Shown here in pieces: positions 1-64,000 of a stretch of DNA of 64,000 nt; within the stretch, counting starts at the first letter, position 1; each line of letters begins with the position of its first letter. The notes below the pieces were generated by a model. That model did not search any database, was not told the origin of the DNA, and was given only the letters and a program-made list of their open reading frames with translations. The position numbers and the translations under genes are program-made. The DNA lies in the NCBI GenBank assembly GCA_030840645.1, contig JAVEEC010000105.1, positions 1 through 64,000 on the forward strand. The letters run 5' to 3'. Origin of the DNA: Frankiaceae bacterium. GTDB lineage: Bacteria; Actinomycetota; Actinomycetes; BP-191.

Positions 1-21
1 AGTGGGAAGGGTGGCGGGAGA

Positions 22-1119
22 ATGTCTCCTCGACACACTGCGTTACTGCCAAGTCTCCGAACCGCGGTTGCGATCGGGGTCGTCTTGGCGTTGTTCTCGG
101 CCGGGTGCTCGGCGAACGGCGACAAGACCGTCGCCGCGCCCTCGGAGAGCAGTTCGTCGCCCGCGAGCGCATCGCCGTCACCGACGCCCTCGGCGGCGCC
201 AACCTTCAGCCCGGCTGCCCACTGGACGTTCCGGCTGGTCGGTGATGACGGCGACACTAGCGACGGAAGTCTGGAAGCCGGACGCTTCGCCACTGTCGAC
301 AAGGTGTCGCCGCTGCCCTCTGGACAGACGGCTACCGGACTGCCGTGCACCCTCGATCGCGAGCGGGACGTGGTAGCCCCGGCCGTCTTGACCCTGACCA
401 ACGCCAACGCCTCGCTGTCCCAGAAGCTGTACCTGTCGCTGTACGCGATCGACGACCGCAAGCCGCAGTCCGACGACGCGATCCTCAACGCGGCCGCGTT
501 CTACAGCAATGGCCCGCAGTGCACGTCTATCACGCGCTGGACGTACTTCCAGGGAGAGTCGGCGCTTCAGCTCGGGTCCGTCGACGCCGTACCGGCGGGG
601 AACAACGTCACCGCCGAGGTCTACCTGATACTGCACAACTTCATCACGCCCCAGGCACCGAAGGGCGACGAATCCCTACTGCGCAACATCGCCCTGGTAC
701 TGTCCCTTGGCGCCACCACCAACCACGGACCCCGCCAGGTCAGCAGGCTTACAGGACCGACGAGCGGGAAGTACCTCGGTTCGCCGCGGCTGCCTCTCGC
801 ACGGCTGGCACCGAGCAACGTGACGGTCGCGCGTCCCATCACTCACGTCTCGGACCTGCGCTGCGACGAGTCGTACAAGCTCAAGGCCGCACGCGGACGG
901 CGCGTCCTCATCGAGACGCTCGGGTCGGGTGGATCAGCCAACTGGGTTGTACTCGGTCCTGACGGCCAAGGACTCGTCGGGTTCAGCACGGTGTGGGGCG
1001 ATCGAACCAGCGCAACGTTCGTCATGCCGGCTACGGGACAGGTCACCGTTCGCGGCTACGGTCACCACAACTTCGTCACGGCCTGCACAGCTGATATGTC
1101 GTTCTTGTATGCCGATTAG
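22..1119 (+). CDS. Putative secreted lipoprotein of the mobile element
   Basis: A 365-residue protein with an N-terminal hydrophobic segment (about residues 13-27) ending in the lipobox FSAGC, so the predicted acylated Cys is near residue 29. A Ser/Pro/Ala-rich linker follows, about residues 35-65, which would hold the globular part away from the membrane. The rest is a Cys-containing beta-rich domain that I do not recognise. The ATG at 22 is chosen because GGGAG lies just upstream and the signal peptide begins there. It is the first complete gene in the window and precedes a membrane sigma-like gene, so a surface or sensing role in the element is possible but unproven. Confidence 0.8.
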   Translation: MSPRHTALLPSLRTAVAIGVVLALFSAGCSANGDKTVAAPSESSSSPASASPSPTPSAAPTFSPAAHWTFRLVGDDGDTSDGSLEAGRFATVDKVSPLPSGQTATGLPCTLDRERDVVAPAVLTLTNANASLSQKLYLSLYAIDDRKPQSDDAILNAAAFYSNGPQCTSITRWTYFQGESALQLGSVDAVPAGNNVTAEVYLILHNFITPQAPKGDESLLRNIALVLSLGATTNHGPRQVSRLTGPTSGKYLGSPRLPLARLAPSNVTVARPITHVSDLRCDESYKLKAARGRRVLIETLGSGGSANWVVLGPDGQGLVGFSTVWGDRTSATFVMPATGQVTVRGYGHHNFVTACTADMSFLYAD

Positions 1120-1156
1120 TCTCCGTAATGTGCTTCCACTTTCGCCACCAGGCAGT

Positions 1157-1176
1157 CATAATATCTGTCGTATATG
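1157..1176 (+). promoter_or_regulatory. Possible -10 element for a leaderless gene
   Basis: CATAAT (1157-1162) lies 11 bases before the ATG at 1174, inside a short AT-rich patch. If it is a -10 box, transcription would start at or a few bases before the ATG, giving a leaderless mRNA, which is common in actinobacteria. No good -35 is visible. The only Shine-Dalgarno-like AGGAG (1179-1183) is inside the reading frame. Confidence 0.35.
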
Positions 1177-1629
1177 AAAGGAGAATCAAACCAACCTCTA
1201 GAACCAAATGAAGGCGACAATGAGACCGATCGCCTCATCGGAGCACTATGGGACTCCGTCGTACGCGATCAAGGCGATGCCCTGCTTGACCTACCCGAAG
1301 GTCGTTCCTTCTTGCTCGACCTGGTCGCCGACGAGTTCCTCGGGGTGTACGGGCAGGCACGCGAGCAGGGGCACAGTGGCGCCGGGCTGTCGATCGACAT
1401 GCTTCGGCCGCGCCTGTGGTACCTCACTCCCGCTGGTATCGAGCGCCTCGTGAAGGCACTCGAAGCGCTCGACATCATCCAGCGAACGTCTGAACAGCGC
1501 TCAGGCGACGAGCCGGCATGGCGCTACAACGCCGCACCAGACGAACCTGGTGAGCCAGGTCGGACACTTCGCCAACGCCTCCCGTACGACATGGACGCGA
1601 CGGCGGGTGACATGGAGGCTGACACCTAG
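1174..1629 (+). CDS. Hypothetical protein of the mobile element
   Basis: A 151-residue acidic protein without signal peptide or membrane segment. The N-terminal 20 residues are polar. A predicted helical core follows, including a segment around residues 70-105 (LTPAGIERLVKALEALDII) that could be the recognition part of a winged helix, though this is only a guess from pattern. The C-terminal 40 residues are charged and probably disordered. The ATG at 1174 has no upstream ribosome site, and AGGAG occurs only just after it, so translation may be leaderless. It sits 68 bp before the membrane sigma-like gene. I do not recognise a family. Confidence 0.6.
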   Translation: MKGESNQPLEPNEGDNETDRLIGALWDSVVRDQGDALLDLPEGRSFLLDLVADEFLGVYGQAREQGHSGAGLSIDMLRPRLWYLTPAGIERLVKALEALDIIQRTSEQRSGDEPAWRYNAAPDEPGEPGRTLRQRLPYDMDATAGDMEADT

Positions 1630-1696
1630 TCCTGTCACAAATCACGGAATGCCCGCCACACTCAGAGTAGGGAGAGCCTACGGTGAGGAGGCGGCG

Positions 1697-3088
1697 ATGC
1701 AAGACGACGTGGCGGCTGCCGATGCGGCACATGAGCTTCTCGCTCGACGGTGGCCGGACGCCGTCCTCGTTGGCGATCTGACCGACCTCGACGAGAGGCT
1801 CGCCCAGTCCCATCGCGCGCCAGATCCGCTCGACATTGTGATCGGTCGTGAGCGCCGTACTCTCATCGCCCTAACCTTCCTACGTGCTTTCCGTCAGCTC
1901 ACACCGGTTCAGCGCCAAGTCATCGCCGATCGCAAGATCAGGCACCTCGACTATGCCTCCATCGCCCGTCGGCGTGGCCTGTCCGAGGCTGCTGCACGCA
2001 AACACTATCAGCGTGGCACGGAGAAACTAGGCGAGCTACTAGGGCGCATTGTCGTTCCGGTCATTGTGTTCCTTATTGTCTTGAGCCTCGTCGTCACAAT
2101 GCTCGGAATTGGGCGACACCTGACGCCCGTTCGACCGTTCCCGATCTTTCCGCGTACCGGCCTGGGGCTACGTCACCTTGACCTGCCGCCATGCGACGAC
2201 CCCGCAAAGATAGATTCAGGCACTCCAGCAAGCCAAGAACAGGACCTGGACCTGTCGCTTCCCACAGTCTTGACCGATGACTTCGGCGGCCGAGGTTCGT
2301 GGTCATCAACATTCCAGCTCTCCGTGAGAGATCGGAAGACTGGCGATCTAATCTCCAACGGAGACATCAGCGCCCATGCGTGGCTGCTCACTCCAGATGC
2401 CTTGAATGTCGTTGCGGACGGCTTGACGGGGTCATTTGGCGACCAGCAGCAGATCCTTCTTACGGGCTCGCCGTGTCGGAGTCGCAGCACAGGTAGCTCA
2501 ATCGAGCCGCACGCAGGGAGCTACATCCTGCAGATCTCGGCCTCGCGGAGGAGGAGCTACTGTTGCGCTCCACCAGTCCGCCAACTCGTTACTTATGGTC
2601 TAGGGAGAATACCCGAGCCCACCTTACCCTCTCTTAATGCGGCCTCATGCAAATTGGACACTGAGCCCGCTCTTATCTACATCCGGCTTCAAGCCAATGC
2701 GCCAGAGCGATACCACATCATCCCACCGCTTCACGCGGTCAGCGGTCGTACGGCGACGTTCATTGTCGCCTTCATGCCGAAGATTGATGACTCTCTGCCA
2801 GATCCGCACCTATACCCAGGACTCGCGGCGATGGTCGAGGGACGTGATGTCCACCCTAGGACATGGCTATACATGCCAGTGATCGTTCCGCTACGAAGCT
2901 GCAGCGAGGGTCGATTCACCGCTCCTGTTCCGCCAGGCCGGTATTCAGCTACGTTCCTCTATGACTCCGCATTAGGAATACATGATCCGCTCAATCCTTG
3001 GCGATCGCAACTTGAGTTGCGGAGTGTCAGCACATCTGAATATCCGTGGAGCCCTCCCCGTACAATCTTCACCGTGCAAGGCGAATAA
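1697..3088 (+). CDS. Membrane-anchored sigma-70 region 4-like protein
   Basis: A 463-residue protein with three parts. Residues about 50-112 resemble sigma-70 region 4: a helix with LTPVQRQVI, then a helix-turn-helix (YASIARRRGLSEAAARKHYQRG). Residues about 116-138 are one strong transmembrane helix. Residues about 140-463 would lie outside the cell and contain scattered Cys, including a CC pair, and beta-like patterns. No sigma region 2 is seen, so it is not a complete sigma factor; a one-component transmembrane regulator is more likely. I prefer the ATG at 1697 over the longer frame from 1550 because GAGGAG stands 6 bases before it and the extra N-terminus is low-complexity Arg/Thr. The gene precedes the small membrane genes of the element. 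Confidence 0.75.
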   Translation: MQDDVAAADAAHELLARRWPDAVLVGDLTDLDERLAQSHRAPDPLDIVIGRERRTLIALTFLRAFRQLTPVQRQVIADRKIRHLDYASIARRRGLSEAAARKHYQRGTEKLGELLGRIVVPVIVFLIVLSLVVTMLGIGRHLTPVRPFPIFPRTGLGLRHLDLPPCDDPAKIDSGTPASQEQDLDLSLPTVLTDDFGGRGSWSSTFQLSVRDRKTGDLISNGDISAHAWLLTPDALNVVADGLTGSFGDQQQILLTGSPCRSRSTGSSIEPHAGSYILQISASRRRSYCCAPPVRQLVTYGLGRIPEPTLPSLNAASCKLDTEPALIYIRLQANAPERYHIIPPLHAVSGRTATFIVAFMPKIDDSLPDPHLYPGLAAMVEGRDVHPRTWLYMPVIVPLRSCSEGRFTAPVPPGRYSATFLYDSALGIHDPLNPWRSQLELRSVSTSEYPWSPPRTIFTVQGE

Positions 3089-3146
3089 CCGCCTGACCAG
3101 AACGTTGTCACTCGTCGGCGCCTCCCCTTTACAGGAAGGATCAACC

Positions 3147-3524
3147 ATGTCCTCGTCCGAAATCGTCCCTCGCGAGTCAGGCTCTCTCGCCGCCGGTCGG
3201 CCGCGAAGCCTAGCCGAAATCCGTACCGCCAAGAGACTTGGCCGGTCGCTGACCGCCCTCGAGGCCACCACTGCTTATCGGGTGGCTAACACCCGTGCCG
3301 ACGCGATGGTGGCTCAGGAGAAGGCCGCCGAGGTCTCGGACCTGGCCCGGTCCGCAATGTTCTCCCAGGCAATGCTGGTACAGCACCAGAACGCCCTGGC
3401 CGGTGCCGACCCAGTTCTCCACGCCGAGCTCGGTCAGTTCGTGACACTCGCCCGCCTGGGTCAGGCGGAGATCATCTCCGATCTCGTCGGGACGTACTGC
3501 CGGGAAAGCCGGCGGGTCCGGTGA
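3147..3524 (+). CDS. Small helical protein of the mobile element
   Basis: A 125-residue Ala-rich, mostly helical protein with no membrane segment. I do not recognise the family. The ATG at 3147 is chosen because AGGAAGG lies at the correct distance upstream; a longer frame from 2982 would overlap the preceding gene. The stop overlaps the next start as GTGA, so it is translated together with the following three membrane or small proteins. This tight set just upstream of the transfer ATPase suggests a role in conjugation or element maintenance, which is inference only. Confidence 0.7.
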   Translation: MSSSEIVPRESGSLAAGRPRSLAEIRTAKRLGRSLTALEATTAYRVANTRADAMVAQEKAAEVSDLARSAMFSQAMLVQHQNALAGADPVLHAELGQFVTLARLGQAEIISDLVGTYCRESRRVR

Positions 3525-3739
3525 CCACCGTCCTTCTCCTCGCCGCCGTCTGCGTGCTCGTCTCCGTACTTCTCGTCCTCGGACGCGGTGTAGCGCGTCC
3601 GGGCACGCAGCAGGAGCTGCTCCAGGTACACCTTCAGGCCCGTGCCGCCGAGCGGCAGGTGCGCGACCTGGCCCGTGACACGTTCCTGCGGATGTCGGCC
3701 GAGGCCGAACGCCACGTCGGGGGCGGTCACGGTGGCTGA
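3521..3739 (+). CDS. Small single-pass membrane protein
   Basis: A 72-residue protein that starts at GTG 3521, overlapping the upstream stop by 4 bases. Residues 3-21 form a hydrophobic helix (VLLLAAVCVLVSVLLVLG), and the rest is a charged amphipathic helix rich in Arg/Glu/Gln. This gives a topology of one N-terminal anchor with a cytoplasmic helical tail. No family is recognised. It is part of the run 3147-4102 of overlapping small genes. Confidence 0.65.
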   Translation: MTTVLLLAAVCVLVSVLLVLGRGVARPGTQQELLQVHLQARAAERQVRDLARDTFLRMSAEAERHVGGGHGG

Positions 3740-3908
3740 CCCGGATACGGCCGGGATGGAGAGCCTGCGGTATTTGCACCTGGGCGCCGATCCGTTGGCG
3801 AAGCGGCTGTACAGCGTCGTGTTCGACGCCTTGACGACCTTCCAGGAGGCCAAGGCCCTGCTGGAGCAGTACCTGACCGCCCGCGACACTCCCCGGGTAC
3901 AGCCGTGA
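3732..3908 (+). CDS. Small protein of the mobile element
   Basis: A 58-residue protein beginning at GTG 3732, overlapping the upstream gene by 8 bases; an in-frame ATG at 3756 is the alternative start. It is helical, with no signal peptide or membrane helix (core residues LGADPLAKRLYSVVFDALTTFQEAK). The longer frame from 3642 is rejected because it runs inside the previous gene. The stop overlaps the next gene by 4 bases (GTGA). The function is unknown. Confidence 0.55.
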   Translation: MADPDTAGMESLRYLHLGADPLAKRLYSVVFDALTTFQEAKALLEQYLTARDTPRVQP

Positions 3909-4102
3909 CCGGACACGGCCGGGGCATCGTCGAACGGCTCGTCATGACGGCTGTCGCTCTGCTTGCGGCGGCCGTCATGCTGCGCCTGGCGGTGACGATC
4001 ATCAGGCCGCTGCTGCCATTCCTCGGCGGGTTGGTGGTGGTCGCGATCACGCTCGTGGTGGTCGCCCGTGTCCTTGTCCGCTGCCGTGACGGAACGTGGT
4101 GA
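3905..4102 (+). CDS. Small two-helix membrane protein
   Basis: A 65-residue protein starting at GTG 3905, overlapping the previous stop. Two hydrophobic segments (about residues 13-32 and 35-58) suggest a helical hairpin in the membrane with a short basic C-terminus. Tiny hydrophobic proteins like this often sit near conjugation genes of actinobacterial elements, but I recognise no family. It ends the overlapping run; a 186-bp AT-rich gap follows. Confidence 0.6.
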   Translation: MTGHGRGIVERLVMTAVALLAAAVMLRLAVTIIRPLLPFLGGLVVVAITLVVVARVLVRCRDGTW

Positions 4103-4158
4103 CGATCACCTACCAGAGGTCGCCGCTCGGTGTTGTGAAATTGACGTAGTTCAGAAAA

Positions 4159-4182
4159 AGTAAATCAGTGATCTGTTTTACT
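4159..4182. promoter_or_regulatory. AT-rich inverted repeat upstream of the transfer operon
   Basis: AGTAAATCAG and CTGTTTTACT form a 10-bp inverted repeat with one mismatch around TGAT. It lies in the gap 4103-4288, which is strikingly AT-rich for this element and directly precedes the basic protein/ATPase operon. TTGACG at 4141-4146 could be a -35 box. The palindrome is a plausible operator for an element-encoded repressor; it lacks a T-tract, so a terminator is less likely. Confidence 0.45.
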
Positions 4183-4288
4183 AGTCCGTCGACAAATACG
4201 GCGCGTCGCTGAGCCCACGCGAGACTCACAGGCCCATCCAGGGTCTTGTTAGAGATGCGCCGGTAACCAGGAAGGAGGTTTATTCACC

Positions 4289-4471
4289 ATGCACAAAGAC
4301 AGGCATATTCGTATCCGCGCCGAGCGCAGGGCCGTACCCGACATCCGGCGGCTGAGCCGGGCCTTGATTGCTCTCGCGATGGCCCAGGCGAGGGCCGAGA
4401 AGGAGGCCCAGGACGAGGATCGGCCCGAAGGCGGCAAGCAGGACAAGGGCTCACCGCGGAGGCCCGCGTGA
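4289..4471 (+). CDS. Small basic protein preceding the transfer ATPase
   Basis: A 60-residue, highly charged protein (Arg/Lys/Glu rich) with a central Ala-rich helix. A very strong ribosome site, AGGAAGGAGG, precedes the ATG at 4289. Its stop overlaps the GTG of the ATPase gene (GTGA), so the two are translationally coupled. The charge and position suggest a DNA-binding or ATPase-accessory protein, but no family is recognised. Confidence 0.65.
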   Translation: MHKDRHIRIRAERRAVPDIRRLSRALIALAMAQARAEKEAQDEDRPEGGKQDKGSPRRPA

Positions 4472-6615
4472 GCGGATCGCACGTCTGGCTGCGTTTGCGC
4501 TGGCCGGGCGAGGTCACCGTCGATCATGTCCGGGCTGGTTTGCTCGCCTTGCACGGGTTGAGCACGCCCCGTCGCCGTGAGGCGCTGGTGCTCGAGGTCG
4601 CCGGGGATCGCCGTGGGGTTCATCACCGGCTCGCTGTTCCCGAAGGACGGCACACCGCCGTGGTGGCCGCCCTGCGGCACGCCGTTCCCGGGCTGGCCGT
4701 CGAAGTCGACGAGGAACCCGACCGCGGCGCGCTCGCGGTCTGGCAGGTGTGGCTGTCGACGCGGCGTCGGCCGCTGCGGCTCAGTGATCCGCAGATCGTC
4801 GCGGTTGGCATCCTGGCCGCCCTCACCGGGCTTCGCGGTGACGAGCGGGTCACGCTGACCTGGATCATCGGCCCGGTACGTCGACCGATCGCGGTGCCGA
4901 ATCGGCAACCGATAGACCGCAGCCAGTCAGCCGCCTCAGTTCTCGCGGGCGTCGTGGCCGGGGCCGGCCTGATGGACTCGGATAGCCGGACGGCGCTAGT
5001 GCGCAAGCAAGGTGAGCCGGGCTGGCGGGCCGCTGGTCAGATCGCGGTACGTGCTGCTACGGGTAATCGTCGCCACCACCTACTTGGCCGGGTCGCCGGT
5101 GCGCTGCGGGTCAGTCAGGGACCGGGTGTTCAGCTCGGTGCCCACCGGGCATGGCTCACCGGCTCCGCGCTGCCCTTACGACGCCCGCTGGCCCTGAACG
5201 TCGAAGAACTGCTGGGGCTCGCTGCCTGGCCGGCCGAGGCAGGTGACGTGCTGCCCCTGGATCGGGTGCCCGCCCGGCTCGTCCCCGCACCCCGAGCGGT
5301 ACGCCGGTCCGGCCGGGTCCTCGGTGTCTGCCCGTATCCGGGCGAGGAACGCCCGGTCGCACTCGGCCTGCGCGACTCCGCGAGCCACTTGGTGGTCACC
5401 GGGCCGACGAACGCCGGGAAGAGCACGATGCTCGTCGGTCTCGCTGCCCAGGACATCGCCGCCGGGCGCGCCGTGGTCTTCATCGACCCCAAGGGCGACG
5501 CCGTAGCCTCGCTGCTGAGCCAGATCCCCGAGGCCCGCCAGGACGACGTCGTGGTCCTCGATGTCGCCGACGACGCCCGCCCGGTCGGCTTCAACCCGTT
5601 ACTGGGCAGCCGGCGCGATCCTGAGCTGGTTGCCGACCAGCTGCTGCATCTGTTCAAGTCGCTATCCGGGGAAGCGTGGGGGCCGAGGATCGCCGACACC
5701 CTCGCGGCCGCGCTCCTCACCATCGCCCAGCAGCCGGACGCCACGCTGTGCGCCCTGCCGCTGCTACTGTCCGACGCGGGCTACCGGCGCAAGGCCCTCG
5801 CCGGACTGGACGACCCCTACGGCCTCGGGCCGTTCTGGGCGTCGTACGAGGCGCTATCGCCGAACGAGCGGCAACAGACCATCGCCCCGGTGATGCGCCG
5901 CTTGCGGCAACTCTTGTTGCGTCCCCGGATGCGTGCGGTGCTCGGGCAGCAGCAGCCGCGGTTCCAGATCGGCCAGGTACTCACCGAGCGCAAGGTGCTG
6001 CTCGTCTCGCTCGCCAAGGGCGTCATCGGCCCCGAGGCCAGCGCCCTCATGGGATCACTGGTCCTGGCCAGCCTGTGGCAGGCGCTGCTCGGCCAGGCGG
6101 CGCTGCCGCCCGAGCGGCGACAACTGGTAATGGTCTACGTCGACGAGGTGCAGGAAGCCGTCCATGGCATCACCGACCTCGGCGAGATGTTCGCCCTGGC
6201 CCGCTCCCACGGTGGCCCGCTGAACGTCGCCCACCAACACCAAGCCCAGCTCGACGCCAACCTGCGTAGCGCGCTGGACGCCAACGCCCGGTCCCGGGTC
6301 GTGTTCCAGACCTCGGCCGAGGACGCCTCTTACTTCGCTCGAGGGCAGAAGACGCTCCGCCCGGAGGACTTCCAGCGGCTGCCGCGCTTCCACGCCTACG
6401 CCCGGCTGTCCGCCGACGGCTGGGTCACGCCGTACTTCTCGCTCCAGACCCGGCCGCTGCCCGAGCCGGTCAGCGACCCCAACGCCATCCGCGCCTTGAG
6501 CCGGGAGCGCTACGGCGTCGACCGGAGCCAGGTCGAAGCCGACCTAAGAGCCCTCCTCGGCACGTCCGTGAACCCGGGCGAGGCACCGCTCGGCGGGCGA
6601 CGGAGGACCGAATGA
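4468..6615 (+). CDS. VirD4/HerA-type DNA-transfer ATPase
   Basis: A 715-residue P-loop ATPase resembling type IV coupling proteins and HerA/FtsK-like DNA pumps. Walker A is GPTNAGKST near residues 312-320. A DPKGD segment follows about 30 residues later, typical of VirD4/TraG proteins, and the Walker B is VMVYVDEVQ near residue 555. Residues 1-300 form an N-terminal domain without clear membrane helices, so membrane attachment may come from the small neighbours. The C-terminus has the LPRFHAYARL strand pattern seen in this family. The GTG start at 4468 overlaps the upstream stop. Expected role: moving element DNA during conjugation or mobilisation. Confidence 0.85.
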   Translation: MSGSHVWLRLRWPGEVTVDHVRAGLLALHGLSTPRRREALVLEVAGDRRGVHHRLAVPEGRHTAVVAALRHAVPGLAVEVDEEPDRGALAVWQVWLSTRRRPLRLSDPQIVAVGILAALTGLRGDERVTLTWIIGPVRRPIAVPNRQPIDRSQSAASVLAGVVAGAGLMDSDSRTALVRKQGEPGWRAAGQIAVRAATGNRRHHLLGRVAGALRVSQGPGVQLGAHRAWLTGSALPLRRPLALNVEELLGLAAWPAEAGDVLPLDRVPARLVPAPRAVRRSGRVLGVCPYPGEERPVALGLRDSASHLVVTGPTNAGKSTMLVGLAAQDIAAGRAVVFIDPKGDAVASLLSQIPEARQDDVVVLDVADDARPVGFNPLLGSRRDPELVADQLLHLFKSLSGEAWGPRIADTLAAALLTIAQQPDATLCALPLLLSDAGYRRKALAGLDDPYGLGPFWASYEALSPNERQQTIAPVMRRLRQLLLRPRMRAVLGQQQPRFQIGQVLTERKVLLVSLAKGVIGPEASALMGSLVLASLWQALLGQAALPPERRQLVMVYVDEVQEAVHGITDLGEMFALARSHGGPLNVAHQHQAQLDANLRSALDANARSRVVFQTSAEDASYFARGQKTLRPEDFQRLPRFHAYARLSADGWVTPYFSLQTRPLPEPVSDPNAIRALSRERYGVDRSQVEADLRALLGTSVNPGEAPLGGRRRTE

Positions 6616-6703
6616 ACCTCGTCGTTGCCTACCCGATCGCTCTACCGATCGCGTCACTGAACCTCGCCCGTTCCCGCAGGTCAGTAGCCCTGCCGTTGTC
6701 CAC

Positions 6704-6779
6704 CTGCGCGGGGACTGATGCGCCCCAGACGGGGCGCACAGCCGGTCGCCGGAGATGCCGACTCTGCGCGCGGACTGAT
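6704..6779. repeat. 16-bp direct repeats flanking a perfect hairpin (candidate oriT/clt or origin)
   Basis: CTGCGCGGGGACTGAT (6704-6719) and CTGCGCGCGGACTGAT (6764-6779) match at 15 of 16 positions and start exactly 60 bp apart. Between them TGCGCCCC-AGAC-GGGGCGCA (6719-6738) is a perfect 8-bp hairpin. CCGATCGC also occurs twice at about 6633 and 6645. The 184-bp spacer between the transfer ATPase and the replication-relaxation gene has no convincing gene; a 63-codon frame from 6612 looks non-coding. Such structures are typical of nicking or protein-binding sites. Confidence 0.5.
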
Positions 6780-6799
6780 CGATCGATGGGGCGTTCGTC

Positions 6800-7588
6800 A
6801 TGAGCGCCAACGCGATGTCGCGGCTGCGGACGGCGCTGAGCGACCGCGACCTGGCGGTGCTGCACGCCGTGGCCGAACTGCGTTACGTCACTGGCAGACA
6901 ACTCCAGACCTTGTACTTCGACGGTGAGCACACCACCTCCCTGACTGCCGCCCGTACTTGTAGACGAGTGTTGGAACGGTTGACCCATCTTGGTGTGCTG
7001 CGACGCCTCGAGCGGGTCATCGGCGGCGTCCGCGCCGGTTCCGGCTGCTTCGTCTACGGCCTCGGACCATCCGGTCACCGCCTGCTGGCCGACGGGCGGT
7101 CACGGCAAGGTTTTCGTGAGCCGAGCACGACGTTCCTCGATCACACCCTCGCCGTCTCCGGACTGTTGGCGTCGGTCGTCGCTGCCAGCAAGCAGGACCA
7201 CTGCCAACTGCTGCACTACCAAGTCGAACCAGCCTGCTGGCGCAGCCTGCCCGGCTACTCGACTGCGGACACGCTCCGACCCGATCTGCTGCTCGTCGTC
7301 GCCCGCGGTGACATGGAGTGGCACTGGTTCGTCGAGGTCGACCTCGGCAGCGAGCACGGGCCGGCCGTGGCCCGGAAGTGCCGCCAGTACCTGCGCTACT
7401 ACCAGAGCGGCCGCGAGCAAGCCGAACGCGGTGTCTTCCCGAAGGTCGTCTGGCTAACCACGACCAGCGAACGGGCCGCACGACTTCGCGGGATCTGTAA
7501 CGAGACGAGCCCGGACGTGCCGATGTTCGAGGTCGGGCTGCTCGGCACGCCGCTGCCGACCTTGCTGCCGGACGAGGGCGGCCAATGA
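6800..7588 (+). CDS. Replication-relaxation family protein
   Basis: A 262-residue protein matching the replication-relaxation family (Pfam Replic_Relax) by its layout: an N-terminal winged helix (residues about 8-75: RDLAVLHAVAELRYVTGRQL, then a second helix leading to VLRRLERV), a central DH-type segment (FLDHTLAVSGLLA), and a C-terminal nuclease-like fold with RPDLLLVV and HWFVEVDLG, resembling a PD-(D/E)xK core. The family is found on actinobacterial plasmids and integrative elements and is linked to replication or copy control. The start ATG is at 6800; the stop overlaps the next ATG. It follows the repeat/hairpin region, which could be its target. Confidence 0.8.
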   Translation: MSANAMSRLRTALSDRDLAVLHAVAELRYVTGRQLQTLYFDGEHTTSLTAARTCRRVLERLTHLGVLRRLERVIGGVRAGSGCFVYGLGPSGHRLLADGRSRQGFREPSTTFLDHTLAVSGLLASVVAASKQDHCQLLHYQVEPACWRSLPGYSTADTLRPDLLLVVARGDMEWHWFVEVDLGSEHGPAVARKCRQYLRYYQSGREQAERGVFPKVVWLTTTSERAARLRGICNETSPDVPMFEVGLLGTPLPTLLPDEGGQ

Positions 7589-8580
7589 TGACGGTCAACC
7601 GCTTCCTAGTCGGCGACGCGCTCACCCGGCTCCGGGAACTCCCGGCGGCCAGTGTCGATACCGTCATCACCAGCCCGCCGTACCTGCTGCTCCGCGACTA
7701 CGACGTCGTGGGCCAGATCGGCGCCGAAACGAACGCCGACGCCTGGGCGGACCGCCTGCTGCCGGTACTGCGCGAGGTCGCCCGCGTACTCAAGCCAAGC
7801 GGCAGCCTGTGGCTCAACCTAGGCGACTGCTATGCCCGCCACCCCCGACACGGAGCGCCACCGAAGAGCCTGCTGCTCGCCCCGGAACGGCTCCTGCTCC
7901 GCCTCCACGTCGACGGCTGGATCGTTCGGAACAAGGTCGTCTGGGCCAAGCGCAACCCCAGGCCGTCGAGCGTCCGCGACCGCCTGACCTGTACCTGGGA
8001 GCCCGTCTACCTGCTGGTCCGCTCCCGCCACTACTACTTCGACCTCGACGCGATTCGTCGCCCGCTCCGCTCACTGCCACGGGCACCGGCGAGACATCCG
8101 CCGCGACTGCAACAGGGCATCGGGCCGCTCGCCAACGCCAACAGCGGGCTACGGCGACTCGGTGCCCTAGGCATCCCTGGTCATTCCCTTGGGGCGAACC
8201 CCGGCGACGTCGTGACCACCGCCGCCAGCAACTACCGGGGCGCCCACTTCGCCACCTTCCCGACGGCGCTCGTGGAGCCGCTGCTCACAGCGACCTGCCC
8301 GGAGAAGATCTGCGCCGACTGCGGTCGCCCGTGGAACCGCGAACCGGCACGGCGGCTTGGGGAACTCGCCATCCTCGGTCACCTTCGACCCGTCTGTGAA
8401 TGCGCCGCGTCGGCGATACCGGGGCTGGTGCTGGACCCGTTCAGCGGCGCGGGCACGGTAGCGCTGGTCGCTCAGACGCACGGCCGGCACTGGCTCGGCA
8501 TCGACCTCAACCCGGCATACGTCCGCCTCGCCGAGCAACGGCTCCGGGACGCCACCAACGGTCAACGACGGGCCGCATGA
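7585..8580 (+). CDS. DNA methyltransferase, beta class (N4-C or N6-A)
   Basis: A 331-residue amino-methyltransferase. Catalytic motif IV is TSPPY at residues 29-33. The AdoMet-binding motif I, DPFSGAGT, comes late (about residue 292), so the order IV then I marks the beta class. Between them are typical beta-class segments (WAKRNPRPSS, LTCTWEPVYLL) and a Cys cluster (CPEKICADC and CECA) that probably binds zinc. SPPY fits N4-cytosine or N6-adenine; the target cannot be read from the sequence. No restriction nuclease gene adjoins it, so it is an orphan, perhaps protecting the element or marking its DNA. Confidence 0.88.
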   Translation: MMTVNRFLVGDALTRLRELPAASVDTVITSPPYLLLRDYDVVGQIGAETNADAWADRLLPVLREVARVLKPSGSLWLNLGDCYARHPRHGAPPKSLLLAPERLLLRLHVDGWIVRNKVVWAKRNPRPSSVRDRLTCTWEPVYLLVRSRHYYFDLDAIRRPLRSLPRAPARHPPRLQQGIGPLANANSGLRRLGALGIPGHSLGANPGDVVTTAASNYRGAHFATFPTALVEPLLTATCPEKICADCGRPWNREPARRLGELAILGHLRPVCECAASAIPGLVLDPFSGAGTVALVAQTHGRHWLGIDLNPAYVRLAEQRLRDATNGQRRAA

Positions 8581-8668
8581 TGCGGCGCGCCTCGTCGCTG
8601 CCGTGCGGCTTCACCGCGCGAACCCAAGAGGGGCTCGCCAGCCGCACCCGCACCGAGGAGGCACGTCT

Positions 8669-8980
8669 ATGAAGACCCTCGCCGTCGAGCTCGACGATGA
8701 GCTGCACGCGCAGCTCACGATGCTCGGCCAGGTTCTGAACAAGCCGGTCAAGGCGCTCATGTACGACGGCGTCAAGGACTACGTCGGTCGGCTCCGTCAG
8801 AGCCCGGAGGTGATCGCCAAGGCGAAGACCTTGCGCGACGCCTTCGACGCCGACGTCGCTGTCCGCCGCAACGCCCTCGACGGCCTGCTCGACCCGGCCA
8901 AGCCCTGGCCTGGCAAGTCCGCAGGCGGGCAGCCCACGAAGCCGGCCAAGCCGGCGAAGGCCACCCCCGCACAGGCCTAG
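8669..8980 (+). CDS. Ribbon-helix-helix-like small protein
   Basis: A 103-residue protein. The N-terminus (MKTLAVELDDELHAQLTMLG, then NKPVKALMYDGVKDYV) has the strand-helix-helix pattern of ribbon-helix-helix DNA-binding proteins. A charged helix follows, and the tail is Lys/Pro/Ala-rich. The ATG at 8669 has GAGGAG just upstream; the longer frame from 8603 is rejected. It lies immediately before the large hairpin and the recombinase promoter, so it may repress the integrase operon or act in partition. No toxin partner is visible next to it. Confidence 0.65.
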   Translation: MKTLAVELDDELHAQLTMLGQVLNKPVKALMYDGVKDYVGRLRQSPEVIAKAKTLRDAFDADVAVRRNALDGLLDPAKPWPGKSAGGQPTKPAKPAKATPAQA

Positions 8981-9017
8981 CCACGGATCCACGCTTGACG
9001 AAAGGAGGCGGGAACAC

Positions 9018-9076
9018 GGCGGGAGCGTCCACATGGTCGAGACAACCTTGTCTCCCCGGACGCTCCCGCCTCTTTC
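9018..9076. terminator. Strong hairpin, probable terminator, before the recombinase operon
   Basis: GGCGGGAGCGTCC (9018-9030) pairs perfectly with GGACGCTCCCGCC (9058-9070). Inside it a second perfect stem, GAGACAA/TTGTCTC (9039-9045 and 9048-9054), closes on CC. TCTTTC follows. It ends the gene at 8980 and separates it from the recombinase pair; the nested stem is unusually elaborate for a plain terminator. Confidence 0.7.
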
Positions 9077-9122
9077 ACTTTGACTAACAAGAAGGGAGGC
9101 GCATGGACATGGACACGACGTT

Positions 9123-9175
9123 GTGGAATCAAACGACACGATTGCATTTTGGTGGAATCGGCGCGAGAATAGAAT
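9123..9175 (+). promoter_or_regulatory. Candidate promoter and repeated operator of the recombinase operon
   Basis: This is an AT-rich tract. TTGCAT (9142-9147) and GAGAAT (9165-9170) are 17 bp apart and could be -35 and -10 boxes. GTGGAATC occurs at 9123-9130 and again at 9152-9159 (29 bp start to start), the second copy lying between the two boxes, as an operator would. The recombinase-like gene starts at 9198 after AGGAAGG. Confidence 0.4.
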
Positions 9176-9197
9176 ATAAAAGGAAGGGTCAATATCA

Positions 9198-9584
9198 ATG
9201 GCTGGATCGGACTCCCACGTGAGAAAGAAGGCGATCATCTACATGCGACTAGCGAACATCAGTGACGCTGACCTCGAGGGGGATGCGTTCGCTCGCCAAC
9301 GGGCAGCGTGCCTCGCGGCGGCGGGCCAGCTTGATGCTGAGGTCGTCGGCGTCCACGCTGATAGTGGCTACTCCGGAACCTCCGCACTACGTCCTGGCCT
9401 CAACGAACTCTTGGCAGAGCTAAGAGGGCGCCAAGATGTCGCGTACGTCATCGTGTCCGATCTTGGCCGCTGGAGCCGTCAACACCGGCTGTTCACAGAT
9501 CTCATGCAACGGCTCAACGATACGCGCGTCCGGCTCGTCGTCGCCGACCAGCCCGCGAGCCTCGCCGAGGCGGTGCGGACATGA
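9198..9584 (+). CDS. Catalytically defective serine recombinase-like protein
   Basis: A 128-residue protein that aligns only with the N-terminal resolvase domain of serine recombinases: YMRLANIS at residues 15-22 stands where YxRVSS normally is, GYSG (57-60) is kept, and SDLGRWSR (87-94) stands where RLDRLSR normally is. The catalytic Ser is replaced by Ala19 and the active-site Asp by Gly90, while the two Arg remain. It has no recombinase or zinc-ribbon domain. Its stop overlaps the integrase ATG (ATGA), so both are made together. It probably cannot cut DNA; a regulatory partner, such as a heterodimer subunit or directionality factor for the integrase, is possible. AGGAAGG precedes the start. 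Confidence 0.75.
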   Translation: MAGSDSHVRKKAIIYMRLANISDADLEGDAFARQRAACLAAAGQLDAEVVGVHADSGYSGTSALRPGLNELLAELRGRQDVAYVIVSDLGRWSRQHRLFTDLMQRLNDTRVRLVVADQPASLAEAVRT

Positions 9585-11296
9585 CACCGCTCGTTGCCGA
9601 GACGGCACCCCCTCACACCCGACCGATCACGAGCGACCGGTCGACGCAGCTTAAACGGTTTGTCGGGTACCTCCGGGTCAGCTCAGACGAGCAGACCAAG
9701 ACCAATGCCCGCGACGGGTACTCCATAGATGTCCAGCGCGAGATGGTCGAGCGCAAAGCCGTGCAACTCGGTGGCGAGGTCGTGGAGTGGTTCGTTGACC
9801 CCGGCCGCTCCGCCAAGAACCTCAACCGGCCAGACCTCACCCGGATGCGTCAGTACCTTCGCGATCATCCCGAGGTCGACGGTGTGATCGTCGCCTGGCT
9901 CGATCGACTCTCCCGTAACACCGAGGACGCCGTCGTCCTGTTCACCGAGTTTCGAGAAACCGGCGTACATCTCATCTCCTGCTCCGAGAGCTTCGACGAA
10001 ACCCCAGCCGGCAAGTTCATGCGGGCCATCTTCACCGCCAAGGCCCAATACGACAACGACGACCGCGCCGAGCGAGTCACCCGGGGCATCCAGAAGAAGC
10101 TAGAGCAAGGTGGCACCCCAACCCGAGCGCATATCGGCTACCTCAACACTCGCAAACGAGTCGGCGGCAAAGACATCGCTACCGTCGTCGTAGACGACGA
10201 GCGCATCGGCCACATTCAGTGGGCGTTCGAGCAGTACGCCACGGGTGAATGGAGCGACTCCACGCTCTGGCTGGCGCTCGTAGAACGCGGCCTCACCAGC
10301 CAGCCGCGCGGCGACCGGCCCGAAGTACCCGTCGCCCGGTCGAAGGTCGCCACCATCCTCACCGACCGCTACTACCTCGGCCAAGTGCCATACAAGGGCC
10401 AGTGGTATCGAGGCGAACACCCTCAGACGATCGACCCCGAACTGTTCGACCGAGTACAAGAGATCCGGACCGCGCACCGCCACGCCGGAGACAAGCCCAG
10501 TCAGCACCGCCACTACCTCAAGGGCACGCTGTACTGCGGCCACTGCGGCTCTCGCCTCGGCATGACCCCATCGACCGGCAACGGCGGCACCTACGACTAC
10601 ACCTACTGCATCGAACGGCATCTACGCGGGACCTGTCAGCAACCGCACGTCGTCGTGGACCGTTTCGAGCCGCAGGTCATCGCGCTCTACGACCACATAC
10701 GGATCGTGCCCAAGTGGCGGGAGCGGGTCCGGGCGTGCCTCCGCGACGACGCCGACGCCGACCTCGGCCAACGGCAGCGTGAAATCGCCCGGCTGACGAA
10801 GCGGCTCGCCCAACTCGCCGTCGAGAAGAAGAACCTTGCCATCAGCCTGCGCAAGGCCCCCCGCCTGGCCGAAGAGATCAACGCCCAACTCGATGACATC
10901 GAAGCCCAGGAGAAGGCCGCCACGAAGAGGCTGGCCGATGCCAACCTCGACCGCGACACCCTCGCCAAGGTCTACGCCGACGCCGAGCGACTCCTTGACC
11001 GGCTACCGCTGGCCGCTCGCATCGTGGACGAACACGGACGCCGCCTGCTCAACCAGTTCTTCTTCGAGAAGGTCCTGGTCAAGGGACACCAACTCGTCGG
11101 CGTGATCTACACCGAGACCGCTCGCTTGATCCTCGGCTACCCGTCTGGACCAGTAGGGCCAGGCGGACAGTCGATAGCCAGCGAGATCACCTTCTACGGC
11201 GCGACCAACCCGGACCCTCTCTCGGGGGTCCAGGGTTCGAACATTGACTCTCTGGTGGGCGCGGCAGGGGTCGAACCTGCGACCGCTCGGGTGTAA
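9581..11296 (+). CDS. Large serine integrase
   Basis: A 571-residue site-specific recombinase. The resolvase domain has YLRVSSDEQ at 30-38 (catalytic Ser34) and WLDRLSRN near residues 106-113. The recombinase domain follows, then a zinc ribbon (YCGHCGSRLG with later Cys) near residues 315-355, a long coiled coil (about 390-470) and a C-terminal tail. It integrates and excises the element. Its last ~15 codons are read through the 3' half of the antisense tRNA-Val (ending GVEPATARV), and the TAA stop (11294-11296) is formed by the anticodon-loop sequence. So the C-terminus depends on the integrated state. It overlaps the defective paralogue by 4 bases. Confidence 0.92.
   Translation: MTPLVAETAPPHTRPITSDRSTQLKRFVGYLRVSSDEQTKTNARDGYSIDVQREMVERKAVQLGGEVVEWFVDPGRSAKNLNRPDLTRMRQYLRDHPEVDGVIVAWLDRLSRNTEDAVVLFTEFRETGVHLISCSESFDETPAGKFMRAIFTAKAQYDNDDRAERVTRGIQKKLEQGGTPTRAHIGYLNTRKRVGGKDIATVVVDDERIGHIQWAFEQYATGEWSDSTLWLALVERGLTSQPRGDRPEVPVARSKVATILTDRYYLGQVPYKGQWYRGEHPQTIDPELFDRVQEIRTAHRHAGDKPSQHRHYLKGTLYCGHCGSRLGMTPSTGNGGTYDYTYCIERHLRGTCQQPHVVVDRFEPQVIALYDHIRIVPKWRERVRACLRDDADADLGQRQREIARLTKRLAQLAVEKKNLAISLRKAPRLAEEINAQLDDIEAQEKAATKRLADANLDRDTLAKVYADAERLLDRLPLAARIVDEHGRRLLNQFFFEKVLVKGHQLVGVIYTETARLILGYPSGPVGPGGQSIASEITFYGATNPDPLSGVQGSNIDSLVGAAGVEPATARV
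11214..11233 (-). terminator. Hairpin downstream of tRNA-Val
   Basis: GGACCC and GGGTCC arms lie about 20-40 bases past the tRNA 3' end, with a purine/pyrimidine-rich loop. It has no T-tract. It lies inside the integrase coding sequence on the other strand, so it may be chance. Confidence 0.3.
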
Positions 11297-11328
11297 GCCG
11301 AGTGCTCGTTCCGCTGAGCTACGCGCCC
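11253..11328 (-). tRNA. tRNA-Val (anticodon TAC)
   Basis: The minus strand gives a full cloverleaf: acceptor GGGCGCG/CGCGCCC, D stem GCTC/GAGC, anticodon stem CTCGG/CCGAG around CTTACAC (anticodon TAC, reading GUA), a 5-base variable loop, T arm GCAGG-TTCGAAC-CCTGC, and an encoded CCA (11253-11255). Length is 76 nt. It is the attachment target of the element to its left: the integrase gene overlaps the tRNA's 3' half in antisense, while the 5' side faces the chromosome. Confidence 0.96.
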
Positions 11329-11410
11329 CTCGTGTGCCGCCGAGCGTACCGGCCGGCGGAATCCCGGGAACTCGGTCGTTCTTGTCACAGGGGTGCGGTA
11401 CACACGGTCC

Positions 11411-12718
11411 ATGACCTTGCTGCCCCGACGGATGCGCGGGCTGCCGCGCGGGGTGTGGGTGCTCGTCGCCGGCACGCTGATCACCCGCGCCGGCTCGTTC
11501 GCGGTGCCGTTCTTGACCATCTACTTGCACAACGAGCGCGGCCTGTCGCTGCGCTGGGCCGGCTTCGCCCTGGCGGCGTACGGCGCCGGCGGCATGGTCG
11601 CGTCCCTCACCGGTGGAACGCTCGCCGACCGGCTGGGTCGCAAGCCGGTCGTCGTCGGCTCGCCGCTGCTGGGCGGGCTCGCGCTCATCGCGTTGCTCTT
11701 CACGCAGGCGCCGCTCGCGGTGCTCGGCGTCGCGTTCCTGGCGGGCGTCGTCGCGGAGGCGGGCCGGCCCGCCATCTCGGCGATGCTCACCGACCTGACG
11801 CCCCTCGACCGGCGCATCGACGCGTTCGCGCTGTTCCGCCTCGTCATCAACCTCGGCTTCGCCGTCGGGACCGGGCTCGGCGGCATCCTGATCACGCACT
11901 TCGGCTTCGCGCGGCTGTTCGTCGCCGACGCGGCGACGTCCTGGATCTACGCGGCAGTGGCACTCGCGCTCCTCCCGGAGACCAGACCGCAGGCCCGCGA
12001 GGCACCCGACAGCCGGCAACGCGGCTTCGGCGCGGTGCTCGCGGACCCGGCGTTCCGGCGGTTCTGGGCGGGCTCGTTCGTCATGGCGGTGGTCTTCGCC
12101 CAGACGATGGTGACGCTGCCGCTGGCGCTCACCGAGCGCGGCTTCTCCACCGCCGTCTACGGCGGCCTCATCTCGGCCAACGGCGTCATCATCATCGCCA
12201 GCGAGTTCTGGATCAGCGGGCGGTCGCGGCACTTCCCACCGCACCGCGTGATGGCCCTCGGCGCGGTGCTGCTCGGCGGCGGGTACGCCGCCATGGGCAT
12301 GGTCGGCCGGTCGATCCCGCTGCTCCTGGGCACCGTCGTCGTGTGGACGTTCGGCGAGATGCTCGGCTCGCCGACCGGCCAGGCGTACCTCTCCGCCATC
12401 GCCCCGCCGCACCTCCGCGGGCGGTACGCGGGAGGGCTCGGCCTGGCCTGGTCGCTCGCCTTCACCGTCGGCCCGATCCTCGGCGGCGTGGCGCTCGCGG
12501 TCGGGGGCGCCTCGCTCTGGCTCGGCAGCCTCGCGCTCGCGCTGGTGTCCGCGCTGCTGTTCCTCACCCTGCCGCCGGTACCAACGACAGCCCCCGTCGC
12601 GATCCCGGCCGGCCCGCCCGCACGCCCCGGCGACCCCGCGCCGGTCGCGCCGGGGCTGGCGATCCCGGACCAGCCTCGGGGGCGGCTGCTGGCGCGGTTC
12701 GCGCGACCTCGGTCGTAG
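11411..12718 (+). CDS. MFS transporter
   Basis: A 435-residue major facilitator with about 12 hydrophobic segments. The loop between helices 2 and 3 has the classical GGTLADRLGRKP motif near residues 68-79. The family is a proton-coupled exporter type, but the substrate cannot be inferred. A GTG at 11393 is possible, but the ATG at 11411 is preferred: TACACA at 11399-11404 could be a -10 giving a nearly leaderless message, and the protein begins normally there. It is the first chromosomal gene to the right of the tRNA and converges with the zinc-ribbon gene. Confidence 0.85.
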   Translation: MTLLPRRMRGLPRGVWVLVAGTLITRAGSFAVPFLTIYLHNERGLSLRWAGFALAAYGAGGMVASLTGGTLADRLGRKPVVVGSPLLGGLALIALLFTQAPLAVLGVAFLAGVVAEAGRPAISAMLTDLTPLDRRIDAFALFRLVINLGFAVGTGLGGILITHFGFARLFVADAATSWIYAAVALALLPETRPQAREAPDSRQRGFGAVLADPAFRRFWAGSFVMAVVFAQTMVTLPLALTERGFSTAVYGGLISANGVIIIASEFWISGRSRHFPPHRVMALGAVLLGGGYAAMGMVGRSIPLLLGTVVVWTFGEMLGSPTGQAYLSAIAPPHLRGRYAGGLGLAWSLAFTVGPILGGVALAVGGASLWLGSLALALVSALLFLTLPPVPTTAPVAIPAGPPARPGDPAPVAPGLAIPDQPRGRLLARFARPRS

Positions 12719-12722
12719 CCGC

Positions 12723-13046
12723 TCAGTCCCTGCCGAACGCCCGGTCCAGCGCTGCCGCCACCTCCGCGGCCAGCGTTCCGGTAGCACGCGCTGGCGCCGG
12801 AGCGGCGGACGAGGCCGCGACTCCGTCCCCCGCATGCCCGCACCCCCGGCACGCCGTCTCGCCGAGCCGCCGGACCAGCGCCGTCGAGCCGCACGCCGCG
12901 CACCGGTCCAGCGCCGCCGCCCACGCGCCGGACCGCTGGCAGTCCGGGCAGCCGAGCACCTGCACCCCGGCAACGACGCCGCGCTGCCACGGCGACGCGC
13001 CGCGTGCCGGGTCGGCCTGCCGCGCACCGCAGACGTGACAGCCCAC
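12723..13046 (-). CDS. Zinc-ribbon small protein
   Basis: A 107-residue protein with four CxxC pairs (CHVC, CPDC, CAAC, CRGC) in the first 75 residues, which suggests two zinc ribbons. An Ala-rich segment and a short C-terminal helix follow. It starts at GTG 13046, two bases after the peroxiredoxin stop, so it is probably in the same transcript. No named family is recognised. A role in nucleic-acid or protein binding is possible. Confidence 0.6.
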   Translation of the reverse strand: MGCHVCGARQADPARGASPWQRGVVAGVQVLGCPDCQRSGAWAAALDRCAACGSTALVRRLGETACRGCGHAGDGVAASSAAPAPARATGTLAAEVAAALDRAFGRD

Positions 13047-13048
13047 CG

Positions 13049-13504
13049 CTACACCCCGGCCAGCACCGTGAGGTACTCCGCCTGGTCGCGGGCGTCGGGG
13101 ATGGCGTTGACGACCAGCCAGCGCACGACGCCCGCCCGGTCGATGACGTAGGTCCCCCGCGTCGAGCAGCCGCGGACCGCGTCGAAGCAGCCGTACGCCT
13201 GCGACACCGCGCCGTGTGGCCAGAAGTCGGCGAGCAGCGGGAACGTGAACCCCTCCCGCTCCGCCCAGACCTTGTGGGCGTACGGCGTGTCGACCGAGAC
13301 CGTGAGGACCTGGACGTCGTCGTTCTCGAACGACGCCAGGTCGTCGCGGATCGCGCAGAGCTCGCCCGCGCAGACCCGGGTGAACGCGTACGGGTAGAAG
13401 ACGAGGACGACGTTCTTCACGCCGCGTAAGTCCGCGAGCGACACGACCTGGTTGTTCTGATCCTTCAGCGCGAACTCCGGCGCCTGCTGCCCCACCTCCA
13501 CCAT
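13049..13504 (-). CDS. ahpE: Peroxiredoxin AhpE
   Basis: A 151-residue cytosolic thiol peroxidase that reduces hydroperoxides. The peroxidatic Cys45 sits in FTRVCAGELC; Cys50 five residues later may resolve it. The segment FPLLADFWPHGAVSQAYG is nearly the same as in mycobacterial AhpE as I remember it, so the assignment to that subfamily is firm. The ATG at 13504 gives the family's normal length; the longer frame to 13669 is rejected. It is followed at once by the zinc-ribbon gene and is divergent from the M36 protease gene. Confidence 0.92.
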   Translation of the reverse strand: MVEVGQQAPEFALKDQNNQVVSLADLRGVKNVVLVFYPYAFTRVCAGELCAIRDDLASFENDDVQVLTVSVDTPYAHKVWAEREGFTFPLLADFWPHGAVSQAYGCFDAVRGCSTRGTYVIDRAGVVRWLVVNAIPDARDQAEYLTVLAGV

Positions 13505-13683
13505 GCGAGCGATGGTACGTCGCCTCCACGCGGCCCGAGCGCGCGAATCAACCGGGCAAACACTCCGAAACCACGCAACCGCCGAGATCCGCTCGGGGTG
13601 CCACGCAGGAAGTTCGACACGGGAAGCCGAACCTGTCGGGTCAGCACCCACGCCCAGCAGCACCGCCATCAGGGAGAACCGAC

Positions 13684-16600
13684 GTGAAGTTCTGTTACGC
13701 GATCGCGGGCGTCATCGCCGCGAGCCTCACCGCGACCGCCGCCGCCGGCGCGACAGCAGCAGGACCGGCCCCGTCGCCGTTCCGCGCCGTCGCCGACCGC
13801 GAGTCGCGCACCGGCCTCGCCCTGAGCGACCACGACTCCGCCTTCCCGGACGTCGACACGCGCACCGCCACCCCGAAGTGGGCGCCGACCGCGGCCGCGC
13901 TGCGCGACGTCCGCTCCCTGCCGGGCACGACCGCGCGCTGGACCGACTTCGGCACCGTGTCGTTCCTCCAGGCCGAGGACCCGGCCGGCTGGGTCGACAG
14001 CGGCCTCACCGGCGCGCCGAAGGACGCCGCGCGGCGCTGGGTCAAGGCGCACAAGTCGCTGTTCCGCCTGACCGACGCCGACGTCGACAACCTCGAGCTG
14101 CTCAACGACGCCGTGCTCACCGGCACCCCCGCGCACGCGGTGCTGTTCCGCCAGCGTTTCGGCGACCTGATGTCCGCGCAGGACGGCCTGATCATGGTCG
14201 CCGTCCGCGACGGCCGGATCGCCCTCGTCACGTCCTCCGCCGTCGGCCACGGCACCCTCGCCGCGCAGCCCGCGATCAGCCCCGCCGCGGCCTGGCTCGC
14301 GGCCGCGAAGGACACCGGCCACGCTGACATCACGCTGGCCAACGTCGTCTCGACCGGCATCGAGCACACCGGCTTCGCGACGTTCCGCGTCCCCGGCCTG
14401 AACCTCGCCCAGCGCGCCCGCCTCGTCGCGTTCGCGACGCGCACCGACGGCATCCGCCCGGCGTACGAGACGATCGTCGCCGACAACACCAACGGCGACC
14501 TCGAGGGCTACACGGTCTTCGTCGACGCGGTCACCGGCCGCGCGCTGTTCCGCCAGAACCGCGTCCAGCAGCTCGCCAACGAGCCCGGCCCCGCGGTCGA
14601 CGGCCTCTCGGTCGACGGCCTCGACGCCGCCGCGCGCACGCCCGGCGGCGGCCAGTTCTCCGGCGCGTTCAAGAAGGGCGCGTGCGGGCCGCTGCACCCG
14701 TTCAACGTCACCGGCTCGCCGTCCGCGATCGCGGCCGCCGTCGTCACGACGCCGGTCCCGGCGAACGTCGACACGGTCGTCAAGATCCTGCGCGGCAAGA
14801 CCGTCGTCGCCAGCGGCGACACCGTCGACGGCCCCGAGGCCGCGGCGTACACGCCCGGCGGCGGCGCGCCCGCGGGGGCGTACGCCATCCAGATCTGCGC
14901 GTTCAACGGCTCGACCGAGGGCTCGTCCTACCAGGGCGCCTACACCGTGTACGACGGCCCGTCCGCGTCGCCGTTCAACTACCCGGCGAAGTGGAAGATC
15001 TTCCCGGCCAACCCCCTGCTCGCCAGCGCCAAGGACGTCCGCGTCACCGGCTGCTGGGACACCTCGGTGACCGTCAGCACGACCAAGACGCTGAAGGACT
15101 GCGCGATCTCCTTCGCGAGCCTCGCCTCCCGCCTCCCGTGGGACGTCGACCCGCGAACGCAGCAGTCGACGTTCACGACGTACGGCAACAACGCCCACAG
15201 CGCGTCCGCGTGGATGGCGCCCGGCGAGGGCGCCGCGGCTCCCGCCCCCGCCCCGGCGGTCGGCGCGATCACGCCCGCCGAGCAGTACTCGCCGGTGAGC
15301 CCGACCCGCGACTACGCCTTCCCGTGGACCGACCAGTGGCGTACGTCGAAAACGCCGAACCAGACGGGCACCGGCTGCGCGCCGTCGTCGTTCACGTCGC
15401 CGGCCCGCGTCGACATCGACGCGGCGACCGCGAACCTGTTCGCGATGCACAACCGGATGCACGACTTCGCCTACCACCTCGGCTACACCGAGCGGAACTA
15501 CAACCACCAGCTCTCGAACTTCGGCAACACCTCGCCGAGGTACGAGAACGACGCGCAGGTCGGCAACTCGCAGGCCGGCGCGGTCAACGGCGGCGGCGCG
15601 CCGACCTTCGGCGGCCGTGACAACGCCAACCAGCTCACGCTGAACGACGGCGTCGCGCCGATCAGCAACATGTACCTGTGGCAGCCGATCCCCGCGTCGT
15701 TCTACGCGGCCTGCACCGACGGCGACTACGACATGTCGGTGATCGGTCACGAGTACACGCACGCGATCAGCAACCGCATGGTCGGCGGCCCGGACGCCGG
15801 CATCGGCGGCGAGCAGGGCGGCGCGATGGGTGAGTCGTGGAGCGACCTCGTCGCGCTCGAGTTCCTCAACGCGTACGGCTACGCCGGCAAGAGCGGCGAG
15901 GGCAAGGGCACCGTCGGCGCGTACGTCACCGGCGACAAGCTCGACGGCATCCGCGACTTCAACCTCGACCGCAACCCGCTCAACTACGCGGACTACGCGT
16001 TCGACACCACCGGCGCCGAGGTGCACGCCGACGGCGAGATCTGGAACGGCGTCCAGTGGGCGCTGCGCTCCTGGTTCATGAAGGCGTACAACTCCCGCTA
16101 CCCGTCGGCGAACGCGTCCCTCCAGGCGCGGTGCGCCAACGGCCAGCTGCCCGCCGACCAGTGCCCCGGCAACCGCCGCTGGGTCCAGCTGATCTTCGAC
16201 TCGTTCCTCCTCATGCCGGCCGACGTCAGCATGCTGGACGCGCGGGACGCGATGCTCGCGGCGGACAAGCTCCGCTTCGGCGGCAAGGACCTGGCCGGCA
16301 TGTGGCAGGTCTTCGCCAACCGCGGCATGGGCAAGGGCGCCAGGACGGCGAGCGCGAGCGACGCCGAGCCGACGCCGAGCTTCGTCTCGCCGTACCGCAA
16401 GCCGGCGACCGTGCGCTTCAACTTCGTCGACGAGGCGACGCGCAAGCCGGTCCGCGCGTCGGCGTTCGTCGGCCGCTTCGAGGCCCGCGTCACGCCGGTC
16501 GCGGACACCGACAAGTTCACCGCGATCCGGGACACCGTCCAGCTCGCGGGCGGCGCGTACGAGTTCGTCCTCCGCGGGCCCGGCTACGGCCTGCACCGCG

Positions 16601-17448
16601 CGCACTACGCGTTCAAGGACGGGCAGACGACGACGCTCACGGTCCCACTGGCCCGTAACCTCGCGTCGCGGACCAACGGCTCGCACGTCTCGGGCGACGG
16701 CATCTACACGACCGAGCTGCTCGACGACACCGAGTCCACCGACTGGGGCTTCTTCGGCCAGGCGCCCGTGGTCGTCGGCAGGACCGTCAACCCGACGGTC
16801 GCCGCGAAGGCGATCAAGAACAAGGGCGTCACCGTCGACCTCGCCGGTGGCATCACGACGATCGACCGGATCACGGTCAGCGCGATGCACCGGCCGGCCC
16901 GCGACAACGGCGAGGGCGCGGCCGACCCGGCGCAGAGCCGGTTCAGCACGCTGCGCCAGTTCGCGATCGACGTCAGCACCGATGGCAAGAAGTTCACCCA
17001 GGTCTTCGTCTCCAGGCCCGACGCGTTCCCCGGCCACAAGCCGCGGCCGCGCGTGCCCGACCTGAACTTCCGCGAGTTCAAGCTGCCGAAGCCGGTGCGC
17101 GCGTCGCACGTGCGGATCCGCGTCCTGAACAACCAGTGCACCGGCAACGCCGCGTTCCTCGGCGACCAGGACGCCGACCCGGCGAACAACCCGGACTGCC
17201 GCCAGGCGCCGCAGGCGTCGAACGTCACCATCGCGGAGCTCCAAGTCTACGCCGCCCGCGGCGTCCGCGGCGCGTCGGCGGCGCCGGCCCCGGCGGCGGT
17301 CACCCGGCCCGGTGGCAGCACGCTGGCCACGGCTCCGACGGCCGGCAACGGCGCGACGAGCAACGGCGTACCAGCCGGTGTCGCGGTGCTCGGCGGCCTC
17401 GCGGCCGTCGCCGCGGGGGCGAGCGTCGTCCGGACCCGCCTCCGGTAG
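13684..17448 (+). CDS. Secreted M36 (fungalysin-type) metalloprotease with C-terminal membrane anchor
   Basis: A 1254-residue secreted zinc protease. There is a signal peptide (residues 1-27), a propeptide with FTP/PepSY-like segments (to about 300), an inserted beta domain, and the M36 catalytic domain with HEYTH near residue 689 and a GESWSDL Glu helix about 27 residues later. A discoidin-like beta-sandwich lies at about 1010-1190, then a Thr/Gly/Ala-rich linker and a last hydrophobic helix ending in RTRLR. So the enzyme is probably tethered to the membrane with its catalytic part outside. There is no LPxTG motif. GTG 13684 follows GGGAGA. It probably degrades proteins for nutrition. Confidence 0.9.
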   Translation: MKFCYAIAGVIAASLTATAAAGATAAGPAPSPFRAVADRESRTGLALSDHDSAFPDVDTRTATPKWAPTAAALRDVRSLPGTTARWTDFGTVSFLQAEDPAGWVDSGLTGAPKDAARRWVKAHKSLFRLTDADVDNLELLNDAVLTGTPAHAVLFRQRFGDLMSAQDGLIMVAVRDGRIALVTSSAVGHGTLAAQPAISPAAAWLAAAKDTGHADITLANVVSTGIEHTGFATFRVPGLNLAQRARLVAFATRTDGIRPAYETIVADNTNGDLEGYTVFVDAVTGRALFRQNRVQQLANEPGPAVDGLSVDGLDAAARTPGGGQFSGAFKKGACGPLHPFNVTGSPSAIAAAVVTTPVPANVDTVVKILRGKTVVASGDTVDGPEAAAYTPGGGAPAGAYAIQICAFNGSTEGSSYQGAYTVYDGPSASPFNYPAKWKIFPANPLLASAKDVRVTGCWDTSVTVSTTKTLKDCAISFASLASRLPWDVDPRTQQSTFTTYGNNAHSASAWMAPGEGAAAPAPAPAVGAITPAEQYSPVSPTRDYAFPWTDQWRTSKTPNQTGTGCAPSSFTSPARVDIDAATANLFAMHNRMHDFAYHLGYTERNYNHQLSNFGNTSPRYENDAQVGNSQAGAVNGGGAPTFGGRDNANQLTLNDGVAPISNMYLWQPIPASFYAACTDGDYDMSVIGHEYTHAISNRMVGGPDAGIGGEQGGAMGESWSDLVALEFLNAYGYAGKSGEGKGTVGAYVTGDKLDGIRDFNLDRNPLNYADYAFDTTGAEVHADGEIWNGVQWALRSWFMKAYNSRYPSANASLQARCANGQLPADQCPGNRRWVQLIFDSFLLMPADVSMLDARDAMLAADKLRFGGKDLAGMWQVFANRGMGKGARTASASDAEPTPSFVSPYRKPATVRFNFVDEATRKPVRASAFVGRFEARVTPVADTDKFTAIRDTVQLAGGAYEFVLRGPGYGLHRAHYAFKDGQTTTLTVPLARNLASRTNGSHVSGDGIYTTELLDDTESTDWGFFGQAPVVVGRTVNPTVAAKAIKNKGVTVDLAGGITTIDRITVSAMHRPARDNGEGAADPAQSRFSTLRQFAIDVSTDGKKFTQVFVSRPDAFPGHKPRPRVPDLNFREFKLPKPVRASHVRIRVLNNQCTGNAAFLGDQDADPANNPDCRQAPQASNVTIAELQVYAARGVRGASAAPAPAAVTRPGGSTLATAPTAGNGATSNGVPAGVAVLGGLAAVAAGASVVRTRLR

Positions 17449-17461
17449 GACGCGGGGGTTC

Positions 17462-17487
17462 CCGCGGCGCCGCTACCGGTGCCGCGG
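17462..17487. terminator. Bidirectional hairpin between convergent genes
   Basis: CCGCGGC and GCCGCGG (7-bp stem, 12-base loop) lie between the M36 protease stop and the 3' end of the DUF3052 gene. There is no T-tract on either strand. Confidence 0.4.
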
Positions 17488-17970
17488 GGCCCGCTGTCCC
17501 TTCGGCACGACCAGCTTCGCCGCGGCCCAGTCCTGCGACGCGGACACGGTGCTGGTCTGCGTGAGCCCGGCCGTGGGCGCCGCGTCGAGGATGTCGCTCG
17601 GCTCGACGTGGCCGTCGCGGCCGGCCTTCGGGGTGAGGACCCAGATGGCGCCGTTGTCGTCGAGGCGGGTGCGCGCGTCCATCAGCGCGTCGACCAGGTC
17701 GCCGTCGGCCTCGCGGAACCACAGCAGGACGACGTCCACGACGTCGTCCGAGTCCTCCGCGATCGGCTCGGCGCCGGCGCGCTCGACGATGGCGTCGACG
17801 ATCGCCGGATCGGCGTCGTCGTCCCTGCCCAGCTCCTGCACGACCATCCCCGCGATGATGCCGAGCTTGTCGGCCGCACCACGCTGACCTTCCGCGGACC
17901 CCGCGGTCACCACGTCGACGCACCCCGTTCCCGGCGCGGGCCGCTCGGCCCGCTCTTGGGGGTAGTCCAT
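17473..17970 (-). CDS. DUF3052 family protein
   Basis: A 165-residue acidic cytosolic protein. The core pattern ([66 protein letters not shown]) is the actinobacterial DUF3052 signature. In actinobacteria this gene usually stands head to head with aceE, as here, which supports both calls. Its function is not established. The ATG at 17970 is chosen; the family-typical part begins about 20 residues later, so the true start may be further in. Confidence 0.85.
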
Positions 17971-18064
17971 ACGTACCGGCCACGCGAACGCAAGTGACCT
18001 CGCCGTCACTGTCCGGCCGGCAGGGTGGGAGGATGCACGCGAAGAGGGAACGAGAGGAGCGTTG

Positions 18065-20842
18065 GTGGCGGACAGCACGCGGCAGGCGATCATCACGGAC
18101 GGGCTCCCGAGCCAGGTGCCGGACACCGATCCGGCGGAGACGGCCGAGTGGCTCGAGTCGTTGGACGCCGTCGTCAACGAACAGGGCCGCAGCCGCGCGC
18201 GCTACCTCCTGCTCCGCCTCCTCGCACGGGCCAGGCAGCAGGCGGTCGGCGTCCCGAGCCTGACCAGTACGGACTACATCAACACCATCACGCCGGACGA
18301 CGAGCCGTGGTTCCCCGGGGACGAGTACGTCGAGCGCCGAATCAGGGCGTACATCCGCTGGAACGCCGCTGTCATGGTGTCGCGCGCGAACCGGCCCGGG
18401 CTCGGCGTCGGCGGGCACATCGCGACCTACGCGAGCAGCGCCAGCCTCTACGAGGTGGGCTTCAACCACTTCTTCCGCGGCAAGGAGGGCGGCGAGTCCG
18501 GCGACCAGGTCTACATCCAGGGCCACGGCTCGCCCGGCATCTACGCCAGGGCGTTCCTCGAGGGACGGCTGAGCGAGCAGAACCTCGACGCGTTCCGCCA
18601 GGAGAGCAAGCCGGGCGGGCTGCCGAGCTACCCGCACCCGCGGCTGATGCCGGACTTCTGGGAGTTCCCGACCGTCTCGATGGGGCTCGGCGCGATCGGC
18701 GCGATCTACCAGGCGCGGTTCAACCGCTACCTGCATGCGCGGCACATCAAGGACACGTCGCGCTCGCGCGTCTGGTGCTTCCTCGGCGACGGCGAGATGG
18801 ACGAGCCGGAGTCGCTGGGCGCCATCGGCGTCGCCGCGCGCGAGGAGCTCGACAACCTGATCTTCGTCGTCAACTGCAACCTGCAGCGCCTCGACGGACC
18901 GGTCCGCGGCAACGGCAAGGTCATCCAGGAGCTGGAGTCGTACTTCCGCGGCGCCGGGTGGAACGTCGTCAAGGTGGTGTGGGGCCGCGAGTGGGACCCG
19001 CTGCTCGCGCGCGACGTCGACGGCGTCCTCGTCAACCAGATGAACACCACCCCCGACGGCCAGTTCCAGACGTACTCCGTCGAGAGCGGCGCGTACATTC
19101 GCGAGCACTTCTTCGGCACCGACGCCAGGCTGCGCCGCCTCGTCGAGCACCTGTCCGACGACGAGCTGCGCAAGCTCTCCCGCGGCGGCCACGACTACCG
19201 CAAGGTCTACGCGGCGTTCGCCTCGGCGGTCGCGCACACCGGCCAGCCGACGGTGATCCTCGCCCAGACCATCAAGGGGTGGACGCTCGGCAAGGACTTC
19301 GAGGCGCGCAACGCCACCCACCAGATGAAGAAGCTGACCAAGGCCGAGCTGAAGGAGTTCCGCGACCGGCTCTACCTCGACATCCCCGACAAGGACCTCG
19401 AGGGCGACCTGCCGCCGTACTACCACCCGGGCAAGGACAGCGACGAGATCACGTACATGCTCGACCGCCGCAAGGCGTTGGGCGGCTTCCTGCCGCAGCG
19501 CGTCGTCCGGGCCAAGCCGCTGGCCTTGCCGAAGGACGACGCGTACGCCGATCTGATGAAGGGCTCGGGCAAGCAGGAGGTCGCCACGACGATGGCGTTC
19601 GTCCGGCTGCTGAAGGACCTGCTGAAGGACAAGGGCGTCGGGCCGCGGTTCGTACCGATCATCCCGGACGAGGCGCGGACGTTCGGGATGGACTCGCTCT
19701 TCCCGACGTTGAAGATCTACTCGCCGCACGGCCAGAAGTACGAGGCCGTCGACCGCGACCTCCTGCTGTCGTACAAGGAGTCGACCGAGGGCCACATCCT
19801 GCACGAGGGGATCAGCGAGGCCGGGTCGATGGCGTCGGTGATCGCGGCCGGGTCCTCCTACGCCACCCACGGCGAGCCGATGATCCCGCTGTTCGTCTTC
19901 TACTCGATGTTCGGCTTCCAGCGGGTCGGCGACCAGATCTGGCAGCTCGCCGACCAGCTCGGCCGCGGCTTCCTGATCGGTGCCACGGCGGGCCGGACGA
20001 CGTTGAACGGCGAGGGGCTCCAGCACCAGGACGGCCACTCGCACCTGCTCGCGTCGAGCAACCCGGCCTGCGTCGCGTACGACCCCGCGTGGGGGTACGA
20101 GATCGCCGTCATCGTCAAGGACGGCCTGCGCCGCATGTACGGCGAGCAGTCGGAGAACGTCTTCTACTACGTCACCGTCTACAACGAGCCGATGCCGCAG
20201 CCTCCCGCGCCGGACCTGCCGGGGCTCGAGGAGGGCATCGTTCGCGGCATCTACCGCTACGCCGCCTCGCCGCTGGCCGCCGCGCCGAAGAAGGGCAAGG
20301 CCCGCAACGGCGCCGCGTCCCCGCCGCCCGCGCAGGTCCTCGCCAGCGGCATCGGCGTCCGGCTGGCGATGCAGGCCCAGGAGCTGCTCGCGAACGACTG
20401 GGGCGTTGCCGCGGACGTGTGGAGCGCCACGTCGTGGAACGAGCTGCGCCGCGACGCCGTCGCCTGCGAGGAGTGGAACCTCCTGCACCCGGACGAGCAG
20501 CGGACGCCGTACGTCACGACGGCCCTGCGCGACGCCGCCGGTCCCGTCCTCGCGGTCTCCGACTGGATGCGGGCCGTGCCCGACCAGATCAGCCGCTGGG
20601 TGCCGGGCGACTGGGAGTCGTTGGGGACGGACGGGTTCGGCCGGTCCGACACCCGCGCGGCGCTGCGGCGCCACTTCCACATCGACGCCGAGTCGATCAC
20701 GGTGGGCGTCCTCCAGGCGCTGGTGCGGCGCGGCGAGCTGAAGGCCGACGTGGTCGGCCAGGCGATCGCGAAGTACGACCTGCTGAACGAGCAGGCCGGC
20801 TCCGGCACGACCGAGGCCCAGCAGCCCGACACCGCCTCCTAA
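18065..20842 (+). CDS. aceE: Pyruvate dehydrogenase E1 component, homodimeric
   Basis: A 925-residue E1 that decarboxylates pyruvate with thiamine diphosphate and passes acetyl to the E2 lipoyl domain. The N-terminal part has [10 protein letters not shown] and TDYINTI as in bacterial homodimeric E1. The ThDP/Mg motif begins GDGEMDEPE near residue 240 and ends with [11 protein letters not shown]. The C-terminal transketolase-like domain holds [17 protein letters not shown]. Length and motifs are full, with no defect. GTG 18065 lies 5 bases after AGGAG and is preferred over TTG 18062. It is divergent from DUF3052; no E2 or E3 gene is adjacent, which is usual for actinobacteria. Confidence 0.97.
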
Positions 20843-20847
20843 CCGGC

Positions 20848-20869
20848 ACGAGCCGCGCGGCCGGCTCGT
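20848..20869 (+). terminator. Terminator-like hairpin after aceE
   Basis: ACGAGCCG and CGGCTCGT form a perfect 8-bp stem with a 6-base loop, starting 6 bases after the aceE stop and followed by TCTG. It is GC-rich with no real T-tract, as is common in high-GC actinobacteria. Confidence 0.6.
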
Positions 20870-20980
20870 TCTGTGAAGATCACCACGCTCGACAGGGGCG
20901 GGATTCCTGCACGGAACGAGGGCCGGGCCCGGACCGAACGCAGGATTCGTCACTCGCTGTGTCGAACGAGAAAGATCGTC

Positions 20981-21619
20981 ATGACCCAGCTGTCACATCC
21001 CACCGAACCTCCCGCGCGTCCGGGGGCTCTCAGCCCGTGGACGCAGGAGCTCGTGACCGGGGATGGGGCCACAGGAATGACGGCTGAGCTGACGCTCGGT
21101 GCCGCGGATACCGCGCGCGCCGACGTTGCCGACGCCGTCGTGGTGCCGACCTCCCGCGAGGAGGGGTTCCGCGAGCTGTACCGCGCGGAGTACCCCGGCC
21201 TCGCCGGGTACTGCACGGCGCTGACCGGCGACGTGCAGCTGGCGCGGGACATCACCCAGGAGGCGTTCGCCCGGCTGTTCGCCCGCTGGGTGGGGGTCCG
21301 CGAGCCGAAGGCGTACGTGTACTACGTCGCGACCAACCTGGCCCGGCGCCACTGGCGCCGGAGCAAGCGCGAGCGCGAGATCTACGACGAGATCGGCCAC
21401 CGGCCGTCCGTCGAGCCGGCGGTCCACGACCCCTGGCTCCGCGACCTCGTCGAACGACTCCCAGAACGACTCCGAGAGGCCGTCCTGCTGCACTACTACG
21501 CCGACCTCCCCGTCACCGAGGTGGCCCTGCTGACCAAGCGCCCCGTGGGCACGGTCAAGCGCCGCCTGCACGAGGCGAGGCAGCTCCTCGCCACGGCGCT
21601 GGAGGGTCACCGTGACTGA
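20981..21619 (+). CDS. ECF-type RNA polymerase sigma factor
   Basis: A 212-residue sigma factor. Region 2 runs from FRELYRAEYPGLAGYCTALTG through DITQEAFARLFARW; region 4 has LPERLREAVLLHYYADLPVTEVALLTKRPVGTVKRRLHEAR. An N-terminal extension of about 60 residues before region 2 is low complexity, so an internal ATG (21077) is an alternative start. It overlaps the GTG of the next gene by 8 bases. That gene encodes a membrane protein with an outside domain, which is the usual arrangement for a sigma factor and its membrane regulator. Confidence 0.88.
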   Translation: MTQLSHPTEPPARPGALSPWTQELVTGDGATGMTAELTLGAADTARADVADAVVVPTSREEGFRELYRAEYPGLAGYCTALTGDVQLARDITQEAFARLFARWVGVREPKAYVYYVATNLARRHWRRSKREREIYDEIGHRPSVEPAVHDPWLRDLVERLPERLREAVLLHYYADLPVTEVALLTKRPVGTVKRRLHEARQLLATALEGHRD

Positions 21620-22463
21620 CCTCCCCCGCCGCTCCTACCCGCTCGTCGTCCCGCCGCCGGGAGGGTTCGAGGCCGCGGTACGCCGCGGTCGCAGCCGCCG
21701 TCGCCGGCAGGCCGGGGGCTCGACCGCCACCGCCCTGGTGCTCGTGGGCGCGCTCGCGTACTCGATCGTCGGTCACGGCGCCGGCGTCAGCTCCCTCGAC
21801 CCGGCCAACGACACCAGGATCGACCGCGGCCACCGGCGCGTAGGCGCGACCGCGTCGGCCGCGCCGCGCTCGCAGGCGACGCCGACCGGCGTCCCGGCCG
21901 GTCCTGGCAGCCAGCCGGTCGCGTCGGGCCCGCGCGGGACCCGGCAGCCCGCGCTGCCCAGCGCGACGGTGTCGACGCCCGCGACGCGGCACCCGCAGGG
22001 CCCGAAGGTCCGCGCGTACGCCGCTCGCGCCGCCGTGACGAGGTCCGACCAGGCGAACACCAGCACGTCCTGCCCCCCGACCGAGCTCGGCTGGTGCGTG
22101 TCCGCCGGGGTCACGGTGTCGCAGGACGCGCGGCCGACGTACACGTTCACCTACGCCGTCTGCCGGTCGGTCCGCGCGAGCACGGCCTACCTGAACTTCG
22201 ACCGCAAGGACCCGCTCGTCGACTTCAAGGCCGTCGACGAGGCGCACAACGACACGGTCTGGACCTGGTCGCTCGGCCAGCCGGTGAAGCCCGGGACCAA
22301 CCAGGTCCGCGTCGACCCGGGGAACTGCTCGATCTGGGACGTCGTGTGGAACGGCTACGACGACTTCGGCGACCTTCCGCCCGCCGGCACCTACCACCTC
22401 ACCGCGACGTCGTTCGCGAACGAGACGCTGCCGCCGGCCCAGCAGACGTTCGACCACGTCTAG
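21612..22463 (+). CDS. Membrane protein with BsuPI-like extracellular domain, putative sigma regulator
   Basis: A 283-residue protein. Residues 1-35 are a short basic cytoplasmic part, 36-55 a transmembrane helix, and about 56-150 a Pro/Ser/Thr/Ala-rich linker. Residues about 155-283 are a beta domain with VWTWSLGQPVKPGTNQVRVDPG and DLPPAGTYHLTATS, the pattern of the BsuPI (intracellular proteinase inhibitor-like) family. The start GTG 21612 overlaps the sigma gene. The cytoplasmic part is too short for a classical zinc anti-sigma domain, so its control of the sigma factor is inferred from position only. Confidence 0.7.
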   Translation: MTDLPRRSYPLVVPPPGGFEAAVRRGRSRRRRQAGGSTATALVLVGALAYSIVGHGAGVSSLDPANDTRIDRGHRRVGATASAAPRSQATPTGVPAGPGSQPVASGPRGTRQPALPSATVSTPATRHPQGPKVRAYAARAAVTRSDQANTSTSCPPTELGWCVSAGVTVSQDARPTYTFTYAVCRSVRASTAYLNFDRKDPLVDFKAVDEAHNDTVWTWSLGQPVKPGTNQVRVDPGNCSIWDVVWNGYDDFGDLPPAGTYHLTATSFANETLPPAQQTFDHV

Positions 22464-22478
22464 GGGCGCCGAAGCCCG

Positions 22479-24776
22479 CTAGACCGCGACGTCGCCGCCC
22501 TTGGCGATGAGGGGCGCCGCCGGCAGGGTGAACGTGAACGTCGACCCCTCGCCCAGCCGGCTCTCGACCCAGATCCGCCCGCCCATCGCCTCGACCAGGC
22601 GGCGCGCGATGTGCAGCCCGAGCCCGGTGCCGGACGCCTCGCGGGTCATGTGGTGGCCGAGCCGGTGGAACCGTTCGAACACCGCCTCGCGCTGGTCCTC
22701 CGGGATGCCGAAGCCGTGGTCGGACACGGTGACGACGACCTTGTCGCCGACGCGGGCGACGCCGACCTCGACCGGGGTGTCGGCCGGGGAGTACTTGTCG
22801 GCGTTGGAGACCAGGTTGTTGATGATCTGCTCCACCCGGCCGGCGTCGGCCATCGCCGTGCCCGCGAGCCCGGCCCGGACATGGGTGACCGGTCGGCCGG
22901 GCGTCTGCCGGCTGAACTCCACCAGCGCCTTCTCGATGACCTCGTCGATGCCGACGGGAACGGTCTGCACGACGAACTGGCCGCGGTCCATCGACGACAC
23001 CGACAGCACGTCCTCGATCAGCCGCTGGAGCCGGCCGGTCTGGTGCATCAGGCGTTCGTGGACCTCGCGCCGCTCCTCCTCGTTCGGCTGGAACTCGGGG
23101 CGCAGCAGCGTCGACACCCAGCCGCGCAGCGAGGTCAACGGCGTCCGCAGCTCGTGCGAGACGGTGGCGAGGAACTCCTCCTTCGCCTGCGCGGCCTCGC
23201 GCAGCGCGGTGACGTCGCGGACGACGACGACGACGGTCTCGATGTCGCCGTTCGACGACCGCACCGCGGCCAGCGACAGGTGCAGCCAGCGCCGGCCGAT
23301 GCCCGGCGCGCCGATCGAGACCGACGCCTCGGTCTGCGCCTCGGTGCCCAGCTTGGCCCAGAGCCACTCGGCGGAGACCGGCGTGCCGTCGGCGTCGGCG
23401 CCCGCGTGGCCGAGGGTGAACGGGCAGGCGAGCGTGTCCTCGGCGGCGAAGCCGGAGATGCGCGCCATGGCGGGGTTCCACGACGTGATCCGGCCGCGGG
23501 CGTCGACCGACAGGATGCCGTCGGAGGTGTTGTCGACGACCCGCGAGAGCTTGGTCCGCTCCTCGCGCATCTCCTCGTACAGGCGGGCGTTCTCGACCGA
23601 CGTCGCGAGCTGGTAGGCGAACGTCCGCAGCACCTGGACGTTGCGCTTGCGCATCCGCACGATGCCGGTGAAGCCGACGCGCAACGTGCCGAGGCAGCGT
23701 TCGGCGGAGACGACGGGCACGACCACGCACTGTTCGAGCCCGAGGGCTTCGAGCTCGCGCCGCTGCGCGGGCGGGGCGTCGCGGCGGAGCAGCTCGTACG
23801 GCTCCCGCTCCGACTGGGCCCGCGGCCAGAACGTCGTCGCGTCCTCGATGGTGCGGCCGGGCAGCAGCTCGACGCCGCCCGCGCCGCCGCGCCACGTGGT
23901 CATCCGCGGCGGCACCGCCTCGTCCACCAGCATCAGCTCGACGAAGTCGGCCTGGAACAGCGCCGCGGCGCGCTCCACCACGACCCCAGCGATCTCGCTG
24001 CGACGCAGTCGCGACAGGTCACGCGACGTGTCCTGCAGCACCTCCCAGGTGTCGCGGTCCTCGCCGGCGCGCAGGTACGCGCGGTACGCGAGGTAGAGCA
24101 GCGCGAGGAAGAACGGCAGCGCGGCCAGCGCGCCGGGGCTCTGCCTGGCGACGATGCCCAGCCCGATGCCCGCGACGGTGTTGCCCACCCAGACCAGCGA
24201 CTGGAGCAGCGCCCCCCGGCCGAGCACGTCGCGGACGCGCAGCCCCTGCGAGAACGCCACCGCCATCGCGACCGCGAGCATGTTCCAGATGCAGAACGCC
24301 AGTGCCGCGACGCCGAGCGCGAGCCAGAGCGCCGGGGTGTGGGTGCGCACGCCCATCTGGTAGCCGAGAGCGCTCGACACCAGCTCGGCGAGCGCGGCAC
24401 CGGCCGCCATGGCGCCGACGTTGAACGCCATCTTCACCAGCGCGCGCCGCTGGATCACCTGGGCGATCGCGACGCCGAGCGTGCCGATCAGGACGGTCCA
24501 GCCGTGCGGCAGCATGACCAGGCTGAACACGACCGCCAGCTCGGCCCAGGTGAAGAGGAAGTAGTTCCGCCCGAACCGCAGCTTCAGCAGTGCGATGTCG
24601 CCGACGACGAACAGCGTCGTCGCGACGAGCAGCCGGGGCACGTTCGGCGGGTGGTGACGGGCGACGGAGACCGCCGCGACCAGTACGGCGCAGCCGAGCA
24701 GCACGACGGCGACCACGAGGAGGCGCAGCCGTACGGGCAGCCGCTCCGCGCTCGTGGTCGCCGGTCGTGGGTTCAC
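22479..24776 (-). CDS. Membrane sensor histidine kinase (GAF-PAS-HisKA-HATPase)
   Basis: A 765-residue sensor. Residues 10-235 hold about seven or eight membrane helices. A GAF domain (about 245-410), a PAS domain (about 420-530: VVDNTSDGILSVD), a HisKA domain with the phospho-acceptor His near residue 540 (SHELRTPLTSL), and a HATPase domain with NLVSNADKYS, DHGFGIP and GTGLGLHI follow. All catalytic boxes are present. The ATG at 24776 overlaps the stop of the subtilisin gene (ATGA), so kinase and secreted protease are co-translated. No response regulator gene is adjacent; its partner must be elsewhere. Confidence 0.9.
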   Translation of the reverse strand: MNPRPATTSAERLPVRLRLLVVAVVLLGCAVLVAAVSVARHHPPNVPRLLVATTLFVVGDIALLKLRFGRNYFLFTWAELAVVFSLVMLPHGWTVLIGTLGVAIAQVIQRRALVKMAFNVGAMAAGAALAELVSSALGYQMGVRTHTPALWLALGVAALAFCIWNMLAVAMAVAFSQGLRVRDVLGRGALLQSLVWVGNTVAGIGLGIVARQSPGALAALPFFLALLYLAYRAYLRAGEDRDTWEVLQDTSRDLSRLRRSEIAGVVVERAAALFQADFVELMLVDEAVPPRMTTWRGGAGGVELLPGRTIEDATTFWPRAQSEREPYELLRRDAPPAQRRELEALGLEQCVVVPVVSAERCLGTLRVGFTGIVRMRKRNVQVLRTFAYQLATSVENARLYEEMREERTKLSRVVDNTSDGILSVDARGRITSWNPAMARISGFAAEDTLACPFTLGHAGADADGTPVSAEWLWAKLGTEAQTEASVSIGAPGIGRRWLHLSLAAVRSSNGDIETVVVVVRDVTALREAAQAKEEFLATVSHELRTPLTSLRGWVSTLLRPEFQPNEEERREVHERLMHQTGRLQRLIEDVLSVSSMDRGQFVVQTVPVGIDEVIEKALVEFSRQTPGRPVTHVRAGLAGTAMADAGRVEQIINNLVSNADKYSPADTPVEVGVARVGDKVVVTVSDHGFGIPEDQREAVFERFHRLGHHMTREASGTGLGLHIARRLVEAMGGRIWVESRLGEGSTFTFTLPAAPLIAKGGDVAV

Positions 24777-26635
24777 TCCTGGACGTCCATCCCGTCTGCA
24801 GCCTGGCGGGCCTCGCTGAGCTCACCAGTCACAGTCTCCCCGTACTTCGGCCGCCCACCCCAGAAGGCGCTGAGGAAGTCGTTCTCGCCGTACGCCGTGC
24901 TCGACCACGCGTTGCCGCCCCACGAGGAGCCGCTCCACGCCGCGCCGGACCAGGCAGCGCCCGACCAGGCAGCGCCGGACCAGGCCGCGCCGCCCCACGA
25001 GGAGCCACCCCACGAGGAGCCGGTCCAGGTCCCGCCGGACCAGGCAGCGCCCGACCAGGCAGCGCCGGACCAGGCCGCGCCGCCCCACGAGGAGCCACTC
25101 CACGCCGCGCCGGACCAGGCAGCGCCCGACCAGGCCGCACCCGACCAGGCAGCGCCGGACCAGGCCGCGCCGTCCCACGGGTTGCAGTAGACGTCCATCT
25201 CACCGGTGATCTCGGTGACGGTCTGGTCCGGGCCGCAGAGCGCCACGACGTGCGCGGTGCCGCGCGAGCCCTCGATCGGGCCGAGGCCGGTCGCCTTGAT
25301 CTTCTGCTTCGACGGGCCGGGCTCGGCCGCGAGCGCGGCGGCGAGCTGCACCCGGCCGGCGCCCTGGCGGTTCTTGCCCAACCCCATGTCGGACGCGGTG
25401 CTCTTGATCGCCGCCTTGACCTGGTCCGGCGTCCACGCCGGGTGCGCCTTGACCAGCAGCGCGGCCAGGCCGGAGACGACCGCGGCCGCCTCCGAGGTGC
25501 CGCTGCCCTTGACGTAGCTCGGGGCGATCAGCGCCTTCGGGTTGTTCTTCTCGACGTCCGAGCCGTACGACCGGGTCGTGATCAGCGTGCGGCCGGGGGC
25601 GACGACGTCGGGCTTGACGACGCCCTGGGCCGTCGGCCCGCGCGAGGACCAGGCCGGGATGCCGTCGTCGGCCGGGTCGAGGTTGCCCTTGTCGTTGTAC
25701 GCGCCGACGGTCAGCACGACCGGGTCGTCGCCCGGCTTGGTGATCGTGCCGTTCTCCGGGCCGGAGTTGCCGGCCGAGACGACGACGACGATGCCGTCAC
25801 GCCACAGCCGCTCGACCGCGTAGTTCAGCGGGTCGGTCGCCGGGTCGCTGGTGGCGTTGGTGCCCCACGAGAGGTTGAGGACGCGGATGTTGAACTGCGT
25901 CCGGTACGCCGACACCCAGTGCATCGCCTGGAGCATCGTCGAGACGTCGGTGGCGCCGTTGCGCCCGGCGACCTTGACGGCCACCAGGGTCGACCGCGGC
26001 GCGACGCCGTTGTACGCCCCGTCGGGGTTGCTCGCCGAGTCCGCGCCGCTGCCGCCGACGATGCCGCCCATCGCCGTGCCGTGGCCGAACGTGTCGATGA
26101 TGGTGCCCTCGCCGGAGAGGTCGGGTCCGTGGACCAGCCGGCCGGCGAAGTCGTTCATCGGCGAGATGCCGGTGTCGATGACCGCGACGCCGACGCCCTC
26201 GCCGTAGTTGCTCTGCGCCCACGCCTGCGTGGCGCCGGACGTCTTGGCGTAGTTCGACGCGGTGACGCCGCTCTCGTAGCCGTTGCTCGCGAACCGCACG
26301 CTGGCGTTGTCGCTCACCGCGCGGACGTCGGGCCGGGCCCGCAGCGCGGCGAGCGCGCCGGCGGGAACGTGCGCCGAGAAGCCGTTGATGATCGGGAGGG
26401 CCACCTCGACCGTGCCGCCGGCCGCGGCGACCGCCTTGGCGACGGCGGCCTCGTGGCCGGCCTTCGCCTGGACGATGACCGCGCGCGACGTGCCGCCGGG
26501 CCGGGCCGCGGCCCAGGTGGTCCCGCGGGCGAGCGCGGTCGCGGGTGAGGCGACCAGCGCGGGCCCGGCGATCGTCGCTGCGGCGGCCGCGAGGGCCAGC
26601 CAGCGACGAGCGCTGTGCCGTGGAGTAGGTCCCAT
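24773..26635 (-). CDS. Secreted subtilisin-like (S8) protease with Trp-rich C-terminal repeats
   Basis: A 620-residue secreted serine protease. There is a signal peptide (about 1-37) and an inhibitor-I9-like propeptide (about 50-115), then the S8 catalytic domain with Asp154 (VIDTGIS), His185 (GHGTAMGG), oxyanion Asn290 and Ser381 (GSGTSEAAA). After about residue 475 comes a run of pentapeptides of the form AAWSG/SSWGG, some twenty copies, then a charged tail. Similar Trp repeats occur in actinobacterial S8 proteases; a wall- or self-binding role is possible. It is the first gene of an operon with the histidine kinase. Confidence 0.92.
   Translation of the reverse strand: MGPTPRHSARRWLALAAAAATIAGPALVASPATALARGTTWAAARPGGTSRAVIVQAKAGHEAAVAKAVAAAGGTVEVALPIINGFSAHVPAGALAALRARPDVRAVSDNASVRFASNGYESGVTASNYAKTSGATQAWAQSNYGEGVGVAVIDTGISPMNDFAGRLVHGPDLSGEGTIIDTFGHGTAMGGIVGGSGADSASNPDGAYNGVAPRSTLVAVKVAGRNGATDVSTMLQAMHWVSAYRTQFNIRVLNLSWGTNATSDPATDPLNYAVERLWRDGIVVVVSAGNSGPENGTITKPGDDPVVLTVGAYNDKGNLDPADDGIPAWSSRGPTAQGVVKPDVVAPGRTLITTRSYGSDVEKNNPKALIAPSYVKGSGTSEAAAVVSGLAALLVKAHPAWTPDQVKAAIKSTASDMGLGKNRQGAGRVQLAAALAAEPGPSKQKIKATGLGPIEGSRGTAHVVALCGPDQTVTEITGEMDVYCNPWDGAAWSGAAWSGAAWSGAAWSGAAWSGSSWGGAAWSGAAWSGAAWSGGTWTGSSWGGSSWGGAAWSGAAWSGAAWSGAAWSGSSWGGNAWSSTAYGENDFLSAFWGGRPKYGETVTGELSEARQAADGMDVQE
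24905..25190 (-). repeat. 15-bp tandem repeat encoding AAWSG pentapeptides
   Basis: About twenty imperfect copies of a 15-bp unit (GGCGCGGCCTGGTCC-like on the plus-strand complement) encode AAWSG or SSWGG units at the 3' end of the protease gene. Several consecutive copies are almost identical at DNA level, which indicates recent slippage or unequal exchange. It is coding, with no spacers. Confidence 0.9.
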
Positions 26636-26719
26636 CAGTGTGTCTCCCGTCCGGTGCAGCGGCGGCTGCTGTCCTTGGCGAGGGGCGCACCGGCTGGTGG
26701 CGGACCTCTCCCTATGTGT

Positions 26720-26788
26720 TCAACTGGATACTGGCCGTGACCACGGGGGCTGTCCCTAGCCCGTTGTGATCAATTGGTAACGTGCCGT
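26720..26788. promoter_or_regulatory. Pair of 19-bp operator-like repeats upstream of the protease-kinase operon
   Basis: TCAACTGGATACTGGCCGT (26720-26738) and TCAATTGGTAACGTGCCGT (26770-26788) match at 14 of 19 positions and begin exactly 50 bp apart, near five turns of DNA. They lie 85-153 bp before the protease start in the 202-bp gap that otherwise holds nothing recognisable. Confidence 0.4.
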
Positions 26789-26837
26789 AGGGCCTGGGAA
26801 CGGACATAACCGGACACGATCCGGCGAACCGCAGGGC

Positions 26838-27584
26838 TCAGGCGCCCGCGCCCAGGTCAACCGCCGCCTCCGGCTCGACACCCTCGGTGATCGGTGCCGG
26901 CGGCCGGCCACGCTCGGTACGCCAGATCCGGAACGCCGCCACCGAGGCGGCCAGCCAGCCGAGCCCGAGCACGATGCCGCCGAGCACGTCGGTGAGGTAG
27001 TGCACGCCGAGCGCGAGCCGCGACGCGGCGATCGCGAGCACCAGCAGCGCCGTGCCGGCGATCGCGTACGCCCGCCAGGCGCGCGGCACCGCGGGCAGCA
27101 GCACGAGCAGCAGGGCGCCGTAGACGACCGTCGAGGACATCGCGTGGCCGGACGGGAAGCTCTTGCCGAACGCGTGCGCGATCGGGTGCGGGAGGTCCGG
27201 GCGTGGGCGGGCGACGACGTTCTTGACGACCGTGTCGATGACGCTGCCCCCGACCGCCGTGACGGCGAGGAACACCGCGAGCCGCCGCCGGCCCCGCGCG
27301 AGCACGTAGCCGCCGGCCAGCACGACGAGCACGATGAGGAACGGCGGCCCCCCGAGCCGGCTGACGAGACGCACCGCCCGGATCAGGCCGGGACCGCGCC
27401 GCAGCACCCACTGGTGCACGTCGTTCGCGAGCCCGCGGTCGGTGGCGAGGAGCGGGCCGTTGTGGACGACCTGTTCGAGCAGCAGCCCGAACGGCACGGC
27501 CACCAGGGCCGCGGCCACGACGAACAGCGTGACCCGCAGGCCGTACCGCTCCTCCGGGTCGAGGCGGCGGCGCAGGGCGTCCAC
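26838..27584 (-). CDS. PAP2-family lipid phosphatase
   Basis: A 248-residue membrane enzyme with about six helices and the three PAP2 phosphatase motifs: KNVVARPRP, PSGH and SRLALGVHYLTDV. Such enzymes dephosphorylate phosphatidic acid, undecaprenyl diphosphate or similar lipids, with the active site facing outside. The start ATG is at 27584, just after the stop of the PAP2-kinase fusion gene, so the two form an operon on lipid phosphate metabolism. Confidence 0.88.
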   Translation of the reverse strand: MDALRRRLDPEERYGLRVTLFVVAAALVAVPFGLLLEQVVHNGPLLATDRGLANDVHQWVLRRGPGLIRAVRLVSRLGGPPFLIVLVVLAGGYVLARGRRRLAVFLAVTAVGGSVIDTVVKNVVARPRPDLPHPIAHAFGKSFPSGHAMSSTVVYGALLLVLLPAVPRAWRAYAIAGTALLVLAIAASRLALGVHYLTDVLGGIVLGLGWLAASVAAFRIWRTERGRPPAPITEGVEPEAAVDLGAGA

Positions 27585-27587
27585 CCG

Positions 27588-28994
27588 TCAGCCCGCCCGG
27601 GGGGCGTACACCCGCAGCCGCCGGGGCCGCTTGCGGATCGTGAACTCCCGCGACCCGTCGAACGTCTCTCCGTCCCGCGCCAGCCGGACCGGACCGTCGA
27701 CCCGGACGCGGACCTCGCGCGCGGTCCAGCGCACGTAACGCGGGAGCAGGCGCCCCCCGTACAGGACCCGGACGTCGAGCAGGCCGTCGTCCAGCCGCGG
27801 CCGGTACGCCGGTGCGAAGCCCGCCGGCCGGTACTCGCCGTTGCCGACGAAGATCGCCCAGATCCGCCGCCGGACGCCGTCGACCTCGGCCTCGACCGGC
27901 TCGTCGCGGCGCAGCACGGTGACGAGCGCGACGAGCAGCGCGGGCCACTTGCCGATCCGGTTTTCGAGGCGTTCGCGGGCGTCGACCAGGTCGGCGTAGG
28001 ACCCGAACGACGCGGTGTTGAGGAACGGCCGCCCGTCGATCTCGGCCACGTCCATGTCCAGGGTCCAGCCGTTCTCGACCGCGGCGGCGGCGTCTGCCAC
28101 ACCCTCGACGCCGAGGTCGCGGGCCAGGTGGTTCAGCGTGCCGCCGGGAACGACGACGAGGGGCTTGCGCGCGTCGTACGCGACCGCGGCCGCGGCGTTG
28201 ACCGAGCCGTCGCCGCCGTGGACGCCGATCGCGACGGCGTCCGGGGCGGCGGCTTCGAGCGTCTTGGCGAGGTGCTCGGGGTCGTCCAGGGGTACGACCT
28301 CCGCCTCGGGCAGCGCGCTCCGCAGCTCGGCGACGACGTCGTCGGCGGCGGTGTCGCCGGGTCCGGCGGCGGCGTTGACGGCGATGGTGACGCCGCGCCC
28401 GCCAGGCGCTGGGCTCGTCGCGGTGGGCGCGACGCGCTCGCGGACGGCGTCGGGGTCGACCGGCGCGAGCGGCCACCACCAGCGGGTCGCCACGCCGACA
28501 GCCGCCCCGAGCGCCCAGCCCGCGACCACGTCGCCCGGGTAGTGCACGCCGGTGTGCACCCGCGAGTAGCCGACGGCGACGGCCGCCGCGCCGAGCGGGA
28601 CGGCGAGGCCGGGCAGCTCGCTGGCCGCGCCCACGGCGAACGCCGCCGCGCTCGCGCTGTGCCCGCTGGGGAACGACCCGCTGGACGGGATGCGCCGGGG
28701 CAGCCGGCCGGCCCGGACCAGGGCCAGCGCGTCCGGCCGCTTGCGCCGGGACAGGTGCTTGGCGGGGAGGTTGGCGACCGCCGACGCGAGGCCGATCGAC
28801 ATGACCCCGCGCAGCGCGGCCCGCCGGCCTGGACGACCCTGCGTCGCGAGGAGCGCGGCGACGCCGAGCCAGAGCTTCGAGTGGTTCGCCGCGCGCGACA
28901 ACGCCGTGAGCGCCGTGTCCACGGCGGGCGGCGTATCGGTCGCGTGGGCCCGCCGGTACAGGTCGGCGTCGAGCCGGTGGAACGCGTTGGCCAT
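27588..28994 (-). CDS. Fusion of PAP2 phosphatase and diacylglycerol/lipid kinase
   Basis: A 468-residue protein. The N-terminal half (about 1-190) is a PAP2 phosphatase: KHLSRRKRP, PSGHSAS and SRVHTGVHYPGDV. The C-terminal half (about 200-468) is a DAGK/LCB5-type lipid kinase: HGGDGSVNAAA (nucleotide loop) and PGGTLNHLARDLG. One part removes and the other adds phosphate on lipid substrates. Similar fusions are known in actinobacteria. It is followed by a second, stand-alone PAP2 gene and is divergent from the PHP gene (54 bp gap). Confidence 0.88.
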   Translation of the reverse strand: MANAFHRLDADLYRRAHATDTPPAVDTALTALSRAANHSKLWLGVAALLATQGRPGRRAALRGVMSIGLASAVANLPAKHLSRRKRPDALALVRAGRLPRRIPSSGSFPSGHSASAAAFAVGAASELPGLAVPLGAAAVAVGYSRVHTGVHYPGDVVAGWALGAAVGVATRWWWPLAPVDPDAVRERVAPTATSPAPGGRGVTIAVNAAAGPGDTAADDVVAELRSALPEAEVVPLDDPEHLAKTLEAAAPDAVAIGVHGGDGSVNAAAAVAYDARKPLVVVPGGTLNHLARDLGVEGVADAAAAVENGWTLDMDVAEIDGRPFLNTASFGSYADLVDARERLENRIGKWPALLVALVTVLRRDEPVEAEVDGVRRRIWAIFVGNGEYRPAGFAPAYRPRLDDGLLDVRVLYGGRLLPRYVRWTAREVRVRVDGPVRLARDGETFDGSREFTIRKRPRRLRVYAPRAG

Positions 28995-29048
28995 GCCGCA
29001 CCAGTGCCCGTTCGCGCCGCGGGCGAACCGCGTGCGAGGGTTGGCGGC

Positions 29049-30104
29049 GTGGAGCCGGTCGAGGCGCTGAAGCGGATCGCGTACCTGCTGGAGCGCTCGC
29101 GCGAGCCGTCGTACCGCGTCAAGGCGTTCCGCCGCGCGGCCGACACGGTGGCCGCGCTACCGCCCGCCGAGACCGCGTCGCGCGCGGCCGCGGGGACGCT
29201 CACCGACCTGCCCGGCATCGGTGACGTGACGGCCCGGGTCGTCACCGAGGCGTTGAACGGCGAGACGCCCGTCTACCTCCGCCGCCTCGAAGCGACCGAG
29301 GGCACGCCGGTCGACGCGGCCGCCGAGGCGCTGCACGCGGCGCTGCGCGGCGACTGCCACGTGCACTCCGACTGGTCCGACGGCGGCAGCCCGATCCGCG
29401 AGATGGCCGAGGCGGCCCGCGACCTCGGGCACGAGTACATCGTCCTCACCGACCACTCCCCCCGGCTGACCATCGCGAACGGCCTCTCCCCCGACCGCCT
29501 CCGCGAGCAGCTCGACGTCGTAGCGGCGTTGAACGAGGACTTCGCCGCCTCGGCCGCCTCCGGCGGCACGCAGCCGTTCCGCATCCTGACCGGGATCGAG
29601 TGCGACATCCTCGACGACGGATCGCTCGACCAGGAGGACGAGCTGCTCGAACGCCTCGACGTCGTCGTCGCCAGCGTCCACTCGAAGCTGCGGATGCCGC
29701 GCGAGGACATGACCAAGCGGATGGCGTACGCCGTTGCCAACCCGCACACCGACGTCCTCGGCCACTGCACCGGGCGGATCGTCGTGGGCAGGGGGCGGCC
29801 CGAGTCGGAGTTCGACCCGGAGCTGGTGTTCGCGGCGTGCGCGGAGTTCGGGACCGCCGTCGAGGTGAACTCGCGGCCGGAACGCCTCGACCCGCCGAAG
29901 CGGCTGCTCCGCCTCGCCGTCGAGGCCGGCTGCCTCGTGTCGATCGACACCGACGCGCACGCGCCCGGTCAGCTCGAGTGGCAGATGAACGGCTGCGCCC
30001 GCGCGGCGCTCTGCGGCGTCGCGGTGGACTCCGTCGTCAACACGTGGGCCGCCGACGAGCTGCTGCGCTGGACCGGGGGCGGGCCGCCGGCCGTCAGGAG
30101 TTGA
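29049..30104 (+). CDS. HhH plus PHP-domain protein (PolX-like C-terminal half)
   Basis: A 351-residue protein. Residues 1-90 resemble the helix-hairpin-helix part of family X polymerases (LLERSREPSYRVKAFRRAADT, LPGIGDVTARVV). Residues about 100-345 are a PHP phosphoesterase with metal ligands in CHVHSDWSDGG, LTDHSPR, GIECDIL, SVHSK, LGHCTG and SIDTDAHAP. No polymerase palm domain is present. Known PHP parts act as metal-dependent nucleases or phosphatases; a DNA repair role is likely but not shown. GTG 29049 is the start; it overlaps the next, convergent gene by 11 bp. Confidence 0.85.
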   Translation: MEPVEALKRIAYLLERSREPSYRVKAFRRAADTVAALPPAETASRAAAGTLTDLPGIGDVTARVVTEALNGETPVYLRRLEATEGTPVDAAAEALHAALRGDCHVHSDWSDGGSPIREMAEAARDLGHEYIVLTDHSPRLTIANGLSPDRLREQLDVVAALNEDFAASAASGGTQPFRILTGIECDILDDGSLDQEDELLERLDVVVASVHSKLRMPREDMTKRMAYAVANPHTDVLGHCTGRIVVGRGRPESEFDPELVFAACAEFGTAVEVNSRPERLDPPKRLLRLAVEAGCLVSIDTDAHAPGQLEWQMNGCARAALCGVAVDSVVNTWAADELLRWTGGGPPAVRS

Positions 30105-30480
30105 CGATGGCTTCGTACCAGCCGGGCTTGGCGCCGACCGGGCCGATGTAGAGGTGGAACGGCCGCAGCCTGCCGTGGCGCACGCGGTACTGGCCCTCGC
30201 GGATGGTCGCAGTACTCGCGAACAGCATGCTGAAGTACCTGTCGTTGCCGGCCTGGCGCCCCGGAGAGCGCACCGCGGTCAGGACCGCGCGGTAGGAGTG
30301 CGCCCCGTCGGTGAAGAGGAACGGCGAACCGACAAGGGGCAGGAACACCCGGCGGTGCAGGCCGGAGGGCAGCCCGGCGGAGAGAGCGGACGCGGGCCCG
30401 GCGAGTGCCATGGGTACCGCACCGGCGACCGCGACACAGACCCCGGCGCGCAGCACGGCGCGCCGTGTCGGGACAGCCAT
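30094..30480 (-). CDS. DUF6916-like protein with Tat-type signal
   Basis: A 128-residue protein. The N-terminus TRRAVLRAG followed by a hydrophobic stretch looks like a twin-arginine signal (cut around residue 33). The mature part has FLPLVGSPFLF, a middle FSMLFAST, EGQYRVRHG and FHLYIGPVG...YEAIVN, the order of conserved blocks of the DUF6916 family as I recall it. Such proteins are often found beside tail-collar (Mdp-like) proteins, as here. The function is unknown. ATG 30480. Confidence 0.65.
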   Translation of the reverse strand: MAVPTRRAVLRAGVCVAVAGAVPMALAGPASALSAGLPSGLHRRVFLPLVGSPFLFTDGAHSYRAVLTAVRSPGRQAGNDRYFSMLFASTATIREGQYRVRHGRLRPFHLYIGPVGAKPGWYEAIVNS

Positions 30481-30580
30481 CGATCTCCCTCCCGATCCGA
30501 CCCCCGGCCCACGCTACGCGCGCCGCACGCGGGGCGTCACCGGAACGGCGAAACGTCACCCCCCGTGTAGCCTCCACGCC

Positions 30581-30901
30581 GTGCCCGACGACGTCCCCGT
30601 ACCCCACGACCTGCACGCCGCGACGTTCGTGCCGTACGAGGGCACGACGTTCGCCGTCGTCCATCCGGACGGTGGCGACCCGGTGCCGCTGACGCTGGCC
30701 GCGGTGGTGGCGGCCGCGGAGCAGGCGAACGCGCCGCGCGTGGACCCGTTCAGCCTGTGGTTCACCGGCCCGCCCGAGGTCGGGCTCGCGCAGGGTCTCT
30801 GGACCCTCGACCACGACGTGCTCGGCCGGCTCGCGGTCTTCCTCGTCCCGCGCAAGCCGGAGGCGGACGGCCTCCCGCGGTACGAGGCAGTCTTCAACTG
30901 A
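30581..30901 (+). CDS. DUF6916-like protein, cytosolic form
   Basis: A 106-residue protein without signal peptide. It has the same block order as the divergent neighbour: ATFVPYEGTTFAV, FSLWFTGPPE, LAQGLWTLDHDVLG, LAVFLVPR and YEAVFN. Start GTG 30581; it ends 8 bases inside the convergent GNAT gene. Together with the Tat-type copy and the three collar genes it suggests one shared system. Confidence 0.7.
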   Translation: MPDDVPVPHDLHAATFVPYEGTTFAVVHPDGGDPVPLTLAAVVAAAEQANAPRVDPFSLWFTGPPEVGLAQGLWTLDHDVLGRLAVFLVPRKPEADGLPRYEAVFN

Positions 30902-31388
30902 CGGTCGCCGGCGCGCGCTCCATCCGGGCGTACACGCCGTCCTCGGCGACGACGACGAAGCCGCGCCGGTCGTACAGCCTCCTGGCGGGGTTCCAGTGCT
31001 CGACGTGCAGCACCACCGTCATCCCGCGCCGGTCCCCTTCGGCGAGCACGTCGTCGATCAGCGCCGACCCGATGCCCTGCCCGCGCCAGTCCGGGAGCAG
31101 CGCGATGTCGATCAGCCTCAGCTCGCCCAGCCCCTCGCCGCGGTACAGCCGGCCGATGCGCTCACCGTCGCGCTCGACGACGTGGAACGCCGCCGCCCCG
31201 TAGTTGCGCCGGTAGTCGGCGTCCTGCGCCTCGGCCTGCTGGCGCAGGAACGCCCGCCGCTGCTCCTCCGGCCACGGCGTGAGCGCGACCTCCTCGACCC
31301 GCGTGCTCTCGTAGACGCCGAGGAGGAACTCGCGGTCGTCCGGCAGCGCGGGCCGCAGCGCGACCCGCGCGGTGGTCCGGTCGCTCAC
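30894..31388 (-). CDS. GNAT family N-acetyltransferase
   Basis: A 164-residue GNAT acyltransferase. The acetyl-CoA loop is seen in LLPDWRGQGIGSALI and the C-terminal motif in HVEHWNPARRLYDRRGF. The substrate is unknown. Its ATG at 31388 overlaps the stop of the last collar gene (4 bases), so it belongs to the collar operon; modification of a structural protein of that system is one possibility, by position only. Confidence 0.82.
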   Translation of the reverse strand: MSDRTTARVALRPALPDDREFLLGVYESTRVEEVALTPWPEEQRRAFLRQQAEAQDADYRRNYGAAAFHVVERDGERIGRLYRGEGLGELRLIDIALLPDWRGQGIGSALIDDVLAEGDRRGMTVVLHVEHWNPARRLYDRRGFVVVAEDGVYARMERAPATVS

Positions 31389-31906
31389 GTGCGCGGCGGG
31401 AAGACGCCCTGCATCGCGATGCAGTACTGCAACGTGAGGTACGGCATCATGTTGTTGTGCGGCAGGCTGCCGCCGTTGGGCGCCAGCATCTGGACCGCCA
31501 TCTGCGCCGTCGGCTGGGCGTTCGTGTCGTACATGCCGACGCCCGCGCCGGTCCCGAAGTAGAGGTTCGCCGGCTGCCGCCCCGTCGCCGGCTTGGTCGA
31601 GACGACGACGTTGTGCGGGTGGACCGGCATCTCGCTGTCGATCAGCGTGACGGTCTCCGTCCCGGACTGCTGGCCCAGGAAGTAGTCCGACAGGCCGGGC
31701 CCCTGTCCCGGCTGGAGCGGCACGGAGCCCTGAAGGTTGGGCAGCGCGAACGTGCTCTTGCCGTCGCCGCCGTAGAACGTGCCGAGCAGCGAGAACAGCG
31801 CGGTGTTCTGTGAGATGGGGAGGAGCTGCCCGTCACACGTCGCCCAGCCCGTGGGCGCGAAGGTGTAGGGCATGATCCGGATCTCCGCGACGAATGGTGA
31901 CGCCAT
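31385..31906 (-). CDS. Tail-collar domain protein (Mdp-like), third of three
   Basis: A 173-residue protein with the phage tail-collar fold: the N-terminal block IRIMPYTFAPTGWATCDGQLLPI, then ALFSLLGTFYGGDGKSTFALPNLQG, then a variable middle, and the end MMPYLTLQYCIAMQGVFPPR. Proteins of this type (microcystin-dependent protein-like) are widespread in non-phage settings with unknown function. The start ATG is at 31906; a TTG at 31918, directly after the upstream stop, would add four residues. It is coupled to the GNAT gene. Confidence 0.85.
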   Translation of the reverse strand: MASPFVAEIRIMPYTFAPTGWATCDGQLLPISQNTALFSLLGTFYGGDGKSTFALPNLQGSVPLQPGQGPGLSDYFLGQQSGTETVTLIDSEMPVHPHNVVVSTKPATGRQPANLYFGTGAGVGMYDTNAQPTAQMAVQMLAPNGGSLPHNNMMPYLTLQYCIAMQGVFPPRT

Positions 31907-31918
31907 GTGGTCCGCCAA

Positions 31919-32428
31919 TCACTGGTGCGGGAAGATCCCGAAGAGGCTGATGATGTAGTTGATCCCGAGGTAGGGCTGCATGTTCTCGTGCGGCTGGTTG
32001 CCGCCCGCCGGGGTGATCGAGGTCGCGTCCAGCGCGCCGAACGGCGGCAGCTGCCCGTACGCCGACGCGGTTCCCGCGGGCGTGAGCGAGGCCGGCACGT
32101 TGCTCTGCACCGTCGAGGCGGTGCCGAGGTCGGTCGAGCCGAACGGTTGGTGCGAGTGCACCGGGATCTGCAGGGTCGTCAGCGTCACCGACTCGACGCC
32201 CGCCATCTGGCCGAGGAGGAACCCGCTGCCGACGTGCACCGGGACCCGGCCGCGCAGGTCGGGGAGGGCGAACGTCGACTCGCCGTCGCCACCGTACGTG
32301 GTGCCGAGCAGCACGAACAGCGCGTCGTTCTCCGAGATCGCCTGCAGCCGGCCGTCGCACATGGCCCAGCCGGCCGGCTCGAAGCTCCCGCCGAACATCC
32401 GGATCTCGCCGATATAGGGCTCTGACAT
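31919..32428 (-). CDS. Tail-collar domain protein (Mdp-like), second of three
   Basis: A 169-residue paralogue of its neighbours: IRMFGGSFEPAGWAMCDGRL, ALFVLLGTTYGGDGESTFALPDLRGR, IPVHSH and NMQPYLGINYIISLFGIFP. AGGAG stands before the ATG at 32428. The collar fold normally trimerises in phage fibres, so three different paralogues could form a heterotrimer. It is co-transcribed with genes on both sides. Confidence 0.88.
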   Translation of the reverse strand: MSEPYIGEIRMFGGSFEPAGWAMCDGRLQAISENDALFVLLGTTYGGDGESTFALPDLRGRVPVHVGSGFLLGQMAGVESVTLTTLQIPVHSHQPFGSTDLGTASTVQSNVPASLTPAGTASAYGQLPPFGALDATSITPAGGNQPHENMQPYLGINYIISLFGIFPHQ

Positions 32429-32439
32429 GGGCGGTCTCC

Positions 32440-32952
32440 TTAGTTCCGGGAGGGAAAGACGCCCACGAGGGCGCAGATGAAGTTGAGCACGGTGTACGGC
32501 TGCATGTTGTCGTGCGCCTGGCTGCCGCCGACGTTCGAGACCGCCCCGGGGTTCATCGCGATGAGGTTGTTCGGCGGGCCGTAGAGGCTGCCCGGCTGCG
32601 AGCCGGCGAGCCGTTTCGTCGGGGCCGGGGCGTTGCCGTTGTCCGGCGCCTGCGTCGTGTCGGCGTTGACGAGGTGCAGGTGCTGCGTCAGCTCGGCGAT
32701 CGTCAGCGTGTGCGTGGTCTCACCGCCGACCTGGCCGAGTATGAAGTCGTTGCCGCGGTGCAGCGCGACCCTGCCTTGGAGGTTGGGCAGCCCGAACGTC
32801 GTCTGGCCGTTGCCACCGAACGTCGTGCCGTACAGCGAGAACAGCGCTTGGTTCTGGTTGATCGGCAACAGCTGACCGTTGCAGAACGCCCAGCCTTGCG
32901 GGGCGAAGTTCCAAGGGATGATCTTGACCTCGCCGAGGAACGGTGTGCCCAT
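32440..32952 (-). CDS. Tail-collar domain protein (Mdp-like), first of three
   Basis: A 170-residue paralogue: VKIIPWNFAPQGWAFCNGQL, ALFSLYGTTFGGNGQTTFGLPNLQGR, LTQHLHLV and NMQPYTVLNFICALVGVFP. The ATG at 32952 has AAAGGGGA upstream and lies 29 bases after the stop of the giant surface protein, so it is in the same transcript. The Cys in CNGQ/CDGR is kept in all three copies. No signal peptide is seen, as is usual for this family. Confidence 0.88.
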   Translation of the reverse strand: MGTPFLGEVKIIPWNFAPQGWAFCNGQLLPINQNQALFSLYGTTFGGNGQTTFGLPNLQGRVALHRGNDFILGQVGGETTHTLTIAELTQHLHLVNADTTQAPDNGNAPAPTKRLAGSQPGSLYGPPNNLIAMNPGAVSNVGGSQAHDNMQPYTVLNFICALVGVFPSRN

Positions 32953-32981
32953 GCGGTCCCCTTTCCGAGCGTCGCCTGCCC

Positions 32982-35900
32982 CTAGAAGCCGAGGGTGCAG
33001 CTGGTGAAGTTGCTGCCGATGTTGACCGCGGCCTTCTTCCCCACGTAGAAGCCGACACCGACGGCGCTGGCCGGGTTCTGCGCCGCGAGGTAGGTCTCCG
33101 TCTGGCCCGCCGTCGCCGGCGACGGGGTGAGACCGACGATGCCGAAGACGTAGGTGGTCGTGCTGGTGCTCCACTTCTCGACCTGGATGCCGGGCTCCGC
33201 GTCGCCGAAGCCGTCGATCGTGCCGGTCGAAGCCGTATTGCCGCTGATCTGGGTGCAGATCGTCGGGTCGTACGAGACGCTGCCGGTGTTGCCCGACGAC
33301 ACGTCGATCGCGCCGAACTCGAGCGGGCCGGTGACGGAGTTGTTCTGCATCTTGAGCTGGGTCGTGCCGTTGCTGTCGCGGTTGAGGTTCTGGATGCCGT
33401 AGCCGGTGCTCCCGACCACGGTGTTGTTGCTCACCACGATGTTGAGCACGGGGTTCTTGAGCTCGGACGAGTCGGCCTGGATGTTCGTGTCGGTGCCGAT
33501 GCCGAGGGCCGAGCTGCCCACGATGTTGTCGGTGCCGTTGATGACGTTGCTGGTCACGCTGTAGTCGGCGGTGACCGAGCCGGCGATGCCGACGCCGATG
33601 CCCGAGCCCTTCACGTGCGTGATCGGGAGCGCGACCGTGCCGTTGCCGGTGATGTTGAAGTTGCCCTGGCCGCGGCCGGCGACCGCGACGGAGATGCCCT
33701 GGCCGTTGAGCTTGGTGGTCACGTCACCTTGGACGGTGTTGCCGCTGATCGTGACGATGTTCGACCCGGTGCCCGGCATGCCGGTGGGGGTGCCGTACGT
33801 GCCGCTCGGCGCCGCGGCGGAGGACGTGTTGCCGCCCTGGAGCAGGATGCCGTCGCCGCTCGGGAAGTTGGTGATCGTGTTGGTGTTGATCGTCGCCTTG
33901 GTGAGGCTGGCGACGGTGCCGCCGGACCCGAACAGGTTGAACATGATCGCGCCGGACTTCGACGACGCCACCGCCGTCGAGCTGGTCAGCGTGTTGTTGC
34001 TGACGTTGGCGTCGCTGATGGTGCCGTTGTAGTTGAAGACGTCCACGCCGCCGCCGTACGCGTTGGTCAGCGTGTTGTTGGTGACCACGACGACGCCGTC
34101 GAGGTTGTTGTTGATCCCGCCTGCCGTGTCGTTGAACGCGAGCGACGAGTCCTTCGGGTCGGTGTTCGCCTGGCCGACGCCGTTGATCGTCGTCCGGGTC
34201 AGCGTGAAGTCGGTGACCCCCGCGCCCTTGATGCCGGCGTGCGCGGCGTTCTGGATGTTCATCCAGTTCAGCGAAACCTTGTCGGTCGTCGTGAGCGAGA
34301 CGGCGTGGCTTGTCGTCTTCTGGATGGTGCCGCCCGTGCTCGCCGAGCCGGTGCCCGCGACGGTGAGGCCCGCCGTGGTACCGGTGTTGTTGAGCACGAT
34401 GCCGCTGTCCGGGCCGCTGCTGGCGTTGCCGGCGCTGACGCTCTTGAAGTTCACGCCGCCGGTGGTGATGGTCGAGTTGGCGACCTCGACCGCGCGGCCG
34501 GTGACGGTCGACGCGGTGTTGTCGGTGGCCGTCGCCTTGACGATGCCGCCGCCCGTCACGCTGAACGCCTTGGTCGAGCCGGTACCCGTCAGGTGCAGGA
34601 TGCCGGTCAGGCTCATCGTGTGGCCGGTGTTGACCGACGCGCTGACACCGCCGTTGGCGGTCGTCAGGTTGCCGGTCAGGTTCGTCGTGCCGCCGGTGTT
34701 GGACGAGAACGACAGGCTGCCGGCACCGGACTCGGTGATGTTGCCGGACAGGTTGATCGTCGCGTTGTTGGAGCTCACCGCGACACCCGTACCCGCATCC
34801 GTGACCGTGCCGGTGATGGACACCGTGCCACCGGTGCGGTTCCCGATCGTGACCGCCGCGCCGGTGGTGTTGGCGATCGTCGAGTCGATCGTGATGGTGC
34901 CGGTCGCGGTGCCGGTGAGGCTGACGGCGCCGCCGGCCGCGCCGGCGACCGAGGTGTTCGGTCCGACGGTCGCGTTGGTGGTCGCGATGCCCTTGATGCC
35001 GACGCCGGTCGCGCTGCCGACGTTGACGCGCAGGACCTCGACGTCGTTGGCGAGGCCGATGCCGTCACCGGCGGACGCGTTGATCACCGGGTTGGTGCCG
35101 CCCGCGGCCACCAGCGTGGTGCCGTCGACGCTCAGGCCGTTCGGCTGGCCCCAGAGCTTCTGGCTCGCCTCGAGAGGGATGCCGGTCGTGTAGGCGCCCG
35201 AGTAGACGAAGATCGTGTCGGTCGCGACGTCAAGGTCCGTGCCCTGGAGCGAGGAGAGCGACTTGTACGCGTCGGAGGACACGCCGGTGCCGGGACCGGC
35301 GACGGTGCTGTCGACGTACCAGACCATGTTGTCGACCTCGATGCTGACCTGGCCGGTGTCCGTGCCGCCTTGGCCGTCCGAGAGCGTGTAGTTGAACGTG
35401 TCGGTGCCGACGAACCCGGGGTTCGGCAGGTACACGAACGTGCCGTCCGCGTTGCCGCTGACGATCGTGCCGTGCGTGCTCGTCGCCGGGAACGCCACCG
35501 TCAGCGTGTCGGCCGGCAGCGTGTCCTCGTCGGTGTCGCCGGTCAGCGCCGTGCCGGTGCCGTTCTTCACCGGACCGGGCTGGCCGGGGACGCTGATCGC
35601 GAGCTTGGTGTTGCCGATGGCGTCGGTGTTGGCGTTGGCGCTGTTGAACGTGTCGTCCGCCGCGACCGGCGCGTCGTTGACGTCGACGACCGTGATGGTG
35701 AACTCCTTCTCCACGGACAGGCCGCCCTGGTCGGCGCTCTTGACGCGGATGGAGTACGAGCTCTTGACCTCGTAGTTGAACACCGCCGAGGTCCGCAGCG
35801 CCGCCCCGTTGAAGTTGAACGACGTGTTGTCGGCGCTGCCCGCGCCCGTGACGAGGGTGTAGGTGAACGTGTTGGCCGCGTCCGGGTCGGTGGTGCTCGC

Positions 35901-38900
35901 GGTGCCGACCGTGCTGTTGATCGGCATGTTCTCGTTGATCGACGTCGCGGTGAGCCCGATGTCGGTCGGCGCCTCGTTGACGTTGGTGACCGTCACGGTG
36001 AGCAGCTCTTCGAAGAAGAGCCCGCCCTGGTCGGTGGTGCGGACGGTGATCGACAGCGTCGGCGTCGCCTCGAAGTCGATCGCGCTCGAGACGACGACGT
36101 GCCCGCCGGAGACGGCGAGGCTGGCGTCACCGCCGACCTTCGAGTAGGCGAACGTGTTGCCCGCGTCGGGGTCGGTGGTGGACAGCGTCCCGACGTCGGT
36201 GCCGAGCGCCTCGTTCTCCGCGACGGTCGACGGGGAGAGCGTGATGTCGGTCGGCGTCTCGTTCACGTTGGTCACCGTGATCGTGAACTGCTTCTCGAAG
36301 AACAGGTTCGGCGTCCCGTTGTCGGTCGAGCGGACGCGGATCGAGTACGAGGGCTGGGCCTCGAAGTTGAGCGACGCGTTGGTCCTCAGCTCGTTGCCGA
36401 CGATCTGGAACGACGGGTTGCCGGTGCTGCCCGCGCCGGTCTCGAGGGTGTAGGTGAACGTGTCCGCGGGGTCCGCCGTGTCCGTCGTGGAGAAGGTGCC
36501 GATGGCCGTGCCGGTCGGCTGGTTCTCCGCGACACTCGCCGAGGAGAGCGCGATGTCGGTCGGCGTGTCGTTGACCTGGGTGACCGTGATGGTCACGGTC
36601 CCGTTGGTGGCCGAGTCGGCGAGGCCGTCGTTGGTCTTGTAGGTGAAGGAGTCGCCGCCGTGGTAGTTGCCGGTCGGCGTGTACAGGATCGTCGCGGTGC
36701 AGTGGCTCGGTATCGCGGCGCTGCACGTCGGGCCGCTCTGCGCGCTGAGTGCGCCGTGGATGGGGCCGGTGACGATCGTGAACGTCAGCGCGTCCCCGTC
36801 GGGGTCGTCGCCTGACATGGTCACGACGACGGCGCTGTCCTCGTTGGTCGACACGATCTTGCCGTCGGCGCTCGGAGCGGTGTTCGGCGGGGCGACGGTG
36901 ATGACGAACGTCTGAGGCGGGCTGGTGTCGGCGCCGCCGCCGTTGTCGTGCAGCGTCACCGTCACCGTCGTCGAGCCCGGTATCGCGCCGGGCGTGTAGG
37001 TCAGGTCACCGCTCGTCGCGTCGATCGCCGGCGGGACCAGGAACAGCCCGGCGTCCGCCGCCGGCACGCTGACGACGAAGTTCAGCGTCTGACCGTTCTC
37101 GTCCGCCGGGCCCCTGCTGATGTTCGTGGCCCAGCCGGGCACGGTCCGCGGTCCGGACGACGTGACGACCTGGTCGTCCGCACCCTTGGTGAACGACGGC
37201 GGGTCGTTGACCGCGCTGACGGTGATGGTGACGGTGGCCGGCGGCGAGAAGGTGGTGCCGTCGAAGACCCGGTAGGTGAACGAGTCGGGGCCGTTGTAGT
37301 TCGACGCGGGGGTGTACGTGACCGACGCGGAGCAGCTCGACGGGCAGGACGTGCCGGTGATCGAGCCGAGCGACCCGTGGCTCGGGCCGGAGAAGATGGA
37401 GAACGTCAGCGCCGAGCCCTCCACCGGGTCGTTGCCGGTGAGGCCGACGACCTCGGGGACGTCCTCCTGGGGCGTGACGCTGACGGCGTCGGCCACCGGG
37501 GCGTCGTTGACCGCGTTGACGGTGATGTTCACGGTCGCGGGCGCGGACTCGGCGGTGCCGTCGTTCGCGTGGTACGTGAACGAGTCGGGGCCGGTGTAGT
37601 TCGCGGCCGGCGTGTAGGTGAACGAGCCGTCGGCGTCGTTGAACGACACGGAGCCGTGCGACGCGTTGCTGTGGTTGCTCGCGACGAGCGGGTTGCCGTC
37701 GACGTCGGTGTCGTTGTCGAGGACGCCGGGCGCCGGGACGACGAGCTGCGTGTCCTCGTTCGTCGAGTAGCTGTCGTCGTTCGCGACGGGCGCGTCGTTG
37801 ATCGAGCTCACGGTGATGTCGACGGTTGCGTTGCCGGAGGTCAGCAGGCCGTCGTCCGTCGAGTACGTGAACTGGTCGGGGCCGTGGTAGTTCGCGGCGG
37901 GGTGGTAGGTGACGTCCATCGTGCAGGTGCCGGACGCGCAACTAATGGAGCCGAACGAGTCCAGGATGCCGTGCGACGGCCCGGACTGGACGACGAACGA
38001 CAGGCTGTCGCCGTCGACGTCGTGTCCGGTGAGCGTGACGACCTTGGCGGTGTCCTCGCCGGTGGACGTGGTGACGCCGTCGGCGGTGGGCGCGTCGTTG
38101 ACGGCGTCGACCGTGAGGTTCACCGTCGCCACGTTGGAGTCGGCCGCGCCGTCGTTCGCGTGGTAGGTGAACGAGTCGGGGCCGTGGTAGTTCAGCGACG
38201 GCGTGTAGTTGAACGAGCCGTCGGTGTTGAACACCAGGATGCCGTGCGTGACGCTGGTGTCCATGACCGCGGTGAGGGTGTCGCCCTCGGTGTCGGTGTC
38301 GTTGCCGAGGATGCCCGTTGCGGCAACGGACAGTCCGGTGTCCTCGTTCGTCGAGTACGCGTTGTCCACGGCGACCGGCGCGTCGTTGACCGGGCTCACG
38401 GTGATGGACACCGTCGCGACGCTCGAGTCGGCCGGGCCGTCGGAGACCTTGTACGTGAACGAGTCGGGTCCTGCGTAGTTCGAGGCCGGGGTGTAGGTGA
38501 CGTCGACGGTGCAGGTCGTGCCGCCGCAGCTCACGGTGCCGAGCGAGCCGAGCCCGCCATGGGTCGGCGAGGCGACGATCTCGAACGTCAGGGCGTCCCC
38601 GTCGACGTCGTGCCCGGTGAGAGTGATCGCCGTCGGCGTGTCCTCGGCGACGGTCGGAGAGGCGCCGTCCGCGGTCGGCGCGTCGTTGACCGGGTTGATG
38701 GTCACCGCGGTCACCGCGCCGGCCGAGTCGGCCTGGCCGTCGTTGGCCTTGTAGGAGAACGAGTCGGGCCCGTTGTAGTTCGCGGCGGGCGTGTACTCGA
38801 ACGAGCCGTTGGAGTGCAGCGCGAGCGTGCCGTGCGTGACGTTCGTGACGAGCACCGCCGTGAGCGGGTTGCTCTCGACGTCGGTGTCGTTGTCCAGCAC

Positions 38901-40499
38901 GCCGGGGGCAACGACGTCGAGCTCGGTGTCCTCCGCGGTGCTGTACGAGTCGGGGTTCGCGACCGGGGCGTCGTTGACCGCGTTGACGGTGATCGAGACG
39001 GTCGCGGAGGTGGAGTCGGCGAGGCCGTCGTTGGCCTTGTAGGTGAACGAGTCGGGACCGTTGTAGTTCCCGGCGGGCGTGTAGGTGACCGTCGCGGTGC
39101 ACACGGCGCCGGTGCAGTCCGTCGCGCTGACCGAGCCGAGCGTGCCGTGGCCCGGGGTGGTCGTCGTGAAGGTCGGCACCGCGCCGTCGGGGTCGTGCGA
39201 GGTGAGCGTGATCGCCTTGGCGATGTCCTCGTTCGTCGACGTCGTGACGTTGTCGACGGTCGGCACGTCGTTGACGGCGGTGACGGTGATCGAGACGGTC
39301 GCGGAGCTGGAGTCGCTGTGCCCGTCGTTGGCCTTGTAGGTGAACGAGTCGGGACCGAAGTAGTTGGCGTTCGGCGTGTAGTCGAACGAGCCGTCGGTGT
39401 TCAGCACCACGGTGCCGTGCGCGGGGTTGGTGTGGCTGCCGACGTGGATCGCGTCGCCGTCGGGGTCACTGTCGTTGGCGAGCACGCCCGGGGCGGCCTC
39501 GTGCAGCGCCGTGTCCTCGCTGGTCGCGCGACCGGTGTCGTCCACCGCGACCGGCGGGCGGCTGGTCGCGGAGTAGCCGGTGAACGTGCGGATCGGCGAG
39601 GTGCGGTTGACCGCTGAGCCGATACCGGCGATGACCTTGTAGTCGGTGCCGTAGGTGCCGTTGACCGTCGTGAGGTTCCAGTCGGCGAGGACGACGTTGC
39701 CGCTGTTGGCGGAGATCGGCGCGGAGAGGAACGTCCCCGGTGTCGCGATGTAGGTGCCGCCGAGCGTCGAGCGGGTCGAGGTCGGCGTCAGGACGACGTT
39801 GGCGTGGTTCTTGCCGCAGATGACGATCGTCTTCTGCGAGCCGACGACGGCGGTCTTGTTCGGGGCGGGGCAGGCGGTGTTGGGAGCCCTGGACGCGTCG
39901 GCCACGACGGCGTCGGTGACCTCGTAGGTGTTCAGCGTCGTGGTGAGGCCGGCACCCGTCGCGGACGCGGACTTGAACGGCTGGTCGTCGTCGTCGTGGG
40001 ACTCGAAGCCGTTGCGGCCGCTGATCGTCACGGCCCAGGTGCCGGCGACGTCGATGTTGCCTGCCGCGGTCTTGGCCTTCAGGGTGAGGGTCCGGCTCTG
40101 GCCCGGCTTGATGTCGTCCGCGGTGGAGCCGCCGCTGCGGTAGCGGCAGCGGGTCGCGGACGTCTCGATCGACCAGCCGGAGGGGCCGGACGGGCACGCC
40201 GAGATGGTCCAGGACGCGGACGGCCGGGCGATCTGGACCGCGCCGATGCCCTTGCTCGTGCCGGTGTTCTTCAGCGTGAACGTGTACGTCGTGCCGACGG
40301 AGTCGTTGATGTACCGCAGCTGCGGGGTCAGCGACGCCGTCGCGGCGAACGTCGAGGGCCCGGTGGCCTCGGCGACGACGGCCAGCACCCCGCCCATGGC
40401 GAACGCGCCGAACGCGAGCAGCAGCGCCGCCCTGGCTCGGCGGACGGGGAGCGCCCCACCGCTCGTGGACCTACCGGTGCCGACCGCGCGATGGAGCAT
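32982..40499 (-). CDS. Giant secreted cadherin/Ig-like and beta-helix protein (2505 residues)
   Basis: The start ATG is at 40499, followed by a signal/anchor segment (about residues 22-45). An N-terminal beta domain runs to about 310. From about 315 to 1300 come ten Ig-like/cadherin-like (Big_9/VCBS type) units of about 95 residues with the marks NEDT, DSDPDGD, HGT, YxGPDSFTYxANDG and VND. From about 1310 to 1600 are three classical cadherin-like units (PTDIALSS...SVAEN). One more Ig-like unit follows, and from about 1720 to the end is a Gly/Thr/Asn-rich right-handed beta-helix. Calcium-binding Asp patterns suggest a stiff, Ca-stabilised rod with a beta-helix tip. No LPxTG. It is likely an adhesin or surface fibre. 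Confidence 0.88.
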   Translation of the reverse strand: MLHRAVGTGRSTSGGALPVRRARAALLLAFGAFAMGGVLAVVAEATGPSTFAATASLTPQLRYINDSVGTTYTFTLKNTGTSKGIGAVQIARPSASWTISACPSGPSGWSIETSATRCRYRSGGSTADDIKPGQSRTLTLKAKTAAGNIDVAGTWAVTISGRNGFESHDDDDQPFKSASATGAGLTTTLNTYEVTDAVVADASRAPNTACPAPNKTAVVGSQKTIVICGKNHANVVLTPTSTRSTLGGTYIATPGTFLSAPISANSGNVVLADWNLTTVNGTYGTDYKVIAGIGSAVNRTSPIRTFTGYSATSRPPVAVDDTGRATSEDTALHEAAPGVLANDSDPDGDAIHVGSHTNPAHGTVVLNTDGSFDYTPNANYFGPDSFTYKANDGHSDSSSATVSITVTAVNDVPTVDNVTTSTNEDIAKAITLTSHDPDGAVPTFTTTTPGHGTLGSVSATDCTGAVCTATVTYTPAGNYNGPDSFTYKANDGLADSTSATVSITVNAVNDAPVANPDSYSTAEDTELDVVAPGVLDNDTDVESNPLTAVLVTNVTHGTLALHSNGSFEYTPAANYNGPDSFSYKANDGQADSAGAVTAVTINPVNDAPTADGASPTVAEDTPTAITLTGHDVDGDALTFEIVASPTHGGLGSLGTVSCGGTTCTVDVTYTPASNYAGPDSFTYKVSDGPADSSVATVSITVSPVNDAPVAVDNAYSTNEDTGLSVAATGILGNDTDTEGDTLTAVMDTSVTHGILVFNTDGSFNYTPSLNYHGPDSFTYHANDGAADSNVATVNLTVDAVNDAPTADGVTTSTGEDTAKVVTLTGHDVDGDSLSFVVQSGPSHGILDSFGSISCASGTCTMDVTYHPAANYHGPDQFTYSTDDGLLTSGNATVDITVSSINDAPVANDDSYSTNEDTQLVVPAPGVLDNDTDVDGNPLVASNHSNASHGSVSFNDADGSFTYTPAANYTGPDSFTYHANDGTAESAPATVNITVNAVNDAPVADAVSVTPQEDVPEVVGLTGNDPVEGSALTFSIFSGPSHGSLGSITGTSCPSSCSASVTYTPASNYNGPDSFTYRVFDGTTFSPPATVTITVSAVNDPPSFTKGADDQVVTSSGPRTVPGWATNISRGPADENGQTLNFVVSVPAADAGLFLVPPAIDATSGDLTYTPGAIPGSTTVTVTLHDNGGGADTSPPQTFVITVAPPNTAPSADGKIVSTNEDSAVVVTMSGDDPDGDALTFTIVTGPIHGALSAQSGPTCSAAIPSHCTATILYTPTGNYHGGDSFTYKTNDGLADSATNGTVTITVTQVNDTPTDIALSSASVAENQPTGTAIGTFSTTDTADPADTFTYTLETGAGSTGNPSFQIVGNELRTNASLNFEAQPSYSIRVRSTDNGTPNLFFEKQFTITVTNVNETPTDITLSPSTVAENEALGTDVGTLSTTDPDAGNTFAYSKVGGDASLAVSGGHVVVSSAIDFEATPTLSITVRTTDQGGLFFEELLTVTVTNVNEAPTDIGLTATSINENMPINSTVGTASTTDPDAANTFTYTLVTGAGSADNTSFNFNGAALRTSAVFNYEVKSSYSIRVKSADQGGLSVEKEFTITVVDVNDAPVAADDTFNSANANTDAIGNTKLAISVPGQPGPVKNGTGTALTGDTDEDTLPADTLTVAFPATSTHGTIVSGNADGTFVYLPNPGFVGTDTFNYTLSDGQGGTDTGQVSIEVDNMVWYVDSTVAGPGTGVSSDAYKSLSSLQGTDLDVATDTIFVYSGAYTTGIPLEASQKLWGQPNGLSVDGTTLVAAGGTNPVINASAGDGIGLANDVEVLRVNVGSATGVGIKGIATTNATVGPNTSVAGAAGGAVSLTGTATGTITIDSTIANTTGAAVTIGNRTGGTVSITGTVTDAGTGVAVSSNNATINLSGNITESGAGSLSFSSNTGGTTNLTGNLTTANGGVSASVNTGHTMSLTGILHLTGTGSTKAFSVTGGGIVKATATDNTASTVTGRAVEVANSTITTGGVNFKSVSAGNASSGPDSGIVLNNTGTTAGLTVAGTGSASTGGTIQKTTSHAVSLTTTDKVSLNWMNIQNAAHAGIKGAGVTDFTLTRTTINGVGQANTDPKDSSLAFNDTAGGINNNLDGVVVVTNNTLTNAYGGGVDVFNYNGTISDANVSNNTLTSSTAVASSKSGAIMFNLFGSGGTVASLTKATINTNTITNFPSGDGILLQGGNTSSAAAPSGTYGTPTGMPGTGSNIVTISGNTVQGDVTTKLNGQGISVAVAGRGQGNFNITGNGTVALPITHVKGSGIGVGIAGSVTADYSVTSNVINGTDNIVGSSALGIGTDTNIQADSSELKNPVLNIVVSNNTVVGSTGYGIQNLNRDSNGTTQLKMQNNSVTGPLEFGAIDVSSGNTGSVSYDPTICTQISGNTASTGTIDGFGDAEPGIQVEKWSTSTTTYVFGIVGLTPSPATAGQTETYLAAQNPASAVGVGFYVGKKAAVNIGSNFTSCTLGF
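36600..39570 (-). repeat. Tandem Ig-like domain repeats within the giant gene
   Basis: About ten coding repeats of roughly 285 bp. Each starts with an NDAP-like joint and has the HGT, GPDSFTY and ATVxITV blocks. Units with APVAxDD/NPD alternate with APTADG units, so a two-domain block seems to have been duplicated. Confidence 0.8.
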
Positions 40500-40682
40500 G
40501 TGCACGTACCCCCTGAGGAGGGCCGCCGGCCACGGAGCGGCCGGACGGCAGTGCAGCCATCTTGACCCCCGCCATGGGGCGCGTGCGGTTATCGCGGAAA
40601 CTTGACAGAGATACAGCGGCGACGCCACGTTTCATCGCCAGAAATCGTGACGTACGGCCCGGGTCGTTGGGCCCGGTTCGCC

Positions 40683-40865
40683 TCAGACCGGGTGGCAGAC
40701 GATCAGGTGCGTCACGTCACCGCGCTCGAGCGCCGCGGTGTTCAGGCTGCATCCGCCGCACGGGTTCTTCGGGTTCGAGCAGTCGTTCGCGGAGGCGGGA
40801 GCCGCTGTCGCGGCGAACGAGCCGGCGAGGACGGCGGCGAGGGCGAGACGGGTGAACGCGCGCAC
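40683..40865 (-). CDS. Small secreted Cys-containing protein
   Basis: A 60-residue protein. Residues 1-26 form a Sec signal peptide ending APASA. The mature part has only about 34 residues with four Cys (CSNPKNPCGGCS and a late C), enough for two disulphides. GTG 40865 follows ACGGAG. Family unknown; its size and Cys pattern would fit a small secreted peptide. It lies upstream of the giant gene on the same strand, with a GGCCC/GGGCC hairpin (about 40652-40673) between. Confidence 0.6.
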   Translation of the reverse strand: MRAFTRLALAAVLAGSFAATAAPASANDCSNPKNPCGGCSLNTAALERGDVTHLIVCHPV

Positions 40866-40941
40866 GGTGACTCCGTAGGGATGAGGGGACGTTGCCGCGG
40901 AACGATACCGGCGAACACCCCATCTCGGACAGCGCCACGCG

Positions 40942-40984
40942 CGCGACAGCGGCGGGGGCCGGGTGGCCCTCCGCCGCTGTCGCG
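40942..40984 (-). terminator. Long perfect hairpin after the two-helix membrane gene
   Basis: CGCGACAGCGGCGG (40942-40955) pairs perfectly with CCGCCGCTGTCGCG (40971-40984), extended inside by GGGCC/GGCCC around GGGT with one bulged T. It starts 12 bases past the stop of the gene at 40996. The stem is about 19 bp, very stable, with no T-tract. Confidence 0.65.
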
Positions 40985-40995
40985 GCCGTACCCGG

Positions 40996-41484
40996 TCAGG
41001 CGGTGACCGGCTCCCGGACACCCTCCAGCGCGGTGAGCAGCAGCTGCTCCGGCTTGCGGATGGCAAGCCCGACCAGCAGTGCGACCACACCCAGGCCGGT
41101 GACGAGGACACCGAGCCCGATGACCAGGTTCGCGACGTTCCACGCCAGCACGCTGGACAGCAGCGCGGTCCGCAGCATGTCGCCCTGGAACACGGTCTCG
41201 CGGGCCGGGTCGGTACGGGCGAGCTGCGCGTACGTCTTGCCGCCGGACGCCTTCAGCGCGTGCACCTTGATGATGTCGGCCTGCACCTGCGCGGTGGGGC
41301 CGTCGACGACGGCGACGTTCGGGCGGCTCGCGTCCTCGGGCGTGACGATGTGCTCGGCCTTCAGCTCGGCGCGGACCTGGCTGCGTCCGTCGAACCCTCG
41401 GTAAGCCATGTACGGCCCACCGATGAGGAACGCGGCGCCTGCGACGATCGCGACGGTGGCTGCGGCGGTACGGATGCGGATCAT
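40996..41484 (-). CDS. Hypothetical two-helix membrane protein
   Basis: A 162-residue protein with one hydrophobic helix near the N-terminus (about 7-27) and a long one near the C-terminus (about 118-145). About 90 residues between them probably lie outside the cell. The short C-terminal tail is cytosolic. I do not recognise the family. The ATG at 41484 has AAGGGAGC upstream. A DosR-box-like palindrome lies about 104 bp before the start, so it may belong to the regulon of the neighbouring response regulator. Confidence 0.7.
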   Translation of the reverse strand: MIRIRTAAATVAIVAGAAFLIGGPYMAYRGFDGRSQVRAELKAEHIVTPEDASRPNVAVVDGPTAQVQADIIKVHALKASGGKTYAQLARTDPARETVFQGDMLRTALLSSVLAWNVANLVIGLGVLVTGLGVVALLVGLAIRKPEQLLLTALEGVREPVTA

Positions 41485-41587
41485 GGTTCCGCTCCCTTCG
41501 GGTACCGGTCGCCTCGTGCGTCCGGCTACGACATCGACGTTACGGACGCGGCGAGCCCCCGGCGCCTGCCGAACGAACCCACTCGAC

Positions 41588-41601
41588 GGGACCAACGTCC
41601 C
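41588..41601. promoter_or_regulatory. DosR-box-like palindrome
   Basis: GGGAC-CAAC-GTCCC has the same half-sites and 4-base spacing as the core of the mycobacterial DosR/DevR box (GGGAC-n4-GTCCC). It lies between the response regulator stop and the membrane gene at 41484, which is transcribed away from it. Confidence 0.6.
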
Positions 41602-41606
41602 GCTCG

Positions 41607-41622
41607 GGACGGGACCCCGTCC
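41607..41622 (-). terminator. Short hairpin after the response regulator gene
   Basis: GGACGGG-AC-CCCGTCC is a perfect 7-bp inverted repeat with a 2-base centre, just past the response regulator stop. The 2-base loop is too tight for a normal RNA hairpin, so it could also be a second protein site next to the DosR-like box. Confidence 0.4.
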
Positions 41623-41625
41623 GCG

Positions 41626-42291
41626 TCACGTGTCGCTGTCGGGCCGCTCGTCGTCGTGGACGCGCGCGCCGTACACGGCGGCCTGGGTGCGGCGTTCGAG
41701 GCCGAGCTTGGCCAGGACGCTGGAGACGTAGTTCTTCACGGTCTTCTCCGCGAGGAACATCCGCTCGGCGATCTGCCGGTTGGTCAGGCCCTCCGCGATC
41801 AGGTCGAGGATGCGGCGCTCCTGGTCGGTCAGCGACTCGAGCAACGGGTCTCCCTGCGGCGGCGTGCGCAGCCGTTGCAGCACCTGCGCCGTCACGGCCG
41901 GGTCGAGCAGCGACCCGCCCCCGCCGACGCGGCGGATCGCGTCGACCAGGTCGTCGCCGCCGATCTGCTTGAGGACGTACCCCGAGGCGCCGGCCAGGAT
42001 CGCGTCGAACAGCGCGTCGTCGTCGGAGAACGACGTCAGCATCAGCACGTTCAGGTCCGGCATCGCCGACTTGAGGTCGCGGCAGAGCGCGACGCCGTTG
42101 CCGTCCGGCAGCCGGACGTCCAGCACCGCGACGTCGGGCCGCAGCGCGGGGATGCGCGCCATCGCCTCGGCGACGGTGGACGCCTCGCCGACCACGTCGA
42201 TGCCCGGCTCGACGGAGAGCAGGTCGCGGACGCCGCGGCGCACCACCTCGTGGTCGTCGACCAGGACGACGGTGACGACTTCCCCGGTCAT
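41626..42291 (-). CDS. DosR/NarL-type response regulator
   Basis: A 221-residue two-component regulator. The receiver domain (about 5-125) has the acidic pair VDDHE, phospho-acceptor Asp58 (VLDVRLPDG), a Thr/Ser position (MLTSF) and Lys (YVLKQIGG). The LuxR-type helix-turn-helix lies at about 150-215 ([37 protein letters not shown]). The sequence resembles mycobacterial DosR/DevR and it is paired with a DosS-like kinase on the other strand, only 11 bases away. It probably binds the GGGAC-n4-GTCCC site downstream. Confidence 0.9.
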
Positions 42292-42296
42292 AGACT

Positions 42297-42311
42297 CTCC
42301 TCGTGGAGGAG
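42297..42311. promoter_or_regulatory. Palindrome over the kinase start codon
   Basis: CTCCTC-GTG-GAGGAG puts the kinase GTG start (42303) in the loop of a 6-bp inverted repeat. The divergent regulator starts at 42291, so the two genes have only 11 bases between start codons and their promoters must lie inside each other's reading frames. Confidence 0.45.
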
Positions 42312-43433
42312 TCCGGCCACTACACCGAGGCCCGTCGGCTCCTCGACGTCATCCTCCCAGTCGCGTCCGACCTCAGCCTGCCCGTCGTCCTGGAACGCAT
42401 CGTGGCCGCGGCGTGCGAGCTGGTCGGCGCGCGGTACGGCGCGCTCGGCGTGCTGGCCGAGGACAACACGCTCGCGGAGTTCATCACCGTCGGCATCGAC
42501 GCGGAGACCATCGCGCGCATCGGTCCGCCGCCGCAGGGGCACGGCGTTCTCGGGCTGCTGATCTGGGACCCGAAGCCTGTCCGGATGGACGACATCGCGG
42601 AGCACGCGTCGTCGTACGGCTTCCCACCCGACCACCCGCCGATGCACTCGTTCCTCGGCGCGCCGGTACGGGTGCGGGACACGGTGTTCGGCAACCTCTA
42701 CCTGTCGGAGAAGCGGGACGCGCCGCGGTTCACGCAGGACGACGAGGACCTCGTCGTCGGGCTCGCGGCCGTCGCCGGTGTCGCGATCGAGAACGCCCGC
42801 CTGCACGCGCGGGTCCGCGACGTCGCCGTCGTCGAGGACCGCGAGCGCATCGCCCGCGACCTCCACGACACCGTCATCCAGCAGCTCTACGCGACCGGTC
42901 TCAGCCTGACCGCCGCGCTGCGGATGACGGAGAAGGACGAGGTACGCGAACGCCTCGCGCGCAGCATCGACGACCTGGACCGCACGATGCGCAGCATCCG
43001 GTCCACGATCTTCGCGCTGGAGGCGGCCGACCGGGAGGAGGCGGGCGGGCTGCGTTCGGCGATCGTCACGCTGGTCGGCCGTAGCGAGAACGCCCTCGGC
43101 TTCTCACCGCGGCTCACCCTCGACGGCCTGGTCGACACGCTCGTGCCCGAGGATGTCGCGCACAACCTCCTCGCCGCGCTGCGCGAGTCGCTCTCGAACG
43201 TCGCGAAGCACGCCCACGCACGTCAGGTCGACGTCGAGGTCCTCGTCCGCGACGGCTCGGCGACCGTCCGGGTGAGCGACGACGGCGCCGGCGTCGGCGA
43301 CGTACGAGAAGGCAACGGCCTGCGCAACCTCGCCGATCGGGCCGCCGCGCTCGGCGGCGCGTTCACCGCGACCCGGCGCGAGTCCGGCGGCACCGTCGCG
43401 ACCTGGCGGGTGCCGCTCGCGCGCCGGTCGTGA
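42303..43433 (+). CDS. DosS/DevS-like GAF histidine kinase
   Basis: A 376-residue cytosolic kinase. A single GAF domain (about 25-170) closely follows the first GAF domain of mycobacterial DosS/DosT, including [21 protein letters not shown] at 111-114 and [11 protein letters not shown]. In the mycobacterial proteins the His of that region is, from memory, the heme ligand, so His111 may bind heme and sense O2, NO or CO. HisKA_3 follows with phospho-His188 ([14 protein letters not shown]), then HATPase ([25 protein letters not shown]). It has one GAF domain instead of the two in DosS. It pairs with the divergent regulator. Confidence 0.88.
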
Positions 43434-43441
43434 CGTCCGGC

Positions 43442-44290
43442 TCAGAGGCAGCGCAGCACGTCGTCCAGGCTCGCCGAGCGCGCGGACTCGGGCGTCGCCC
43501 GACCCAGCGGTGTCGCGGCGACGCGTTCCCAGACCAGCGCGACCGCGTCGAACAGCCCGCTCCCGAGCCCCGCCGCCGCCTGCGTCGCCGCGATCTCGCG
43601 CATCTCCGCGACGTAGCGGTGCGCCTTGCTCGCGGACGACGCGAGGTACGGGCCGAGCTCGGCCACGACGTCGGGGAACTCCCGCGCCAGGTCGTCGAGC
43701 ACGACGTCGCGTACGCCCGCCCGCTCGGCGCTCGCGACGGCGTGCAGCAGCAGCGCGGCGAACCCCTTGTAGACGCTGGCGGTGCTCATCTTCACCGCAC
43801 TCGCGGTACCGACCGGCCCCGGCAGGACGCGGACGTCGAGCCGCGGGTGGGTCAGCGCCGCGACGTCCGCCGCGCGCGGGCCCGCGAGGTAGACGCGGGT
43901 CGTACCCGTGTCGGGCGGCCCGCCCGAGATCGAGCCGTCCACCAGCGACAGGTCGCCGAGGACCTCGGCGATCTCGCGCACCGTCGCCGGCGACGTGGCG
44001 TTGAGGTCGGCGTACAACGGTCGGACACCGAGCCGGTCAGCCGCCTCGCGGACCGTGCGCGCCACGGCGACGGCCGCACCCGGCGGCACGACGCTCGCAA
44101 CGACGTCCGCGGCCCCCACGACGTCGTCCAGTGACGGCAGCAGCTCGACGCCGCGCGCGAGGTCGCGGGTCCGGGCCGAGCGCCCGGCGACGGTCGCGAC
44201 GACCCGCGCCCCCGCCTCGGCCCAGCCGCGGCCGAGCGCGGAGCCCATCGCGCCCGGGCTGACGACGCCGACGGTGACCACGACGTCCAT
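43442..44290 (-). CDS. NAD(P)-dependent 6PGDH-like oxidoreductase (DUF1932 type)
   Basis: A 282-residue enzyme. The Rossmann domain begins VGVVSPGAMGSALG (GxxxxG variant) near residue 8 and continues with VVASVVPPGAAV and YADLNATSP; SISGGPP near 140 is the substrate signature of beta-hydroxyacid dehydrogenase-like proteins. The C-terminal helical domain (about 180-265: VKMSTASVYKG, DVVLDDLAREFP) fits DUF1932. The substrate is unknown. The ATG is at 44290; the longer frame to 44809 overlaps the divergent GNAT gene and is rejected. It converges with the kinase gene, 8 bases apart. Confidence 0.82.
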   Translation of the reverse strand: MDVVVTVGVVSPGAMGSALGRGWAEAGARVVATVAGRSARTRDLARGVELLPSLDDVVGAADVVASVVPPGAAVAVARTVREAADRLGVRPLYADLNATSPATVREIAEVLGDLSLVDGSISGGPPDTGTTRVYLAGPRAADVAALTHPRLDVRVLPGPVGTASAVKMSTASVYKGFAALLLHAVASAERAGVRDVVLDDLAREFPDVVAELGPYLASSASKAHRYVAEMREIAATQAAAGLGSGLFDAVALVWERVAATPLGRATPESARSASLDDVLRCL

Positions 44291-44329
44291 CCTGGCCCGG
44301 CGCGGCCCGCGACGCGCGAGGATGGCGGG

Positions 44330-44875
44330 GTGCGCGTACCGGAGCCGGGCGAGACCATCGTCGCGACGCCGCGCCTGCTGCTGCGGATGTGGCGGGACGA
44401 CGACGCGGAGCCCTTCGCGGCGATCAACGCCGACCGCGACGTGACGGCGTTCGTCGGCGGGCCGCTGGACCGCGTGGCGAGTGACGCGCTGCTCGCACGT
44501 TCGGTCGCGTACTGGCACGAGCACGGCTACGGCCGCGCGGCCGTCGAGGAACGGGACGGGTCGCGGCTGCTCGGGTACGTCGGGCTGGGCGGCCACGGCG
44601 CCGTACCGGGCGCCGTCGAGATCGGGTGGCGGCTGGCCCGCGACGTCTGGGGCCGCGGCTACGCCACCGAGGCGGCGGCCGCCATGCGCGACCGCGCGTT
44701 CGGCGCGTACGGCCTCGACCACCTGGTGTCGGTCGCGCGCCCGGACAACCCCGCGTCGCTCGGCGTCATGCGCGCGATCGGCATGCGGTACTGGCGCGAC
44801 GTCGACCACGCCGGCCTGCGGCTGTCCGTCTACTCACTCAGACACGACGACGGCCCGCAGCAGCCCCTCCGGTAG
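44330..44875 (+). CDS. GNAT acetyltransferase, RimJ/RimL type
   Basis: A 181-residue acyltransferase: VATPRLLLRMWRDDDAEPFA at the start is typical of the RimJ/RimL group, and the acetyl-CoA loop is RDVWGRGYATEAA near 105-118. VARPDNPASLGVMRAIGM follows. Start GTG 44330. The last 42 bases overlap, tail to tail, the 3' end of the DUF6259-like glycosidase gene on the other strand. The substrate (protein N-terminus or small amine) is not known. Confidence 0.85.
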   Translation: MRVPEPGETIVATPRLLLRMWRDDDAEPFAAINADRDVTAFVGGPLDRVASDALLARSVAYWHEHGYGRAAVEERDGSRLLGYVGLGGHGAVPGAVEIGWRLARDVWGRGYATEAAAAMRDRAFGAYGLDHLVSVARPDNPASLGVMRAIGMRYWRDVDHAGLRLSVYSLRHDDGPQQPLR

Positions 44876-46927
44876 GTCGAACGCCACCGCGCCGTCAGCC
44901 ACGACGACGTCGACGGGGACGCTCCCGCCGTCGCCGCACAGTGCGCGCGCCGACGCGGTCGGGTGCGGCCAGCGCAGTGCCACCCGGCCGTCGTGCGGGC
45001 CGTGAGCGACACAGAGGGTGCCGTTGCCCGGCCGGTCCGGCCGCGTCGTCGTGACCGCGACGCCGGGCGGCGCGGCGACGACGTCGACCGTGTCGCGGTA
45101 CGACCCCGCCGCCAGCCACGGCGCGGCCGCGTGCCGCAGCGCGAGCAGGCCGCGTACCTCCGGCCACCACGCGGCGTCCGCCCTGGTCTGGTCCATGACG
45201 CCGAGCCACATGCCGGTCGCGACGCTGCGGCAGACCCAGTGCCGCGCCAGCTCGATCGGCATCGTCCCGAGGGCGTCGTACATCGAGCTCTCGGGTTCGC
45301 GGGTGTACGGCACGGTGTCGGCCTGGATCACCTCGGGGAACGTGAACGCGAACAGCTCGGGGAACTTCATGTCGTGCCCGACCGCGTAGAGGCTCACGTA
45401 GCTCTGCACCAGCACGTACGGCACCAGCACGTCCGACACGCCCTCGACGGCGAGCGCCGCGTCGGCGTCGCGCGCGCGGATGCGGGCGAGCACGTCGCGG
45501 GCGAGGGCGGCGTTCGCGGCGTTCCATCGATGCGGTCCTTCGTGCAGGTGCGAGCCGTCGTGACACGCCAGGGACGGCGCGGCGGCGAGCTGGTCGAGGA
45601 ACACGACGCGGACGCCGTAGTCCCCGGTCAGCATCTCGGCGAAGCCGCCGATGACCTCGCGCCAGTCGGGGCTCCCGGGGCAGCACGTCGTGAACTCCGA
45701 GCCGCCGTACGCCTCGTGGTTGACCGAGCCGTCGGCGGCCTTCGCCGCGCACCGCGCGCGCAGTGCCGAGTACGTCGAACGGTCGCTGAACAGCCGGCCG
45801 TTCAGGTACCCCATGATCTCGCCGCCGCGTTCGCGGATCGCCGCGTACGACGCGGCCATCGCGACCGGCCCGCCGAGGTCGAGGTCGGGGTAGAAGTCGG
45901 GGTTGGACGAGTCGAAGCCGCCCTGGCTCCACCCGTACGGCGACAGCGTGTCCAGGCCGAGCGGCCGCAGCTCGTCCAGCAGCGCGGGCAGGTCCGCGAA
46001 CCGGTGCTGGATGCGCCCGTCGCCTGTCTTGAGGAACGTGATCTGCAGCCCGGACCGCGCGCCCCACACGCCCGCTCCGACCGGCGGGGGGAACGCCGTG
46101 TCCCACCACGCGCGGTACCGCCCGGCGGCGCCGTGCCAGCCGTCGTCGTGGCCCGCGACGACGAGCGGCGGGCTCTGCCACGAGTGTCCTGCGACGACGT
46201 CGCACGGCAGCCGCAGGCTCAGCTCCAGACCGTCCGGACCGCTGAGCGCGCGCAGGTGGACCATGCCCGCCGCCGGGTCGTGCTGGCCGAGGTACAGGCC
46301 GAGGCCCGAGCGTTCGTAGTACAGCCACGGCATGCTCGCCGAGCCCGAGTACGGCAGCGCGTACAGGTGCTCGTCGCCGGTGCGCACGACGCGCGGCGCG
46401 CCGGTCGCGAGCGGGTCGCTGGTGTCCTCGGCGATCCGGCGCAGGCCGTCAGCGGCACCGGTGATGCGCTCGCCGCCCCAGAACGGCATCAGCAGCACGT
46501 CGTCCGGCGTGGAGGCGAGGCGGCCGAACGGCGCCAGGTCGACCGCCGTGACGACGTGAGTGAACGAGTCGTTCGTGACGTCGAGGCGCCAGGTATCGCC
46601 GGACACCCGCAGCGACGACGCGATCGGCAGTGCCTCGCCGGCGCACGCGACCGTCGACGCGTGCCACGACGTGCCGTCCGCGGAGTCGACGAGGGGCAGG
46701 CCCGCCACCTCGCCCGCGGGGAACAGGTGCTCGGCCCACCACTCCCCCGACGGTCCGCTGAACACCGCCTTCGGCGCGCCCTGCGGCGGGTCCTCGACCC
46801 GGCGCAGCAGCAGCCGCCAGCACGGCGCGTCCGCCGGCGTCCCGAGCGGCTCGCCGGCGTCGGCGCGCACCGACGTCACGCGCGCGTCCTGGTCGAGCGC
46901 GATGCGCAGCGGTCCGGCCGCGATCAC
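44834..46927 (-). CDS. Putative glycoside hydrolase, DUF6259-like
   Basis: A 697-residue cytosolic protein. The N-terminal ~220 residues form a beta-sandwich with glycosidase-like character (LYALPYSGSASMPWLYYE). A (beta/alpha)8 region follows: FLKTGDGRIQHRF, YGWSQGGFDSSNPDFYPD, GEIMGYLNGRLF, VVFLDQL (possible nucleophile Asp) and DADAALAVEGVSDV (possible acid/base Glu). A C-terminal beta domain ends the protein. This layout matches DUF6259 glycosidase-like proteins. There is no signal peptide, so it works on imported oligosaccharide. GTG 46927 overlaps the upstream stop; it is the last gene of a seven-gene coupled operon. Confidence 0.7.
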   Translation of the reverse strand: MIAAGPLRIALDQDARVTSVRADAGEPLGTPADAPCWRLLLRRVEDPPQGAPKAVFSGPSGEWWAEHLFPAGEVAGLPLVDSADGTSWHASTVACAGEALPIASSLRVSGDTWRLDVTNDSFTHVVTAVDLAPFGRLASTPDDVLLMPFWGGERITGAADGLRRIAEDTSDPLATGAPRVVRTGDEHLYALPYSGSASMPWLYYERSGLGLYLGQHDPAAGMVHLRALSGPDGLELSLRLPCDVVAGHSWQSPPLVVAGHDDGWHGAAGRYRAWWDTAFPPPVGAGVWGARSGLQITFLKTGDGRIQHRFADLPALLDELRPLGLDTLSPYGWSQGGFDSSNPDFYPDLDLGGPVAMAASYAAIRERGGEIMGYLNGRLFSDRSTYSALRARCAAKAADGSVNHEAYGGSEFTTCCPGSPDWREVIGGFAEMLTGDYGVRVVFLDQLAAAPSLACHDGSHLHEGPHRWNAANAALARDVLARIRARDADAALAVEGVSDVLVPYVLVQSYVSLYAVGHDMKFPELFAFTFPEVIQADTVPYTREPESSMYDALGTMPIELARHWVCRSVATGMWLGVMDQTRADAAWWPEVRGLLALRHAAAPWLAAGSYRDTVDVVAAPPGVAVTTTRPDRPGNGTLCVAHGPHDGRVALRWPHPTASARALCGDGGSVPVDVVVADGAVAFDLPEGLLRAVVVSE

Positions 46928-48837
46928 CCGGCCTCCTCGCCGAGCCGGGTCGCGAGCAGGACGTACTGCTCCCTGATCCGCGCGAAGCGGCGCAGGTTCG
47001 CGTCGAGACCCTGCGGCCGGTTGGTGCGCAGCCACAGCTCCTCGAAGCGGCGCTCGATCGCGGCCAGCGCGGGCGCGAGCGCGCCGACCTCGCGCGCGGC
47101 CGTCGCCGCGTCGCCCGCCTCGGCCAGCGACCGCGCGCGGTCCAGGACGAGGAGGCGTTCGACGGTGTGCGCCGTCCAGCGGAGCGCGTGCTCCAGCAGG
47201 TCCAGGTGCTCGTGGTTGCGGCGGACCGCCGACCGCGCGCGGTGCAGCCGTTGGGCGGCGGTCGCCAGCTCGGCGGCGGAGCGTTCGAGCAGCGCCACCT
47301 CGGCCGGGTCGAGGACCGGCGGCGCGGGGGGCGAGTTGAGCAGCGCCCAGAGGTGGAACCACGTCCAGCCGCGCATGCCGAACGTGTCGACCGGCGGCGT
47401 GTCCGGCGGCGCCGGCGGGCGCGGGAACAGGTCGTCGGTCCGCCCCAGCAGGTCGAGCAACGCGGCCAGGTCTTCGTCGACGACGCCGTAGAACTGCTCG
47501 ACGAACGCCGCCGTCGCCTCGCGCGCCGAGCCCTCGCGCGGCTGCCACGCGGCGTCGGAGAGCACCGCGATGCCCTGGTAGTTCAGCGCGCGCAGGTTGT
47601 CGCCGCCCTCGTCGCAGAACGACGACGCGAAGAACGCGTCGCCACCCGCGTCCGCGGTGACCATCGCGAACGACTCGATGCACGGCTCGGCGAGTGCCCA
47701 GCGTGGGTGCAGCCGGGTGTAGTTCGACAGCGTCGTCACGGCCCACGGCGCGTACCCCTCGCGGACCAGCGTCGCGAGCAGGTCGTGCTTCTCGGTCGGG
47801 AGGAACGCCGCGACGACCGGCACCATGTCGCGCGAGAGCCGCAGCGCGTCCGACACCGGGAACGGCGCCGGGCGCCGCCACACATCCCGGTAGTAGCCGG
47901 TGTCGAACATGTCGCACGCCACGACCGCGGTCTTGCCGAGGCCCGCGGCGATGGCCCGCACGCGTTCCGCGTGGGCGAGCCAGCGGTCCGAGCCCTCGTC
48001 CATCCCGAACGCCTCGTCGGCGCCGATCACGACGTAGCGCGAGGGGAACGACGCGGCGAGGTCCGCCAGCAGGTCCGCGATCAGGTCGTACGCGCCGGGC
48101 CGGTCGGGGCCGAGCAGCGAGGTGTTCTCCTCGGTCTCGCGCAGGTGCGCGTACTCGGGCAGGCCGAGGATGCGTTCCATGTGGCCGAGGGTCTGGATGG
48201 CGGGAACGAGCTCGACGTGGTGGGCGCGCGCGAACGCGTGCAGGTCCGCGACCTCGGCCCGGGTGAGCCGGCCGCGGCCCGCGCCGATCAGCGGGTGCGA
48301 GCGGAACTCGAACATGTCCTCCAGGTAGAACGCGTAGTGCGTGACCTTCTGCTCGCCGAGGAAGGCGACGACGTCGCGCAGGTCCGCGAGCGTCGAGACC
48401 TGGCCGCGCGCGAGGTCGTCGGTGTAGCCGCGGATCGCGAGCCGCGGCGCGTCCACGACCCGCCCGCATCGGACCGGTTCGCCGCGCAGCGCCGCGCGGC
48501 GCAGCACCTGCAGCACCGTCATCGCGCCATGGTGCGCACCGGCGACGGTGCGACCGGTCACGACGATGCCGTCGGGACGCAGCTCCGCGACGTACGCCTC
48601 GGGGCCGCCGGCCGGCTCGTCGCCGACGCCCACGGTGAGCGGGACGCGTTGCGCCGCAGGCTCTTCGCGCCCGGCATCGATACCGGCGGCGGCCAGCTCC
48701 GCGACGAGGTACGCCGTACCGTCGAGGTCCGCGTCGTCGGTGCTCAGGACGGACACGCCGCGCGACAGGTCGAGCGAGCCGGCCAACGGCTCGACGCGCA
48801 GCGGCCTCGGCACCAGGCTCCGCGCCCAGTCCGTCAT
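46924..48837 (-). CDS. GH20-like beta-N-acetylhexosaminidase
   Basis: A 637-residue protein. Residues 1-130 are a GH20b-like domain (LVPRPLRVEPLAG, GPEAYVAEL, GAHHGAMTVLQVLR). The catalytic barrel starts with LAIRGYTDDLARGQ, has a long loop with YAFYLEDMFEFRSHP, and keeps the Asp-Glu pair as GADEAFG near residue 300, the place of the catalytic DE of GH20. A C-terminal helical domain (about 480-637) follows. GH20 enzymes release N-acetylglucosamine or -galactosamine through substrate-assisted catalysis. There is no signal peptide, so it acts inside the cell. ATG 48837 overlaps the PIG-L stop. Confidence 0.75.
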   Translation of the reverse strand: MTDWARSLVPRPLRVEPLAGSLDLSRGVSVLSTDDADLDGTAYLVAELAAAGIDAGREEPAAQRVPLTVGVGDEPAGGPEAYVAELRPDGIVVTGRTVAGAHHGAMTVLQVLRRAALRGEPVRCGRVVDAPRLAIRGYTDDLARGQVSTLADLRDVVAFLGEQKVTHYAFYLEDMFEFRSHPLIGAGRGRLTRAEVADLHAFARAHHVELVPAIQTLGHMERILGLPEYAHLRETEENTSLLGPDRPGAYDLIADLLADLAASFPSRYVVIGADEAFGMDEGSDRWLAHAERVRAIAAGLGKTAVVACDMFDTGYYRDVWRRPAPFPVSDALRLSRDMVPVVAAFLPTEKHDLLATLVREGYAPWAVTTLSNYTRLHPRWALAEPCIESFAMVTADAGGDAFFASSFCDEGGDNLRALNYQGIAVLSDAAWQPREGSAREATAAFVEQFYGVVDEDLAALLDLLGRTDDLFPRPPAPPDTPPVDTFGMRGWTWFHLWALLNSPPAPPVLDPAEVALLERSAAELATAAQRLHRARSAVRRNHEHLDLLEHALRWTAHTVERLLVLDRARSLAEAGDAATAAREVGALAPALAAIERRFEELWLRTNRPQGLDANLRRFARIREQYVLLATRLGEEAG

Positions 48838-49607
48838 CGCGGCATCACGTGGTCCTCCCGCGTACCCGGGGCGGCACCGGCGAGGACGAACGCCTCGGCG
48901 GTCGGCGCCGAGAACGCGTCGAGGATCCCACCGCCGCCGCCCTGGCTCAGGTGGCACGCGGCGGCCCGGCGCTTCACGTCGAGGAACGCCGTGACGTCGA
49001 CGACGGTGGTGATCGCCTCCTCCGGCACGACGACGAACTCCGGCACCGGCGGCCCGATGCTCGGGTTGCGGAGCTGCGCCTCCTGGTACTCCGCCAGGCA
49101 GTCCGGGTGCGCGTCGATCCACGCCATCACGCCGGCGACCTGCGCCGGACCGTACGCGACTTCGAGCAGGCGCGGCGTCAGCCCGCTCGCGGCGACCGCC
49201 CGCCGGGTCAGGGCGCCGACCGCCACGTGCGTCTCGTGCCCGGTCACGCCGTCGTTGCCGAACGTCAGCACGACGTCGGGCCGCAGGTCGCGGACCAGCC
49301 TCTCGACGGCGCGCTCGTGGTCGCGCGCGACCAGGTGGTAGTTGCCGCGGCGCAGGCACGGCAGCGCGCCCCAGGTGCGTTCGAGGTGGACGACTCGGGC
49401 CGCACCCAGCACCCGAGCGGCCGCCTCCAGCTCCACCTGCCGGGTCGCGATGATCGCGGCGGGGTTCTCGTCGGGCCCGCCGCCGCCACCGCCGCCGGTC
49501 GCGCAGACGATGGTGACGTCGACTCCCTCCGCCGCGCACCGGGCCAGCGTGCCGCCGAACGTCGTCTCGTCGTCCGGATGAGCGAGCACGGCGAGCAGTG
49601 CGCTCAC
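48834..49607 (-). CDS. PIG-L/LmbE family deacetylase
   Basis: A 257-residue zinc-dependent deacetylase. The metal site is seen in AHPDDE near residues 9-14 and GHETH near 125, with GNDG just before. The family removes acetyl from N-acetylglucosaminyl groups (mycothiol synthesis, GPI, antibiotics). In this operon it would deacetylate the amino sugar released by the GH20-like enzyme; that is inference from position. GTG 49607 overlaps the ROK kinase stop (GTGA), and its own stop overlaps the GH20-like start. Confidence 0.88.
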   Translation of the reverse strand: MSALLAVLAHPDDETTFGGTLARCAAEGVDVTIVCATGGGGGGGPDENPAAIIATRQVELEAAARVLGAARVVHLERTWGALPCLRRGNYHLVARDHERAVERLVRDLRPDVVLTFGNDGVTGHETHVAVGALTRRAVAASGLTPRLLEVAYGPAQVAGVMAWIDAHPDCLAEYQEAQLRNPSIGPPVPEFVVVPEEAITTVVDVTAFLDVKRRAAACHLSQGGGGGILDAFSAPTAEAFVLAGAAPGTREDHVMPR

Positions 49608-50557
49608 CGCGCGTCCATGGCGGCCGGGGCGAGCGCGGCCGACGCGGCGCCGACGACCGCGGCGTCGGACCCGAGCCGCGACACGACGACCTCGCACCGC
49701 TGCGCGAGCAGCGCGGCGTGGGCCGCGAAGAACGCGCGCGCCGGGTCGAGCAGCAGCGACCCCGCGCCGGAGACGCCGCCGTTGACGACGATCCGGTCCG
49801 CGAAGAACAGCTGGCCGACGGTGGCGCACGCCCAGCCGAGCGCCTCGCCCGCCGCGTCCCACACCAGGCGCACGCGCGGGTCGGTGAGGGCGTCCGGGGT
49901 GGTCAGCTCCTCGCAGCGCAGCGGCGGCCGGCCGGCGAAGCGCGGCAGCAGGGCCGCCTCGCGCAGCAGCGCGGTCGCGCTGAGGACGTCCTCGAGCAGC
50001 CGGTACCGCCCCGCCTCCGCCGGGGCGAACGGCATCCGCCCGCCCGCGCCACCGAGGACCGTGCCGTCGTGCACGAGCGAGACGCCGAGGCCGGTGCCGA
50101 CAGTCAGCACGAGCAGCCGCCGCGCTCCGGCATGGTGACCGGAGTGCAGCTCGCCGAGGGCTGCCGCCTCCGCGTCGTTGACAAGGACGGCGGGCACGCC
50201 GAGCGCGGTCGAGACGAGCGCGCGCAACGGCACCCCGTCCCAGCCGGGAAAGTGCCGCGCGTGGTGCAGGCAGCCGTCGTCGTCCAGCAGCCCGGGCACG
50301 CCGACGCCGGCGGCGGTGGCACCGGAGAGGCCGAGGCCGTGTGCGGTCGCCGCGATGCGCGCGACCAGGTCCTCGGGTCCGCGCCCCTGGTCGGTCGGCA
50401 GCGTGGCGGCCGCGAGCACCTGCCCGGCCGCCACGACGCCGACGCGCGTCGTGGTGCCGCCGACGTCGACGCCCCACGCGCAGGCGTCACGGTCGCGGAC
50501 GGACGGCAGCAGCCGGCGCCGCGTGGCGGCAGGCATCGAGAACCCGTTCTTCGTCAT
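49604..50557 (-). CDS. ROK-family sugar kinase
   Basis: A 317-residue ROK protein. The phosphate loop is GVDVGGTTTRVG near residue 29; GVPGLLD, NDAEAAALGE and VGTGLGVSLV are all typical, and GGVSGAG follows near the end. It lacks the Cys-rich zinc motif (CxCGxxGCxE) that most ROK kinases and repressors have, although the ROK repressor of the same cluster keeps it. No DNA-binding domain is present. It likely phosphorylates the imported hexose or amino sugar. ATG 50557 overlaps the SIS gene stop (ATGA). Confidence 0.85.
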   Translation of the reverse strand: MTKNGFSMPAATRRRLLPSVRDRDACAWGVDVGGTTTRVGVVAAGQVLAAATLPTDQGRGPEDLVARIAATAHGLGLSGATAAGVGVPGLLDDDGCLHHARHFPGWDGVPLRALVSTALGVPAVLVNDAEAAALGELHSGHHAGARRLLVLTVGTGLGVSLVHDGTVLGGAGGRMPFAPAEAGRYRLLEDVLSATALLREAALLPRFAGRPPLRCEELTTPDALTDPRVRLVWDAAGEALGWACATVGQLFFADRIVVNGGVSGAGSLLLDPARAFFAAHAALLAQRCEVVVSRLGSDAAVVGAASAALAPAAMDAR

Positions 50558-51579
50558 GTCGTAGGGGTCACCTTGCTCAGGCCCGCGGGCCGGTCGGGGT
50601 CGAGGCCGCGAGCGCGGGCCGAGTGCAGCGCGAGCTGCTGGCCCCGCACGACGAGCAGCAACGGCGCGAGCAGCTCGTGCACCGCCGGTACGGCGACGCC
50701 GGAGCCGGTCCGGTCGGAGACGAGGTGAACCGGGTGGCCGCGGTCACGGAGCCAGTCCTCGACCTCGACCGCGTCCGCCCACAACGCACCGCGCGAGCTG
50801 ATCGAGACGACCGGCGTCGCCGCCGGGTAGCCGGCGACCGGGCCGTGCCGCAGGTCCGCGCCGGACCCGCCCTCGGCCCGCACGCCCGCCGCCTCCTTCA
50901 GCTTCAACGCCGTCTCCAGCGCGACCGGGAGAACGACACCGCGGCCGAGGCAGAGCAACGACGTCGCGTCCGCGAGCGCGGTCGCCAGCGCGCGCGGCGA
51001 CGCGTCGTCGGCGAGCACCTCGTCCAGACCGTCGAGGACGGCGGCCCAGTCGGCGTCCGACCACGGCCCGCCGAACGCCGCCTCGGCGACGAGTGCAAGC
51101 GCCGCGAGCGATGCCGTGAACGTCTTCGTCGCCGGCACGGCCAGCTCGGGTCCGGCGTCGAGCGGCAGGCACCAGTCCGCGGCGGCGGCGAGCGGGCTGC
51201 CGTCGCCGTTGGTCACCGCGACCGTCCGCGCCCCGGCGGCGCGCAGCCGGCGCAGCACGTCGACCACCTCGGGCGTCTCGCCGGACTGGCTGATCCCGAC
51301 GGCGAGGAAGCCGGTGTAGTCGACGTCGGCGGCGTACCGCGTGTGGACGCTCAGCGCCGCGTTGAAGGACGGCCGTCCCGACAGCAGCTCGAACACGTAC
51401 CGGCCGTACACGGCGGCGTTGGCGGACGACCCGCGCGCGACGAACACGATCCCCGTCGGCGCTGCCGGCACCGCCACGGCCAGCCCCCCCAGCCGGCCGC
51501 GGCGGGCGACGAGGCCGCGCAGCACGGCAGCCTGCTCGGCCAGCTCCGTGGCCATCAGCGAAGCGATCACGGCGGTCAC
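50554..51579 (-). CDS. SIS-domain sugar isomerase/deaminase (GlmS/AgaS-like)
   Basis: A 341-residue protein with two SIS domains like the isomerase half of GlmS: FVARGSSANAAVYGRYVFE, GISQSGETPEVVDVLR, VTNGDGSPLAAAA, GPELAVPATKTFTASLAAL, then LCLGRGVVLPVALETALKLKEAAG. It lacks the glutaminase domain, so it probably interconverts an amino sugar phosphate and a ketose phosphate. GTG 51579 overlaps the stop of the MFS-ABC fusion; GTG 51570 and ATG 51555 are other possible starts. It fits downstream of the ROK kinase and deacetylase. Confidence 0.85.
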   Translation of the reverse strand: MTAVIASLMATELAEQAAVLRGLVARRGRLGGLAVAVPAAPTGIVFVARGSSANAAVYGRYVFELLSGRPSFNAALSVHTRYAADVDYTGFLAVGISQSGETPEVVDVLRRLRAAGARTVAVTNGDGSPLAAAADWCLPLDAGPELAVPATKTFTASLAALALVAEAAFGGPWSDADWAAVLDGLDEVLADDASPRALATALADATSLLCLGRGVVLPVALETALKLKEAAGVRAEGGSGADLRHGPVAGYPAATPVVSISSRGALWADAVEVEDWLRDRGHPVHLVSDRTGSGVAVPAVHELLAPLLLVVRGQQLALHSARARGLDPDRPAGLSKVTPTT

Positions 51580-53747
51580 TTCTTCACCCCGGCCTTCGAG
51601 GCGCCTTCGAGGAAGACCGAGCGGAGCAGGTCCTTCCTGGCCAGCAGCTTCCGCGCCGGGCCGTCGAACTGCATCTCGCCGCGTTCCATGAAGTAGGCGT
51701 GCTCCACGACCGAGAGCGCGATGTTGACCGACTGCTCGACGAGAACGACGGCGGTACCGGCCGCGTTGATGCGCTGCACCATCGCGATCAGCTCGCCGAC
51801 GACCTTGGGGGCCAGCCCGAGCGACAGCTCGTCGATGAGGAGCAGCCGCGGCGACAGGATCAGCGCCTGGCTCAGCCCCAGCATCTGCTGCTCGCCGCCG
51901 GACAGCGTGGACGCCGGCTGGCCGCGGCGCTCGTACAGCCGCGGGAACGTCTCGAACGCCGCCTCGATCCCGGCGTCGACGGACCGCGCGTTGCGACCGG
52001 CCGCGCCGCCGAACAGCTTGAGGTTCTCCGCGACGGTGAGCGGGCCGAACACCGCGCGCCCGCCCGGCACCTGTACGACGCCCATGCGCACGCGGCGCTC
52101 GGGGTCGACGTAGGTCATGTCGACGCCGCGCAGCCGGACCGAGCCCGCGGACGGGAGACCGAGCCCGGAGACGACGCGGAGCAGCGTCGACTTGCCCGCG
52201 CCGTTGGTGCCGAGCAGCGCCACCATCTCGCCGTCGTCCACGGTGAAGTCGACGCCGAACAGCACCTGCACCTGGCCGTACGAGAAGTCGAGGCCGCGGC
52301 AGGCCAGCAGCGGTGGCGTCCTGCCCGACGCGACGAGCCGGCGCGACTCCTCCTCCTCGACGATCTGCGCGAGCATCGTGTCGAGGTCGGCGTTGATCGT
52401 CTTCGCGGCGCCGCGGATGACGGCGGTCACGACCGCACCGGAGAGCGCGATGACGACGACGATGCCGACGGTGCCGTAGCGCCGGTCGACGCCGCCGAGC
52501 AGCACCAGGCCGCCGGTGCCGCCGATCGCGGCGTAGCTCACCCCCGCGAGCGCGGCGGCGTGCGGCCGGAACCGCGCGGGGATGGTCGAGTGCAGCGCCG
52601 TCGCGAGTGCCGGCCCGAGCGTCGCGAACAGCGCCCCTGCGGCCGCGAACAGCACCGCCACGACGGCGAAGACCGGGACGAGGAAGCCGGCGCAGACGCA
52701 GAGCGTCGCGACAGAGAACGCGACGGCGTTCGCGAGGACCAGCCGCGCGGGGTCCTCCCGGAACAGCCGTTCGCCGTACCGGCCGAACGCGACGAGCGCC
52801 CCGACGGAGACGACCTGCACGAAGCCGAAGAAGACCGCCCGCTCGCCGACGCCGAGCCGCCAGCGGTCGGCGAGGAAGAACACGAGGTACGTCGACAGCG
52901 GGATCTGCGCGAGCCCGAGCAGGGCGTTCGCGCCGAGCACCCGGCGGATCGTCGGGATGAGCAGCAGTCGCCGCGCGATCTCGAAGAACCCGAGGTCCGC
53001 GCCGAGTCCCTCGGACTCGGTCTCCGGCACGGCGTCGGGGTTGCCGAGGGCGGCGCGTACGGCGGCCTCGTCGCGGACCCCGAAGCCAGGGTCGCGCAGC
53101 CGCAGCGAGACCAGGCAGGCCATCAGCGAGGCGAGGCCGAGTGCGACGAACGTCCCCCGCCAGGTGAGGCGGTACGTCGTCGCGAGCACGGCGACGAGCA
53201 GCGGCGTGAGGATCGCGCCGCCGACCTCCCAGGTGCGGTACGCCGACAGCACGCGGACGCGGGTCGACGGCGGGTACGTGTCGAGCAGCAGCGGCTGGTG
53301 CACGGTCGTGACCGACGCCGTCGACACGCCGTCCGCGACGAGGACGAGAAGCAGCCAGGGCAGCGCGGCGACGAAGCCGGTGAAGATCGTGAGCACGCTC
53401 CACGTGAACGCCGTCACGATCGCCAGCGCCGCGCGCCGCCTGCCCTTCTGTACGAGCGCCGCGATCGGCAGCGTGCAGAGCGTCACGGCGAGCGTCTTGA
53501 TGGCGAACACGCCCGCCAGCTCGGTCTTGCCGACGCCGAGCGCCCGGCCGATCTCCGGCGACAGGATGACGAACGCCGTCCCCTGGAACTGGTCGACCAC
53601 GGCGAGCACGCCGAGCACCGTCAGCGTGTACCAGCTCGCGGCGTGGCGGCGCAGCTCGCCGCGCAGCGACCCGCGCGCGCTCCCGTCGCCGACGCCGACC
53701 GTCGCGCGGGCGGTGGCCAGCGCGTCCGCCTGCGTCACGGCGGTCAC
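51576..53747 (-). CDS. Fusion of MFS transporter domain and LivF-like ABC ATPase
   Basis: A 723-residue protein. Residues about 35-440 are a 12-helix MFS domain (VSVGALVAFGRYGERLF and VSYAAIGGTGGLVLL among the helices). Residues about 475-705 are an ABC ATPase closest to LivF: Walker A GTNGAGKST near 511, VQVPGGRAVFGPLTVAENL, signature TLSGGEQQML, Walker B LLLIDELSLGLAP, switch LVEQSV. LivF is normally a free subunit; a permanent link to an MFS protein is unusual. The partner is probably the LivHMG fusion at 55422-58256. GTG 53747 overlaps the lipoprotein stop, and the downstream GTGA couples it to the SIS gene. Confidence 0.85.
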   Translation of the reverse strand: MTAVTQADALATARATVGVGDGSARGSLRGELRRHAASWYTLTVLGVLAVVDQFQGTAFVILSPEIGRALGVGKTELAGVFAIKTLAVTLCTLPIAALVQKGRRRAALAIVTAFTWSVLTIFTGFVAALPWLLLVLVADGVSTASVTTVHQPLLLDTYPPSTRVRVLSAYRTWEVGGAILTPLLVAVLATTYRLTWRGTFVALGLASLMACLVSLRLRDPGFGVRDEAAVRAALGNPDAVPETESEGLGADLGFFEIARRLLLIPTIRRVLGANALLGLAQIPLSTYLVFFLADRWRLGVGERAVFFGFVQVVSVGALVAFGRYGERLFREDPARLVLANAVAFSVATLCVCAGFLVPVFAVVAVLFAAAGALFATLGPALATALHSTIPARFRPHAAALAGVSYAAIGGTGGLVLLGGVDRRYGTVGIVVVIALSGAVVTAVIRGAAKTINADLDTMLAQIVEEEESRRLVASGRTPPLLACRGLDFSYGQVQVLFGVDFTVDDGEMVALLGTNGAGKSTLLRVVSGLGLPSAGSVRLRGVDMTYVDPERRVRMGVVQVPGGRAVFGPLTVAENLKLFGGAAGRNARSVDAGIEAAFETFPRLYERRGQPASTLSGGEQQMLGLSQALILSPRLLLIDELSLGLAPKVVGELIAMVQRINAAGTAVVLVEQSVNIALSVVEHAYFMERGEMQFDGPARKLLARKDLLRSVFLEGASKAGVKK

Positions 53748-54211
53748 GTCGCCGCCTCGGTCACGACGAAGTCCACGAACGCCGCCGTCTCCCCGATGCG
53801 GCGCGTCCCGCCGTCGACCAGCACGATCGTCACCTCGTGGCGGTTCCTGTCGACCGACGCGGTGTCGGAGCGGCGCGTCAGCTCGGCGACCGTGAACGAC
53901 GTGTCCGTCGTCTCGAACACGCCGGTCTGCCGGCCGCGCAGCGCGACGGGGACGTTGCGGTCCAGCCACGCCAGCGTCTTGCCGGGCCGCTGCGGCGCGC
54001 GGTCGACGAACACCGCGAAGTGCGACCCGGGCGGCGGACGCTCCATCGTCCAGCGGATCGTCAACGGCAGCGTCACGCGCGCGCCGGACGCCGGGGAGGT
54101 GATCTTCAGCCGCCGGTCCTGGCGGAACAGCAGCCCCTCCGACGAGCAGCCGGACAGCGCCACGAACGCCGTGACGAGCGCGACCAGGCGGCGGGACGAG
54201 GGCGCGGTCAC
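53744..54211 (-). CDS. Small lipoprotein, first gene of the seven-gene operon
   Basis: A 155-residue protein with a basic N-terminus, a hydrophobic stretch and the lipobox ALSGC (Cys about 22). The mature part has an Ig-like beta pattern (ITSPASGARVTLPLTIRWTM). The function is unknown; it may bind carbohydrate or serve the transporter at the outer face. It begins at GTG 54211, only 38 bp from the divergent ROK repressor, so both are controlled by the same short region. Its stop overlaps the MFS-ABC fusion start. Confidence 0.72.
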   Translation of the reverse strand: MTAPSSRRLVALVTAFVALSGCSSEGLLFRQDRRLKITSPASGARVTLPLTIRWTMERPPPGSHFAVFVDRAPQRPGKTLAWLDRNVPVALRGRQTGVFETTDTSFTVAELTRRSDTASVDRNRHEVTIVLVDGGTRRIGETAAFVDFVVTEAAT

Positions 54212-54230
54212 GCGGCCTCCAGGTTCAGCA

Positions 54231-54252
54231 TGTATGCCAAACTAAGTTCGTG
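54231..54252. promoter_or_regulatory. Operator-like AT-rich site between lipoprotein and ROK repressor
   Basis: AACTAAGTT (54240-54248) is a perfect palindrome around one base and ends 1 base before the GTG of the repressor gene, in a 38-bp divergent gap. No ribosome site precedes that GTG. TATGCC (54233-54238) could be its -10, which would make the message leaderless and put the palindrome over the start point. Confidence 0.45.
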
Positions 54253-55494
54253 GAACGCCGAGTCGACCCGCGCCGGATGCGGCAGATCAACAGGGGCGGC
54301 GTGCTGCGGATGCTGCGCGACGGCGGTCCCATGTCGCGGACCGAGCTGGCCGAACGCAGCCGCATGGCCAAGCCCACGGTCGCCGCGATCGTCGACGACC
54401 TCGTCGCCGAGGGGCTCGTCAACGAGGTCGGCCTCGGCGAGGCGATGGCCGTCGGCGGCCGCCGCCCGCGGCTGCTGGAGTTCAACGAGTCGTCCATCGC
54501 GTACCTCGGCGTGGAGTTCGGCGTGACGCGTACCTCCGTCGCCGTCGCCGACGGTCGCGGGCACCTGGTCTCCGTGCGTTCCCGGCCGTCGGTCACCGGC
54601 GCCCCGGCGCGCAGCGTGCAGGAGGTCCGCCGCCTCGCGGCTGCCGCGCTGGAGTCGGCGGGCATCCCGCTCGACCGGGTCGAGGCCGTCGGCGTCTCCG
54701 TGCCGGGCAGCGTCGACACCGACGGCGTATGCACCGCGGGCAACCTGCAGTGGTCGGACTTCCCGCTGCGCGACGCCATCGAGGAGGTCCTCGGCCGGCC
54801 GACCGTCGTCCGCGACAACGCCGACGTCGCCGCGCTGGCCGAGGGCGAGCTCGGTGCCGCCGTCGACGCGCGGACGTACGTCCGCGTCTACCTCGGCAGC
54901 GGTGTCGGCGCCGGCATCATGATCGACCGCGAGATGTACTCCGGCAGCAGCGGCGCCAGCGGCCAGCTCGGCCACTGCGTCGTCGTGGACGACGGGCCGC
55001 TCTGCGTCTGCGGGCAGCACGGCTGCCTCGAGGCTGTCGCGTCCGCGCAGGCCGTCGTTCGCGACGTCGAACGCGCCCGCGGCGCGGGCCGGCGCGGCCG
55101 CCGCCCGCCGCCGCTCGACGCGGTCGAGGTCTGCCGGCTCGCCGCCGAGGGCGACGAGCTCGCCGTCGCGGCGATGTTGCGCGCGGCCAAGCACGTCAGC
55201 CGCGGCATCTCGTACCTGGTCAACATCCTCAACCCGGAGCTGATCGTCGTCGGCGGCGTGCTCGCCTCGGCGGGCGACGTGTTCCTCGACGAGGTGCGCC
55301 GCATCCTGCGCCAGCAGCTCACCGGCCGGCCCGAGGTCCCGCTCGTCGGTACCGCGCTCGCCGACTCCGCGGAGCTGCAGGGCGCGGTGCTGCTCGCCAT
55401 GCGCAGCAAGGACCAGGAGGATCACCTGCTCACCCCGGCCCTGGCGGCGGTCGCCGACGCGGGGCGGCGCGCCGCCGTACGCCCCGAGCGGTAG
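54250..55494 (+). CDS. ROK-family transcriptional repressor (NagC/XylR type)
   Basis: A 414-residue regulator. An N-terminal winged helix (about 15-75: RGGVLRMLRDGGPMSRTELAE, then SRMAKPTVAAIVDDL) precedes a ROK sugar-binding domain with GVEFGVTRTSVAVADGRG, GVSVPGSVD, NDADVAALAE-like DNADVAALAEGE, and the zinc motif GHC...CVCGQHGCLE near 243-260. It should release DNA when the inducing sugar binds and control the surrounding operons. GTG 54250 has no ribosome site; ATG 54277 is an alternative. Its last 73 bases overlap the 3' end of the LivHMG gene on the other strand. Confidence 0.9.
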   Translation: MERRVDPRRMRQINRGGVLRMLRDGGPMSRTELAERSRMAKPTVAAIVDDLVAEGLVNEVGLGEAMAVGGRRPRLLEFNESSIAYLGVEFGVTRTSVAVADGRGHLVSVRSRPSVTGAPARSVQEVRRLAAAALESAGIPLDRVEAVGVSVPGSVDTDGVCTAGNLQWSDFPLRDAIEEVLGRPTVVRDNADVAALAEGELGAAVDARTYVRVYLGSGVGAGIMIDREMYSGSSGASGQLGHCVVVDDGPLCVCGQHGCLEAVASAQAVVRDVERARGAGRRGRRPPPLDAVEVCRLAAEGDELAVAAMLRAAKHVSRGISYLVNILNPELIVVGGVLASAGDVFLDEVRRILRQQLTGRPEVPLVGTALADSAELQGAVLLAMRSKDQEDHLLTPALAAVADAGRRAAVRPER

Positions 55495-58256
55495 ATCGCG
55501 CGGGCGTCGCCGCCGAGGTAGGACTCCACGACGCGCGGGTCGCGCTGCACGTCCTTCGGCGCCCCGTCCGCGATGACCACGCCGCTCTCCATCGCGACGA
55601 CGCGGTCGGCGAGCCCCATGACCAGCGGGATGTCGTGCTCGATCAGCAGCAGCGTCGCGCCGAGCTCGTCGCGCAGCCTGCGCAGCAGCCCGGCCAGCGC
55701 CTCGCTCTCCCGCTGCGCGATGCCGGAGGAGGGCTCGTCGAGGAGCAGGAGCGTCGGCTCCATCGCGACGACGCCGGCCAGCTCCACGATGCGGCGCATG
55801 CCGGTCGAGATCTCGCAGACCTGCTTGTGCCTGTGGTCGCCGAGCGCCATCAGGTCGAGCAGCTCCTCGACCCGCATGCGCCGGCTGCCGGCCCGGCCGC
55901 CGAACCCCGCGACGGCCGCGGCGAGCCGCGTCGGGAACTCGCGCTCCAGCGCGACGTGCAGCACCTCCTCGACGGTCAGCGTCGGGAACAGCGCCGCGTC
56001 CTGGAAGGACCGCACCAGGCCGAGCCGCGCGCGGGCGTGCGGCGCCGCGTCGGTGATGTCGCGCCCCTGGAACGTCACCCGGCCCGTGTCCGCTCGGACG
56101 AAGCCGCTCACGATGTCGAACAACGTCGTCTTGCCGGCGCCGTTCGACCCGATCAGCCCGACCGTGGTGCCGCGCTCCAGCGTGAGGCTGACACCGGCCA
56201 CCGCCTCGACGCCGCCGAAGCTGCGCCGCAGGTCGGTTGCGACGAGCAGCGGCCCGTTGTCGGCTGCGGTGGCCGCGGAACGCGCGCGCGTCGTCGCGGA
56301 CCCCATCGCCGCGGCCAGGTCGCCGTCCGTCGATGGCTCGACGTCGAGCGCCGCGCGGCCGCGGGTGACCAGCGCGATCACCCTGTCCCGCAACGGTTCC
56401 AGCAACTGCCCGATGCCGCCGGGGGCGTACAGGATCAGCAGCAGCCAGCCGAGCGACGTCGCCGCGAGGCTGGCGTTGTCGAGCGGCACGAACGCCGGCA
56501 TGCCGACGAGGTACAACGCCCCGAGCACCGGTCCCAGCAGCAGGCCGAGACCGCCGAGAACGGTGAGCGCGACGAGCGTCGTGCTCGTCGCCGCGGGGAA
56601 CGTCTGCGCGGAGACGTTGGAGAGGCTGTGCGCGTAGAGCGCGCCGCCGAGCCCGGCCAGCGCGCCCGCGACGCCGAACGCCTGGAGCGAGCGCAGCCGG
56701 ACCGACACGGTCATCGCGCGCGCCTGGTCGTCGTTGTCGCGCATCGCGCGGAACAGCCGCCCCGCGCTCCCCCGCCGGACGTTCGCCGCGACCAGCAGGC
56801 CGAGCAGGAACACGGCGAGGGCGAACACGTAGTACCGCTTCGCGGTGTTCAGCGGCAGGCCGCCGAGGACGGGACGGCCCGGCGTGACACCCGAGCCGAA
56901 CGCCCACGGCTGCTGCAGCGCCCACGCCTCGGTGGCCAGCGCGAACGACAGCGTCGTGACGGCGAGCATCAGGCCCCGGACGCGCAGTGCCGGCAGCCCG
57001 ACCGCGAGCGAGACGACCGCACCCGCGACGGCGGCGGCGAGGAACGCGAGCGGGAAGTTGCCGGTCCAGAACGTCACCCAGTACGACGCCGTCGCGCCGA
57101 CTCCGGCGACCGCGAACTGGCCCAGCGAGAGCTGGCCGGCGAGGCCGGTCACGATGCCGAGCGACAGGCCGACCAGGCTGTACGCGAGGATCGTCGTGAG
57201 GACCGACGCGGTGCGGTTCGTCGCCCACACCGGCACCGCGACCGCGAACCCCAGTGCCAGCCCGACGAGGCCGCGCCGGAGCCACACGACCTCGGGCAGC
57301 TTCGCGACGGCGGGCGGCAGCGGCCGCCACGCGCGGACCGCGGTCCACGATCCCTTCTCGCGCAGCCGCGACATCTCCTTGGACCGGGTCAGCAGCGCGA
57401 GCAGGATGACGGCGAACAGCAGCGTCTCGACGTACCCGCCCGACGGGAAGTTGTAGTAGAGCACCTGCTCGACGACGCCCACGCCGATGCCGGCGAGGAA
57501 CGCGAGCGGCAGGCTGGTCATGCCGACGAGCACCGCGGCGGCGAGCGCGCGCAGCAGCAGCCCGGGCCCGAGCGAGTCGCCGACGAACGGCCGCGTCGGG
57601 AACACCAGGATCGCGGTCAGCGCGGACACCGCGCCCGCGATCCCCCACGCGAGCGTGGACATGCGCGAGGCGTAGACGCCGGAGAGCTGCGCGCGCTCCG
57701 GGTTCGCCGCCGCGCCGCGCATCGCGATGCCCGCGCGGCTGCGCCTGAGGAACACCGCGATGCCGAGGACGACGAGCGGCAGCAGGACCAGCATGCCGGT
57801 GTACGCGGGCGTCAGCCGCAGCGCGCCGACGTCGATCGTCGGCAGGCCCGGCGGCTGCGGGAACGTGTTGCCGGTCACCGCGCTGCCCTTGCCGTGCCCC
57901 GACACCGCCGCGCCGGCGAGCAGCAGGAACTGCGCGACGCCGAGCGTCGCGACGACGCTCATCACGCGCGGCGCCTTGCGGAGCCGCCGGACCACGGCGA
58001 CCTCGACCACCGCCCCGACCGCGGCGCCGACGGCGAGCGCGGGGACCATCGCGACCCAGTACGGCACGTGCCAGACGTTGACGACGAGCGCGAACGTCGA
58101 CGCCGTGAACGCGCCGACCTCGCCGTGCGCGAAGTTCACGATGTTGTTCTGCCGGAACACCAGGACGAGACCGACGGCGAGGATGCCGTACGTCGTGCCG
58201 ATCACCAGGCCGAGCACCAGGACCGGGACGACGATCTCGATCCCGAAGAACGTCAC
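55422..58256 (-). CDS. Fused LivH-LivM-LivG ABC importer (two permeases and ATPase in one chain)
   Basis: A 944-residue protein. Residues about 1-300 are LivH-like permease (QNNIVNFAHGEVGAF), about 325-640 LivM-like permease (GLAGQLSLGQFAVAGVGA, VSLAVGLPALRVRGLMLAV), and about 690-920 LivG-like ATPase (Walker A GSNGAGKTT near 702, signature region CEISTGMRRIVELAGVVAMEP, Walker B LLLLDEPSSG, switch LLIEHDI). In normal transporters these are three genes. The signature is ISTGMRR in place of LSGGxQQ, a deviation in the LivG half; the LivF half in the MFS fusion is canonical. GTG 58256 overlaps the GH gene stop. Confidence 0.9.
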   Translation of the reverse strand: MTFFGIEIVVPVLVLGLVIGTTYGILAVGLVLVFRQNNIVNFAHGEVGAFTASTFALVVNVWHVPYWVAMVPALAVGAAVGAVVEVAVVRRLRKAPRVMSVVATLGVAQFLLLAGAAVSGHGKGSAVTGNTFPQPPGLPTIDVGALRLTPAYTGMLVLLPLVVLGIAVFLRRSRAGIAMRGAAANPERAQLSGVYASRMSTLAWGIAGAVSALTAILVFPTRPFVGDSLGPGLLLRALAAAVLVGMTSLPLAFLAGIGVGVVEQVLYYNFPSGGYVETLLFAVILLALLTRSKEMSRLREKGSWTAVRAWRPLPPAVAKLPEVVWLRRGLVGLALGFAVAVPVWATNRTASVLTTILAYSLVGLSLGIVTGLAGQLSLGQFAVAGVGATASYWVTFWTGNFPLAFLAAAVAGAVVSLAVGLPALRVRGLMLAVTTLSFALATEAWALQQPWAFGSGVTPGRPVLGGLPLNTAKRYYVFALAVFLLGLLVAANVRRGSAGRLFRAMRDNDDQARAMTVSVRLRSLQAFGVAGALAGLGGALYAHSLSNVSAQTFPAATSTTLVALTVLGGLGLLLGPVLGALYLVGMPAFVPLDNASLAATSLGWLLLILYAPGGIGQLLEPLRDRVIALVTRGRAALDVEPSTDGDLAAAMGSATTRARSAATAADNGPLLVATDLRRSFGGVEAVAGVSLTLERGTTVGLIGSNGAGKTTLFDIVSGFVRADTGRVTFQGRDITDAAPHARARLGLVRSFQDAALFPTLTVEEVLHVALEREFPTRLAAAVAGFGGRAGSRRMRVEELLDLMALGDHRHKQVCEISTGMRRIVELAGVVAMEPTLLLLDEPSSGIAQRESEALAGLLRRLRDELGATLLLIEHDIPLVMGLADRVVAMESGVVIADGAPKDVQRDPRVVESYLGGDARAIYRSGRTAARRPASATAARAGVSR

Positions 58257-59569
58257 GGGGTGATCGTCACGATCATCGCCTCGCCGTCCGCGACGCTCGG
58301 CAGCGTCAGCGCCAGCCGGCCACTCGTCACCGACACGGAGCCCGACGACACCGCGACCGGGCCGGTCAGCGCGCCGCGCTGGTTCGGGATCCGCTGCACG
58401 ACGACGGTCGCGCTGGTCACGCCCGAGGGCATCGCCACGTCGAGCGGGACGTTCACCGTCGGCAACGAGCCGTCGTTGCTCTGCCGGCCGGCCAGCACCC
58501 GCACGACGCCGCCGGTGTCCCGCGCGGCGAGCACCGAGAGGTGCGGGTCACGACCGGTGATCGTGAGCCGGTCGCCGACCAGGTCCGCGTACGCGCGGTG
58601 CGTCCAGTAGACAGCGGTCGGCGTGACGCCGTCGGAGAGGAACAGCCCGTCCACCCCTGCGGCGCAGCCACTGTAGACCGTGCTCGTCGGCGTGTCGGAG
58701 GTGTCCCAGCAGGCGCGGTTGGCGACCGCGACCCCGGCCTGCTCCATCGCGGCGAACCACCCGACGTTCCACGCCGGCTTCGCGAAGTCGGCCGCGCTGG
58801 AGTACTCGTTGACGTGGATCTCGGTGCCCTGCAGGCTGCGCGCGGCGAGCAGCCCGTCGACCACGCCGACGTCGGCGACGGCGGTGTCCGGACCGCCCGC
58901 CGTGACGGCGGCGCCACTCGTGTCGGGGATCTCGTGCCACGACACCGCGGTGTCGGCCATCCCCTGCGCGGCGACCTGGTCGAGGTAGCTGGACAGGTCG
59001 AGGTCGTGCGCCCACTCCGGGGTGAGCGGCGCCGCGCGGTACGGCTGGAACCTGCCGAGGCTCGGCCCGACCATCCGCGCGTCCGGGTCGACGTCGCGGA
59101 TCGCTTCGTACGTGTGCTCGAACGTCATGAGCAGCATCTCGCGGGTGCCGGGGTAGCCGTTGTTCGGCTCGTTCATCGCGTCCCAGTACGTCACCGGGCG
59201 GTCCGTGTCGATGCTCCACTGGACCAGGTCCCGGACGAACTGGTCGTACGCGGGGAACGCCGCGGCCGCGGGCATCCCGCCGTTCGCGCTGCGCCACGAG
59301 TCGCTGACGACCCAGGTGATGGTCTGCGCCCCGAACGACTTCGCGAGGTCGTACGTCGTGGCGTCGTTGACCCGCCAGTTCTGGACGTGCAACGGCGTCA
59401 TCAGGGTCGACGACGCGCCCGCCCCGAGGCCGTGCAGGAAGCCCTGCGCCGCGTGGGTCATCGCGCCGGCGGACGTCGTCGTGACGACCGCGTCGGGGCC
59501 GGTCGCCCGGGCCGCGGTCGGGGACGCCGCCAGCGCAAGGGCGGCGAGCAGTGCGGTTCTGGTGCGCAT
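58253..59569 (-). CDS. Secreted clan GH-A glycoside hydrolase (GH39-like)
   Basis: A 438-residue protein. There is a signal peptide of about 22 residues, then a (beta/alpha)8 domain with acid/base Glu134 in AMNEPNNG and a probable nucleophile Glu255 in IHVNEYSS, as in clan GH-A families such as GH39. The last ~90 residues are a beta-sandwich. It is secreted, so it could release the sugar that the adjacent transporter imports. The exact family and substrate are not certain. ATG 59569 has TAAGGA at the right distance; ATG 59578 would be too close. It lies between the binding protein and transporter genes. Confidence 0.78.
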   Translation of the reverse strand: MRTRTALLAALALAASPTAARATGPDAVVTTTSAGAMTHAAQGFLHGLGAGASSTLMTPLHVQNWRVNDATTYDLAKSFGAQTITWVVSDSWRSANGGMPAAAAFPAYDQFVRDLVQWSIDTDRPVTYWDAMNEPNNGYPGTREMLLMTFEHTYEAIRDVDPDARMVGPSLGRFQPYRAAPLTPEWAHDLDLSSYLDQVAAQGMADTAVSWHEIPDTSGAAVTAGGPDTAVADVGVVDGLLAARSLQGTEIHVNEYSSAADFAKPAWNVGWFAAMEQAGVAVANRACWDTSDTPTSTVYSGCAAGVDGLFLSDGVTPTAVYWTHRAYADLVGDRLTITGRDPHLSVLAARDTGGVVRVLAGRQSNDGSLPTVNVPLDVAMPSGVTSATVVVQRIPNQRGALTGPVAVSSGSVSVTSGRLALTLPSVADGEAMIVTITP

Positions 59570-59580
59570 CGTCGCCATCC

Positions 59581-61173
59581 TTAGTAAGGGCTGGTGCGGA
59601 AGGAGGAGCTGTAGCGCCAGCAGCCGTTGCCGTCGCCGCAGTCGCTGACGAACTTCGTCAGCGCGTAGCTGTTGGCGCCGTCGTGGCGGCCCGCGCCGAG
59701 CCTCGTCCCCTTGACCCAGATCGACTGGAACGACGTCCCGAGGCGTTCGACCAGCGACGCGGCGTCGGACTGCGGCAACGCCCTGCCGGTCGCGGGCGCG
59801 AGGGCCTGCCTCACGAAGCTGACCATGTCGCAGGCCCGCATCGAGAAGTCGATCGCCGCGCCGCCGTCCTTCGGCATGTGCGTGCCGAGCCGCTTGTTCA
59901 TGACGTTCCAGCAGGCCGTCATCAACGGCGTCGGCTTGGCGTACGGGTCGTAGCCGCCGGTGTCGTACGCGGGCGTGTAGCCGAAGCCGACCGCACCCTG
60001 CACCGACTTCGCCGGGATGCCGAGCCCCCCGCTGCCCGGCGTCATGCACGGCCCGGGACAGTCCAGCGTGCTGACGCCGAGCCGCGGGTAGTAGCCCTGC
60101 GCGTCGGCCTGCTTGGCGAACAGCAGCGGCGCGCCGCCGCCCGGCGCGAAGAACACCACGCGGTCGACGCTGTGCTGGCGGAACGTGAGGACCGCGTTCG
60201 CCGTCTGCGAGCCGAGGTCGCTGTAGTCCACCTTGGTGAAGATCTTGTCGGTCACCGCGCCGCCGCGGGCCTTGATGCCGGGGATGACGATGTTCTCGAC
60301 GATCGACCGCGTCGCGGGCAGGTCGTAGGCGATGATCCCGACGTGCTTGGTCAGGAAGCCCTGCTCGGCCAGCGCGTCGGGGAGCAGCCGGCCCATCCGG
60401 GTGAGGTTCATCGAGATCGGCGCGAAGAAGTACGGCGACAGCCGGGAGACGGTGTCGGCGTCGTAGCTCTGCAGCTCGCGGTCGAACAGCGGCGTGTGGT
60501 GCTGGGCGTAGCAGGGCGCCGCGAACGTCGTGCCGCCGACGTTCAGGGCGATCGCCGCGAACACCTTGCTGTCCTCCGTGAGCGAGGTACAGATGGTGTT
60601 CTGGATGTTGGTCTGGCCGCTCTGGCTGTTGTCGGTGTTGTCGTTGGTCTGGTAGACGGGCACGATCTTGCGCCCGGCGATGCCGCCGTGCGCGTTGGCG
60701 TCGTCGACGAGCGCCTGCACGACTTGTTTCGGCGTCAGGTCCGTCGAGGACTGGCCGGGCACGCCGAACGCCTGGCCCGGGTTGCCGCCCGGCAGGATGA
60801 ACCCGATCTTCAACGTCGTCGACGTGACGCCGCCGGCCCCGCCGCCGCTCCCGCCGCTCCCGCCGGACCCACCCGAGCCGCCCGAGCCGCCGGAGCCGCT
60901 GCCGCCGGACCCGCCGGTGCCACCCGTTCCGCGGGACCCGGGAGCGCCGGAGGCGCCGGGACCGCCCGAGGCGCCGGGCGCGAGGCTGCCGGACGGCAGG
61001 GGCTTCCCGTCGGGTCCGATGCTCACGCCGGCCGAGCTGCTCGGGTCGCCGCTCTGCTGCGAGACGCCGCCGTTCGCGCCGTGGGTGCCCGTGCTGCTAC
61101 ACCCGCTCACGAGCAGCGTTCCGGTCACGGCCGCCAGCGCGATCCGCCGGGTCAGGGGGGACAGCCGTCGCAT
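59581..61173 (-). CDS. Liv-type ABC substrate-binding lipoprotein
   Basis: A 530-residue lipoprotein. Lipobox LVSGC (Cys25). Residues about 30-115 are a Gly/Ser/Pro linker with a run of GGSGGSG. The rest is a type I periplasmic binding fold like LivJ/amide-binding proteins (LKIGFILPGGNPG, DDANAHGGIAGRKIVPVYQTND, AQGYYPRLGVSTLD). The long linker sets the binding domain off the membrane. Although the family is usually for amino acids, amides or urea, the gene neighbours suggest a carbohydrate-derived ligand. ATG 61173 follows AGGAG. It is the first gene of the three-gene import operon. Confidence 0.88.
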   Translation of the reverse strand: MRRLSPLTRRIALAAVTGTLLVSGCSSTGTHGANGGVSQQSGDPSSSAGVSIGPDGKPLPSGSLAPGASGGPGASGAPGSRGTGGTGGSGGSGSGGSGGSGGSGGSGGSGGGAGGVTSTTLKIGFILPGGNPGQAFGVPGQSSTDLTPKQVVQALVDDANAHGGIAGRKIVPVYQTNDNTDNSQSGQTNIQNTICTSLTEDSKVFAAIALNVGGTTFAAPCYAQHHTPLFDRELQSYDADTVSRLSPYFFAPISMNLTRMGRLLPDALAEQGFLTKHVGIIAYDLPATRSIVENIVIPGIKARGGAVTDKIFTKVDYSDLGSQTANAVLTFRQHSVDRVVFFAPGGGAPLLFAKQADAQGYYPRLGVSTLDCPGPCMTPGSGGLGIPAKSVQGAVGFGYTPAYDTGGYDPYAKPTPLMTACWNVMNKRLGTHMPKDGGAAIDFSMRACDMVSFVRQALAPATGRALPQSDAASLVERLGTSFQSIWVKGTRLGAGRHDGANSYALTKFVSDCGDGNGCWRYSSSFRTSPY

Positions 61174-61184
61174 GGAGACTCCTA

Positions 61185-61272
61185 GTTAGGATATCTAGCG
61201 ATACTTAAGCTGGTCCGAGCCGCCGGTCAAGCCCACCCCGCGTACGGCTACGTAGTAGGTTACCATATCTAT
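61185..61272. promoter_or_regulatory. Pair of operator-like repeats in a divergent promoter region
   Basis: GTTAGGATATCTAG (61185-61198) and GTTACCATATCTAT (61259-61272) match at 11 of 14 positions; each is followed by a CTTAA. They start 74 bp apart, one beside the binding-protein gene and one beside the isomerase-like gene, in AT-rich islands. They are candidate sites for the ROK repressor or another cluster regulator. Confidence 0.55.
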
Positions 61273-61309
61273 CTTAACTCGCTCCGTCCATACCCACTTG
61301 GAGACTCCG

Positions 61310-62074
61310 TTGACCGCACCCCCGCCCCTGGCCGTCCAGCTCTGGACGCTGCGCGACGAGCTCGTGGCCGACGCAGCGAGCACGCTCAAGCAGGTGGCCG
61401 CTATCGGGTACGCCGGGGTCGAAGCGGTGCTCCTCCCTGGGCTCGACGCCGCTCGGCTGCGCGCGCTCTGCGACGACCTCGGGCTCGTGGTGTGCGCCGC
61501 ACACCTCCCCCTGCCGGACGGGCCGGACGCCCAGCGCGTGCTGGACGACGCCGGCACGCTGGGGGTCCGCGAGCTCGTCGTCACGCCGGGACCTGAGTGC
61601 TGGCGCGACCTCGACTCCCTGCGAGGGTACGCCGAGCGGGTCGACGCCGGGCTGGTTCTGGCCCACGAGGCGGGGTTCCGGCTCGGGTACCACAACCACG
61701 ACTGGGAGTTCGCGACCCTCGAGGGCAGGCTCGCGTACGACGTGTTCCTCGAGCTGGTCGACCCGGCGCTCGCCCTGGAGGTCGACCTGTACTGGGCGGC
61801 CGTCGCGGGCCAGGACCTGCCCGCGTTGATGCGCCGCCTCGGCGACCGCGTCGAGCTGCTGCACGTGAAGGACGGCCCGCTCGACCCGCCGGAGCCGATG
61901 GTGGCGGTCGGTGAGGGCGTCGTCGACCTGCTCGGCGCACTGCGGGCGGCGGAGCATGCCCGCTGGCACATCGTGGAGCTGGACTCGTGCGCCGGCTCGC
62001 CGCTGGCGGCGGTCGAACGCAGCCACGACTTCCTCACGTCCACGGGCTTGTCGACCGGGGCCGGCCGTGGCTGA
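61310..62074 (+). CDS. Sugar phosphate isomerase/epimerase-like TIM-barrel protein
   Basis: A 254-residue AP-endonuclease-2-like barrel. Metal or substrate residues are visible in LAVQLWTLRDE, GYHNHDWEF, LEVDLYWA, LLHVKDGP and IVELDSC. In clusters with Gfo/Idh and ThuA proteins such barrels often act on keto-sugars, for example as 3-keto-glycoside lyases or epimerases. The TTG at 61310 is chosen because GGAGA stands 5 bases before it; TTG 61298 would lack a ribosome site. It overlaps the next gene by 8 bases. Confidence 0.82.
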   Translation: MTAPPPLAVQLWTLRDELVADAASTLKQVAAIGYAGVEAVLLPGLDAARLRALCDDLGLVVCAAHLPLPDGPDAQRVLDDAGTLGVRELVVTPGPECWRDLDSLRGYAERVDAGLVLAHEAGFRLGYHNHDWEFATLEGRLAYDVFLELVDPALALEVDLYWAAVAGQDLPALMRRLGDRVELLHVKDGPLDPPEPMVAVGEGVVDLLGALRAAEHARWHIVELDSCAGSPLAAVERSHDFLTSTGLSTGAGRG

Positions 62075-63164
62075 GCCGGTCCGTACCGCGATCGTCGGCT
62101 GCGGGTTCATCAGCGAGGTCTACGCGGCCACGCTGTACGCCTCGCCCGACGTCGACCTGGTCGCCTGCGCCGACCTCCAGCCCGAGCGCGCGCAGGCTCG
62201 CGCGGCGCAGTGCGCCGGTGCGCGCGCGGCCGGCGTGGACGAGGTCCTCGCCGACCCCGGCGTCGAGCTGGTCGTCAACCTCACCGTCCCCCGCGCGCAC
62301 TACGAGGTGACGGAGGCGGCGCTGCTCGCGGGCAAGTCGGTGTTCAGCGAGAAGCCGCTCGCCCTCGACCCCGCTGCCGCGGAACGCCTGCTCGCGCTGG
62401 CCCGGACCAACGGCGTTCTCCTCGGCTGCGCCCCAGACACGTTCATGGGCGCCGGGCTGCAGACGGCGTTCGCGACGCTGGCGTCGGGCGCGATCGGCGA
62501 GCCGGTCCACGCGGTCGGGACGCTGCAGTTCGACGGCCCCGACGCGTGGCACCCGGACCCGGCGTTCCTCTTCCAGGAGGGCAGCGGCCCGCTGCTCGAC
62601 GTCGGACCGTACTTCGTGACGGCTCTCGTCGCCGCGCTCGGGTGCGTCACGGCGGTGTCCGGCGTGACCCGGCAGCACCGGGCCGAACGCGAGGTCGGCA
62701 GCGGTCCGCTCGCCGGCACGACGTTCCCGGTCACCGTGCCGACGCACGTCGCCGCGATCCTGGAGTTCGAGGGTCCGACCATCGCGACGCTGACGACCAG
62801 CTTCGACGTCGGCACGCCGTACACGTCGTCGCTGGAGCTGCACGGCACTGCCGGCTCGCTGCGGCTGCCCGACCCGAACGGCTTCGACGGGCCGGTCCTC
62901 GTCCGCCGCGGTCCTGCCACCGAGTGGGCGGACGTCCCGCTGCTCGCGGGCGCGGGCAGCGCGCGCGGGACCGGCGCGGTGGACCTGGCTCGCGCGCTGC
63001 GCACCGACGGCACGCCGGCCGCGTCCGGCGACCTCGCGGCACACGTGCTCGACGTGCTGCACGCGGTGATCGAGTCGGGCCGCGCGGGCCGGCGGGTCGA
63101 GGTCTCGTCCCGCTGCCCGCGGCCCGCGCCGGTAACCGCGATCGGGGCCGGGGCCGCGTCGTGA
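62067..63164 (+). CDS. Gfo/Idh/MocA family sugar dehydrogenase
   Basis: A 365-residue NAD(P)-dependent oxidoreductase. The Rossmann fold begins IVGCGFISEVYAAT near residue 9, and the EKP motif is SEKPLALD near 98. The C-terminal domain contains GPLLDVGPYFVTALVAALG, and the His of the usual substrate site is probably in this segment's Asp/Tyr neighbourhood. These enzymes oxidise or epimerise sugars and inositols, often at C3. GTG 62067 overlaps the upstream gene; its stop overlaps the ThuA start (GTGA). Confidence 0.88.
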   Translation: MAEPVRTAIVGCGFISEVYAATLYASPDVDLVACADLQPERAQARAAQCAGARAAGVDEVLADPGVELVVNLTVPRAHYEVTEAALLAGKSVFSEKPLALDPAAAERLLALARTNGVLLGCAPDTFMGAGLQTAFATLASGAIGEPVHAVGTLQFDGPDAWHPDPAFLFQEGSGPLLDVGPYFVTALVAALGCVTAVSGVTRQHRAEREVGSGPLAGTTFPVTVPTHVAAILEFEGPTIATLTTSFDVGTPYTSSLELHGTAGSLRLPDPNGFDGPVLVRRGPATEWADVPLLAGAGSARGTGAVDLARALRTDGTPAASGDLAAHVLDVLHAVIESGRAGRRVEVSSRCPRPAPVTAIGAGAAS

Positions 63165-63922
63165 CGCGCGTCGTCGTGTGGGGCGAGAACGTCCACGACC
63201 GCGAGGTGCCGCGCGTCAGGGAGATCTACCCGGACGGCATGCACGGTGCGATCGCGGACCTGCTCCGCGAGCGCCTCCCCGACGCCGATGTCACGACCGC
63301 GACGCTCGACCAGCCGTCGCACGGGCTCGGTGGTGACGTCCTCGCGAACACCGACGTGCTGCTCTGGTGGGGACACGTCGCGCACGAGGACGTCGCCGAC
63401 GAGGTCGTGCGAGCCGTGCACGACCGCGTCCTCGCCGGCATGGGCCTGGTCGTCCTGCACTCGGGCCACCTGTCGAAGGTGTTCCGGTCGTTGATGGGCA
63501 CGTCGTGCCACCTGCGCTGGCGCGAGAGCGACGACCGCGAGGTCGTCTGGACGGTGGCGCCCACGCACCCGATCGCGCGCGGGCTGCCACCGGCGTTCGT
63601 GCTGCCCGCGCACGAGACGTACAGCGAGTTCTTCGACATCCCGGTGCCCGACGACCTGGTGTTCGTCAGCGGGTTCACCGGCGGCGAGGTGTTCCGCAGC
63701 GGCTGCTGCTTCAACCGCGGCCTCGGCCGGGTCTTCTACTTCAGCCCCGGCCACGAGACGTACCCCGTCTACCACCAGCCGGTGATCGGGCAGGTGCTGG
63801 CGAACGCCGTGCGCTGGGCGGCCCCCGCGGGCGGCGCGGACGTCGCGGTCGGCTCGTCGCCGGAATCGGCCACCGGCTGGTACGAGCCGGTCCCGACGAC
63901 GTGGGAGCGCGCGGATGCCTAG
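63161..63922 (+). CDS. ThuA-like protein (trehalose utilisation family)
   Basis: A 253-residue protein of the ThuA glutamine-amidotransferase-like fold: VVVWGENVHD at the start, VLLWWGHVAHEDV, GLVVLHSGHLSKVF, CHLRWRESDDREVVWTV, THPIARGLP, HETYSEFFDIP and GRVFYFSPGHETYPVYHQPVIGQVLANAVRW. ThuA proteins work with Gfo/Idh enzymes on 3-keto sugars; their reaction is not fully settled. GTG 63161 overlaps the upstream stop; the stop at 63922 overlaps the next ATG by 8 bases. Confidence 0.88.
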   Translation: MTRVVVWGENVHDREVPRVREIYPDGMHGAIADLLRERLPDADVTTATLDQPSHGLGGDVLANTDVLLWWGHVAHEDVADEVVRAVHDRVLAGMGLVVLHSGHLSKVFRSLMGTSCHLRWRESDDREVVWTVAPTHPIARGLPPAFVLPAHETYSEFFDIPVPDDLVFVSGFTGGEVFRSGCCFNRGLGRVFYFSPGHETYPVYHQPVIGQVLANAVRWAAPAGGADVAVGSSPESATGWYEPVPTTWERADA

Positions 63923-64000
63923 GCGGTTCACGTTGTTCACCGGCCAGTGGGCCGACCTGCCGCTGACCGAGGTCGTCCGGCTCGCCGCCGAGTGGGGGTA
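63915..64000 (+). CDS. Sugar phosphate isomerase/epimerase-like protein, 5' end only
   Basis: The ATG at 63915 opens a frame that runs off the window after about 28 codons (begins MPRRFTLFTGQWADLP, continues EVVRLAAEWGY). This N-terminus is typical of TIM-barrel isomerase/epimerase-like proteins that accompany ThuA and Gfo/Idh genes. It overlaps the ThuA gene by 8 bases, so the operon continues to the right. Confidence 0.7.
   Translation, partial: MPRRFTLFTGQWADLPLTEVVRLAAEWG

Follow-up and report, generated by a model that had tools for sequence, protein, structure and literature searches.

A putative origin of transfer embedded in an open reading frame between the coupling-protein and MOBC-family relaxase genes of an actinobacterial mobile element

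Genes and repeats at the coupling protein–relaxase junction

The left end of the window (the whole 64-kb stretch of DNA analyzed here) is occupied by a compact module encoding a coupling ATPase, a relaxase, a DNA methyltransferase, a small open reading frame (ORF), and a serine recombinase, all on the plus strand. The upstream partner of the junction described below is a VirD4/TraD-like coupling-protein ATPase of 715 amino acids (4468..6615), which matches TrwB_AAD_bind (4.9e-5) and T4SS-DNA_transf (1.2e-4) in Pfam and TraD subfamilies under the cut-off in NCBIfam. It is followed by a MOBC-family (Replic_Relax) relaxase gene of 262 codons (6800..7588), an N6/N4 DNA methyltransferase gene that is a conserved neighbor (7585..8580), and a small conserved ORF (8669..8980) that lacks a family match and shows weak similarity to ORFs in the equivalent position of five relatives. 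The methyltransferase gene and the small ORF likewise come after the relaxase gene in the five nearest relatives inspected. The module closes with a large serine recombinase gene (9581..11296), whose 3′ end lies inside a tRNA-Val gene on the opposite strand (11253-11328). A short ORF with a resolvase N-terminal domain (9198-9584) overlaps the start of the full recombinase and is perhaps a split or accessory recombinase. A tRNA gene (Val, Ala, Arg, or Leu) is found downstream on the minus strand in 12 of 14 related loci scanned, and the serine recombinases therefore seem to target tRNA genes.

Several of these features are those of an integrative mobilizable element (IME), namely a serine recombinase at tRNA-Val, a dedicated relaxase, and a genome in which the VirB4-like ATPase family PF12846 has no match over the Pfam cut-off, with the left end of the element missing because the contig begins at window base 1. 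Given the lack of a PF12846 match over that cut-off, a secretion channel supplied by a helper is assumed.

Within the gap between the ATPase and relaxase genes (68% GC), a preliminary description had reported repeats and a hairpin, and all of them are present. A 16-bp direct repeat occurs as CTGCGCGGGGACTGAT at 6704-6719 and CTGCGCGCGGACTGAT at 6764-6779 (15/16 identical, 60 bp apart, each copy unique in the window), and a perfect 8-bp stem with an AGAC loop (TGCGCCCC-AGAC-GGGGCGCA, 6719-6738) is also unique. CGATCG sites lie at 6634, 6646, and 6780, this being a palindrome with 68 occurrences across the window. A 16-nt repeat with one mismatch at most appeared in none of 300 shuffles of the gap and a stem of at least 8 bp in 12 of 300, so that the repeat is significant alone, while the hairpin alone is only an approximately 4% event. 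At default settings the repeat tool did not list the 16-bp repeat.

Comparison with relatives, described below, resolves the gap into a direct-repeat box (6631..6656), delineated by motif discovery and co-variation, in which two CCGATCG half-sites (6633-6639 and 6645-6651) are spaced 12 bp apart and form a proposed relaxase-binding site; a spacer containing CAGGTCAG (6677..6684); a first core copy (6702..6719), 45 bp from the box, that holds the first copy of the repeat and is the proposed nic region; the hairpin (6719..6738), directly after the core; and a second core copy (6762..6779), 20 bp before the relaxase start, that corresponds to the second copy of the repeat. The central part of the element is the CGATCG pair together with the first repeat copy, and the second copy is an extra core. 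Similar second core copies occur in L037 and L039 (L035 is marginal), located 40-58 bp upstream of the estimated start of the relaxase gene, and the distance between the two core copies varies among the loci that have both.

The adjoining gene encodes a MOBC-family relaxase

The preliminary description held that the window contains no relaxase and that the repeats may mark a different transfer mechanism. The product of the gene at 6800-7588, however, matches Replic_Relax (PF13814) with an E-value of 5.8e-40 and 137.9 bits (cut-off 25.3) over the full profile (1-191), and PF13814 is the family named MobC in PMC5357655. The structural model of the protein (pLDDT 93) contains a winged helix at residues 11-98, which superimposes on the MarR-family protein HpaR, in its DNA complex, with a Z-score of 9.4 and an rmsd of 1.6 over 75 aligned residues. 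For the rest of the model, the best-ranked Foldseek matches include the restriction endonucleases FokI and PaqCI and, further down, a protein of the XisH type, all of them weak (E at best 0.012). The VIA-align list says little on this nuclease part because it covers mainly residues 2-105. MOBC relaxases are PD-(D/E)XK-like, according to a review (PMC12857230), and D162, E179, and D181 are invariant in 59 relaxase sequences and placed at or in strands of the model. The relaxase of the enterococcal plasmid pAM373, typed as MOBC, also matches PF13814, and its alignment with the window relaxase spans 150 columns and keeps the acidic positions in register but is weak (hhalign E 0.013, probability 3.4%). 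Family match, fold, and active-site pattern together identify the "replication-relaxation" gene as that of a MOBC-family relaxase, which leaves a different transfer mechanism, suggested on the grounds that no relaxase is present, unsupported. The plasmid collection contained no relative of the window relaxase, and viral contigs gave one distant match that was left out of the analyses.

The family name, together with tandem repeats that resemble iterons, also invites a reading in which the Replic_Relax protein initiates replication of the excised element from this site, and MOBC proteins are counted among possible multifunctional initiators in PMC5714925. We regard a replication origin as very unlikely, since there are two repeats only, the GC-rich gap has no AT-rich stretch, and the neighboring gene encodes a coupling protein with no replication gene alongside.

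A conserved cis-element at related junctions

Relatives were collected by scanning 84,980 species genomes once with an alignment of the ATPase, from which 80 loci were kept, 78 of them with a relaxase match downstream. Leaving out the 2 loci without such a match and 12 whose relaxase start fell outside 90-400 bp gave 66 loci, which together with the window and five loci from a second set comprise 72 junctions with 90-400 bp between the ATPase stop and the relaxase (in the second set, four others were duplicates of scanned loci and the remainder had short or cut gaps). A motif search without a position model found a 26-nt box, TTCCGNTCGccctTCCGNTCGCGTCG, made of two half-sites 12 bp apart, with a likelihood of 613 compared to 89-96 in shuffles. 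The half-site consensus, CCGNTCG, is the cluster of CGATCG motifs noted in the preliminary description. The box scored above 6 bits in 67 of the 72 junctions, the five at 6 or less being L064, L092, L109, L112, and L113, and 57 of the 67 junctions carrying it are, going by record titles, from Actinomycetota. A second motif downstream, the core (.TA..GccgcCGAatg.c), reached a likelihood of 235 against 62-66 in shuffles.

The spacing of the two motifs is strongly constrained. When the best core match was taken without constraint, the distance from box to core was exactly 45 in 50 of 67 junctions, 34-36 in nine, and another value in eight, whereas the distance of the element from the ATPase stop varies. 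The window is one of those eight, as its best match, at 105, is the second repeat copy, and the first copy sits at 45; its core fits the consensus weakly at either place (2.5 bits at 45, 4.7 bits at 105). The window was placed at 45 by hand, which gives 51 of 67 junctions at that distance, and core analyses were performed on these 51 loci and the half-site analysis on all 67. Within a 12-nt zone of the spacer, the pentamer GGTCA, which is also found in this zone of the window, occurs in 17 of the 51 loci, compared to 25 occurrences in all 9434 nt of these gaps.

Perfect stems directly after the core are in excess in the same 51 loci, with stems of at least 6 bp in 15 loci (1.0 in shuffles) and of at least 8 bp in 7 (0.0 in shuffles). 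No stem excess was seen in the spacer between box and core by the same shuffle comparison, and stem sequences differ among loci. The box of half-sites is common to 67 of 72 junctions; the hairpin is far from universal. These observations bear on a reading in which the feature acts as RNA, with an mRNA fold across the junction controlling relaxase translation. In some class A loci, such as L011 and L087, the hairpin does hold the GGAGG of the relaxase start. The strongest constraint nonetheless falls on the 12-bp tandem repeat outside the hairpin, the alternative spacings differ by about one turn of DNA, and an Rfam scan of 6000-11500 gave no match except at the tRNA; we consider an RNA element highly improbable. 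The match at the tRNA included Plastid-ycf2 (11255-11328, plus strand), which is antisense to the tRNA, below the gathering score, and taken as chance.

A model trained on sequence only, from the 51 loci in alignment, found one place per source in 49 of 73 sources (E < 1e-3; L104-L113 are not among the 73), all at the junction. Training loci account for 46 of these 49 matches, and L076, L097, and L079 lie outside the training set. Orphan origins lacking a relaxase were also sought, using model R1 in 296 genomes at E 1e-4, and this candidate class was rejected. The search returned 10 matches in 9 genomes, of which nine are at an ATPase/relaxase junction (most of them training loci) and one, in G119, lies in dehydrogenase genes and was taken as chance.

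The half-sites co-vary with a residue of the relaxase

The first triplet of the half-site varies between loci (CCG, CAG, CGT/CGC, or GGN) and agrees within a locus. Across 59 loci (8 near-duplicates dropped), first-triplet identity between the two half-sites is 0.887, compared to 0.63 when shuffled (z 9.2). When 257 relaxase and 409 ATPase columns were tested against half-site class in 67 loci, relaxase residue 55 stood apart with a z of 26, the next relaxase column reaching 8.3 and the best ATPase column 9.5. Residue 55 is Arg in 43 of 45 loci of the CC class, Asn in 5 of 5 with CAG, Gln in 7 of 9 of the CG class, Trp in 5 of 6 of the G class, and Gln in both mixed loci. The window relaxase carries Arg55 and adjoins CCGATCG half-sites. 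The ATPase tree implies 12 changes of half-site class and 14 of residue 55, and among 8 independent pairs 7 are concordant and none opposite (p 0.016); the CAG loci form a single clade. In the model, residue 55 falls within helix 47-63, the place of the recognition helix of a winged helix. Together, these comparisons are strong evidence for a predicted interaction in which the winged helix of the relaxase reads the half-sites.

Binding by the neighboring protein would also suit an operator, through which the relaxase winged helix would regulate the coupling-protein/relaxase operon from the half-sites while the true oriT lies elsewhere. Direct repeats alone would suit autorepression, and operators often precede the gene of their own regulator. 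The site is, however, downstream of the ATPase gene, where no promoter position is demanded, a second core at fixed helical spacing and a hairpin exceed what an operator needs, and repeats occupy the same place in enterococcal MOBC plasmids (see below). An operator alone is accordingly an unlikely explanation, although the least improbable of the alternatives weighed here.

The element lies inside a reading frame

The gap had been described as non-coding, but it is filled by a 63-codon ORF (6612..6803, plus strand) that is joined to both neighbors by ATGA overlaps. Its ATG (6612-6614) overlaps the ATPase stop codon TGA (6613-6615), its own stop codon TGA (6801-6803) overlaps the relaxase ATG at 6800, and a Shine-Dalgarno sequence, GGAGGA (6602..6607, plus strand), precedes its start. 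The same arrangement is found in relatives. In 62 of the 67 loci with a box, a frame through the element begins with an ATGA or GTGA overlap at the ATPase stop; 37 of these frames close with ATGA or GTGA where the relaxase gene starts, and 25 run on as the relaxase. By inspection, the other five comprise L034, with the same ORF and an 8-nt overlap; L074, where the relaxase frame begins before the ATPase stop; L099, where the frame is present but shifted; and two weak motif matches, L088 and L111. L076 and L097, which are outside this count because their relaxase gene follows immediately, carry the element within the 3′ end of the ATPase ORF. Upstream of the RTGA start, a Shine-Dalgarno core is present at 51 of 64 loci, compared to 106 of 1280 control positions, and one is present upstream of the relaxase start at 31 of 37. 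Since the remaining two frames are also open across the gap, in 26 and 30 of the 62 loci, frame openness alone is weak evidence in GC-rich DNA, and the case is built on the precise overlaps and the ribosome-binding sites.

These overlaps and ribosome-binding sites at both ends, together with a single reading frame for the box among 36 of 42 class A loci, are what would be expected if the small protein itself were the function and its codons mimicked a DNA motif. Among the fused loci, on the other hand, the box is read in two frames (13 and 12 of 25), and profile searches with the 63-amino-acid product gave no protein family match. In eight close pairs, dN/dS was 0.42-2.31 for the ORF, 0.12-0.19 for the relaxase, and 0.04-0.20 for the ATPase, and the dS of the ORF was below that of the relaxase in 7 of 8 (a ninth pair, L034/L035, was excluded because the wrong frame had been taken for L034). 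The two frames and the high dN/dS led us to reject a conserved peptide, and we give a small protein gene hardly any credence. The element is nearly always within a frame, be it a short ORF of its own, the 5′ end of the relaxase gene, or the 3′ end of the ATPase gene, and the encoded protein is not conserved.

Comparison with known transfer systems

The closest parallels are the oriT regions of the enterococcal MOBC plasmids pAD1 and pAM373. In pAM373, tandem 12-bp repeats begin about 28 bp beyond the coupling-protein stop codon and are succeeded by a long inverted repeat and the relaxase gene, and two further enterococcal plasmids (L125 and L126) are laid out in the same way (repeats read by eye in all three). 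In the window and its relatives, the site likewise lies between the coupling protein and relaxase genes together with an inverted repeat. Shared with the enterococcal systems are a PF13814 relaxase with a winged helix and a putative nuclease domain and the succession of coupling protein, tandem 11-12-bp repeats near its stop codon, inverted repeat, and relaxase. TraX of pAD1 is a winged-helix protein whose binding sites are five direct repeats located 70-120 bp away from nic (PMC12857230). The enterococcal origins differ in having five or six repeats rather than two half-sites, 70-120 bp rather than about 45 bp to the core, and a long inverted repeat rather than a short hairpin. The element also lies inside an ORF here and not in pAM373, and there is no repeat sequence in common. 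A GAATAC core, present at some of our loci, was considered as a trait common with the enterococcal plasmids and rejected, as it is in pAM373 and absent in L125 and L126.

Streptococcal IMEs of class 8 combine the same compact set of a VirD4 coupling protein, a MobC relaxase, and a serine integrase, with only two examples and an oriT that is left without description in the portion of PMC5357655 available. Unlike these, their actinobacterial counterparts also encode a DNA methyltransferase and are located at tRNA genes. Actinomycete AICEs integrate at tRNA genes and transfer double-stranded DNA by means of an FtsK-like TraB protein and clt sites. The elements described here resemble AICEs in being actinobacterial and located at tRNA genes, and differ from them in their VirD4-type ATPase and MOBC relaxase.

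A model for the origin and its reading frame

An origin of transfer, one of three functions suggested in the preliminary description, is the best-supported reading, given the conserved site, its co-variation with the adjoining relaxase, and its place as in the enterococcal MOBC plasmids. We propose that 6631-6738, with the extra core at 6762-6779, is probably the oriT of a MOBC integrative mobilizable element, embedded in an open frame. The winged helix of the relaxase (6800-7588) would bind the two 12-bp-spaced CCGATCG half-sites, and its predicted PD-(D/E)XK-like domain would reach a core lying four helical turns (about 45 bp) or three (about 35 bp) away and nick nearby; the adjacent hairpin probably serves to present or mark the region of the nick. 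The upstream-encoded coupling ATPase could then hand the strand over to a helper's secretion channel. While the element, its spacing, the co-variation at residue 55, the arrangement of frames, and the ribosome-binding sites were computed directly, relaxase binding, nicking, the position of nic, transfer, and translation are inferred from them. Placing the origin within an open frame may keep the coupling-protein and relaxase genes one translated unit, in which ribosomes terminating at ATGA could restart on the relaxase gene.

More tentatively, and with somewhat less than even confidence, we hypothesize that the origin is itself translated. Selection would keep the frame open while leaving the peptide unconserved, the owner of the frame could be a short ORF, the relaxase, or the coupling protein, and the passage of ribosomes would be the function, alongside a residue–half-site code of Arg-CCG, Asn-CAG, Gln-CGY, and Trp-GGN. 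Such passage would keep the operon transcribed across the hairpin, tie relaxase output to coupling-protein output, and perhaps clear or gate the relaxosome.

In the titles and abstract openings of the papers listed by searches on MOBC oriT in Actinobacteria, oriT in coding sequence, the nicK overlap of ICEBs1, and translational coupling, no translated origin is described. The oriT of ICEBs1 reaches into the relaxase gene. That of MTnSag1 lies within a gene, a position thought fortuitous (PMC5704250). An oriT inside a gene is therefore not new as such; what would be new is a rule that holds across the family and involves three host frames. Few relaxase families have been studied less than MOBC. 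A survey of mycobacterial plasmids states that known oriT sequences were not found in them and that only MOBF and MOBQ had previously been identified in Actinobacteria (PMC8190616). The candidate described here gives a compact group of actinobacterial mobile elements an origin that is defined and can be searched for, provides a testable relaxase–DNA recognition code, and raises the question of why an origin must be ribosome-readable. Gene finders will label such origins as small hypothetical proteins or relaxase N-termini, hiding them.

The same genome also holds a broken sister element (L033, approximately 9918-10640 of C97), which was considered as a second junction and rejected as a remnant lacking the ATPase junction. 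It retains fragments of the relaxase (77% and 51% identity) and of the methyltransferase, which end at an apparent tmRNA gene.

Follow-up and report, generated by a model that had tools for sequence, protein, structure and literature searches.

ABC transporters, which are ATP-driven, and MFS carriers, which are gradient-driven, are treated as separate classes, and a conserved fusion bridges both. Such a fusion is encoded in the window, namely the whole stretch of 64,000 nucleotides from a Frankiaceae bacterium that was analyzed here. The locus raises the question of why an entire 12-helix carrier has been retained on the ATPase of an importer, and this question is directly testable. The initial annotation read the MFS part either as a scaffold for an ABC importer or as part of a transporter driven in a mixed way.

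The fusion gene and its reading frame

The fusion, its domains, and the neighboring genes are listed in Table 1. Pfam profiles matched MFS_1 at residues 50–410 (E 7e-23) and ABC_tran at residues 498–640 (E 6e-25) of the window protein, and both families were matched by all of the fusions scanned (70/70). Among the NCBIfam models, those of UrtE/LivF were nearest to the ATPase, which carries the Walker A motif GTNGAGKST, the signature LSGGE, the Walker B motif LLLIDE, and VEQS. These motifs were canonical in nearly all of the 70 members counted. AlphaFold2 (AF2) modeling of the fusion from a 70-sequence alignment gave a pLDDT of 93.1 and a pTM of 0.91, the latter suggesting a defined arrangement of the MFS and ATPase parts in the predicted protein. 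The modeled helices fit 12 transmembrane (TM) segments, and an unbroken helix at residues 391–473 leads into the ATPase. The linker region of ~37 residues (445–481) measured 36–38 residues in 60/70 members, and its Asp454 was invariant (70/70). A Foldseek search with the fusion showed no MFS-ATPase chain among the 50 matches listed, which were mainly ATPases and ordinary ABC exporters.

Table 1. Positions, strands, and supporting evidence of the features around the MFS-LivF fusion in the window.
Feature	Position	Strand	Basis
GH20-like hexosaminidase (start approximate)	46924..48741	-	Pfam Glyco_hydro_20 and 20b
PIG-L family deacetylase (start approximate)	48834..49613	-	Pfam
ROK-family sugar kinase	49604..50557	-	Pfam
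SIS-domain sugar-phosphate isomerase/deaminase-like	50554..51579	-	Pfam SIS, sequence
MFS-LivF fusion gene, 723 aa + stop, GTG start	51576..53747	-	Translation, Pfam, AF2, own-genome paralogues
LivF-type ATPase, aa 481-715	51603..52307	-	Pfam, UrtE/LivF NCBIfam best matches, motif counts (70 members)
Helical linker from TM12 to ATPase, aa 450-480	52308..52400	-	AF2 helix, length and residue conservation
Spinster-type MFS domain, 12 helices, aa 40-449	52401..53630	-	Pfam, AF2 helices, family profile vs HnSPNS 6e8j
Lipoprotein, 155 aa, lipobox Cys22, predicted Ig-like fold	53744..54211	-	Family of 23, AF2, Foldseek; overlaps fusion start by 4 bp
ROK-family transcriptional regulator, between two transporter units	54250..55494	+	Pfam ROK, MarR-type HTH
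944-aa LivH-LivM-LivG fusion: single chain with two permease domains plus the second ATPase	55422..58256	-	Pfam BPD_transp_2 (2 stretches), ABC_tran, BCA_ABC_TP_C
Solute-binding protein (Peripla_BP_6)	59581..61173	-	Pfam

That the two domains lie in one continuous frame, as first annotated, proved real; Pfam, AF2, codon-position GC, and the paralogues agree. Codon-position GC was uniform over the entire frame, with a GC3 of 0.95–1.00. Two further full-length fusions are encoded in the same genome, one of 725 aa (C12, 54% identical to the window fusion) and the other of 666 aa (C87, about 37% identical), and a search for the same fusion elsewhere collected 76 full-length relatives from Actinomycetota. 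Therefore, a frame error joining two genes is ruled out by the paralogues, the relatives, and the uniform codon pattern.

Linkage to a Liv-type importer, neighbors and relatives

The flanks of the 76 fusions were fetched and annotated with profiles built in this analysis. LivH or LivHM(G) permease genes adjoined 75/76 fusions, and the remaining one (L142) was located at a contig edge. The fusion had the form MFS-F in 55/76 loci, with LivG usually fused to LivHM, and the form MFS-F-G with a separate HM in 21/76. MFS-F with HMG, MFS-F-G with HM, and MFS-F with HM and G each make up one complete Liv set, and a solute-binding protein (SBP) gene was usually close to the fusion. No MFS-less LivF was found beside the fusions in the 76 loci, except for one F-G relative in locus L072. 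Therefore, gene linkage and the counting of parts indicate that the fused ATPase is most likely the LivF serving the adjoining LivHM(G) importer, so that an association of the fusion with a Liv importer is strongly supported. The window itself encodes the parts of a Liv/HAAT importer: two BPD_transp_2 permease domains in LivHMG, both LivG- and LivF-type ATPases, the LivG signature being degenerate, and a Peripla_BP_6-type SBP. An LSTG(T/S)RR-type signature replaces LSGGQ in the LivG partners, as observed for the window protein and 72 LivG domains of related loci; such a LivG opposite a canonical LivF makes an asymmetric ATPase pair.

The coupled operon of the initial annotation was upheld in part. 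The start of the fusion gene overlaps the stop of the lipoprotein gene by 4 bp, and its stop overlaps the start of the SIS-domain gene by 4 bp. However, LivHMG and the fusion form separate transcription units in the window, because the plus-strand ROK regulator gene intervenes. This arrangement is unlike those of the C12 paralogue locus and most relatives, where LivHMG and MFS-LivF adjoin. Between the window's SBP and LivHMG genes lies a secreted-looking gene (58256–59587) without a Pfam match.

No Pfam match was obtained for the window lipoprotein. Its AF2 model (pLDDT 85.5) retrieved only generic beta-sandwiches in Foldseek, the p53 core included, and the predicted fold would be Ig-like and nothing more specific. 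Lipoproteins of 150–180 aa with a lipobox Cys were present near 23/28 fusions of the sub-clade that includes the window protein, and only in that sub-clade; besides the window copy, this family includes the protein encoded at L021:7242–7718. Judged from gene neighborhood, this outer-face lipoprotein is a probable partner of the MFS module.

Neighbor families were tallied over adjoining proteins, without a background rate, as pointers to the cargo. In the window, the GH20, DUF6259, PIG-L, SIS, ROK kinase, and ROK regulator genes make an amino-sugar the likely cargo. At the 22 other lipoprotein-bearing loci, PucR-type regulators, peptidases of families M19, M20, M17, S9, and S15, and MR_MLE enzymes were among the neighbors, which suggests peptides. 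The MFS part is kept while the neighbors change, which argues weakly against a cargo-specific carrier role.

Full-length matches were found in at least 31 of 395 sampled genomes of the class and in at least 19 of 397 genomes of the phylum sample, both counts being lower bounds for which the best few candidates per genome were scored. Labeled carriers were MAGs designated Actinobacteria, Acidimicrobiaceae, and Actinomycetota. One MAG labeled Proteobacteria gave only a partial MFS match, and no fusion was found in 249 genomes from the phylum of a MAG with that label, with a positive control absent in that group. A scan of named genomes with narrow peptide patterns yielded only 4 loci, and SBP, MFS-LivF, and LivHMG were all present in the named isolate Embleya sp. 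NBC_00888, found in the plasmid collection. One soil MAG (G754) contained at least six MFS-LivF fusions. The same genome encodes a standalone Spinster-type MFS (L172:4604–6802), possibly of an ancestor type.

The three fusions of the window genome were absent from two genomes of the same genus (G001 and G002, 99% complete); therefore, the fusions may be mobile or often lost. Positions 1–19000 of the window and of the C87 contig showed a GC of about 0.68 and tetranucleotide correlations of 0.95 and 0.92, respectively, versus about 0.96–0.99 elsewhere, and are possible islands. Assembly contamination was rejected as the source of the fusions, as the tetranucleotide use of the window, and of most parts of the three fusion contigs, matches that of the genome.

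In a quick ATPase tree, whose inner support was moderate, all fusion ATPase domains fell in a single clade (SH-aLRT 99). MFS-less H-M-F-G proteins and one F-G protein nested inside this clade, with supports of 83–88 at the deep forks. The simplest account of this tree would be one gain of the MFS part and its later loss. The ABC core can therefore exist without an MFS, so the MFS part would be accessory. The H-M-F-G proteins carry LivH, LivM, LivF, and LivG in one polypeptide (L068:4918–8724, L069:2705–6604, L070:538–5001, and L071:6103–10305), with frames of about 1270–1490 codons that adjoin an SBP gene.

Residues of the MFS part and its possible roles

Among solved structures, the fusion-family MFS profile best matched HnSPNS (6e8j; E 1.3e-40), aligned over most of the domain, and HnSPNS, Spinster homologue 1, and DgoT were the top matches, although the window sequence alone matched DgoT better than HnSPNS. 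The fusion thus combines a 12-helix MFS fold with Spns sequence similarity. In HnSpns, the proton network consists of Asp41 (TM1) together with Arg122 and Glu129 (TM4), of which Glu129 is the proton switch, and besides the motif-A relay Asp87-Arg91-Asp142 there is a tether between Asp87 and the loop 6-7 Arg233 (PMC9440201). The counterparts of Asp41, Arg122, and Glu129 in the window protein are Asp52, Leu136, and Thr143, and those of Asp87, Arg91, Asp142, and Arg233 are Gln100, Arg105, Asp156, and Phe222.

These positions were counted over 70 fusions, 28 from the window sub-clade and 42 from the rest. The initial annotation had named the loss of ion-coupling residues as a point to check, and this loss was observed. 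The motif-A Asp was present in 0/28 sub-clade members versus 42/42 outside. Lost in step with it was the loop 6-7 Arg (1/28 versus 42/42), its pairing partner in HnSpns, so that the tether is missing from the window protein. The TM4 Arg of the RxxxG motif was kept in 1/28 versus 37/42, and the Glu129 counterpart was retained as Glu in 0/28 and 2/42; neither is found in the window protein. The counterpart of the substrate residue Arg42 was Arg in only 1/70. In contrast, the buried TM1 Asp (Asp52), which the window protein shares with HnSpns, was kept in 24/28 and 35/42. A new buried TM4 Asp139 was observed in 20/28 members of the sub-clade and His150 in 23/28, and Asp156 and Arg163 also remain. 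The wider fusion family keeps the RLREPxRG loop 6-7 and the TM4-5 D-x-Y-P-P-x-x-R. Judged from these alignments, the Spinster gate and proton network are dismantled in the window sub-clade while buried acids persist, so that the domain looks rebuilt rather than dead. The losses represent one clade-level event rather than repeated independent losses; therefore, the correlation between residue loss and the lipoprotein is not statistically independent.

Owing to these losses, a scaffold or sensor reading is favored for the window protein. On balance, we lean toward a Liv-type ABC importer in which an accessory module derived from an MFS carrier is attached to LivF and would act as a scaffold or sensor in the membrane, the MFS half probably being an accessory part of the importer and not an independent pump. 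The SBP, the LivH-M-G fusion, and MFS-LivF would assemble into one complete importer, in which ATP hydrolysis by LivF and LivG would power uptake via LivH/LivM. The MFS module, permanently attached at the LivF N-terminus and presumably descended from Spinster-type carriers, would be located beside or near the permease, tied to LivF by the helical linker of fixed length. In the window sub-clade, it would no longer work as a Spinster-type proton-coupled carrier and would serve the ATPase as a scaffold or sensor, with the lipoprotein as its probable partner on the outer face. However, the separate transcription units of the window fusion and LivHMG speak against this reading, and a pure scaffold is opposed by an MFS domain that has not decayed. 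MFS_1 was matched in every fusion scanned, and Asp52 and the new Asp139 are present in most of the sub-clade, such that the retained features would seem to exceed the needs of an inert scaffold.

A closer integration, in which the MFS part and the importer ATPase form one working unit, is possible but doubtful; here ATP hydrolysis would drive or gate the alternating access of the MFS, or the MFS would sense an ion gradient or solute and gate the importer. The mixed drive of the initial annotation, which would combine ion-gradient and ATP transport in one polypeptide, has the buried Asp52 and Asp139 in its favor. The MFS would then still move a solute or ion, with its alternating access coupled to the ATPase through a rigid linker. 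The fixed linker length, the invariant Asp454, the buried Asp52, Asp139, and His150 kept in most of the sub-clade, and the motif-A Asp intact in all 42 fusions outside it are in line with such coupling. However, the Glu129 (2/70) and Arg42 counterparts are lost almost throughout, the motif-A Asp and TM4 Arg are gone in the window sub-clade, and the H-M-F-G lineage does without the MFS part, all of which render mixed drive rather improbable.

We also regard as unlikely that the MFS is a tethered but separate facilitator or exporter, for example for product overflow, that is merely co-expressed and co-located with the importer ATPase. Standalone Spinster-type relatives exist (L172), and a fusion could serve co-expression; nevertheless, the fusion is kept across many families with a linker that hardly varies in length and whose Asp454 is invariant, the gate residues are lost in the window sub-clade, and its retention beside varied catabolic genes would be odd for a substrate-specific carrier. 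Finally, expression as two proteins, with an internal start (GTG440 or ATG458, both present in the window gene) yielding free LivF and the long form being minor, is very improbable, as residue 458 is Met in only 17/70 fusions and conservation of both Asp454 and the linker length extends over the junction.

Comparison with known systems

No published description of an MFS-LivF fusion was found in the open-access literature. The parts are known and their conserved combination is apparently undescribed, although prior recognition in databases is possible. Annotators may enter such fusions as LivF or as MFS exporters, and either label is misleading. The family comprises a branch that has lost the MFS gating residues and another that retains them, and it offers a natural test system for how an MFS fold can come to serve a different pump in an accessory or regulatory role.

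The system resembles the Liv/HAAT importers (TC 3.A.1.4) and the urea transporter UrtABCDE in its SBP, two BPD_transp_2 domains, and LivG- and LivF-type ATPases, for which LivG and UrtE/LivF, respectively, were the top NCBIfam models. It differs from them in that LivF carries an N-terminal MFS, the permeases and LivG are fused, the LivG signature is LSTG(T/S)RR, an extra lipoprotein is present, and the neighbors suggest amino-sugars or peptides as cargo. With the Spinster carriers (HnSPNS 6e8j; DgoT), it shares the profile match, the TM1 Asp and, in the wider fusion family, the loop 6-7 and TM4-5 motifs. In contrast to these carriers, it is fused to an ATPase, nearly all fusions have lost the Glu129 and Arg42 counterparts, and the window sub-clade has further lost the motif-A Asp as well as the Arg of TM4 and that of loop 6-7.

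ABC importers of the OpuA type bear CBS domains on the ATPase and are similar in that a regulatory domain is attached to the ATPase of an importer, whereas the extra domain here is a whole 12-helix membrane carrier at the N-terminus. Sensor kinase-MFS fusions form a named family, TC 2.A.1.34 (PMC3924187), in which an MFS is likewise fused to a cytosolic signaling module. Pfam showed only MFS_1 and ATPase domains, and no histidine kinase domain, in the window protein and the 70 members. The partner of the MFS is therefore an ABC importer ATPase, in contrast to the histidine kinase of TC 2.A.1.34.
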